Source: a virus | Length of the DNA stretch: 26,250 nt | Direction: 5' to 3' (one strand) | Virus record (IMG/VR): IMGVR_UViG_3300034158_000016 | Coordinates: 1-26,250 of that record | Shown: in pieces, positions 1-26,250 of the stretch | Layout of the letters: each line of letters opens with the position of its first letter | Numbering within the stretch: the first letter of the stretch is position 1 | Program-made: the position numbers and the translations under genes | The notes under the pieces: generated by a model | What the model saw: only the letters and a program-made list of their open reading frames with translations | What the model was told of the DNA's origin: nothing | Database searches by the model: none

Positions 1-60
1 GACTGGGGACCCACGGCAGATACCGAGCCCAATGCAGCACCGACCGATACCCCAAGGTAA
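1..60 (+). CDS. 3' end of an unidentified upstream gene (partial)
   Basis: Frame 1 is open from the window edge to a TAA at 58-60, giving a 19-residue tail rich in Pro, Thr and Asp. The next gene begins 12 bases later on the same strand, as expected for packed phage genes. Too little is visible to name a product, and an open frame this short can occur by chance. Confidence 0.3.
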   Translation, partial: DWGPTADTEPNAAPTDTPR

Positions 61-72
61 GCGAGCCCAAAC

Positions 73-858
73 ATGTTCCTCAATGCAGAGTCATACACCC
101 TTGCCCAAACCTGGATTCCGAGGTATCTGCCTCCAGGGTCATTCCCTCAGCCGGCATCGAAATGCCCGCTGCATTCTAGCCATGGCGGCACTGAGCCGAT
201 CATGATGGAATGGATGTACTTGCCCCGGCCGTGGCAGGTCGCAGTATGGGGCGCTGTTCTCGATCCCTCCAAGATTTGGGTTTGCCCGAATGTCTGGCAC
301 ACGGCTGCCGCTCGGGCCGAGCAGATGCGAGACCGGAATGAGGGCCTGGAGGCCTGGGACATCGCCGTCCACGGCTCCGAGGAGGAGCCCACGATTGAGG
401 GCCTGGCCTGGACGGCTTTGTACCACTGGCGCAGAGCGATCAATGGGCGCTCGATCAATCAGGTGTCCGCCCCAACCGCGTGCGAGCCGGGCGAATGGCG
501 CTGCTCGATTTGCGGTGGCGGCATGGAGTACCAATTGCGGCAATTCTCTCACGTCTGCCAGCCGGGCGCTCTCAAGGCCGCTCGGGATCGGGCGCGGCTC
601 GCTCACCCCTCGGGCTCGGGCCGGATGGGCACCGAGATGGCACGCTCATTGCCACTAGGCGGTGCCGAGGACACGGATGGGTCTCCCGTACCGGACCCGG
701 ACGACGGCAGCCCTTGGGACGGCTCTCACGAGGTCACCCTGGAGGGCTCGCCATTCGGGCCGCACCTGCTGATCGCGCAGGTCAATGAGAGGCTCGGGCC
801 GCTTGGCCTACGATGGGATGGGGCCGATGTCTCGCGCGTCGTGGACGCAAGGGCCTGA
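73..858 (+). CDS. hypothetical protein with Cys/His clusters
   Basis: This is a 261-residue protein I do not recognise. The N-terminal half has CPLH near residue 31 and a Trp-rich stretch ending in WVCPNVWH near residue 90. The middle has a CSICGGG knuckle followed 14 residues later by another Cys, which could bind one zinc ion. The C-terminal third is Gly/Asp/Pro-rich and probably flexible. The WVCPNVWH segment loosely recalls the CPN-x-H tail of phage HNH nucleases, but no HH or DH catalytic pair is visible, so I do not call it a nuclease. The first ATG is used; its ribosome site (GTAAGCGAG) is weak, and an in-frame ATG at 201 is an alternative. The next gene starts 37 bases downstream. Confidence 0.6.
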   Translation: MFLNAESYTLAQTWIPRYLPPGSFPQPASKCPLHSSHGGTEPIMMEWMYLPRPWQVAVWGAVLDPSKIWVCPNVWHTAAARAEQMRDRNEGLEAWDIAVHGSEEEPTIEGLAWTALYHWRRAINGRSINQVSAPTACEPGEWRCSICGGGMEYQLRQFSHVCQPGALKAARDRARLAHPSGSGRMGTEMARSLPLGGAEDTDGSPVPDPDDGSPWDGSHEVTLEGSPFGPHLLIAQVNERLGPLGLRWDGADVSRVVDARA

Positions 859-895
859 AGCCGTGAGAGCCGCAAGGGTTGTAGAATGCAGCCGA

Positions 896-1444
896 ATGGC
901 CACGGTGATCTCTCTTGACCCCGGTGGTACAACGGGCTGGTCGGTGTTCTCGGTGGAGCCCGACTCGCTCGTGGACAATGACATCTCGATCCTCAAGTCA
1001 ATCACCCACTGGCGCTCCGGCCAAATCGTCGGGCCGGAATGGCAGCAAGAGGATTCCATCCTGGAGTTGCTCGCGGCTTGGCCTGGGGCGGCTGTGTGTA
1101 CCGAGCAGTTCATCCCGAGGCAGGCCAATATGGGCGATGAGATGTACTCGCCCATGCGGCTCAATGTTCTGGTGAAGTGGGCAATGCGGCGAGGATTTGA
1201 CGGCGTGGATGAGTTTGGCAATCCTCCCCGCCAGACATTCACGCAGCAGCCGTCGATGGCAATGGGGACGGCGACGGATGAACGCCTCAAAGCATGGGGC
1301 TTGTACGTCAGAGAAGGCGGTCAAGAACACGCACGAGACGCCACCCGTCACGGCATCACTTTCCTGCGCCGAGCCAAGGAGAAGCGCAATCTGAGGTACA
1401 GAGCGTGGCCGAATCTCTTTGACCGCGAGGGCATGCTGCTATGA
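896..1444 (+). CDS. RuvC-like Holliday junction resolvase
   Basis: This 182-residue protein has the RNase H-fold signature of phage RuvC-like resolvases. The first strand carries D8 in LDPGGTTGW. A second acidic residue, E70, sits in CTEQFIP at the end of a strand. Near the C-terminus, HARDATRHG places D148 in an H-x-x-D-A helix. Such enzymes cut branched DNA, and in phages they resolve recombination or replication junctions before packaging; that role is inferred from the family. The ATG at 896 is chosen because the conserved strand begins three residues later; the frame is open further upstream (GTG 863), but those codons add no recognisable motif. A TAGAAT sequence at 882-887 resembles a -10 box but is very close to the start. 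The stop overlaps the next gene by four bases (ATGA). Confidence 0.85.
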   Translation: MATVISLDPGGTTGWSVFSVEPDSLVDNDISILKSITHWRSGQIVGPEWQQEDSILELLAAWPGAAVCTEQFIPRQANMGDEMYSPMRLNVLVKWAMRRGFDGVDEFGNPPRQTFTQQPSMAMGTATDERLKAWGLYVREGGQEHARDATRHGITFLRRAKEKRNLRYRAWPNLFDREGMLL

Positions 1445-1695
1445 CTCCTGGGCCGATTGACTTGCTTGATGGGGCCTGGAGTGCAATCAAAGGTCTTATC
1501 TATGGGGCTGCAAATGCTGCGTCTCGGTTTGGGGGAGGGGTGTGTCGGGACGTATTTCATGGGTTTGTTCGCGGTATTGCAGAGCGGCGTGCTTTGGTGC
1601 GTTCTTGGCAAAAGTCAGAGGTTAGAGATGCATTGCAGGACTCTATCCCTGCATTTGTACTGATAATTGCTGTGTTATGGATGGTCTTGCAATAG
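1441..1695 (+). CDS. small single-pass membrane protein, atypical codon use
   Basis: An 84-residue protein whose ATG overlaps the preceding TGA, suggesting translational coupling. The N-terminal part is Gly/Ala-rich and amphipathic and includes a basic stretch (residues about 45-55). The last 17 or so residues (SIPAFVLIIAVLWMVLQ) form one predicted membrane span with almost no tail, so it could be a C-terminally anchored inner-membrane protein. By hand count only 37 of 84 codons end in G or C (44%), far below the roughly 74% sampled in the terminase and portal genes, so it is probably a recent acquisition. I do not recognise a family. A 68-residue ORF in another frame (1457-1663) overlaps it and is less likely because it lacks the coupling. 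Confidence 0.55.
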   Translation: MTPGPIDLLDGAWSAIKGLIYGAANAASRFGGGVCRDVFHGFVRGIAERRALVRSWQKSEVRDALQDSIPAFVLIIAVLWMVLQ

Positions 1696-1747
1696 CGCGA
1701 ATGGCCTGGTCCGGGTGTGTCCATGAAGGTGTTCTAACGCGCGTACC

Positions 1748-1900
1748 CGCTCGCTCGCTCGCGTCTCCGGCGACGGCCGACATGTCCTCCGCGCGTGGTG
1801 TGGAAGGTTGACTAGTTGATATGTCTACTATGTTGGTTTCACTTCTGATTTTTGGAGAGCATGTCGGGCACGGCGGCCTAGGCGAGCGAGCGAGCGAGCG
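1748..1900. repeat. inverted repeat of (CGCT)n / (GCGA)n arms
   Basis: The left arm at 1748-1762 is CGCTCGCTCGCTCGC. The right arm at 1882-1900 is GCGA repeated four times then GCG, so at least 15 bases pair perfectly. The arms enclose about 120 bases. They could form a long stem in RNA or a cruciform in DNA, or be independent microsatellite-like expansions. Confidence 0.75.
1808..1834 (+). promoter_or_regulatory. weak promoter candidate between the inverted repeats
   Basis: TTGACT (1808-1813) matches five of six bases of a sigma-70-type -35 box. TATGTT (1829-1834) matches four of six of a -10 box, but the spacer is only 15 bases. The local A+T richness favours a control region for the gene at 1987. 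The call is tentative. Confidence 0.2.
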
Positions 1901-1986
1901 CGCGAGAGGGTGATGGGCTAGACTTGGTGACTACTGAGAATGCTGTCCTGGTGTGTGTTGTTGTTCTGTAACAATGGAGGTGTGCA

Positions 1987-2220
1987 ATGGCAGGATATGG
2001 ACCGTTTGACGTCGAGAAGAAACTGGGCTCGACTGAGTATGGCGGCAATGAGGGAATTGTCCAGGTTGGGCCTGATGGAATTGATGGTGCGCGTGTGCAC
2101 CAGCCGACCCCTTCTGAGCGGCTCACGATGGTGTACCGCACTGACCCGAATGTCCCCAACCTGGTCGATGGGCTCTCTGTTGATCCTGTGACCGGGCTCG
2201 TGCAGCCGGTGGGCGAATGA
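1987..2220 (+). CDS. hypothetical small protein
   Basis: A 77-residue Gly/Pro/Val-rich, mostly polar protein with no Cys, signal peptide or membrane segment. A good ribosome site (GGAGG at 1977-1981) stands ahead of the ATG. I do not recognise the family; the composition (many GPDG-, DPVTG-like turns) suggests a beta-rich or loop-rich structural or accessory protein. Its stop codon overlaps the start of a 34-codon frame (ATGA at 2217-2220), which connects it translationally to the putative small terminase gene. An overlapping frame beginning at 1940 starts without a ribosome site and is treated as a shadow. Confidence 0.65.
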   Translation: MAGYGPFDVEKKLGSTEYGGNEGIVQVGPDGIDGARVHQPTPSERLTMVYRTDPNVPNLVDGLSVDPVTGLVQPVGE

Positions 2221-2321
2221 CCGGGCGGTGGAGCGTTGATGGGCATGGTTTGACTGCTGGCCCAGCGCTCCGGTCGGCCATTCTCCCGAGGGCAGACCAA
2301 GACACGATTGCCTTGCTCTGA
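2217..2321 (+). CDS. 34-residue coupled micro-ORF
   Basis: A short open frame begins at the ATG inside the preceding stop (ATGA) and ends at a TGA that shares its last base with the ATG of the next gene (TGATG at 2319-2323). The product would be polar at the N-terminus with a mildly hydrophobic tail ending in TIALL. The downstream gene lacks a good ribosome site of its own (CCTTGCTCTG just before its ATG), so this frame may mainly hand ribosomes on to it. No family is recognised. The exact double overlap matches the style of many gene junctions in this window, which is the main support. Confidence 0.5.
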   Translation: MTGRWSVDGHGLTAGPALRSAILPRADQDTIALL

Positions 2322-2875
2322 TGGCAACAACGCCGAGTGCCAAAAGGGCAAGCCCAAAGAAACCACCGTCTGCCGCTCAAGTTGCTGCAGGTCGAGCCAA
2401 CATCGCAAAGGGCAGAGCCAAGCGAGCCGAGCACATGGACATTGCACGTGAGGCGCGTCAAGCCGGAGAGTTGAGCCGCTGGGAGTTGTACAAGGCCGGG
2501 CTCCTCAAGGTGAGCGATGCAGATGACGATGAGGTCTCGGCTGGGCGCTTCAAGGACCTTGGTGGTGGCTTTGGCGGGCGTGCACCTAACATGACCGGCA
2601 AGCAATACAACGAATGGCACCAGGAATTGCTGAAGCGTGGGCGCTCCAAACTCAACTCAATGTACATGGTTGCGTTGAATGCAGTGTCTGAGATTGCCTC
2701 ATCCGGCATTAGTGAGGACCGTGATCGGCTCAAGGCATCGAGCATGATCATGGACCGAGTGAGCGGCAAGGTGCCTGATCGCATCGAGGTCGGGCCTGTT
2801 GACGCATTTGCAGACGCTCTTGAGGGACTCATTGTTGAGGCCATTAAGGATGCGCCCGGCATCGAGGAGCGCTAG
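2321..2875 (+). CDS. putative terminase small subunit
   Basis: A 184-residue protein with a Lys/Arg/Ala-rich N-terminus (residues 1-40), a helical middle and a C-terminal block containing RLKASSMIMDRVSGKVPDRI (about residues 133-152). That block resembles the end of small terminase and related DNA-recognition proteins, where repeated helices are followed by an 'x-LLDR-x-x-GKxP' element. Position supports this: it is the last sizeable gene before a non-coding stretch, about 3 kb upstream of the large subunit. In the family the small subunit forms a ring that recognises the packaging site and stimulates the ATPase; here this is inference. An alternative is a general DNA-binding protein. Its translation probably depends on coupling to the preceding 34-codon frame. 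Confidence 0.5.
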   Translation: MATTPSAKRASPKKPPSAAQVAAGRANIAKGRAKRAEHMDIAREARQAGELSRWELYKAGLLKVSDADDDEVSAGRFKDLGGGFGGRAPNMTGKQYNEWHQELLKRGRSKLNSMYMVALNAVSEIASSGISEDRDRLKASSMIMDRVSGKVPDRIEVGPVDAFADALEGLIVEAIKDAPGIEER

Positions 2876-3405
2876 GCATCGGCTAGGCTCGCATCATCGG
2901 CCTGGATCGGGGCATGGGTGAGGGATGAGGTGGTGGGGTTGCGCGAGGTCCGCGAGGCATTGTGCGAGTGCCGCCTTGTCAGGCTCCCGATGCCCCATCC
3001 AGGTTGATTGACTTGGCCATTCATCATTGTGGCTGGGGCGCTTGGCAAGGGCAGAAGTGCTCATTGTCCCGTTGAGGGATGTGGCCAGGTGAACAATTGA
3101 ATGGTTGGGCGTGGTCGAATGGTCGGCCATTGCCCAGCGTGGATGGCGAGACTAGAGCACACTGGTCTCGCCACCCGCATATGCGGACTTGGGCAATGGG
3201 TACATCGCTGGCTCAAAGCCCAAGAGGAGCCCGGCTTGGCATAATCGGGTGACCCCTTGCCCGAGGTTGGCCGAGCCGGGCACCCTCATTTGTTGGACAA
3301 CCTCGCCCGGCCCAATGCCGCAGGCTCTGTGGATTTGGCCCGGCATCCCGCCCGGCTCGGTAGGCTCGGTGACGGCCCGGATTGGGCGTGAACCGAGGAG
3401 AGCAA
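2876..3405. other. 530-bp stretch without a convincing gene
   Basis: This gap follows the putative small terminase. It contains a strong hairpin and a 12-bp palindrome (3144-3186), an 8-bp inverted repeat (CGAGGTTG at 3262-3269 with CAACCTCG at 3298-3305), a CATAAT sequence at 3240-3245 and a TAGGCT sequence at 3361-3366, 40 bases ahead of the next ATG. A 29-codon frame from GTG 2918 to 3007 is possible but unsupported. Its place beside the putative small terminase makes a packaging-site or late-control role conceivable; nothing proves it. Confidence 0.5.
3144..3186. repeat. hairpin followed by a perfect 12-bp palindrome
   Basis: TGGCGAGAC (3144-3152) pairs perfectly with GTCTCGCCA (3165-3173) around a 12-base loop. 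Two further G-C pairs are possible beyond one mismatch. It is followed one base later by the palindrome CCGCATATGCGG (3175-3186). There is no T-run, so a classical intrinsic terminator is uncertain, although actinobacterial terminators often lack one. The palindrome could be a dimeric-protein operator. Confidence 0.6.
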
Positions 3406-3639
3406 ATGGACATGGGCATGGGCGACAAGATCGAGATTGCCGGCAAGCCGGTACGGCTCGATGAGGCATACCTGGATGCCATCCGGAAGGATGCCCGCAA
3501 CCTGCTGTACTTCAGCGATGGGACCTCCGGTGCGGACAAGATCGGTCGGCTGCTCGCCACGGTCATCCCGCTCACGCTGGAGATTGAGGCGCTCAAGGTC
3601 GAGGTGACCCGGCTCCGCGCTGAGTTGAAGTTGCGGTGA
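3406..3639 (+). CDS. hypothetical helical/coiled-coil protein
   Basis: A 77-residue protein. Residues 8-20 (KIEIAGKPVRLDE) look like a short beta segment, residues 23-35 are helical, and the C-terminal 30 residues (IPLTLEIEALKVEVTRLRAE region) show a heptad pattern typical of a coiled coil. The ATG at 3406 is chosen over frame-open upstream codons because it follows AGGAGAGCAA at ideal spacing. It opens a chain of overlapping genes: its stop overlaps a GTG start (GTGA at 3636-3639). I do not recognise the family. It may oligomerise with the coiled-coil products that follow. Confidence 0.7.
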   Translation: MDMGMGDKIEIAGKPVRLDEAYLDAIRKDARNLLYFSDGTSGADKIGRLLATVIPLTLEIEALKVEVTRLRAELKLR

Positions 3640-4052
3640 GCGCCGAGCCCGGGATGGGCCAGGAGGACATGGAGAGCGTGCCAGGAGCCAACGAGGAGCG
3701 TTGGGACGCACCCCGGGAGGGCAGGCCCTTCCCCATGGTCGTCAGTGGGCGTCGGGCGGGCAAGGCCGTGGCGGCTCTCGCGGCTCTCGGATCGGAGTTG
3801 AGCCGGACCCGAGCGCTGCTGGAGAGCGTGACCCGCGAGTCCACTGCCGCGATGAACGATGCGAGCGTCAAATTGGGCAATGCGCGCGATGAACTCATGC
3901 TCGCAACGGCCACGGTCAGGGCGCAACAGATCACGATTGAGGAATTGCGCGCTGCCAATGAAGATGCCCGTTTGCTGATTCGCTCGGCACGTGAGCGTGA
4001 GTTAGCCTTGGAGTCTGAAGTGAGCCGATACCAAGAGAAGGAATTGCGATGA
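3636..4052 (+). CDS. hypothetical coiled-coil protein
   Basis: A 138-residue protein if read from the GTG that overlaps the preceding stop (GTGA). In-frame ATGs at 3654 and 3669 are alternatives; an AGGAGG stands just before the second but only two bases from it, too close to be optimal. The first 35 residues are acidic and Gly/Pro-containing. From about residue 40 to the end the sequence is a nearly unbroken charged helix with Leu/Ala heptads (for example LRAANEDARLLIRSARERE), so a dimeric coiled coil is likely. No catalytic motif is seen. The last codon and stop overlap the next gene (ATGA at 4049-4052). Confidence 0.65.
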   Translation: MSAEPGMGQEDMESVPGANEERWDAPREGRPFPMVVSGRRAGKAVAALAALGSELSRTRALLESVTRESTAAMNDASVKLGNARDELMLATATVRAQQITIEELRAANEDARLLIRSARERELALESEVSRYQEKELR

Positions 4053-4639
4053 CCGAGCCCGTTGCCGGAGATGTGTTCAAGATTGCCGAGGCCCAACTCA
4101 AAGCGATGACCCGAGCCCGCGATGGTCTCGCTCAGTCGCTCAAGGCGTGCGAGGAGCGTTGCGACGGCTGGGAGGCCAAGGTTGTCGCAATGGATGGCGG
4201 GATGACGAGCCTGACGGCCAGCCTGGTCGATGCTCAGGAGCGCGCGGACGACTGGAAAGCCAAGTGCATCGAGCGCGATGACCGGCTGGAGAGCGCCGAG
4301 GCCGAGATCAGCCGCTTGACCTTTGCGCTCCACCTCGCAAAGGCACACCCTGACTTTGAGTACATCACGACTCAGAGCCAGCGGAAGGGTGACGGCAACT
4401 ATCCGCCCGAGATGGACGGTGGAGCGTGGCAGCCCAACCCCATTGTCTTTGCCAATATGACCAAGGGGCAGGAGCGTTACCGCGCTTGGCAGCGCTTTGA
4501 GTTCTATGAGGAGGAGTACTGGCGCAGGGTCAAGACCGAGCGCCCGCTGCCGTCGCAGGCTGAGATGGACGAGGAGAGCGACGCAAATGCAGAGCGCTTT
4601 GCCGAGGTCGAGCACGTTGATCCGGACGGCCGACGCTGA
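4049..4639 (+). CDS. hypothetical protein with N-terminal coiled coil
   Basis: A 196-residue protein. Residues about 10-95 form a long helix with regular hydrophobic spacing and two Cys in KACEERC. The second half is aromatic and globular-looking (PDFEYITTQSQRK, then WQPNPIVFANMTKG and a Trp/Tyr/Glu-rich WQRFEFYEEEYWRR). The tail is acidic. No known domain is recognised. The gene overlaps its neighbours on both sides (ATGA in, TGATG out), so the products of the run 3406-5408 are probably made together from one message. Confidence 0.7.
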   Translation: MTEPVAGDVFKIAEAQLKAMTRARDGLAQSLKACEERCDGWEAKVVAMDGGMTSLTASLVDAQERADDWKAKCIERDDRLESAEAEISRLTFALHLAKAHPDFEYITTQSQRKGDGNYPPEMDGGAWQPNPIVFANMTKGQERYRAWQRFEFYEEEYWRRVKTERPLPSQAEMDEESDANAERFAEVEHVDPDGRR

Positions 4640-5007
4640 TGGCGCGCCAAGTGGAGGTTGACCGGCTCGTGCGTGAGTTGGCCGACGTCAAGGCGTCTGC
4701 ATTGCGCTCCATTGAGCGGATCACCCGAGAGCGCGACGCATGGGCTGAGCATTACGACACCTTGGCCACGCGCATGGGCATCCGATCCGTCAACCCAATG
4801 CGGCGCGAGCCTGTGCCGACTCCTCCGGCTGTGGCCGAGTGGGAAGCGCTGAAGGGTAAACTCATCCCTATGCCCGAGCCCACGTTTGTCCCGCCCAGCG
4901 CCCTGGAGGAGTTGGCGCGCGCTGTGCTCAACGGGCGGATCGGCTTGTACAAGGATGACGGCAAGAAGCAGTGCGAGTGGTACATTGGAGTCGAGGAGCC
5001 CAAATGA
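4639..5007 (+). CDS. hypothetical protein, coiled coil plus C-terminal domain
   Basis: A 122-residue protein starting at an ATG that shares one base with the previous stop (TGATG). Residues 3-45 are a charged helix with heptads (VDRLVRELADVKASALRSIE). A Pro-rich linker follows (PVPTPPAV and PMPEPTFVPP), then a short domain ending in KKQCEWYIGVEEPK. I do not recognise it. The stop overlaps the JAMM gene start (ATGA at 5004-5007). Confidence 0.65.
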   Translation: MARQVEVDRLVRELADVKASALRSIERITRERDAWAEHYDTLATRMGIRSVNPMRREPVPTPPAVAEWEALKGKLIPMPEPTFVPPSALEELARAVLNGRIGLYKDDGKKQCEWYIGVEEPK

Positions 5008-5408
5008 TTCGACTCCTCAAGCGGTCCAGTGGCGGGCTCAACAACCCGCAAGACGCCGAACTCATGCGCATTGTGAAGCGGATGCCTGAGAAGGGCAAGA
5101 CGTACATGCGAGGCCGCCACTGGACCTCCGGCTATGAGGTCTGCGGGGTCATTACTGCAGGTGATCGCATTGTCGAGATGAACAATGAGGCCACCGGGCC
5201 GGGCAAGTTCGCATTTCCTGCAATGGCGGTTGTGGCGTTGTATGAGGCGGCTGGGACCTCCGAGCAGGCAAAGGCAATTTGGCACTCTCACCCCAATGGG
5301 AATGATGAGTTGAGCGAGGCAGACAAAGCCGCTCACCCTGCATTTGTGCCCTTTGCCGTGATCGTGAACCCCAAGGATGGAATTGTCTCCTGGTGGGAGA
5401 TGCATTAG
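5004..5408 (+). CDS. JAMM/MPN-family zinc metallopeptidase
   Basis: A 134-residue protein carrying the whole JAMM signature. A glutamate, E45, lies in YEVCGVI, the usual place for the catalytic acid. It is followed by H94-S-H96 and, after seven residues, S104-x-x-D107 (HSHPNGNDELSEAD). In this superfamily the two His and the Asp bind zinc and the Glu activates water to cleave isopeptide or peptide bonds. Known phage members are tail-assembly peptidases such as lambda gpK, usually with an NlpC/P60 domain beside the tail-tip genes. This one is a stand-alone domain upstream of the large terminase, so its substrate is open: a phage structural protein, a host protein or a ubiquitin-like conjugate. 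The ATG at 5004 is chosen because it overlaps the previous stop; extra upstream codons lie inside the neighbour. Confidence 0.85.
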   Translation: MIRLLKRSSGGLNNPQDAELMRIVKRMPEKGKTYMRGRHWTSGYEVCGVITAGDRIVEMNNEATGPGKFAFPAMAVVALYEAAGTSEQAKAIWHSHPNGNDELSEADKAAHPAFVPFAVIVNPKDGIVSWWEMH

Positions 5409-5409
5409 G

Positions 5410-5589
5410 ATGGTCGAGACCGAGCCGACCGACATGCGAGCGTGGATCGAGGCGCGCTCGGTGCCCGAGGGTCGGCCGATCCCGTCCGGCTCCGGCGCTA
5501 TGGGCCCGAGCGCGCACACTCCGAGCCCGAGAGCGGTGCCGAACGTGGAGGAGGGCTCTCCGGAGCCCGAGGAGCCTGCGGAGCCGTAG
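5410..5589 (+). CDS. small Pro/Glu-rich protein
   Basis: A 59-residue, acidic, Pro-rich peptide beginning one base after the JAMM stop codon, with GTGGGAG (5393-5399) as a plausible ribosome site. The N-terminal 20 residues may be helical (MVETEPTDMRAWIEARSV); the rest (PSPRAVPNVEEG, then repeated Pro-Glu pairs) should be disordered. No family is recognised. An Arg-rich frame at 5393-5611 overlaps it and looks like a shadow. Coding status is moderately supported by position and the absence of a better frame. Confidence 0.5.
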   Translation: MVETEPTDMRAWIEARSVPEGRPIPSGSGAMGPSAHTPSPRAVPNVEEGSPEPEEPAEP

Positions 5590-5641
5590 GCGAGCCGTCC
5601 GGCGCGAGTAGGCTTGACAAATCGACCAATGAGGAGACACC

Positions 5642-5803
5642 ATGACGGTGCAAGATTTGATGGACAGACTCAGAATGATGCCGCCCAATGCGGCTCTTGC
5701 CGTTGAGGTGCCCCACCCGAGCGGATACGGCGCTGCCTACCTCAACATTGTGGCTGCGAGCGCGAGCCTGACCGAGCCCTATGCCACGATTGTGGCGCGC
5801 TGA
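5642..5803 (+). CDS. 53-residue protein, 'MTVxxLxxxL..LPP' type
   Basis: A short gene with a strong ribosome site (GAGGAGA at 5631-5637). The product opens with MTVQDLMDRLRMMPPNAALA, a pattern seen in many small phage and prophage proteins in which a short helix ending in a Pro pair leads into a beta strand (here LAVEVPHP). Their function is generally unknown. A TAGGCT at 5609-5614, 28 bases upstream of the ATG, might be a -10 element. The stop shares one base with the next start (TGATG). Confidence 0.7.
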   Translation: MTVQDLMDRLRMMPPNAALAVEVPHPSGYGAAYLNIVAASASLTEPYATIVAR

Positions 5804-6000
5804 TGCCGACCGAGGATGACCGCGTGACGGTCGAGGGTGTGATGGCCGTTGTGGTCAGCGCCGAGATTGAGGGTGTGATCATTGCATTGGGCGATGAAGC
5901 CAATACGCGCTTGGTCTTGTCCAACGGCGAGGCAATGGAGATGTCTGTCGCTTTGGCGGAATGTGCACTCAATCGGCACATCGAGGGATTTGTCGACTGA
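5803..6000 (+). CDS. hypothetical 65-residue protein
   Basis: A small beta-strand-rich protein (VMAVVVSAEIEGVIIALGDE) with a C-terminal helix (MSVALAECALNRHIEGFVD). Both ends overlap neighbours by one base (TGATG at 5801-5805 and 5998-6002), placing it in a coupled set directly upstream of the large terminase. No known domain is recognised, and the terminal VD rules out a ubiquitin-like Gly-Gly tail that might have paired with the nearby JAMM protein. Confidence 0.7.
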   Translation: MPTEDDRVTVEGVMAVVVSAEIEGVIIALGDEANTRLVLSNGEAMEMSVALAECALNRHIEGFVD

Positions 6001-7487
6001 TGGCCAAGATCATCGACAATGTGGCGCTGCGGGATGGCGTGTTCAAGCGGGTCGGCTATGAGCCGCACCGAGGGCAACGGTCCATTCACACGTCAACCGC
6101 CCGGCACCGAGTCGCAGCCTGTGGCCGACGCTTTGGCAAGTCATTCCTCGGTGGGGAGGAGTTGACTGTTGAGGCTTTCCGGGCTCGCTTGATCCTCCCG
6201 AGCCTGGAACAAAGCGGCAAGCGGCGTGAGTTCTGGATCGTCGGCCCCAACTACACTGACGCTGAGAAGGAATTCAGGGTCATGTATGACGGGCTCGCCA
6301 AATTGGGCGCGCCATTCGACAAGCCGGGCACCTACAACAATCCTCACGATGGGGATATGCAGGTGTCGCTCTACAAAGGCAAGTTTGTGGTCATTGCCAA
6401 GTCGGCTCAATACCCTGAGCGGCTTGTCGGTGAGGGTCTCAACGGCGTGATCATGGCCGAGGCCGCAAAGCAAAAGCCATCGACCTGGAACAAGTACATT
6501 CGCCCAATGCTCGCGGACTACAATGGGTGGTCTTTGCACACATCTACCCCTGAGGGCAAAAACTGGTTCTATGACGCGTGGATGCGCGGGCAGTCGCAAT
6601 TTGAGACCGACTGGGAATCATGGCGGATGCCGTCGTGGCGCAACCCGTATGTCTACCCGCATGGCGCGACCAAGGCTGCGGTCACCTCGCTCCGGCGGGC
6701 AATCGACTCCAAGACCACTGCAATTACCTCGGATATGATGCTCGCAATGGGCGTCGATCCCGAGGTTGGCGCGCTCATGAAGGATTTGACCCAAGAATCC
6801 TTTGGCGCTGAGATTGCAGCGGAGTTCACCGAGTTTGTCGGGCGTGTGTTCAAGGACTTTGATGAGGAATTGCACGTCAAGGACTTCAACTACAGGCCCG
6901 ATTGGCCGATCTATGCGGCTGCTGACTACGGATTCACCAACCCGTTTGTCTGGCTGCTGATCCAGATCAGCCCGGACGGCACCGTGTGGGTGCTCGATGA
7001 GATGTATGAGCGCGGATTGACCATTGATGAGGCCGGTGATGAGATTCTTGCACGCGGTCTGTGCCCGAGTAGCGTCAAATTGCTGTATCCGGACCCTGCG
7101 AGCCCTGGGGACACACGCGCGCTTGAGAAGAAATTGCACATTCGTGGCATGCGCGGCACTGGCGGGCTCCTCTCGGTGCGTTTGCGGTACATTCGTGCCG
7201 CTCTCAAGGAGCGCAATACGCATTTGCCGTATGGATCGGCTGAGCGACAGCCCAAGATGTTCATCAATCGGCGCTGCATTGAGACAATTCGTGAGTTCAG
7301 CGCCTACCGCTATCCGCAGACGGTGGCCGAGGCAGCCGACCGAGGCAAGGAGCCGTCCGAGAATCCCATGAAGGTGGACGACCACACGCCCGAGACCTTG
7401 GGGCGATTCTTTGCAGGGCATTTCGGCGTGCCTGATGCGGGCCGCGAGCGCCGAGGAGCCCGTCAAGCCACCGCCGATGTATCCTAG
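6000..7487 (+). CDS. terminase large subunit (packaging ATPase and nuclease)
   Basis: A 495-residue protein of typical length for the large terminase subunit, the motor that translocates DNA into the prohead and cuts the concatemer. Walker A is CGRRFGKS at residues 41-48. Walker B is GVIMAEAA (149-156) with catalytic E154 and Ala where Asp is common. The coupling motif is TSTPEG (181-186). The nuclease domain has D309 in AAADYGFTNP, D365 in LLYPDP and D460-D461 in KVDDHTPETL, matching the three acidic positions of the RNase H-like fold. The ATG at 6000 is chosen because it shares a base with the previous stop; an in-frame ATG at 5961 lies inside that gene. The stop codon overlaps a TAGAAT sequence that may be a promoter element for the next gene. 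Confidence 0.95.
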   Translation: MAKIIDNVALRDGVFKRVGYEPHRGQRSIHTSTARHRVAACGRRFGKSFLGGEELTVEAFRARLILPSLEQSGKRREFWIVGPNYTDAEKEFRVMYDGLAKLGAPFDKPGTYNNPHDGDMQVSLYKGKFVVIAKSAQYPERLVGEGLNGVIMAEAAKQKPSTWNKYIRPMLADYNGWSLHTSTPEGKNWFYDAWMRGQSQFETDWESWRMPSWRNPYVYPHGATKAAVTSLRRAIDSKTTAITSDMMLAMGVDPEVGALMKDLTQESFGAEIAAEFTEFVGRVFKDFDEELHVKDFNYRPDWPIYAAADYGFTNPFVWLLIQISPDGTVWVLDEMYERGLTIDEAGDEILARGLCPSSVKLLYPDPASPGDTRALEKKLHIRGMRGTGGLLSVRLRYIRAALKERNTHLPYGSAERQPKMFINRRCIETIREFSAYRYPQTVAEAADRGKEPSENPMKVDDHTPETLGRFFAGHFGVPDAGRERRGARQATADVS

Positions 7488-7490
7488 AAT
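7485..7490 (+). promoter_or_regulatory. possible -10 element overlapping the terminase stop
   Basis: TAGAAT matches five of six bases of a sigma-70-type -10 box and stands 33 bases ahead of the ATG at 7523. No clear -35 is seen at 16-18 bases upstream. Similar TAG-x-x-T hexamers precede several other genes in the window, which is the main support. Confidence 0.3.
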
Positions 7491-7522
7491 GACCGCTCGG
7501 TTCAATGCAATGAGGAGAACAA

Positions 7523-7921
7523 ATGCGCGTGTATGAAGTTGACATTGTCTGTGAGGGAAGCACCCTCAAGGCGCTCAGCAAGGCATTCAAGGCACGTCTT
7601 GCCGAGTTCATCCTGGCCATGGCCACGGCTGAGGCTGAAATCACCTCGGTGACGACGGCAATCACTGCCTCCACCAAGGTGACCGAGAAGAATCCCCAGC
7701 GCTCCGAGGCCATCGCCATTGACCGGCTTTGGACGTGCACCCGCACCTATGCGGTCACGCTCCACGAGACCGGCGATGCGGCCGAGCCCGAGCCCGTCAC
7801 AAACGTCAATGTGGGTGACATCATCGCCCGGCTTGACGCGCTCCTGGAGGCCGACCGGCTCATGTCGGATCGGATGATCATCGTGGAGGGCAAGATTGCC
7901 GCTCTGCCGCCCGTAGTCTGA
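7523..7921 (+). CDS. hypothetical protein
   Basis: A 132-residue protein with a clear ribosome site (GAGGAGAAC just before the ATG). The first third is a beta strand followed by an Ala/Lys helix (STLKALSKAFKARLAEFILA). The middle is Thr/Ser-rich. The C-terminal 35 residues (VGDIIARLDALLEADRLMSD) have coiled-coil spacing. No family is recognised. It is the first gene after the large terminase, separated from it by 35 bases, and its stop shares a base with the next start (TGATG). Confidence 0.7.
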   Translation: MRVYEVDIVCEGSTLKALSKAFKARLAEFILAMATAEAEITSVTTAITASTKVTEKNPQRSEAIAIDRLWTCTRTYAVTLHETGDAAEPEPVTNVNVGDIIARLDALLEADRLMSDRMIIVEGKIAALPPVV

Positions 7922-8136
7922 TGGAGGTCCCGATGGGCGTTGTCGAGGCGTTCTGGGCCGCAAGGGTGCGTAGCGCAAGCCGAGCGCACCGCCTAGCGCT
8001 CGCCTATGTCGCGGCTCGCGGCCTGACCGACCCGGCCGCCACGCTCTCGCCCATCGGGATCGGCTTGTACCTCAAGACCGGCTCGGAGGACCCGCGTGCG
8101 GGCTCTCCTCTCGCCTGGGGCGGGTCGCACGGCTAG
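7921..8136 (+). CDS. hypothetical small protein
   Basis: A 71-residue protein translationally coupled to the preceding gene (TGATG). Residues 8-35 are an Ala/Arg helix (VVEAFWAARVRSASRAHRLA) and the rest is Gly/Pro-rich with a strand (PIGIGLYLKTG). An in-frame ATG at 7933 is an alternative start. I do not recognise it. The gene ends before an inverted repeat, AATTGCCG (8138-8145) with CGGCAATT (8172-8179), which may end or regulate transcription. Confidence 0.6.
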   Translation: MEVPMGVVEAFWAARVRSASRAHRLALAYVAARGLTDPAATLSPIGIGLYLKTGSEDPRAGSPLAWGGSHG

Positions 8137-8167
8137 GAATTGCCGGTGCCGATTTGCCGATCTGCAT

Positions 8168-8196
8168 TCGACGGCAATTGGGGTCTGCGGTAGAGT
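8168..8196 (+). promoter_or_regulatory. promoter candidate for the gene at 8241
   Basis: TCGACG (8168-8173) matches four of six bases of TTGACA. After a 17-base spacer, TAGAGT (8191-8196) matches four of six of TATAAT. It lies 45 bases ahead of the ATG and overlaps the right arm of the inverted repeat 8138-8179. The call rests on pattern only. Confidence 0.35.
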
Positions 8197-8240
8197 CGGT
8201 GTCGGAGCCCAGAACGGGCTCCAGAGCCAAGGAGAGCAAA

Positions 8241-8561
8241 ATGAAGACAATCAAGGCAATTGACGTGGACCTGGTGATGGCCCAGAATGTCCGCAAGGGA
8301 ATGTTCACCATCGACGGAATGGTGCTCAAGGTGGACCGGCAGGGTCTGCAGGGCATCGATGACCTCATCCGCATCGAGTTTCGCTCCACCGTCTACCTGG
8401 AGCGGCCGACCGACGGTGTCCAGGTGTACGGCCGGGTGTCCGAGCCGATGGCGGACATGGTCGTGACCGACCTCCTGGAGCGTGGCGAGCGGGTCGGTGG
8501 CCGAGCCGAGCGAGACCCGGCTGGCTCCGCTCTCGGTCGGCACTCGGTGACCGGCCGATGA
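8241..8561 (+). CDS. hypothetical protein
   Basis: A 106-residue protein. The ATG at 8241 is chosen because AAGGAGAGCAAA stands directly before it; the frame is open further upstream (ATG 8154), but that part encodes an unlikely Arg/Ser-rich leader across a probable promoter. Residues 1-60 alternate strands (IKAIDVDLVMAQNVRKGMFT, then GMVLKVDRQG) and suggest a small beta barrel or fold-back sheet. The C-terminus is Arg/Gly-rich. No family is recognised. The stop overlaps a 32-codon CxxC micro-gene (ATGA at 8558-8561). Confidence 0.65.
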   Translation: MKTIKAIDVDLVMAQNVRKGMFTIDGMVLKVDRQGLQGIDDLIRIEFRSTVYLERPTDGVQVYGRVSEPMADMVVTDLLERGERVGGRAERDPAGSALGRHSVTGR

Positions 8562-8656
8562 TCGGCCACGAGTATGAGCCGGGCGAGGTGACCACGCCGA
8601 TGCACTCGGACCCGCTCTGCGCGGTCTGCGGACGGTCCAAGCCGGAGCACGGCTAG
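8558..8656 (+). CDS. 32-residue CxxC microprotein
   Basis: A short frame opens at the ATG within the preceding stop (ATGA) and ends at TAG 8654-8656. Its product contains one Cys knuckle (LCAVCGRSKPEH), a rubredoxin-like half zinc ribbon with a trailing His, so it could bind zinc with those residues or as a dimer. Similar tiny knuckle proteins are frequent in actinophages. A perfect 12-bp hairpin begins 26 bases after the stop, which fits an operon end. Confidence 0.6.
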   Translation: MIGHEYEPGEVTTPMHSDPLCAVCGRSKPEHG

Positions 8657-8682
8657 CACCCGCCCGACACGAGACGCAGCGA

Positions 8683-8714
8683 GCCCGGGTTGCAGCCGAT
8701 TATGCAACCCGGGC
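8683..8714 (+). terminator. GC-rich hairpin, likely intrinsic terminator
   Basis: GCCCGGGTTGCA (8683-8694) pairs perfectly with TGCAACCCGGGC (8703-8714) around an 8-base loop. A weakly T-rich tail (AAGTTGTTG) follows. It closes the 8241-8656 gene pair. Confidence 0.65.
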
Positions 8715-8729
8715 AAGTTGTTGTAAGAT
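8701..8729 (+). promoter_or_regulatory. promoter candidate overlapping the terminator
   Basis: TATGCA (8701-8706), a 17-base spacer, and TAAGAT (8724-8729) make a candidate related to those at 9260-9289 and 10385-10414: all three carry CGATTA followed at once or after one base by GCAA. The predicted transcription start would fall at about 8736-8737, on the ATG of the next gene. Confidence 0.4.
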
Positions 8730-8736
8730 GAGCGCT

Positions 8737-8955
8737 ATGAGCCTCTCCGAGAACACCGCCACCGCCCGCTGGACCGTCGCCTGCAACGGCCGGACATCCT
8801 TCTATGAGGTCCACGCGGCTGGGTGCCGCCACCTCATGGCCGCCCACCTGGACATCATGTACACCGCTGAGGCCGAGTCCGGCAAGGCCGAGCAGAAGCG
8901 GTTCAACGAGGGCAACGAGGGATGCATCGCAAAACTCGGTCCCTGCGCCCGGTAG
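8737..8955 (+). CDS. small Cys/His-containing protein, possibly leaderless
   Basis: A 72-residue protein with four Cys and two His (VACNGR, HAAGCRH, EGCIAKLGPC), a pattern compatible with a single metal site though not a standard zinc ribbon. It has a central helix (LMAAHLDIMYTAEAE). An upstream in-frame ATG at 8728 overlaps the candidate -10 box. The ATG at 8737 lies where transcription would begin, and no ribosome site is visible for either, so a leaderless message is plausible. No family is recognised. A hairpin follows seven bases after the stop. Confidence 0.65.
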   Translation: MSLSENTATARWTVACNGRTSFYEVHAAGCRHLMAAHLDIMYTAEAESGKAEQKRFNEGNEGCIAKLGPCAR

Positions 8956-8962
8956 CACGACC

Positions 8963-8986
8963 GGCCCGGGTCATCCGATCCGGGCC
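8963..8986 (+). terminator. hairpin after the gene at 8737
   Basis: GGCCCGGGT (8963-8971) pairs with ATCCGGGCC (8978-8986) with one G-U wobble and a 6-base loop. No T-run follows. It sits between two short genes, so it may be an attenuator rather than a full stop. Confidence 0.5.
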
Positions 8987-9014
8987 ACCCGCTCGATCCT
9001 CTCAAGGAGTCAAA

Positions 9015-9230
9015 ATGGCCACTGCTCGGAAGTCCACCGCTGTTGTCGTCGTCACCGTCTGCTCCGGCTGCATGGAGCCCGTCCGGCTCGATCTGGAGAA
9101 GGGCACCGCCACCTGCTCCCAGCCGCTGAACCGCACCCCGGTCTCGGTCGAGGTCTGGGGAGACCCGGACCTGTGGACCTGGGACTGCCCGTTGTGCGAC
9201 TATGCCGACTCTTTTGACCCGAACTTCTGA
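9015..9230 (+). CDS. small zinc-ribbon protein
   Basis: A 71-residue protein. After a Val-rich strand it has a CSGC knuckle at residues 16-19 and a second knuckle, CPLC, near residue 58, with one more Cys between them. Two CxxC pairs spaced by about 40 residues are the hallmark of a zinc ribbon, which could contact nucleic acid or protein. The ATG at 9015 is chosen because AAGGAGTCAAA lies directly upstream; codons further upstream overlap a hairpin and the previous gene. No closer family is recognised. Confidence 0.7.
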   Translation: MATARKSTAVVVVTVCSGCMEPVRLDLEKGTATCSQPLNRTPVSVEVWGDPDLWTWDCPLCDYADSFDPNF

Positions 9231-9241
9231 GGGCTCCCGAG

Positions 9242-9276
9242 CCCGGCCGGAGCGCCGATTAGGCAACCCGGCCGGG
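9242..9276 (+). terminator. hairpin ahead of the gene at 9340
   Basis: CCCGGCCGG (9242-9250) pairs with CCGGCCGGG (9268-9276) around a 17-base loop that contains the repeat core CGATTAGGCAA. It lies just after the zinc-ribbon gene and overlaps the promoter-like repeat. Confidence 0.45.
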
Positions 9277-9292
9277 ATGCAGGTAGACTGAC
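9256..9292 (+). promoter_or_regulatory. promoter-like repeat, copy 1
   Basis: A 37-base element matches 10381-10417 at 33 positions. It contains TAGGCA (9260-9265, four of six of a -35 box), an 18-base spacer and TAGACT (9284-9289, four of six of a -10 box). The conservation of both boxes and their spacing supports a promoter for the 9340-9696 gene pair. Confidence 0.5.
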
Positions 9293-9339
9293 CCTTGTTG
9301 GAGCCGAACGACCCGAGCCGCTGAACCGAGGAGCCTGAA

Positions 9340-9651
9340 ATGTCCGCTGCTATGAACCCCGTCGAGGTCTCGCTGATGACCGCGCTGAACCTGTTCCTGG
9401 ACAACGATGTCCCGATGGTCGTCGGTGCCGACTTCACGACCCTCGCAGCCGATCTGGTCGAGGCCGGGTGGATGCGGCCGATGTCCGCTGCTCGGACCCT
9501 CACCGGGCTCATCGAGAAGGGCCTGCTGTCGGCCGACCTGAAGGTCACCGAGCAGGGAATGATGATCTGGTCGCTCCTCCAGGACGCCGACATCCAGGCC
9601 CAGACGCTCGCGGCTGCCGTTGCCCGCGCTGAGGCTCGCCTCCACTCCTGA
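9340..9651 (+). CDS. winged-helix-like protein
   Basis: A 103-residue protein. Residues 10-75 show a helix-helix-helix-wing layout: a helix (VSLMTALNLFLDN), a second helix (TLAADLVEAGWM), then SAARTLTGLIEKGLLSADL as recognition helix and wing start, followed by KVTEQGMMIWSLL. This resembles MarR/ArsR-type DNA-binding domains, in which '..L..L..KGLL...' precedes the wing. A matching segment occurs in the next gene. It may be a small transcription regulator or an adaptor lacking DNA binding. It carries the repeat promoter and start motif upstream, and there is no terminator before the next gene. 90 of its 103 codons end in G or C by hand count. Confidence 0.65.
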   Translation: MSAAMNPVEVSLMTALNLFLDNDVPMVVGADFTTLAADLVEAGWMRPMSAARTLTGLIEKGLLSADLKVTEQGMMIWSLLQDADIQAQTLAAAVARAEARLHS

Positions 9652-9695
9652 TCTGCCCCGTTCCACCCGAGCCGCACCCGAACAAGGAGCCCGAA

Positions 9696-10364
9696 ATGAC
9701 CAAGATCAACCTCACCCCTGCCGAGACCGCCATCGTGAAGGTCCTGCACACGATCGACCACATGAGCGACGGGCCGATGGAGGCCGACTACTCCGGCGTG
9801 TGGGGCGGTTGCATCACCGACCGCATCCGGCTCATCGAGCAGCGGAACATGGCCGGTGCGATGGGCATCCTGTCCTCGCTCGTCAAGAAGGGCGTGCTGC
9901 GGCCCGAGGGTGACATCGAGGAGGACGGGCACTGGATGGTCCTCACGCGGGACGGCTACCTCACCTGGGCCGCGCTCCAGGAGGAGGAGCCGAACACCCG
10001 GCACCCCGAGCCGGTGTACTGCTCCAAGCCCGGAGAGCACGGTAAGGGCATGGACATGGGCCCTAGCGCCACCGAGCCCGAGCCCGAGGCCGCTCCGGAG
10101 CCCGAGTGGACCGTCACAGCGTTCCTCCACAGGACGAATGACACCAACGTGTGGGTCCGGGTGGAGGCCACGCTGCCGACCAAGACCAACGGGATCGACC
10201 CGGCTGAGATCGAGCAGGCCGTGCTGGAGGAGTCGCGCCGCATCGCGGTCTCCCAGGGCATCCGGCAGACCGGAGGGGTGCCGCTGGTCCGGCTGCTCGA
10301 CATCGATGGGTCCTACGGCATCAGCCGGGCCACGTCCTTCATGGTCCACTACGGCATCCGCTGA
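9696..10364 (+). CDS. winged-helix-like protein with C-terminal extension
   Basis: A 222-residue protein. Residues 5-95 parallel the preceding protein: an N-terminal helix (LTPAETAIVKVLHTIDHM), then GAMGILSSLVKKGVLRPEG as recognition helix and turn, and a wing ending HWMVLTRDGYLTWAALQ. A Pro/Glu-rich linker follows (about 118-135). A C-terminal domain of about 85 residues has a strand-rich start (WTVTAFLHR) and helices; it is not recognised. The two genes probably arose by duplication. They are separated only by a start-associated repeat and no terminator, so they are likely co-transcribed. A hairpin and second promoter-like repeat follow. Confidence 0.7.
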   Translation: MTKINLTPAETAIVKVLHTIDHMSDGPMEADYSGVWGGCITDRIRLIEQRNMAGAMGILSSLVKKGVLRPEGDIEEDGHWMVLTRDGYLTWAALQEEEPNTRHPEPVYCSKPGEHGKGMDMGPSATEPEPEAAPEPEWTVTAFLHRTNDTNVWVRVEATLPTKTNGIDPAEIEQAVLEESRRIAVSQGIRQTGGVPLVRLLDIDGSYGISRATSFMVHYGIR

Positions 10365-10373
10365 GGCCGCTCG

Positions 10374-10401
10374 CCCGGCTCGATTAGGCAATCGGGCCGG
10401 G
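10374..10401 (+). terminator. hairpin after the gene at 9696
   Basis: CCCGGCTCGAT (10374-10384) pairs with ATCGGGCCGGG (10391-10401) with one wobble around the loop TAGGCA. That loop is also the -35-like box of the following promoter candidate. Confidence 0.55.
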
Positions 10402-10417
10402 TTGCAGTTAGACTGAC
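10381..10417 (+). promoter_or_regulatory. promoter-like repeat, copy 2
   Basis: The second copy of the 37-base element has TAGGCA at 10385-10390, an 18-base spacer and TAGACT at 10409-10414, 43 bases before the next ATG. Its upstream half is built into the preceding hairpin. Confidence 0.5.
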
Positions 10418-10456
10418 GTCGTTGGAGTTGATCGAGAGCCGAACTGAGGAGCCGAA

Positions 10457-10702
10457 ATGCGTATTGAGATCATCCGAGTCGGGCAGGTCCGGATTGGCGA
10501 CCGCGTGTGCGAGCCCGACACCGACAGCCGGGATGAGGCCGAGGTCAACGAGGGCTGGGCCGCCAAGGACCAGCCGTGGATGGTGGCCACCGCCCGAGGC
10601 GGACACGCCGACATCGGCTGGGTCGAGTTTCGGATGCCCGATGGCGACATCGAGCGCTGGAGCGGTGACTGGGAGATGTTCGCCTGGCGCTTGACCGACT
10701 AG
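10457..10702 (+). CDS. hypothetical protein
   Basis: An 81-residue protein preceded by the start-associated repeat. It alternates short strands (MRIEIIRVGQVRIGDRVCEP; then MVATARGGHADIGWVEFRM) with acidic turns and several Trp, which suggests a compact beta-sheet domain. One Cys only; no membrane segment. No family is recognised. It is bracketed by a promoter-like repeat upstream and a perfect 11-bp hairpin downstream, so it may be its own transcription unit. Confidence 0.65.
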   Translation: MRIEIIRVGQVRIGDRVCEPDTDSRDEAEVNEGWAAKDQPWMVATARGGHADIGWVEFRMPDGDIERWSGDWEMFAWRLTD

Positions 10703-10712
10703 CCGCACTCGG

Positions 10713-10740
10713 GCCGGGCTCGGTAACCTCCGAGCCCGGC
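10713..10740 (+). terminator. perfect 11-bp hairpin after the gene at 10457
   Basis: GCCGGGCTCGG (10713-10723) pairs perfectly with CCGAGCCCGGC (10730-10740) around the loop TAACCT. It starts ten bases after the stop codon. No T-run follows. Confidence 0.6.
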
Positions 10741-10790
10741 TCACCCGTACTGAGCCGCACGATCCGCAAGAGCCGAACAAGGAGCCTGAA

Positions 10791-11099
10791 ATGTCCGATG
10801 ACCTGACCGTTGTCCCGACCGCCGAGTTGGCGCGATACCTGAACCGCCTGGCCCAAGCGTCCGACACGATGGCGCGTGCGAGCGCCGAGGTGATGAAGGA
10901 TGCCCGCGTTGTCCGCGAGTGCCTCACGAGCGGCTTTCGGCCGTCTGAGAACGGCCAGAGCCTGACCGACATGATGGTGGCCATCGGCAAGTTCAACCTC
11001 CTGCTGGAGATGGCTCCGAGCGGGACGACCCAGGAGCACTGGGCGCTCGCGATGAACGTCACTGCCCGCCCGTACTTCACCGCAGCGGTCGTGGCCTGA
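10791..11099 (+). CDS. hypothetical helical protein
   Basis: A 102-residue, mostly helical protein (LARYLNRLAQASDTMARASA; ADVMKDARVVREC-like middle; MVAIGKFNLLLEMA). It has one Cys and no membrane segment. The start-associated repeat stands directly upstream. I do not recognise a family. Its stop shares a base with the start of the next gene (TGATG), so the two are coupled. Confidence 0.65.
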   Translation: MSDDLTVVPTAELARYLNRLAQASDTMARASAEVMKDARVVRECLTSGFRPSENGQSLTDMMVAIGKFNLLLEMAPSGTTQEHWALAMNVTARPYFTAAVVA

Positions 11100-11407
11100 T
11101 GGCCGTCCGCGAGCCCTGGGTTTGGGGCGGGCTCCGAGCCCGTCCGCTGGACACGGCGCACAACTCCGAGGACCCGCGCTGCGAGCGCTGGACCGGCGAC
11201 CACTCGGGCATGAACTGGGACGCTCGCTGCCCGACCTGCGACCACGGCGCAACGCCGATCTGGGCCGCAGTCGAGGCTCGCGCCAAGGAGATGTCTCAGC
11301 CCGCTCCGAGCCCGGTCGAGGATCGGCTCATCCGGGTGCTGGTGCCGGTCGGCATCGTCCTCGCGGTCTCGGTGGTCGTGTCCCAACTCTGGATGTTCTT
11401 CACCTGA
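11099..11407 (+). CDS. C-terminally anchored membrane protein with Cys knuckle
   Basis: A 102-residue protein coupled to the preceding gene. The N-terminal half holds Cys and His residues (CERWTGDHSG, then CPTCDHG), which could bind one metal ion. After a Pro-rich linker, the last 25 residues (VLVPVGIVLAVSVVVSQLWM) form a single membrane span with a very short tail. The soluble part should face the cytoplasm if it is tail-anchored. No family is recognised. Two hairpins follow, closing the accessory stretch before the portal gene. Confidence 0.65.
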   Translation: MAVREPWVWGGLRARPLDTAHNSEDPRCERWTGDHSGMNWDARCPTCDHGATPIWAAVEARAKEMSQPAPSPVEDRLIRVLVPVGIVLAVSVVVSQLWMFFT

Positions 11408-11443
11408 GAGGCTCGGGCCGGGTTGCACCCTAGATGTGCCACC

Positions 11444-11461
11444 GGCTGCCACTAGGCAGCC
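11444..11461 (+). terminator. short hairpin, first of two
   Basis: GGCTGCC (11444-11450) pairs perfectly with GGCAGCC (11455-11461) around ACTA. It lies 37 bases after the preceding stop codon and 11 bases before a stronger hairpin. Confidence 0.45.
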
Positions 11462-11472
11462 TTGCCGTCCAC

Positions 11473-11504
11473 CCGCCCCATACCGGACCTCCGGTGTGGG
11501 GCGG
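11473..11504 (+). terminator. strong 14-bp hairpin upstream of the portal gene
   Basis: CCGCCCCATACCGG (11473-11486) pairs with CCGGTGTGGGGCGG (11491-11504), with one wobble and a 4-base loop. It probably separates transcription of the accessory genes from the structural module. A TAGCCT at 11526-11531, 34 bases before the portal ATG, might restart transcription. Confidence 0.65.
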
Positions 11505-11564
11505 CATGGCGCCTGGGCCAGCGAGTAGCCTTGGCGCGACGCAAACCCACGAGGAGGACCCGAC

Positions 11565-13130
11565 ATGGCCGACGCCATCCCAGTGATGACACCATATACA
11601 ACGGCGCTGCCGATGTTCGGCGTGCTGCCGACTTGGATGGATACCAATGACGCGCAGCGCATTGCCTCATACCAGGTATATGAGCAGATGTACTGGAACA
11701 TCGATCAGACGTTCAAGTTGGTGCAGCGCGGGAGTCAGGCCAATCCTCTGTACATTCCGTCCGGCCGGACGATTGTGGACACGACCAACCGCTACACCGG
11801 CACCGCATTCTCTGCATTGGTCGATCCCGAGTTTGGGACTCCGGCCGATCAACTCTCGCTCAAGACCGCGCTGCGGCAATTGTTCGCGCGGGAGAGGTTC
11901 AAGAGCAAGTACAATGCCGCCAAGCGCTATGGCCTGATTCGTGGCGACTGGGGATTCCACATTGTGGCTGATCCCAACAAGGCAGAGGGCTCGCGGCTCT
12001 CCATCTACTCACTCGACCCGGGCTCAATGTTCCAGGTGACGCACCCGGATGATCTGGAGCGCATTCAGGCCTGGCACATTGTCGATCAATGGATTGATCC
12101 GGAGTCCGGCGACACCTACCTCAAGCGGCAGACCTATTCCAAGGGTCCTGACCCGTATGACCCCGACAAGGACGACGGCAAGATTTGGTCGAGCCTGGCC
12201 ATCTACAACATGGATGACTGGAGCGAAAGCGGATCGAGCCCGTACATCAAATTGGAGGAGCCCGCTCCTCTGCCCGACTCAATCACGGCGCTGCCCGTCT
12301 ACCACATCCGCAACTTTGAGGAGCCCGGCAATCCTTGGGGCTCCTCGGAATTGCGCGGGTTTGAGGCGCTCATGGCGTCGATCAACCAGAGCATGACTGA
12401 TGAGGAATTGTCGCTTGCCCTTGACGGGCTCGGCGTGTATGCCACGACCTCCGGACCTCCGCAGGACGACGACGGCAATGACGTCAATTGGCGGCTCGGG
12501 CCGGGCCGCGTTGTTGAACTCGATCCGGTGGACCAGCAGAGCGTTGACCAAATCTTCAAGCGGGTCAATGGGGTCGGCTCGGTCACGCCATACGGCGATC
12601 ACATCAAGCGCGTGTATGACTTCATGATGGAGGCCAGCAATACTCCGGACGTTGCGCGCGGCAAGGTCGATGTTGCGGTTGCCGAGTCGGGCGTGTCGCT
12701 CAACATTCAGTTCAGCCCGATGCTCGCCAAGGTCGGTGAGAAGGATGACTGCATCTCGGATGCAATGACGCAATTCCTGTATGACCTCGCATTCATGTGG
12801 TTCCCTGCATATGAGGGCACCTCATTCGGTGACGCCATCGCCGTCCCGCAATTCGGTGAGAAGTTGCCGGTCAACAAGGCCGCCAAGGTCACCGAGATTC
12901 TGTCCATTGTCGAGAGCGGAGTTGCCTCGGCAGAATGGGGCCGGATCGAATTGGCCAAGTACGGCTACCTGTTCGATGCGGCTGAGGGCTCCAAGGTGGT
13001 CGCTGAGACCGCTGCCAAGGCGTCTGCGGCCGATACCTTTGCCACCAGGAGCGCTGCGGAGATGGACGGGACGGCCGGAGCGACCGGCGAGCCGTCCGGA
13101 GCCGCTGAAGGTGGCACTACGGCTGCGTAG
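11565..13130 (+). CDS. portal protein
   Basis: A 521-residue protein of the length and position of siphoviral portals, which form the dodecameric ring at one capsid vertex through which DNA passes and to which the terminase and MuF protein attach. Supporting features are the N-terminal helices with a Tyr-rich segment (YQVYEQMYWNIDQTF), the core with GDWGFHIVADP and SIYSLDPGSMF, the conserved turn NFEEPGNPWGSSEL, and the helix with MEASNTPDVARGK followed by SGVSLNIQFSPML. The C-terminus is Ala/Gly-rich. A good ribosome site (GAGGAGG) precedes the ATG. Downstream come a 39-residue basic protein and the MuF fusion. Strength rests on fold-typical motifs plus context; no sequence search was run. 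Confidence 0.88.
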   Translation: MADAIPVMTPYTTALPMFGVLPTWMDTNDAQRIASYQVYEQMYWNIDQTFKLVQRGSQANPLYIPSGRTIVDTTNRYTGTAFSALVDPEFGTPADQLSLKTALRQLFARERFKSKYNAAKRYGLIRGDWGFHIVADPNKAEGSRLSIYSLDPGSMFQVTHPDDLERIQAWHIVDQWIDPESGDTYLKRQTYSKGPDPYDPDKDDGKIWSSLAIYNMDDWSESGSSPYIKLEEPAPLPDSITALPVYHIRNFEEPGNPWGSSELRGFEALMASINQSMTDEELSLALDGLGVYATTSGPPQDDDGNDVNWRLGPGRVVELDPVDQQSVDQIFKRVNGVGSVTPYGDHIKRVYDFMMEASNTPDVARGKVDVAVAESGVSLNIQFSPMLAKVGEKDDCISDAMTQFLYDLAFMWFPAYEGTSFGDAIAVPQFGEKLPVNKAAKVTEILSIVESGVASAEWGRIELAKYGYLFDAAEGSKVVAETAAKASAADTFATRSAAEMDGTAGATGEPSGAAEGGTTAA

Positions 13131-13171
13131 GGTGGGCCTAGGCAGGTTGATGACGAGAGAAGGGCACTGAG

Positions 13172-13291
13172 ATGGGCGGCAAACCGAGCAAGGGCACCAA
13201 GAGGGACCACCGGCTCAAGGAGAACAAGACCAAGACCGTCAAGGCACCCAAGCCCGCATTCAAGGGCGCTGCAAAGCCATTCGGAAAGTGA
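13172..13291 (+). CDS. 39-residue Lys-rich protein
   Basis: A very basic peptide with 11 Lys and 2 Arg against one Asp and one Glu, starting MGGKPSKGTKRDHRLKENK. The frame has an AGAAGGG ribosome site (13157-13163) 8 bases ahead of the ATG and ends three bases before the MuF gene. The composition suggests an unstructured nucleic-acid-binding or scaffold-contacting peptide, perhaps packaged in the head. It is too short to have been found by length-limited gene callers. Confidence 0.6.
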   Translation: MGGKPSKGTKRDHRLKENKTKTVKAPKPAFKGAAKPFGK

Positions 13292-13294
13292 ACA

Positions 13295-15793
13295 ATGCCC
13301 CAGCCGCTCGGTGACAAAGGATCGACGCTCAACCCGTTCTTGTTTGTGCAGCAGAACACTGAGCGCGAATTGCGCGCGCAATTGCATGCGGCCGCACAGG
13401 ACATTGGGTCTGCGCTCCAGCGGTTGGAGGGCACTGACGGGATCGGCGCAGTGGCTCGCAGGGCGCAATACCGGATCGTGCAAGCCGAGATTGCCGCGAC
13501 ACAGGCTGCGCTTTGGGATGGAGTCGGCTCGACAATATCAATCGGCAAGGCGAGAGCGATTGATGCTGCGGCCGACTCCATCGCCAGCCTGACATCAATC
13601 TACCTTGCCGCGCCGGGCGTGCCCGTCCCTGCCGACCTCGCAGAAGCGCTGGTGTTTCAGGCCCGCCAAGGAATGACCAATGTGATGTCTCGCTCAACCA
13701 ACGGCATCTCATTGTCCGACCGCGTGTATGACCAACGGGCGCTCTCCACCGGCAAGGTAGCCCAGATCATTGACTCGGGCATCATCGGCGGAATGTCGGC
13801 GCGAGAGATTGCAAAGCAGGCATACCAGTTCATCTCTCCGATGACCCCTGGAGGAGCGAGTTACGCGGCAATGCGGCTCGGTCGCACCGAGTTGAACAAT
13901 GCATTCCACACGACGGCCGTCAAGCAGTGGGGTGTAAATCCCTTTGTTGAGAAGGTCGTGTGGAACCTCTCCGGCTCGCACGTCGTGCCGGACGAATGCA
14001 ATGCCCTTGACGGCCAGCAATTCGACCCGGCCAAGGTCCCTGGGAAGCCGCACCCGCAATGCTTCTGCTACATCACTGCATTGATGACCGATGAAGACAA
14101 GATGGTCGAGAAGTATGCAAACGGCGAATATGACGCATACCTTGACGACAAGATTGCCGCGAGCGCTTCCAAGTTCCCTGAGACCGACCGCGAGCGCGCC
14201 ATGGCTCTCACGCAGCGTCGGGTGTACACCGGCCCACCCGGACCTATGGGCGGGCTCCCGAGGGCCAAGACCATCCTTGAGTTGCCCGTAGCCCAGCGTA
14301 GTGCCTATCTCACAGGTGGAGAGCGGGCTCTGATCAAGCGCGTCATGACTACTCCGGCCGGATCGACCAAGGCCGTGGCCAAGAAGGCAATTGCCAAGGC
14401 TCCGGCTCGGGCGAAAGCGGTTGTTGCCCCAAAGCAGACCGTGTTCCAGGCCGAACACGCCGCTGCCAAGGCTCGGCTGCCCGTTGACCGCTCGATGATC
14501 GGCAAGGTCAAGGGCAAGGATTTGACCAGCGCTGAGGCCAAGGCCGAACGCATTGCTCAGAACAATGCCAAGGTTGGCGGGCCGGAAGCAATTGCAAAAT
14601 TGCCGCAATTAGAAGTTGAACTTGCCAAGTTGGAGGCTCTGGCCGATGAGGCAAAAGCCGTAGGTGAGGCCGTTTGGAAACTCCGGCTGGTGCCGACCGA
14701 CGAATGGCCCGCAGCAATCAAGGCTGCGCTGAAGGATGCAAAGGTCTCACTCAACGGCGAGCACCGGGACATCTATGACAGGGTGTTCAATTGGCAACAG
14801 GCCGTCAAGCAGAATTGGCAATTGGCTCGCGGTGAGGTCGGAGAGTTGCGCGGCGCAGTCCGGTCGGCCAAGGACATCATGGCCCAGACTTCTGATTGGT
14901 CGCTCAAGGGTGTCGTCCGGGCCGACATTGACCCGCTGACCGGCAAACTCGGAGCCGACTCCCAGAAAGCGCTCGATGCAATTATCGATGCCGGCAAGGC
15001 GATGGACAAAGAGATCAACGCGCGCATGTTGATCAAGTACGGCGAGCGACCGGCCGACATTCCCTATGGCAGCGGCAACCCGGTGACCTATGAAATGCGG
15101 AATGCCCGTGCAATTGCCCAGCGCGCATGGGACAAGCGGGCAGGAAAGATGCTCACCGATGTTCTGGGCGAGGTCCGGCCGCTCGGAGGCAAGGGACCTC
15201 AGTTCATTCTGCGTGAGTATGACGATGCACTAGGCGCTCCGATCCTGAAGTCTGACCCGAACAAACTCATGAAGCGCATGGAGGCTGCACAGGCTCGGTA
15301 TCCGGCCGAATGGAATGCGGCCAATGCTGCCGCCAACCCCAGGGTCAATGTGTTCCAGGTCAATCGTGGATACAATCGAGCAGGCAAGGACATTGCCTTG
15401 TCCGGCAAAAGCCAGCATGTTGCGACCCATGAACTCGGGCACTCCATGGAACTTGTCGTGGACGGGCTGCGCGGCTCCGAATGGGCGATGATCCATTCTC
15501 GCTCGATTGTTGAGGATGCAGCGACAGGCAAGTGGAAATTGCCGCTGATGGAGCAGACAAGTACCAATGCAAGCGCTGCCGGTGAACTTGGCTTGCGGGA
15601 TGCTTGGTCCAGTCGGTACTCCGGCCGCGTGTACGGTGATCGTGCTGTAGGTGCCGATGCACAATGGGAAGTCTTTACAACTGGGGTAGAGTCACTAATG
15701 GACGGGTCGGAGTATTTCGGCGGGCTGCCGGGGCAACGGTCTCTCGATACGCAATTCAAACACTACATCTTGGGAGTGCTCAGTGTCCTCTAG
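13295..15793 (+). CDS. MuF-domain head protein fused to a zincin metallopeptidase
   Basis: An 832-residue protein in three parts. Residues about 1-270 are the MuF minor head protein domain: RLGRTELNNAFHTTAVKQWG near residue 194, then KVVWNLSGSHVVPDEC, and the terminal HPQCFCYITA near 256. MuF proteins bind the portal inside the head and can enter the host with DNA. Residues about 340-690 are Ala/Lys-rich and helical. The C-terminal domain carries HELGH at 712-716 in HVATHELGHSMELVVDG, with E792 in QWEVFTTGVE as the probable third zinc ligand, the layout of gluzincin peptidases. The catalytic acid would be E713. Fusions of MuF to C-terminal effectors are known as MuF polymorphic toxins; this phage-encoded peptidase version could be an ejected effector or a head-maturation protease. 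Its 3' end overlaps the next gene by 11 bases. Confidence 0.85.
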   Translation: MPQPLGDKGSTLNPFLFVQQNTERELRAQLHAAAQDIGSALQRLEGTDGIGAVARRAQYRIVQAEIAATQAALWDGVGSTISIGKARAIDAAADSIASLTSIYLAAPGVPVPADLAEALVFQARQGMTNVMSRSTNGISLSDRVYDQRALSTGKVAQIIDSGIIGGMSAREIAKQAYQFISPMTPGGASYAAMRLGRTELNNAFHTTAVKQWGVNPFVEKVVWNLSGSHVVPDECNALDGQQFDPAKVPGKPHPQCFCYITALMTDEDKMVEKYANGEYDAYLDDKIAASASKFPETDRERAMALTQRRVYTGPPGPMGGLPRAKTILELPVAQRSAYLTGGERALIKRVMTTPAGSTKAVAKKAIAKAPARAKAVVAPKQTVFQAEHAAAKARLPVDRSMIGKVKGKDLTSAEAKAERIAQNNAKVGGPEAIAKLPQLEVELAKLEALADEAKAVGEAVWKLRLVPTDEWPAAIKAALKDAKVSLNGEHRDIYDRVFNWQQAVKQNWQLARGEVGELRGAVRSAKDIMAQTSDWSLKGVVRADIDPLTGKLGADSQKALDAIIDAGKAMDKEINARMLIKYGERPADIPYGSGNPVTYEMRNARAIAQRAWDKRAGKMLTDVLGEVRPLGGKGPQFILREYDDALGAPILKSDPNKLMKRMEAAQARYPAEWNAANAAANPRVNVFQVNRGYNRAGKDIALSGKSQHVATHELGHSMELVVDGLRGSEWAMIHSRSIVEDAATGKWKLPLMEQTSTNASAAGELGLRDAWSSRYSGRVYGDRAVGADAQWEVFTTGVESLMDGSEYFGGLPGQRSLDTQFKHYILGVLSVL

Positions 15794-16073
15794 CCAGAAG
15801 TCGTGGGCTGCGGTTGGTGACGGGTGGGTCATTTACTGGACCCCTGCCGAGCCGTACATCTCCGGCACGACCCGGGTGTGTAACGCGCTCCGGACGGCTC
15901 TTGACGGCAAGGGCTCGCTCACGATTGCCGTGACAGGCGAGGACGTGCGCAACTCGGTCACCGAGCCGATGGCCGTGCTCCTCTCGCTGGAGTCTGCGGC
16001 CGGTAGCCTGCCGCGCGGATTGAGCGAGAATGCGCCGCAAATCCCTGAATTGCCCAAGGGTGTTGTCGGGTAG
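15783..16073 (+). CDS. hypothetical protein overlapping the MuF gene
   Basis: A 96-residue protein starting at a GTG 11 bases inside the MuF gene, with TTGGGAG as ribosome site. It begins with a Trp-rich beta segment (SWAAVGDGWVIYWTPAEPYI), continues with helix ALRTALDGK and a strand (SLTIAVTG), and ends with a Pro-rich tail. The small, soluble alpha/beta layout and overlap with a peptidase gene would suit an immunity or chaperone partner, but that is inference and nothing in the sequence identifies it. A hairpin begins nine bases before its stop codon. Confidence 0.65.
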   Translation: MSSSQKSWAAVGDGWVIYWTPAEPYISGTTRVCNALRTALDGKGSLTIAVTGEDVRNSVTEPMAVLLSLESAAGSLPRGLSENAPQIPELPKGVVG

Positions 16074-16101
16074 CATTTCTGCAAATCTCCCGCCCGACAA
16101 C
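16062..16101 (+). terminator. hairpin spanning the stop of the gene at 15783
   Basis: GTTGTCGGG (16062-16070) pairs perfectly with CCCGACAAC (16093-16101) around a 22-base loop containing the stop codon. The large loop makes it weaker than the other hairpins. Confidence 0.4.
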
Positions 16102-16195
16102 GGCCGCAGCAATTCGGCGCGCGGGCAATCGGCATCGGCAGGTAGGCTCCGGCCTTGTACTACCGACCGCATGCCGAGCACAGGAGGACAATCCC

Positions 16196-16993
16196 ATGAT
16201 GGGACTCAAGACCAGCCTTGGAGTCGTGGCAAATCACCACGACCCGCTTGGCATGACGGCTGACGGGCGTGTCATTTGGCCCATTGTTGGTGCCGACTCT
16301 GACGGCGAGGACTCCGAGCAGGAGGACTCGGACGACGACGACGACACCGACGACGACGATGACGCCGACGATCAGGATGACGACGGCAAGAAGGGCAAGA
16401 AGTCCAAGAAGGACAAGGAGCCGGAGGACGACGACGACGACGATGCTGCATTCTGGCATTCTCGCGCTGATCGTTTCAAGGCTCGGATGGAAGCAGCGGA
16501 TCGCAGAGCGACCGTTGCCGAGCGGGAGAATCGTCGCCTGAAGGCAGGCAAGGATGACTCGCTCGATGAGCACGGCAAACAGGACCTCAAGGACTCGGTG
16601 GCCAGGGCGGCCAAAGCCGAAAGCGACCTTGCAGGCCTGCGGCTCCAGAATGCCATTCTGACGGACACGACATACCAGTGGGAGGACCCCGAACTGGTAT
16701 TGGCCGCGCTCGCCAAGGATGACACGGTGGAGATTGACGAGAATGGCAAGGTGGTGGGCGTGAAGCAGGCGCTGAAAGCGCTCGCCAAGTCCAAGCCGTT
16801 CTTGGTCAAGAAGGCAGTCATCAAGCCCGATCCCAAGGATGCCGATGACGAGGACGACGACGACGATGAGGACGATGAGGAGCCCGCCAAGAAGCGGACC
16901 TCAGGTGCCCCGTCGAATGGTCGCAAGTCCAAGTCCACGACTCCTGACCGCAAGGCGCTGATTGCCAAGTACCCGTCGTTGTCCCGTCGTTGA
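16196..16993 (+). CDS. capsid scaffold protein
   Basis: A 265-residue protein with the scaffold hallmarks: very acidic Asp/Glu runs (about residues 35-65 and again about 215-235), interrupted by short Lys blocks (KKGKKSKKDKE). A central helix of about 80 residues with coiled-coil spacing (WHSRADRFKARMEAADRRAT onward) follows, and then a basic C-terminus that probably contacts the coat protein. Scaffolds assemble with the coat into the procapsid and leave before DNA entry. Ribosome site AGGAGG precedes the ATG at 16196; an ATG at 16199 is an alternative. Position just before the decoration and coat genes matches. Confidence 0.8.
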   Translation: MMGLKTSLGVVANHHDPLGMTADGRVIWPIVGADSDGEDSEQEDSDDDDDTDDDDDADDQDDDGKKGKKSKKDKEPEDDDDDDAAFWHSRADRFKARMEAADRRATVAERENRRLKAGKDDSLDEHGKQDLKDSVARAAKAESDLAGLRLQNAILTDTTYQWEDPELVLAALAKDDTVEIDENGKVVGVKQALKALAKSKPFLVKKAVIKPDPKDADDEDDDDDEDDEEPAKKRTSGAPSNGRKSKSTTPDRKALIAKYPSLSRR

Positions 16994-17016
16994 ACAAGAA
17001 ATGTAGGTGAACACAA

Positions 17017-17394
17017 ATGGCAAGGTTTGAGAAGGTCGATCCCAAGGATGGGTCCTTCCGCGCTCCGCTGGGATTTGACATCCTCGCGGCTGCGGTCGGC
17101 ATCCCGGTCGGCGTCGGCATTGACGCGAATGGCGTCGCAGTCATCGGTGCAGCGGGCGTGCCCGCACGGATCGTCGGCATTGTCGTGCCGTCGAGCCCGA
17201 TGAACATCGGTGACGCCATCGACGTCATGACCGATGGCGAGGTGGCCGATGTCACTGGCTTCCTGGCCGGAGACCAGGTTGTGGCCGATGCCACCACCGG
17301 GCTGCTCGGAACAAGTGCCGCGACCGGCGAGACCGATGTGCGTGTCGGCTTCACGGTTCAGGCTTGGCGCCTCATTGTCCGGATTGCGCGGTGA
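17017..17394 (+). CDS. putative capsid decoration (head fibre/stabilising) protein
   Basis: A 125-residue, Gly/Val/Ala-rich, beta-predicted protein with small repeats of the GIPVGVGID / GVAVIGAAGVPA type and a turn-rich middle (GDAIDVMTDGEVADVTGFLA). Small proteins of this size and composition located between scaffold and coat genes are commonly head decoration proteins that bind the capsid surface and stabilise it. Family assignment is not certain; a weaker alternative is a head-completion protein. Its stop lies six bases before the coat start used here. Confidence 0.6.
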   Translation: MARFEKVDPKDGSFRAPLGFDILAAAVGIPVGVGIDANGVAVIGAAGVPARIVGIVVPSSPMNIGDAIDVMTDGEVADVTGFLAGDQVVADATTGLLGTSAATGETDVRVGFTVQAWRLIVRIAR

Positions 17395-17399
17395 GCGAA

Positions 17400-18641
17400 A
17401 TGGGAACCATGAACAGCACCCTTGTCCGCCCGTCCCGCAACCTCCTTGTCGCGAGCGCGGGCCTGATCACGCCCAAGCACGCCGGTGAGGCATTCGGCCT
17501 GGGCATTGTGCCCGGTGTCGGTGGCTCGATGGCCCGAGGCATTCACGCCAACGGCGACAAGATCACTCAGACCGCCGATGGCCAGGACCTCAACGCCATG
17601 TGGAATGAGTTTCAGGCGAGCCTCGGCATCTGGAATGAGAAGCGCGACAGCCTCGTGCGCTTCCTGTCCTATGGTGTGACGGCCGCATCCGAGATGGTCT
17701 ATCAGGCTGGCGCCACCGCCAACTTTGAGGATGCCTCGGAGTATGGCGAGCCGGTCGGTTACCGGCCCGAGGCGTCGAGCGCCACGATGGGCTACACGTT
17801 CAAGTGGAAGGATCTTGCATTCCGCTACACGTGGCAGTACCTTGCCGACGCGCTTGCCTCGCAGATCGCTGCGGACAACTCGATGGCCATCGAGGCGGAC
17901 AGCCGCGAGGTGTTCATCCAGGTGATGGAGACCCTGTTCGGCAATGTGCGCCGGACCAACAAGGAGGGCGTGGTTGTTTACCCGTTCTACAACGGGCAGA
18001 CCGTCGATTCTTTCGACACCCCGCCGACCTACCGCAGCACCTCATTCGCTGCAGGACACAACCACTTCCTCACGACCGGCGCATCGTCGCTCGGCCAGGA
18101 GGACGTGGAGGCGCTTGAGGACACGATCACCGAGCACGGTTACATCCGCAGGAATGGCAACACGCTGATCCTGATGGTGAACCGCATCGAGGGCAACGTG
18201 ATGCGCAACTGGCGCTCGATTGCCAATGGCGGCTCCGGCCGCTATGACTTCATTCCCGCGCAGGGCACGCCGGCATTCCTTCTGCCTGCTGACCCGCGTG
18301 TGCTGGAGTCGGCAACTCGACCGGCCGCTGCATACCAGGGATTCGATGTCATCGGGTCCTACGGCGAATGGCTGGTCATCCAGGAGGACTACATTCCTGC
18401 TGGCTACCTCGCTGGCTTTGCGACGGGCGGGCAGGATTCTCTGCCCAACCCCATCGCTTTCCGCGAGCACGCCAATGCCGGTCTGCGCGGGCTCCGGCTC
18501 GTCAAGGGTCGTCAGCCTGACTACCCGCTGGTGGATTCCTTCTACAACCGTGGATTCGGCACCGGTGTCCGTCACCGTGGCGCGGCTGCGATTCTGAAGG
18601 TCACCGCTGGCGCGTACACCCCGCCCAACTTCCGGGCCTGA
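17400..18641 (+). CDS. major capsid protein
   Basis: A 413-residue protein read from the ATG at 17400; a GTG at 17391 overlapping the previous stop and an ATG at 17409 are alternatives. It has the size and position of an HK97-fold coat protein. Visible stretches include the N-terminal arm, a long helical region (EVFIQVMETLFGNVRR), the VYPFYNGQTVDSFDTPPTYR turn, and a strand-rich A-domain portion (LILMVNRIEGNVMRNWRSI). The C-terminus carries the hydrophobic/aromatic pattern of the coat core. In HK97-fold phages about 400 copies build the shell. No protease-site or lysine-asparagine cross-link can be judged. A perfect 15-bp hairpin follows the stop. Confidence 0.85.
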   Translation: MGTMNSTLVRPSRNLLVASAGLITPKHAGEAFGLGIVPGVGGSMARGIHANGDKITQTADGQDLNAMWNEFQASLGIWNEKRDSLVRFLSYGVTAASEMVYQAGATANFEDASEYGEPVGYRPEASSATMGYTFKWKDLAFRYTWQYLADALASQIAADNSMAIEADSREVFIQVMETLFGNVRRTNKEGVVVYPFYNGQTVDSFDTPPTYRSTSFAAGHNHFLTTGASSLGQEDVEALEDTITEHGYIRRNGNTLILMVNRIEGNVMRNWRSIANGGSGRYDFIPAQGTPAFLLPADPRVLESATRPAAAYQGFDVIGSYGEWLVIQEDYIPAGYLAGFATGGQDSLPNPIAFREHANAGLRGLRLVKGRQPDYPLVDSFYNRGFGTGVRHRGAAAILKVTAGAYTPPNFRA

Positions 18642-18644
18642 GTC

Positions 18645-18694
18645 GAGCGGGACAACGCGTTGCTGCGGTCGGGCTCCGGCGCGTTGTCCCGCTC
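18645..18694 (+). terminator. perfect 15-bp hairpin after the capsid gene
   Basis: GAGCGGGACAACGCG (18645-18659) pairs perfectly with CGCGTTGTCCCGCTC (18680-18694) around a 20-base loop. It starts four bases after the stop codon. A TAATCT at 18718-18723 may form part of a downstream promoter. Confidence 0.65.
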
Positions 18695-18738
18695 CTCCCA
18701 CATTCACATTCTTGCAATAATCTCAAGAGGAGATTGAA

Positions 18739-19248
18739 ATGGCCCGGAACATCGACCCGGACGTGCCGCTGTCGGACGCCGACCGCGCATGGCTGGTCTC
18801 GCGGAACAACCATGCTCTCATTCGCCAGATCGATGAGAACCACGGCGTGCCCCACACGAGCCCCAACCTGTACACGCCGGTGGAGAATGCGACCAACCCG
18901 GACGTTGTTGCCGGGCTGGAGCGTCGGGCCGATGTCGCTGAGGCCGCTCTCAGCCAGGTCGTGTCGTGGCTGGAGGCCCATCCGGAGTGCGAACCGGATG
19001 AGGTGGCAGCGGAGGACCCGGCCAAGCGGATCGTTGGCGCGCTGGCCCACCTCGCAACGCTCGTGGGTGTCGGGGTGGACGAGGACGACACGGCCGACGA
19101 CGATGACCCGCTCGGAGAGAACGACAGCAAGTATTCGGGCATGACCAACGATGATCTGCGAGGTGAGTTGGAGGACCGCGAGTTGTCCCGCTCCGGCTCC
19201 AAGGCCGAACTCATCGCCCGGCTTGAGGAGAATGACGCCGAGGGCTGA
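18739..19248 (+). CDS. SAP-motif protein next to the capsid gene
   Basis: A 169-residue protein. The N-terminal 70 residues are polar and contain ALIRQIDENHGVPHTSPNLY. A helical part follows (ADVAEAALSQVVSWLEAHPE), then an acidic segment. Residues about 134-166 match the SAP pattern: MTNDDLRGELEDRELSRSGS followed by KAELIARL, that is helix, Ser-x-Gly/Ser turn, helix. SAP motifs bind DNA, and such proteins appear in phages between the coat and connector genes, where they may act at the head-tail junction; the role here is inferred. Ribosome site AGAGGAG precedes the ATG. Confidence 0.75.
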   Translation: MARNIDPDVPLSDADRAWLVSRNNHALIRQIDENHGVPHTSPNLYTPVENATNPDVVAGLERRADVAEAALSQVVSWLEAHPECEPDEVAAEDPAKRIVGALAHLATLVGVGVDEDDTADDDDPLGENDSKYSGMTNDDLRGELEDRELSRSGSKAELIARLEENDAEG

Positions 19249-19270
19249 TCTGCCGAGCGCGTCAATGCCA

Positions 19271-19300
19271 AGGAGCGGAGTCCACCCGGGCTCCGCTCCT
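19271..19300 (+). terminator. 13-bp hairpin after the SAP-motif gene
   Basis: AGGAGCGGAGTCC (19271-19283) pairs with GGGCTCCGCTCCT (19288-19300) with one wobble and the loop ACCC. TTTG follows but no true T-run. TAATCT at 19314-19319 lies 26 bases before the next start. Confidence 0.6.
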
Positions 19301-19344
19301 CGCATTTGCCGAGTAATCTTGACCCGACAATGAGAGGAATGGCC

Positions 19345-19665
19345 ATGGCCCTGGAGACTGAAGACCTTGCAAGATTGCGCCGGGCAATTGATGAATTGAC
19401 CACGGAGAACTATTCCGATGAAATGCTGCAGGCGTTGTTCCTCTCGTTCAGCGAGGACTTCAACCTGACGGTGTCTGCGGTGTGGGATGAGAAGGCAGCG
19501 CAATTGTCCATGCTCGTGGATACCTCCGAGGGGCAATCGAGCCGCAAGATGTCCCAGGCGTCGGCTGCCGCTCTCAAGATGTCCGCAACGTGGCGGGCTC
19601 GGTCGGATGCGACCGGAGCGCGCGGCACCGGACGCGCTCGGACCCGGCCCATCGAGCGCGTCTGA
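19345..19665 (+). CDS. putative head-tail connector / adaptor protein
   Basis: A 106-residue helical protein (LETEDLARLRRAIDELTTEN, then EMLQALFLSFSEDFNLTVSA and a second helix pair), with a basic tail (GTGRARTRPIERV). Position just after the capsid region and before the stopper-like gene fits the adaptor that docks to the portal. Three in-frame ATGs exist (19330, 19339, 19345) plus a TTG at 19306; 19345 is chosen for AGAGGA at six bases. The stop shares a base with the next start (TGATG). Confidence 0.6.
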   Translation: MALETEDLARLRRAIDELTTENYSDEMLQALFLSFSEDFNLTVSAVWDEKAAQLSMLVDTSEGQSSRKMSQASAAALKMSATWRARSDATGARGTGRARTRPIERV

Positions 19666-20033
19666 TGCTCGCAATCGAGTTGGATATGCAGCAGCGGAAT
19701 ACCCTGGCATACATCGCGGCCGACCCGAGCGTCATTGTTCTCAATCGGACCACATTGGTGCCGGATGGGGCCGGTGGGCTCGTCAAGTCCGTCCCATCCC
19801 CTGTCGCAGCCCAGACATTTCGCATTGTGAACGGGCAGATTCAGCAGATTGTCACCCGGACGCTCGATGGACAAGAGGTCCGGGCCGACTACATGATGAT
19901 TTGCCGTTGGGACGCCGATGTTCACGCCGGTGACTCATTCTCCTCGTCATTCTGCAATTACCGGGTGACGTATGTCTACCCGGACCCGACCTATGAACTC
20001 CTCGCTGAAGTTGCATTTGTCGGGCGCATCTGA
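19665..20033 (+). CDS. putative head-tail connector (stopper-like) protein
   Basis: A 122-residue beta-rich protein. Features typical of head-completion stoppers are strands ending in VVLNR-type turns (SVIVLNRTTLVPDGAG), the segment VTRTLDGQEVRADYMMICRW, and the late strands AGDSFSSSFCNYRVTYVYPD. Two Cys are present. The ATG shares one base with the preceding stop. Such proteins close the portal channel after packaging and receive the tail. Fold family inferred from length, strand pattern and place. Confidence 0.6.
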   Translation: MLAIELDMQQRNTLAYIAADPSVIVLNRTTLVPDGAGGLVKSVPSPVAAQTFRIVNGQIQQIVTRTLDGQEVRADYMMICRWDADVHAGDSFSSSFCNYRVTYVYPDPTYELLAEVAFVGRI

Positions 20034-20035
20034 CA

Positions 20036-20407
20036 ATGGCATCCAGTGGCGGATTCACTTGGGAGGGGCAGATTGAACTCGGCAAGGCAATTGAGGACAT
20101 CTCCCCTGGCATTCGACGGGCAATGGTAGCGGCTGCAGAATTCAACGCTCCCAAGATTGCCTCGTCAATGAAGTCACAGGCCAAGTGGACCGACCGCACC
20201 GGCAATGCTCGCAACGGGCTCTCGGCCACGACCGCGATCACCCCGGACAACGTGCAAATCCTCATGTTCTACTCGGTGCCGTATGGGCTATGGCTTGAGG
20301 TCAGATGGTCCGGCAAATATGCGGTTGTCGGCCCGGCTGTCCAAGAATGGTTCCCCAAGGTCATGGATACCCTCGGCAAGTTGATCCAAAAGGAGTTGCA
20401 GAAGTGA
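20036..20407 (+). CDS. HK97 gp10-like neck / tail-completion protein
   Basis: A 123-residue protein with the recurring pattern of HK97-gp10-like proteins. After an N-terminal helical part it has the conserved block WTDRTGNARNGLSAT (about residues 51-65), then LMFYSVPYGLWLEVRWSGKY and a final C-terminal helix (EWFPKVMDTLGKLIQKEL). Members lie between the head-tail stopper and the tail terminator and form part of the neck. It starts three bases after the previous gene, and its last codons overlap a GTG start (GTGA at 20404-20407). Confidence 0.75.
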   Translation: MASSGGFTWEGQIELGKAIEDISPGIRRAMVAAAEFNAPKIASSMKSQAKWTDRTGNARNGLSATTAITPDNVQILMFYSVPYGLWLEVRWSGKYAVVGPAVQEWFPKVMDTLGKLIQKELQK

Positions 20408-20799
20408 GAACATGGTTCATGAGTCGGCTGATCGCTGCGCCCGGGGTGATCGCGCTTGTCGGCGCTCGGGTGACCGGCCCGGGTGTTGTCGGAGCCTCTG
20501 GAAACAACACCTTGCGGCCGTTCATCGAGGTCCGGGCGGGCTCGCTGACCCCGGCTGTCGGATCGGCTGTGAGACAGCCCTTCTATGTGTACGCGCATGT
20601 GGAGCCCGGGTCAGCGCTCGCGGTTGATACCATCCTTGCGGCCGTCAAGGTTGCAATGACGCTCTCGACTCCGGACAAGAATGGGGCCGGGCCGGTGATC
20701 ATGGAATGCCGATGGGACGGTGAGAGCGATGACTTGTTCGATGACGGCTACGGCACGACCGTCAGATATGCCACCTACGCGCTCGTGTCGAGCCCGTAG
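20404..20799 (+). CDS. putative tail terminator protein
   Basis: A 131-residue protein from the GTG overlapping the preceding stop; an ATG at 20419 is an alternative, and codons further upstream lie inside the neighbour. The order helix (FMSRLIAAPGVIALVGARVT), strand (LRPFIEVRAG), strand (AVRQPFYVYAHVEPGS), helix (VDTILAAVKVAMTL) and a final strand matches the tail terminator fold of siphoviruses, which caps the tail tube at the head-proximal end and sets its joining surface. Position between neck and tube genes agrees. Confidence 0.7.
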   Translation: MRTWFMSRLIAAPGVIALVGARVTGPGVVGASGNNTLRPFIEVRAGSLTPAVGSAVRQPFYVYAHVEPGSALAVDTILAAVKVAMTLSTPDKNGAGPVIMECRWDGESDDLFDDGYGTTVRYATYALVSSP

Positions 20800-20832
20800 G
20801 ATTGCGGCAGATCACCGATTGGAGGAGATGAC

Positions 20833-21141
20833 ATGGCCCGGGTCCTAGTTCGCTACAAAGGCATCGCAGACATTCGCAAGTTGACCGTTGCCGACCTTGC
20901 CGCCAATGGAATCAAGTTTGACCATGACTTGGTGTGGAGCCGTTCCAATCGGTTCCAGGTCGAGTTGGATGCAGGTGACCGCTTCCTGGCTCTCCTTGAG
21001 GCGCAGGGGTCATTCGCCGTCGAGGCAATCACCGATGACGGCAACGGGCTCGCTGAGTCCATTGTCCTGCCGAGCAATACGGCTGAGACCGGCACGATGA
21101 TCTTTGGCCCGACCGGCCAGACCTTCCAGACCGGCGAATGA
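20833..21141 (+). CDS. hypothetical tail-region protein
   Basis: A 102-residue protein with a strong ribosome site (TTGGAGGAG). It resembles a small beta-sandwich: MARVLVRYKGIADIRKLT, then WSRSNRFQVELDAGDRFLAL, with a terminal GPTGQTFQTGE. No family name can be given with confidence. Its place between the tail terminator and tube genes suggests a tail or neck accessory. No Cys and no membrane segment. Confidence 0.6.
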   Translation: MARVLVRYKGIADIRKLTVADLAANGIKFDHDLVWSRSNRFQVELDAGDRFLALLEAQGSFAVEAITDDGNGLAESIVLPSNTAETGTMIFGPTGQTFQTGE

Positions 21142-21150
21142 CCGGTGGAA

Positions 21151-21342
21151 ATGCGCTGCAAATCCAAACTGTTGGGGATACTCCTCACCCCGGCAGATGG
21201 CGGCATTGTTGAGATCAAATGCAACAGCCGATTCTGCGGCGCTCGGAGCGGCGTTGTCGTCCTCCACAGATTCTCGACCAGCAATGGGGTCCTGGTCGAT
21301 ACCAAGATGTACAAAGACACCCCCAAGATGAAAGGAAAGTGA
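21151..21342 (+). CDS. Com-like zinc-finger small protein
   Basis: A 63-residue protein read from ATG 21151 (GTG 21145 is in frame and possible). The pattern MRCKSKLLGIL-x-x-PADGGIVEIKC followed by NSRFC resembles the Com family of small zinc-finger proteins (Mu Com and relatives), which begin RCx-CGKLL and hold the second pair in VEIKCxxC. Here the first knuckle retains only one Cys and the second pair is C-x4-C, so metal binding could be weakened or altered. In Mu, Com activates translation of the mom gene; no such target is seen here. A GGTGG upstream is an acceptable ribosome site. Confidence 0.55.
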   Translation: MRCKSKLLGILLTPADGGIVEIKCNSRFCGARSGVVVLHRFSTSNGVLVDTKMYKDTPKMKGK

Positions 21343-21345
21343 ATC

Positions 21346-21912
21346 ATGGCCGATAGCACAATTGCCCTTCCGTATGGCCTGCGGGACACCAAGATCACGG
21401 CGTATGAAGATGCGACGACGACCACCCTGTCCACATTGGCCAAGGATGTCCCGAACGCGCGCACGATGTCCTTCAGTGAGGCTGAGGACTTTGAGGAACT
21501 GCGCGGTGACGACAAGGTCGTGGCCATTCGCGGCAAGGGTCCGAGCGTCGAATGGGAGATGGAGCACGGTGGCATCTCCCTGGATGCATACGCTGACATG
21601 GCGGGCGGAACGGTCACCGTGAGCGGTGTCGCTCCGGCGAGCATCACTACCTACACCAAGAAGGTGACCGACCAGCGGCCATACTTCAAGGCCGAGGGAC
21701 AGGCGATCAACGACAACGGTGGTGACTTCCACACCATTCTCTACAAGTGCCGCGCGAGCGGTGGCGTTGAGGGTGAGATGGCAGACGGTGGATTCTGGCT
21801 GACCAAGGCGTCCGGTGTTTCTCTGCCGTCGCTCATCGTCGGCCTGGAGGACGTGCTGTATGAGTTCATCGTCAACGAGGGCGTGACCGCAATTCCGACC
21901 ACCACGGTCTGA
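21346..21912 (+). CDS. major tail tube protein
   Basis: A 188-residue protein with the size, strand pattern and position of siphovirus tube subunits. The N-terminus LPYGLRDTKITAYEDATTTT is followed by the strand-rich core (VAIRGKGPSVEWEMEHGGIS). A loop with TYTKKVTDQRPYFKAEGQA and the run YKCRASGGVEGEMADGGFW then precede the C-terminal strand. The subunits stack as hexameric rings around the tape measure. It has a good ribosome site (AAAGGAAAG) and is followed by the chaperone genes, the usual order. Confidence 0.85.
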   Translation: MADSTIALPYGLRDTKITAYEDATTTTLSTLAKDVPNARTMSFSEAEDFEELRGDDKVVAIRGKGPSVEWEMEHGGISLDAYADMAGGTVTVSGVAPASITTYTKKVTDQRPYFKAEGQAINDNGGDFHTILYKCRASGGVEGEMADGGFWLTKASGVSLPSLIVGLEDVLYEFIVNEGVTAIPTTTV

Positions 21913-21959
21913 CCGACCGCATTCCACGCAGTAACCCATCGGAGTTCAAGGAGACCAAA

Positions 21960-22553
21960 ATGGGAAAGACCAGAAACACCAGCGGCAACCCGGCAATCCG
22001 CGCGGCTGCGGCCAAGGCTCGCGCCGAGGCAAATGAGACACCGCTCCCGCCCGTCGATCCGTCGCAGCGGTCCACGGCCGCCAATTGGAAGAGCAAGGCC
22101 AAGACGGCCGATGACGCGCGTGACCTGCTCCTCCCGAGCGGCAATGTCGCGCTGGTGAAGCGGATTGCGCCCGAGGCATTCCTGGCGTCTGGGATGATTC
22201 CCGACGCAATGCAGCCGATCCTGGAGAAGTCCATTCGCTCCAAGCAGGGCCTGCCGCCTGAGATCGAGCAGGACATGCTGGCCGACCCCAAGATGCTGAA
22301 GTCGATCATTGAGTTGATGGATGCGGCGATTGTTGCGGCCGTTGTCGAGCCGCGCGTCATTCTCGCCGTGCCCGAGGGCCAGGAGCAGCCGGATGACTGC
22401 ATTCTCGCCTCTGATGTCGAGTTTGAGGACAAGGCGTTCATCTTCAACTACGCGCTCGGAGGCAGCAAGGACCTCGCGCGATTTCGTGGAGAATCCGACA
22501 ATGTTGTGGCACGCCTTTCAACTGGCATCGACGTTCCACTGCCGGCCAAGTGA
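21960..22553 (+). CDS. tail assembly chaperone, short product (G-like)
   Basis: A 197-residue protein directly after the tube gene, with AAGGAG ahead of its ATG. An Ala/Lys/Arg-rich first third is followed by helical segments (LVKRIAPEAFLASGMIP, IIELMDAAIVAAVVEP). It ends with KAFIFNYALGGSKDLARFRG, a segment typical of the end of the G-type chaperone ('F-x-F-ALGG-x-DL-x-x-FR'). G-type proteins bind the tape measure and are absent from mature tails. The frame closes at TGA 22551. A fraction of ribosomes probably shifts near its end to make the longer product. Confidence 0.8.
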   Translation: MGKTRNTSGNPAIRAAAAKARAEANETPLPPVDPSQRSTAANWKSKAKTADDARDLLLPSGNVALVKRIAPEAFLASGMIPDAMQPILEKSIRSKQGLPPEIEQDMLADPKMLKSIIELMDAAIVAAVVEPRVILAVPEGQEQPDDCILASDVEFEDKAFIFNYALGGSKDLARFRGESDNVVARLSTGIDVPLPAK

Positions 22554-22824
22554 GATGTACGGCATCGAGGGCAAGTTCAGGGCATTCCAGTTTGATAGCG
22601 CAGTCGCTACATTCGGGCGTGCTCTGAATGCTGCTCTCGATGCCGTGGAGGGCAAGAACAACAAAGCAATCAACGCCAAGAGGGCTCGGCTGCTCGATGT
22701 GTGGCTTGAGAGGCCGTTGAAGTACCGCTCCATTAGTGCACCTAGCAAACCCGTTGGCCCGACCGCTGACGCCGAGAATGACATCGTTGAGACCTTCACG
22801 GTGACGGGCGTGGTTGGAGGATGA
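21960..22824 (+). CDS. tail assembly chaperone, frameshifted product (G-T-like)
   Basis: The downstream part lies in the +1 frame relative to the short product and is open to TGA 22822-22824. It reads FHCRPSEMYGIEGKF, AVATFGRALNAAL and ARLLDVWLERPL, a pattern of the T domain. A shift from TTT to TTC at 22482-22485 would join residue F175 of the upstream part to VENPTMLWHAFQLASTFHC, giving about 287 residues. In this interval the +1 frame has more G/C-ending codons than the upstream frame (13 of 18 against 9 of 17 over 22500-22554). Other slip points, such as CTT-T at 22515-22518, cannot be excluded. A separate start at ATG 22555 would give only 89 residues. Confidence 0.7.
22482..22485 (+). 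promoter_or_regulatory. candidate +1 frameshift site TTT-C
   Basis: In the upstream frame the Phe codon TTT is followed by C. A Phe tRNA moving one base forward would pair with TTC, a classical +1 slip. The position is inferred from where the +1 frame starts to look like the conserved T domain. No stop or rare codon follows, so efficiency is unknown. Confidence 0.4.
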
Positions 22825-22825
22825 T

Positions 22826-25800
22826 GTGGCCGAGTATTCGCTAGGTACTGCAAAAGGTACCATTGATCTGTCGTACAAGGGCAAAGGTGCGGCTGATGCA
22901 GCAACGGCCGACTTTGACCGCATTAGCAAGTCCGGTGAATCGACCGATGCGGCGCTCCGGAAGGTCGGGACGGGCGCGGCTGTCGGTGGGCTCGCCATTG
23001 TTGCCGGTCTCGCGGTTGCCACCAAGGCAGCCGGTGACTTTGAGTTCCAGATGTCCGCCATCGAGGCGGTGTCGGGATCGACCGTCAGCGAAATGGAATC
23101 GGTCCGCAAGAAGGCATTGCAGATCGGTGCCGACACCTCATTCTCGGCTGGTGAGGCCGGCATTGCGATTGAGGAATTGGTCAAGTCCGGTATCTCTGTG
23201 CCGGACGTTCTCAATGGCGCGGCTGACTCGGTAGTTGCGCTCGCAGCGGCCGGACAAATTGCCCTCCCTGAAGCCGCATCCATTGCGGCTGCCGCGATGA
23301 ACCAGTTCAAGTTGACGGCTGAGGAATTGCCCGGTGTGGCCGACCTCCTCGCGGGTGCGGCGAATGTGTCGGCTACCGGCGTGTCCGAGATTGGCTCGGC
23401 TCTGTCGTTTGTCGGCCCGATTGCGAATGCGGCCGGTCTGTCGATTGAGGACACGGCCGCATCCATTGCACTCCTGGCGAACAATGGCATCGATGGGATG
23501 AAAGCGGGCACCGCGCTCCGCTCGATCCTCTCGCAACTCCAGCCCGCCACCGAGGGTGCTACAACCGCAATGACCGAACTTGGTCTTGTCACGGCGGATG
23601 GCGCCAACCAGTTCTACAATGCAGACGGCTCGCTCAAGGGCATGAATGAGATCATCGGGCTGCTCAATGGCTCGATGGCGGGATTGACCGAGGAGCAGAC
23701 CGTTGCCTATACCAAGGCAATGTTCGGCGTTGAGGCGCTCTCGGCTGTAGCGGCGATGGCAGGCACGACATCGACCGAGTTTGATGCAATGACGACGGCA
23801 ATTGCCGGGGTCAGCGCGGCCGATGTCGCGGCCACCCGACTCGACAACATGAAGGGCTCGGTGGAGGCGCTCAAGGGCTCCACTGAGACCTTGATGATCG
23901 GGCTCGGGACGGCATTGATCCCGACGATGACCGACCTCACCGACAAGACGACAGATATTGTCAACAAGTTCGGTGAGTTGGACTCCTCCACCCAGGCGAC
24001 AATCGTCAAGATTGCTGCGGCTACGGCGGGCACGCTCCTCCTTGTCGCGGCATTCATCAAGACCGTGCAAACAGTCCAGTCGGTAAACAAGACAATGTCC
24101 GCGCTCCAGACGGCGATGTCTTTGTCCAAGGGTGGCGTGGCCGGAGCCCAGGCGCTCTCGGACTTCCGCGCGGGATTTGCCTCCACTCAGGCTGCCGGGT
24201 CTGCATTCACCGGGATCATGGGAACAATGGGCGGCATTCTCAAGGTCGTCACGACCTCTGTTTGGGCGTTCACTGCGTCGCTGCTCGCCAACCCGATCAC
24301 CTGGATTGTGATTGCGGTCATCGCTCTTGGAGTCGCCCTGTGGGCATTCTTCACCAAGACCGAGGCCGGCAAGGCAATGTGGGATACGATTTGGAATGGC
24401 ATCAAGGCCGTCATTGCAACCGTCGTCGAATGGATCACCGGGACCGCGATCCCCGGCTTGACCGCAGCCTGGAATGCAATTTCATCCGGCGTGCAAACCG
24501 CTTGGACGGCCGTATCGACTGCATTCAATGCAATGTGGGCCGTTGTGTCGTCGGTGTTTACGTCAATCTGGACGTTCATCTCGACTGTCGCCACGGCGAT
24601 TTGGACGGCTATCTCGACTGCATTCAATGCCATCCTCGCCGTCATTGTCGGGGTGTTCTCGTTCATTGTCACCGCCGTGCAGATGTACATTGCCGCGTGG
24701 GTGCTCGTGATCACGACCTTCATCGCCTGGATCACCGGAGTCTGGAGCGCGTTCTGGAATAGCGGCTTTGGACAGATGGTCCTTGCCGCCTGGGGCCTGA
24801 TCGTGGCCATCATCGGATTCTTTGTTGACTTGATCATGCTGGCCATTATCGGCTTTGTGTCGCTTGTGACGGCCGTCTGGAATGCCGTCTGGACTTGGGT
24901 CTCTGACTTTGTCTCTACTACCTGGAATGCAATTGTCGGCTTTGTGACGGCCGGTATCGCTTTGGTCCAGGCCGTCATCCAGGCCGTTGTCGACTGGATC
25001 AGCAATACCTGGAACACGATTTGGACCTGGGTGTCGTCGTTTGTCGCTGCTGTTTGGGCGGGCATCGTTGCATTCGTCACCGCCTACATCAATGCCGTCA
25101 AGGCCGTCATCTCTGCGGTCACCTCGGCTATCTCCTCGGTGTGGAACTCAGTGTGGTCCGGCATCTCCTCATTCGTCTCCTCGGTCTGGGCATCCATCTA
25201 CGGGTTCATCTCCTCGTGGATCAACAAAGCGCTGTCAATTGTCTCCTCTGTCGTCGGCTCCATCTCCTCGGCATTCTCCTCGGTGTTCGGGCCGATTGCA
25301 GCGTTTGTCGGCGGCATCTTTGAGAGCGTGTACACGGCGATCAAGGACCCCATCGACCGAGCCCTGACGGCCGTGACCACCGCTGTGTCGAGCATCAAGA
25401 ATGCATTCAGCGGAGCGGGCACCTGGCTATTGCAGGCCGGTAAGGATATCATCCAGGGTCTGATCGACGGCATCAATAACATGATCAGCAAGGTGACGAG
25501 TGTTCTCACCAACCTCACCGATATGATCCCTGACATCAAGGGTCCTCCTGAGAAGGACAAGGTGCTGCTCAAGGAGAATGGGCAATTGATCATGGAAGGG
25601 CTCATCTCTGGAATCATGAGCCGGGTGGGCGAGTTGAAGGGACTCCTCGGAGATGTCACCGTAGGGATGCCGACCGTCCTGGGTGGTCCCTCGGTGGCCC
25701 TAGGCGCTTCCGCAGCCCGTACTGGCAATGTAGGTGTGGAGAACGCACTGTCTAGCGTGGCTCGCGGGCTCGGATCGGGTGGGGGAGATGTGAACCTGGA

Positions 25801-25912
25801 CGTCACGTGGAACGCTGCACCGAATGACACGATTTCGACCAGGGCTCAATTGATGACTATGCTTGGTCGAGCGACAAACGTTGCCCAGGTTGAAAGGTTG
25901 GCAGTGCGATGA
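22826..25912 (+). CDS. tape measure protein
   Basis: A 1028-residue protein, by far the longest in the window. It starts at the GTG (22826) with GGAGG five bases upstream; the frame also extends back to a TTG at 22814. Residues about 70-330 form the TP901-type tape measure core (QMSAIEAVSGSTVSEMESVR, then TSFSAGEAGIAIEELVKSGI and VLNGAADSVVALAAAGQIAL). Residues about 488-515 (NPITWIVIAVIALGVALWAFF) are hydrophobic enough to span a membrane, as expected for a protein ejected to form a DNA channel. Residues about 530-850 are Trp-rich repeats at roughly regular spacing (WNAIWTWVSDFVSTTW type). At about 0.15 nm per residue, the tail would be near 150 nm. The last codons overlap the next gene (ATGA). 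Confidence 0.92.
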   Translation: MAEYSLGTAKGTIDLSYKGKGAADAATADFDRISKSGESTDAALRKVGTGAAVGGLAIVAGLAVATKAAGDFEFQMSAIEAVSGSTVSEMESVRKKALQIGADTSFSAGEAGIAIEELVKSGISVPDVLNGAADSVVALAAAGQIALPEAASIAAAAMNQFKLTAEELPGVADLLAGAANVSATGVSEIGSALSFVGPIANAAGLSIEDTAASIALLANNGIDGMKAGTALRSILSQLQPATEGATTAMTELGLVTADGANQFYNADGSLKGMNEIIGLLNGSMAGLTEEQTVAYTKAMFGVEALSAVAAMAGTTSTEFDAMTTAIAGVSAADVAATRLDNMKGSVEALKGSTETLMIGLGTALIPTMTDLTDKTTDIVNKFGELDSSTQATIVKIAAATAGTLLLVAAFIKTVQTVQSVNKTMSALQTAMSLSKGGVAGAQALSDFRAGFASTQAAGSAFTGIMGTMGGILKVVTTSVWAFTASLLANPITWIVIAVIALGVALWAFFTKTEAGKAMWDTIWNGIKAVIATVVEWITGTAIPGLTAAWNAISSGVQTAWTAVSTAFNAMWAVVSSVFTSIWTFISTVATAIWTAISTAFNAILAVIVGVFSFIVTAVQMYIAAWVLVITTFIAWITGVWSAFWNSGFGQMVLAAWGLIVAIIGFFVDLIMLAIIGFVSLVTAVWNAVWTWVSDFVSTTWNAIVGFVTAGIALVQAVIQAVVDWISNTWNTIWTWVSSFVAAVWAGIVAFVTAYINAVKAVISAVTSAISSVWNSVWSGISSFVSSVWASIYGFISSWINKALSIVSSVVGSISSAFSSVFGPIAAFVGGIFESVYTAIKDPIDRALTAVTTAVSSIKNAFSGAGTWLLQAGKDIIQGLIDGINNMISKVTSVLTNLTDMIPDIKGPPEKDKVLLKENGQLIMEGLISGIMSRVGELKGLLGDVTVGMPTVLGGPSVALGASAARTGNVGVENALSSVARGLGSGGGDVNLDVTWNAAPNDTISTRAQLMTMLGRATNVAQVERLAVR

Positions 25913-26250
25913 GCGGTGACACTCAATTGATCATATCCGGAGGCAACGGCCTGGCGATTGATCTCTATCCGTGGCTTCACGGCTCCAGTGAAGGGATCGA
26001 GGCTCTTGAGGGCATCACTGGTTTCGGCTTGCCTGGAGTTACCAACCGTTGGTTTGAGGGCGCTGGCGACGGTGCGACTTGGCGCGGCTCTCGGGTATTG
26101 CCGCGCGAGTTTGACCTGCCGTTCACGGCCCAGGCCGGAGACCGAGCCGGGCTGTTGGCGATGATGTCCAACCTGGCGAGAATCCTGGACCCCTCCAATG
26201 GCGCAGCCCGACTCGACTATGCATTGCCGGATGGAGACCTCTGGTTTGCA
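25909..26250 (+). CDS. distal tail / minor tail protein (partial, N-terminal part)
   Basis: The frame is open to the window edge, giving the first 114 residues. The product opens with MSGDTQLIISGGNGLAIDLY and continues with a beta pattern and the stretch REFDLPFTAQAGDRAGLLAM. A strand-rich N-terminal domain directly after the tape measure is typical of the Dit-type protein at the tail tip and related minor tail proteins. The start overlaps the tape measure stop (ATGA). Confidence 0.75.
   Translation, partial: MSGDTQLIISGGNGLAIDLYPWLHGSSEGIEALEGITGFGLPGVTNRWFEGAGDGATWRGSRVLPREFDLPFTAQAGDRAGLLAMMSNLARILDPSNGAARLDYALPDGDLWFA

Follow-up and report, generated by a model that had tools for sequence, protein, structure and literature searches.

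Nucleotides 5004 to 5408 of the viral DNA analyzed here are a real gene for a single-domain JAMM/MPN+ metallopeptidase, and its product is a member of a broad, uncharacterized set of JAMM proteins encoded in phage head and packaging modules, here in a variant position. The whole stretch of DNA, which we call the window, is an entire IMG/VR record of 26,250 bases and may be less than a whole genome. The JAMM gene and the window genes described around it, from TerS to the major capsid protein gene, are on the + strand. A sequence-only reading of the window had presented a stand-alone JAMM in this position as unusual; its account of the gene was accurate and its implication of rarity was not, as we describe later.

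The JAMM gene and its predicted product

The 134-codon reading frame begins with an ATG at 5004, and its stop codon ends at 5408. A Shine-Dalgarno-like GAGGAG lies at positions 4993 to 4998, and in the ATGA at 5004 to 5007 the start of the gene shares 4 bases with the stop of the gene before it. The GC3 value of 0.69 is similar to that of adjacent genes. The translated sequence matched the Pfam Prok-JAB domain (PF14464) with an E value of 1.6e-7 and 31.7 bits, for which the curated cut-off is 25, and matched PHROG JAMM families, whose entries are named tail protein, at 2.4e-7. Because the 2 scores are accompanied by the GAGGAG, the ATGA overlap and the neighbor-like GC3, we regard the JAMM match as beyond chance.

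The motif of the protein is E-x(48)-H-S-H-x(7)-S-x2-D. It is built by E45 (codon at 5136 to 5138), the predicted catalytic glutamate, which was invariant in both of our alignments; by H94-S95-H96 (5283 to 5291), of which the invariant histidines are predicted zinc ligands; and by S104-x-x-D107 (5313 to 5324), which supplies the motif serine and the predicted zinc-ligand aspartate, again invariant. The coordinates, frame and 4 key residues (E45, H94, H96 and D107) given by the sequence-only reading were thus correct. That reading would have been undermined by homologues lacking the zinc ligands, and we observed that the ligands were kept in 31 of 31 stand-alone phage homologues. Throughout the alignment of these 31 sequences, positions E45, G48, N61, H94, H96, P97, S104 and D107 were identical, and every one of the 31 matched Prok-JAB. 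No NlpC/P60 part is present in the 134-residue protein, which consists of a single domain. The protein is probably active as a zinc peptidase. A degenerate remnant of a JAMM domain, either nuclease-like (of RadC type) or non-enzymatic, would be in keeping with weak RadC matches in 5 of the 31 homologues and with the lack of a JAMM in most relatives; however, the metal and catalytic residues are retained in the window protein and in all 31 sequences, and peptidases were the best fold matches, and we consider a remnant most improbable.

An AlphaFold2 model of the window JAMM, built with the alignment of 31 homologues, had a mean pLDDT of 79. A comparison of the model with known structures bore out a JAMM fold. 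The best solved structure was Pyrococcus furiosus JAMM1 (PDB 5ld9; Z 11.6, 20% identity), followed by Desulfitobacterium DSY2949 (Z 10.4), a Caldiarchaeum Rpn11 homologue with ubiquitin (Z 10.3) and Citrobacter BubCD (Z 9.9). Among viral models, the top matches came from 2 Gordonia phages, Suzy and Yikes, and from Mycobacterium phage Indlulamithi, and all 3 are head-module JAMMs. Searched by itself against the PDB with phmmer, the window sequence gave no meaningful match; with a 15-sequence JAMM profile, PfJAMM1 was among the matches. The window protein has in common with PfJAMM1 (PDB 5ld9 and 5lda; solved with ubiquitin-like SAMP2) the minimal JAMM fold and the active-site motif, but PfJAMM1 is a cellular archaeal enzyme with a ubiquitin-like partner, whereas the window JAMM has no known one.

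These fold matches bear on the main rival of our preferred explanation, possible but less likely than it, namely that the protein is an accessory counter-defense isopeptidase, made during infection or packaged, that strips host ubiquitin-like proteins (of the CBASS Cap2/Cap3, Bil or Bub types) from phage or host targets. The closest solved folds do cut ubiquitin-like tags (PfJAMM1 with SAMP2, BubCD, the Rpn11 homologue with ubiquitin, and a Ubl-deubiquitinase complex from a bacterium), and, as described below, the gene is patchy among relatives, has no phage-encoded ubiquitin-like partner near it and lies within a stretch of lineage-specific genes. Yet the defense JABs of PADLOC matched the window JAMM very weakly (best E 0.013), NCBIfam yielded just a sub-threshold desampylase match, and the homologues are linked to head genes, not to early or anti-defense genes. 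If the JAMM did remove host ubiquitin-like tags, it would represent packaging-linked counter-defense.

Neighboring genes in the window

The order of genes in the window is TerS, 4 ORFs, JAMM, 2 small ORFs, TerL, about 10 small ORFs and portal, followed by MuF, scaffold, capsid and tail genes up to the tape measure. The small terminase subunit-like gene (TerS, 2321 to 2875) was recognized by matches to phrog_7407 (2.7e-17) and to phrog_10899, terminase small subunit (8.8e-17); its PHROG families are also found upstream of the clade-B JAMMs discussed below. Immediately 5' of the JAMM are 4 overlapping ORFs with starts at 3382, 3636, 4049 and 4639 (together 3382 to 5007; GC3 0.74–0.84), mostly coiled-coil-like, for which we found no homologue among the loci fetched; the JAMM gene sits within a stretch of lineage-specific genes.

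The large terminase gene (TerL, 6000 to 7487) matched phrog_2 at 2.9e-36 and Gordonia phage terminases at 52% identity, and the portal gene (11565 to 13130) matched phrog_64 at 7.3e-35 and actinophage portals at 37–40%. The MuF-like minor head protein gene (13295 to 15793) matched phrog_17987 at 2.1e-39, the scaffold-like gene (16196 to 16993) was assigned from synteny and a profile match with relatives, and the major capsid protein gene (17364 to 18641), whose start is uncertain, matched annotated major capsid proteins of relatives. The window shares these 5 genes with actinobacterial phages, including those with type-A JAMMs (see below). MuF is downstream of the JAMM at a distance of about 7.9 kb. 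As a separate observation, this MuF is 832 amino acids long and has a C-terminal HELGH zincin motif at residue 712, which makes it a likely packaged metallopeptidase effector.

The sequence-only reading had placed the JAMM upstream of the large terminase, and this is so, with the 2 small ORFs between; it is also downstream of TerS. The description of a stand-alone JAMM outside the tail block and unfused to NlpC/P60 was borne out by the single-domain ORF between TerS and TerL. Because the contig ends in the tail block right after the tape measure gene, the tail-tip genes are out of view. We also concur that no Gly-Gly-ended ubiquitin-like protein is encoded nearby: there was no plausible candidate among all window ORFs, and the sole clear -GG end (...TGVVGG) belongs to a frame at 22321 to 22824 that overlaps the start of the tape measure gene and resembles the region of the tail assembly chaperone.

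Contexts of phage JAMM genes

JAMM proteins have been proposed to be paired with the ubiquitin-like gpI in phage tails, as in gpK (Iyer 2006, PMC1779556), and in the literature that we searched, phage JAMM domains were described solely in tail assembly (same reference). Looking for papers on JAMMs of phage head modules or on deubiquitinases encoded by phages, we found none. The sequence-only reading had taken phage JAMMs to be chiefly tail-tip proteins; we observed, instead, that stand-alone JAMMs are widespread in the head modules of cultured actinophages. In a tblastn search of phage records, the first matches were JAMMs of the stand-alone kind from phages of Gordonia, Mycobacterium and Micrococcus, and in 12 annotated phage genomes the stand-alone JAMM was placed in the head module, near portal, MuF and scaffold. 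Searches of cultured actinophage records gave 95 and 141 matching records, some of which were tail types. Scans with the window JAMM by itself found no relative among viral contigs and one distant Sphingomonas protein among genome contigs, and scans with 3 relatives found near-copies only.

Pattern scans of IMG/VR for WH[ST]HPxGx(4)SxxD yielded at least 164 loci. Together with the earlier loci, these gave at least about 180 phage JAMM ORFs, some duplicates counted, most of them stand-alone, which we sorted by context with profiles made from the window's own genes. In context A (portal-JAMM-MuF-scaffold-MCP), at least 66 JAMM ORFs, duplicates included, adjoin or overlap MuF or scaffold; this arrangement is frequent among Gordonia and Mycobacterium phages. 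In context B the JAMM follows TerS and/or just precedes TerL; at least 53 ORFs, including 3 copies of the window, are of this kind, with at least 5 others farther upstream of TerL and at least 3 downstream of it. The remaining ORFs have no head gene close by, and context T is the tail module beside gpI: in all 24 ORFs tested that lack a nearby head gene, the downstream gene matched phrog_32 (tail assembly protein, gpI). From the counts of B-position loci, the placement of a JAMM ahead of TerL recurs, with at least about 50 IMG/VR loci having one between TerS and TerL, contrary to the implication that this position is unusual. Nor did the nearest homologues cluster with tail-tip genes, a finding that would have told against the sequence-only reading; they cluster with head genes.

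Among records related through TerL, a clear JAMM match was present in 6 of 47, one being the divergent form of locus L083, and, when we considered just the 22 that exceed 45 kb, in 3. With regard to divergent forms, JAMM-like domains upstream of TerL in L093 (706 to 1221; TinyMiny gp3) and L083 (1396 to 2262) carry the motif in the shortened form HxHx6SxxD and lack an obvious catalytic Glu.

Relationship of the window JAMM to other phage JAMMs

The window JAMM scored 68.8 bits against the type-A profile, 49.2 against the gpK-like profile, 46.7 against T and 44.9 against B; the A, B and T profiles were built without it. Its 8 top pairwise matches were all of type A (MuF- or scaffold-linked). 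Among phage proteins, the actinophage head-module JAMMs (those of Gordonia phages Terapin, Suzy and Lambo, and of Mycobacterium phages Cuke, Send513, Troll4, Konstantine, Patience and Indlulamithi) match it best in sequence and in fold, and have in common with it the single domain, the same motif and the TerL/portal/MuF/capsid module. They differ in position, since the actinophage JAMM follows portal and adjoins MuF or scaffold, whereas the window JAMM precedes TerL, 8 kb from MuF, and thus lacks the adjoining MuF or scaffold by which type A is defined. We treat the window JAMM as a probable type-A gene that would have been relocated to between TerS and TerL.

In the best tree, the window JAMM was placed beside the JAMM-NlpC protein of locus L168, which is gpK-like (support 95/87, 40% identity). 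This placement, and the name tail protein borne by the PHROG matches, would be expected if the protein were a tail JAMM of the lambda gpK type, separated from its NlpC/P60 part and relocated, that still acts on gpI. Lambda gpK (JAMM-NlpC/P60) and the stand-alone tail JAMMs beside gpI (a set with 100/99 support in the tree) do belong to the same Prok-JAB group as the window JAMM. The latter, however, has neither the NlpC/P60 part nor a gpI neighbor and is outside the tail block, the tail-tip region being off the contig; the branch of L168 is long and its composition odd; and the gpK-like profile without L168 gave 40.9 bits, as compared with 68.8 for A. We consider a split tail JAMM very unlikely.

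Clade B (support 100/99) occupies the same genomic slot as the window JAMM, which has TerS upstream (2321) and TerL downstream (6000), and includes single-domain JAMMs of IMG/VR loci, Curtobacterium phage Shrew (gp36) and Microbacterium phage Triscuit (gp26). The order in this clade is TerS-zinc finger-JAMM-TerL, in which a small gene overlaps the start of the JAMM ORF and encodes a protein of 85–124 amino acids with the arrangement CxxC...H...H, the C, C, H and H being invariant. This CCHH protein adjoined the JAMM in at least 50 loci (L203, L145 and L162 among them) and was absent elsewhere in a set of about 270 loci, about 80 of which had been picked via TerL and not via JAMM. A Pfam search with it gave no convincing match, and this mini-protein is undescribed. 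Among cultured phages it is encoded by Shrew (gp35), Triscuit (gp25) and Huwbert, all three of which have a B-type JAMM. The clade-B JAMMs also have GPS before the motif aspartate and, usually, a C-terminal W[YF]. In many clade-B phages, a conserved small protein (SEYGG...NT.QPKG..LT..D.LRLGYL.G) is encoded between JAMM and TerL, for example at L255:1694-2047 and L158:3192-3548.

Its position suggests that the window JAMM could itself be part of the clade-B unit, acting with or on a zinc-finger protein near the terminase; the zinc finger precedes the JAMM in at least 50 loci, and although the best tree places the window JAMM outside clade B, an AU test did not reject its grouping with B (p 0.318), nor did it reject a grouping with A (the Terapin group). 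But a search of the window with the CCHH profile gave no match, the window JAMM lacks both GPS and the terminal W[YF], and the B profile scores it 24 bits below A. We find membership in the clade-B unit unlikely and, the zinc-finger partner and GPS being absent, did not assign the window JAMM to B from its position in spite of the AU result.

Proposed role

Our preferred reading, to which we tentatively give somewhat less than an even chance, is that the window JAMM is of the head-module kind, has been relocated, and cleaves either a head protein or one that is packaged. The Pfam, motif and fold evidence, the viral fold matches, the common head genes and the type-A scores support a head-module protein; the 8-kb distance to MuF and a tree that does not group the window JAMM with A argue against it. 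Context A is linked to MuF, and B to TerS and the zinc finger, which parallels the pairing of JAMM with gpI proposed for tails and favors a processing role on a protein of the head or a packaged one. According to this proposal, the protein would be a minimal zinc peptidase like the stand-alone ones of head modules; in related phages that have a JAMM, its usual place is directly before or beside MuF, and here it would have shifted to the TerS-TerL interval. It would presumably be co-expressed with packaging and head genes, and may trim one specific head protein or packaged cargo protein, cutting at or after a glycine by hydrolysis of a peptide or isopeptide bond. We identified neither a cleavage product nor a substrate site for the window JAMM. 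Since only 6 of the 47 TerL-related records had a clear match, assembly in the window lineage does not require the JAMM, and its patchy presence among close relatives favors an accessory role.

More speculatively, and with considerable reserve, stand-alone JAMMs might be an unrecognized, recurrent part of packaging and head modules, with lineages locked to MuF or to a TerS-coupled zinc finger, whose Gly-specific or ubiquitin-like processing would take place during capsid assembly or act on cargo that is injected along with the DNA, without a phage ubiquitin-like protein. Our survey adds 2 more groups of stand-alone JAMMs, each locked to its context; they belong to head and packaging modules, including those of cultured laboratory phages, so that the substrate is directly testable.

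In GenBank, head-module JAMMs of actinophages bear the labels metalloprotease, tail protein or capsid maturation protease. For the frequent names tail protein and capsid maturation protease we found no supporting test, and papers on Patience capsids do not discuss the Patience protease. The JAMM of Kurnik (L005:13558-13908) is unannotated, the listed CDS at 13604-13879 using a different frame.

Two further observations concern the neighbors of type-A JAMMs. In related loci with a type-A JAMM, MuF is mostly short (about 300 amino acids), and in those in which we found none it is often long, exceeding 400 amino acids in 8 of 57 cases with and 25 of 51 without (Fisher p 1.3e-4, uncorrected for kinship); because relatedness is uncorrected, we set this difference aside as evidence. 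Upstream of many type-A JAMMs are very basic, K/R-rich proteins (Troll4, Hawkeye, LittleFella, Patience, P3.1, L112, L124 and L142), and the one in P3.1 (L092:17475-18185) carries the label capsid maturation protease.

Follow-up and report, generated by a model that had tools for sequence, protein, structure and literature searches.

The window, a virus contig of 26,250 bases (IMG/VR record IMGVR_UViG_3300034158_000016), carries a phage head module followed by tail genes and a tape-measure protein gene. The genes of the head module lie on the plus strand. A portal gene (11565–13130; phrog_64, E=7e-35; 34% to the Papyrus and Fowlmouth portals) precedes a long gene at 13295–15793 and a small overlapping gene at 15783–16073. 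Behind these are genes for a scaffold protein (16196–16993; phrog_4866, E=2e-27; PF06810), a minor capsid or cement-like protein (17017–17394; 33–46% to actinophage minor capsid proteins) and the major capsid protein (17364–18641; phrog_3990, E=1e-107), whose real start is probably downstream of 17364. The host lineage looks actinobacterial. A Lys-rich ORF of 39 aa is present at 13172–13291, between the portal gene and the long gene.

The long gene has an ATG start and encodes 832 residues. Residues 12–298 (13328–14188) form a MuF head domain of the SPP1 gp7 type. Three PHROG head-morphogenesis families match this region (E=2e-39, 6e-38 and 6e-26), and PF04233 matches the N-terminus at E=0.0018, under the Pfam gathering score. 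By BLASTP, residues 4–298 are 32–37% identical to the MuF proteins of Gordonia phage LuckyLeo, Mycobacterium phage Patience, Oaker, Fowlmouth and Papyrus. A variable linker without family match follows (residues 299–600, 14189–15094), which is A/K/P-rich near residues 357–380 and is missing in relatives with a short MuF protein. The remainder, residues 601–832 (15095–15790), is a predicted zincin domain.

The original prediction had read this gene as a MuF head protein fused to a zincin metallopeptidase, with HELGH at residues 712–716 and E792 as candidate third zinc ligand. We found both motifs at these positions on the 832-residue translation. It had also remarked on the lack of a serine-type prohead protease; consistent with this, we found no S78 prohead protease in the 26,250-base contig. 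A JAB metallopeptidase-like gene is present at about 4971–5408, upstream of the terminase gene, and in related actinophages a JAB gene immediately precedes the MuF gene. The JAB metalloprotease of these relatives was weighed as the missing protease and rejected.

The zincin domain and its family

The HELGH motif (15428–15442) would provide the zinc ligands H712 and H716 and the general base E713, and E792 (15668–15670), at the start of the second active-site helix, is the predicted third ligand. In an alignment of 51 diverse domains, with identities to the window domain as low as 13%, H712, E713, H716, Y775, G777, Y780 and E792 are invariant, and R691, E719, R736, E764, D769, G797 and D818 are conserved in at least 90%. 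Y780 (15632–15634) is a possible transition-state tyrosine, by analogy with zincins of the lethal-factor and PPEP type. In that arrangement a tyrosine stands ahead of the third-ligand glutamate; the invariant tyrosine of the window resembles it, which is an analogy and not membership.

An AF2 model built on the family alignment (pLDDT 86, pTM 0.86) has a zincin-like topology: a helix, a three-stranded sheet (strands 83–89, 93–95 and 99–103 in domain numbering), the HELGH helix (107–121) and a later helix (193–203) that begins just past E792, which is residue 192 of the domain. This order is that of the zincin core as set out in Iyer et al. 2017 (PMC5512222). When the model was compared with solved structures by Foldseek, the nine best rows and most others in the PDB list were Pro-Pro endopeptidases, and the best matches were weak (E=0.6, probability 0.5, TM about 0.3), thus the likeness to PPEP-1/2/3 is one of the zincin core only. 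The spacing from HExxH to Glu is also much longer in the window zincin (76 residues) than in PPEPs. PPEP-1/2/3 belong to the MEROPS M34 group, which also includes lethal-factor-type zincins. Strong structural matches were limited to unnamed phage proteins.

Residues 601–832 matched no Pfam family at E≤10, including MPTase-PolyVal and the other Pfam zincins, and no NCBIfam family. PHROGs 8561, 20397 and 33618 match the zincin family and carry no assigned function. The conservation of this sequence, far beyond chance, confirms that the MuF-zincin fusion with its predicted active-site residues intact is real, and together with the model it supports the prediction that the C-terminus is a zincin metallopeptidase. 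The two features on which the original prediction depended, a predicted zincin-like fold and conservation of H712, E713, H716 and E792, were thus both found.

We then collected relatives of the domain. A tblastn search identified the C-terminus of minor head proteins of r1t-like Streptococcus phages (26%, E=1e-6), a Thermobispora plasmid protein (30%, E=5e-12) and a protein of a Micromonospora phage-plasmid. From these relatives we derived an exact DNA pattern that covered only the downstream motif, PY.G[KR].Y(x5)E[VI][FL]..G, and did not require HExxH. The pattern matched 47 viral contigs, all 47 of which encode the domain, and HExxH was found upstream in every one long enough to cover that part. 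Among genome contigs, 25 of 36 pattern matches scored as members; inspection of the rest added one that is likely real (L125, truncated), the others being noise. Other searches were less productive. Scans of IMG/VR proteins, whether with the complete fusion or with its zincin domain, gave zero confirmed relatives, an alignment of six zincin sequences was too diverged for searching, and a WEVFTTG pattern gave almost entirely chance matches, with members at 4 of 52 loci.

The collected family has 106 members. The domain is found behind MuF, behind Phage_min_cap2 and VG15 minor-head proteins, and with ddrB-ParB or ART domains. It also occurs as separate ORFs in contigs whose MuF gene lies elsewhere, as tandem genes in contigs like Planktothrix phage PaV-LD, and within very large proteins of Thermobispora and Planomonospora. 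Genome matches came from Cyanobacteria, Firmicutes, Actinomycetota, Proteobacteria, Bacteroidota, Spirochaetes and Eremiobacterota. When we sampled Actinomycetota (397 genomes) and Bacillota (300 genomes) evenly, we found no strong match apart from the seed genomes, which argues against a peptidase that is common on chromosomes. The family behaves like a cassette carried by phages.

A small gene behind the zincin domain

The gene at 15783–16073 (plus strand) overlaps the stop codon of the fusion gene. It starts with GTG, encodes 96 residues ending in PKGVVG, and has a third-position GC of 0.79 and a GGGAG six bases upstream of its start. This likely Shine-Dalgarno sequence lies within the fusion gene, at 15765–15785, where the same codons encode the conserved LGV at the zincin's C-terminus. 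The original prediction overlooked this small gene, which is the strongest clue that the locus is an effector and inhibitor cassette.

To ask how regularly such a gene accompanies the zincin we applied a fixed rule, under which a partner ORF has 55–130 codons and starts between −15 and +20 relative to the stop. An adjoining small ORF was present at 52 of 61 C-terminal zincin genes; among the other long ORFs in these contigs, 41 of 270 had one (Fisher P=9e-26, kinship ignored). Seven of the nine zincin genes lacking one lie in tandem arrays with a partner nearby. The partners often end in a hydrophobic C-terminus (34 of 52, against 1 of 41 control ORFs; P=4e-11, kinship ignored), examples being GVVY, NAVF, EIVY and NIIF, with GVVG in the window; in about a third of them the tail is missing. 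Since the loci share descent, these P-values overstate independence.

We found that the partners align as a single, divergent family. Its features are a G.L.GD hairpin, a stretch resembling TPTGP and a tail that often follows acidic or proline residues. A profile of this family matched 38 ORFs in the collected loci, and 36 of these were directly behind a zincin gene; of the other two, one was a longer reading of the same partner ORF and one a gene further along. Distances between zincins correlated with those between their partners (r=0.73; 0 of 500 permutations, not corrected for common descent), and the partner accompanies the zincin in unrelated phages. In contrast, zincins inside large proteins, for example in Xanthomonas phage Rb1 and in Neisseriaceae and Pseudomonas prophages, have no partner, which suggests that the domain can work without one.

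The partner had no match in Pfam, PHROG, PDB or BFVD, and tblastn of two partners against phage records found none. Its AF2 model was poor (pLDDT 67) and gave no match in a fold search. Judged from its association with the zincin, the 96-residue protein is probably an inhibitor of that domain, and we regard it as a candidate immunity protein.

The MuF/scaffold junction in related phages

LuckyLeo, Patience, Fowlmouth and Oaker have coats 39–43% identical to that of the window and the same short order of MuF, scaffold and minor coat genes. Their MuF proteins are about 305–320 aa and the scaffold gene begins 22–51 bp later. At exactly this junction the window has 530 additional residues and the small ORF. 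Papyrus has a different HEFGH-bearing extension and a different overlapping ORF, of 74 aa, at the same place, while Lactococcus phage 62503 encodes a MuF-zincin followed by a 72-aa ORF ending in NIIF and then the scaffold. The comparison of these junctions suggests that the extension and the small ORF are a unit that comes and goes.

We considered whether the Papyrus extension belongs to the same zincin family and rejected this. The MuF carriers are of a common clade (33% identity), but outside the region of the HExxH helix the two zincins do not align, and their small ORFs are different; these are separate cassettes at the same site. Papyrus gp12-gp13 (L154:3941-6732), in which gp12 is a MuF protein of the window's clade, is annotated as a capsid assembly protease, but another MuF effector cassette is the better reading.

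Possible roles of the fusion protein

MuF-metallopeptidase fusions and immunity ORFs downstream of MuF toxins form a known class, described by Jamet et al. 2017 (PMC5576092); 20% of the MuF toxins in their work had a metallopeptidase. For two MuF toxins an adjacent immunity protein has been proven, in the Bxa-Bsi/BAH (PMC11699363) and Apk2-IapK/Aph1 (PMC12226406) systems. The window shares the anatomy of these toxins: a MuF N-terminus encoded in the head module, a C-terminal extension of at least 100 aa that is here predicted to be enzymatic, and a small ORF directly downstream. It differs in that its zincin has no Pfam or NCBIfam model, although it may overlap the metallopeptidases of Jamet et al., and in that its host looks actinobacterial while their toxins came mostly from prophages of Firmicutes. 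These MuF toxin papers (PMC5576092, PMC11699363, PMC12226406) describe neither the partner family nor its tail. Thus the class is already known, and we did not find the zincin family, the partner family or the conserved tail in the databases or literature searched; the tail appears new.

Given an intact predicted active site and an accompanying probable inhibitor, the locus looks like a toxin-and-antidote cassette sent in with the DNA. Its resemblance to the MuF polymorphic toxins and to the proven immunity neighbours of Bxa and Apk2 leads us to propose a packaged, injected protease with a co-translated inhibitor. We therefore think it reasonably likely that the window encodes an exchangeable phage effector of the MuF type with a small inhibitor gene directly behind it. 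The MuF domain would dock the fusion protein at the portal within the head, and one or a few copies would go into the host with the DNA. There the zincin would cut a host protein; candidate targets are proteins that serve host defence or regulation, not the head of the phage itself. Inside the cell that produces the virions, the product of the overlapping gene would block the zincin, and it would remain behind when the virion ejects its contents. Delivery, proteolysis and inhibition are all inferred. The partners that lack the tail, the poor partner model and the protein-interior zincins without a partner count against the effector reading, and the occurrence of the MuF toxins of Jamet et al. 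2017 only in temperate phages (PMC5576092) may do so as well.

As a hypothesis based on the conservation of the tail, inhibition could perhaps occur by entry of the partner's hydrophobic C-terminus into the active-site cleft. In its widest form the proposal, which we advance only tentatively, would be a widespread, uncurated phage family whose zincin effectors occur in several bacterial phyla, whether fused to MuF, encoded singly or in tandem, or within giant proteins, and have dedicated inhibitors. The conserved xGVVY or xNAVF tail of these inhibitors would plug the active site like a bound product, and virions would carry inhibitor-free protease that becomes active only in the next host.

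The original prediction left open, on equal terms, a role for the metalloprotease on the phage's own procapsid. Held at the portal by MuF, the zincin would then cleave scaffold or coat as a head-maturation protease. The contig indeed lacks S78, only 3 of 34 zincin-family records have it, and some MuF relatives are labelled head maturation protease in PHROGs. However, the gene order is that of SPP1-type heads that use a scaffold, where related phages likewise show no S78, and S78 coexists with the zincin in at least two family records and on the Thermobispora plasmid. Viable isolates whose MuF, scaffold, minor and coat genes are homologous do without the zincin domain, which makes a required maturation role improbable, and an optional insert with its own partner gene would be unexpected for such a protease. 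We consider this role quite unlikely and so retain the effector half of the original proposal and not the equal standing of the two.

Autoproteolysis that frees the zincin or its MuF carrier, as proposed for polyvalent proteins like DdrB of P1, would make the small ORF a timing inhibitor or a substrate. Self-processing by zincin-like domains has been argued by Iyer et al. 2017 (PMC5512222), and the long A/K/P-rich linker and the presence of the domain inside very large phage proteins fit with it. But the zincin is the last domain, so that cutting would release only the zincin, and neither the length nor the sequence of the linker is conserved; we find this unlikely. The window zincin does resemble the zincin-like MPTases of polyvalent proteins described in that work in its phage-injected context, core topology and layout of HExxH and Glu, and members of its family are also found in giant proteins (Thermobispora, Planomonospora and L074). 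It differs in being C-terminal with a dedicated small partner, and the Pfam comparison covers only some of the 12 clades of Iyer et al. In a third reading the domain has kept its zinc site but not proteolysis, and serves the head as a structural appendage or protects the DNA. MuF proteins are structural, and proteolysis is a prediction for every member, but a general base E713 and a full active-site set that are invariant across very distant members, together with a near-obligate partner gene, make this very unlikely.

Most MuF extensions are without known function, and the only characterised MuF toxins that we found in the literature are Bxa and Apk2. The effector proposed here belongs to a zincin family that is defined by its sequence, has fixed catalytic residues and comes with a defined partner, and what a phage cuts in its host on entry becomes approachable through a pair of small proteins. 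Should the tail mechanism be true, the tails would indicate subsite preference and hence targets.

Several loci of the family have other arrangements. PaV-LD-like contigs (L002, L023, L051, L056 and L058) carry two overlapping zincin genes of about 370–390 aa, one small partner and a third zincin gene; a literature search found no virion proteomics for the zincin of PaV-LD. A 450-kb Frondihabitans sucicola plasmid (L005) has three consecutive zincin ORFs at 5761–10302 with small ORFs behind some, one annotated gene that is apparently frameshifted, and no obvious phage genes near the zincins. In L074 (IMGVR_UViG_3300036799_000112) an ORF of 3163 aa (3110–12598) combines an S78 prohead-protease domain with a C-terminal zincin, and a small partner ending in QEVY lies behind it. 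In a Mu-like or proteobacterial group (L018, L025, L027, L034, L043 and L124), possibly a second zincin subtype, the protein continues for another 135–185 aa after the zincin, and the downstream ORFs are of another family, with ends that are often acidic.
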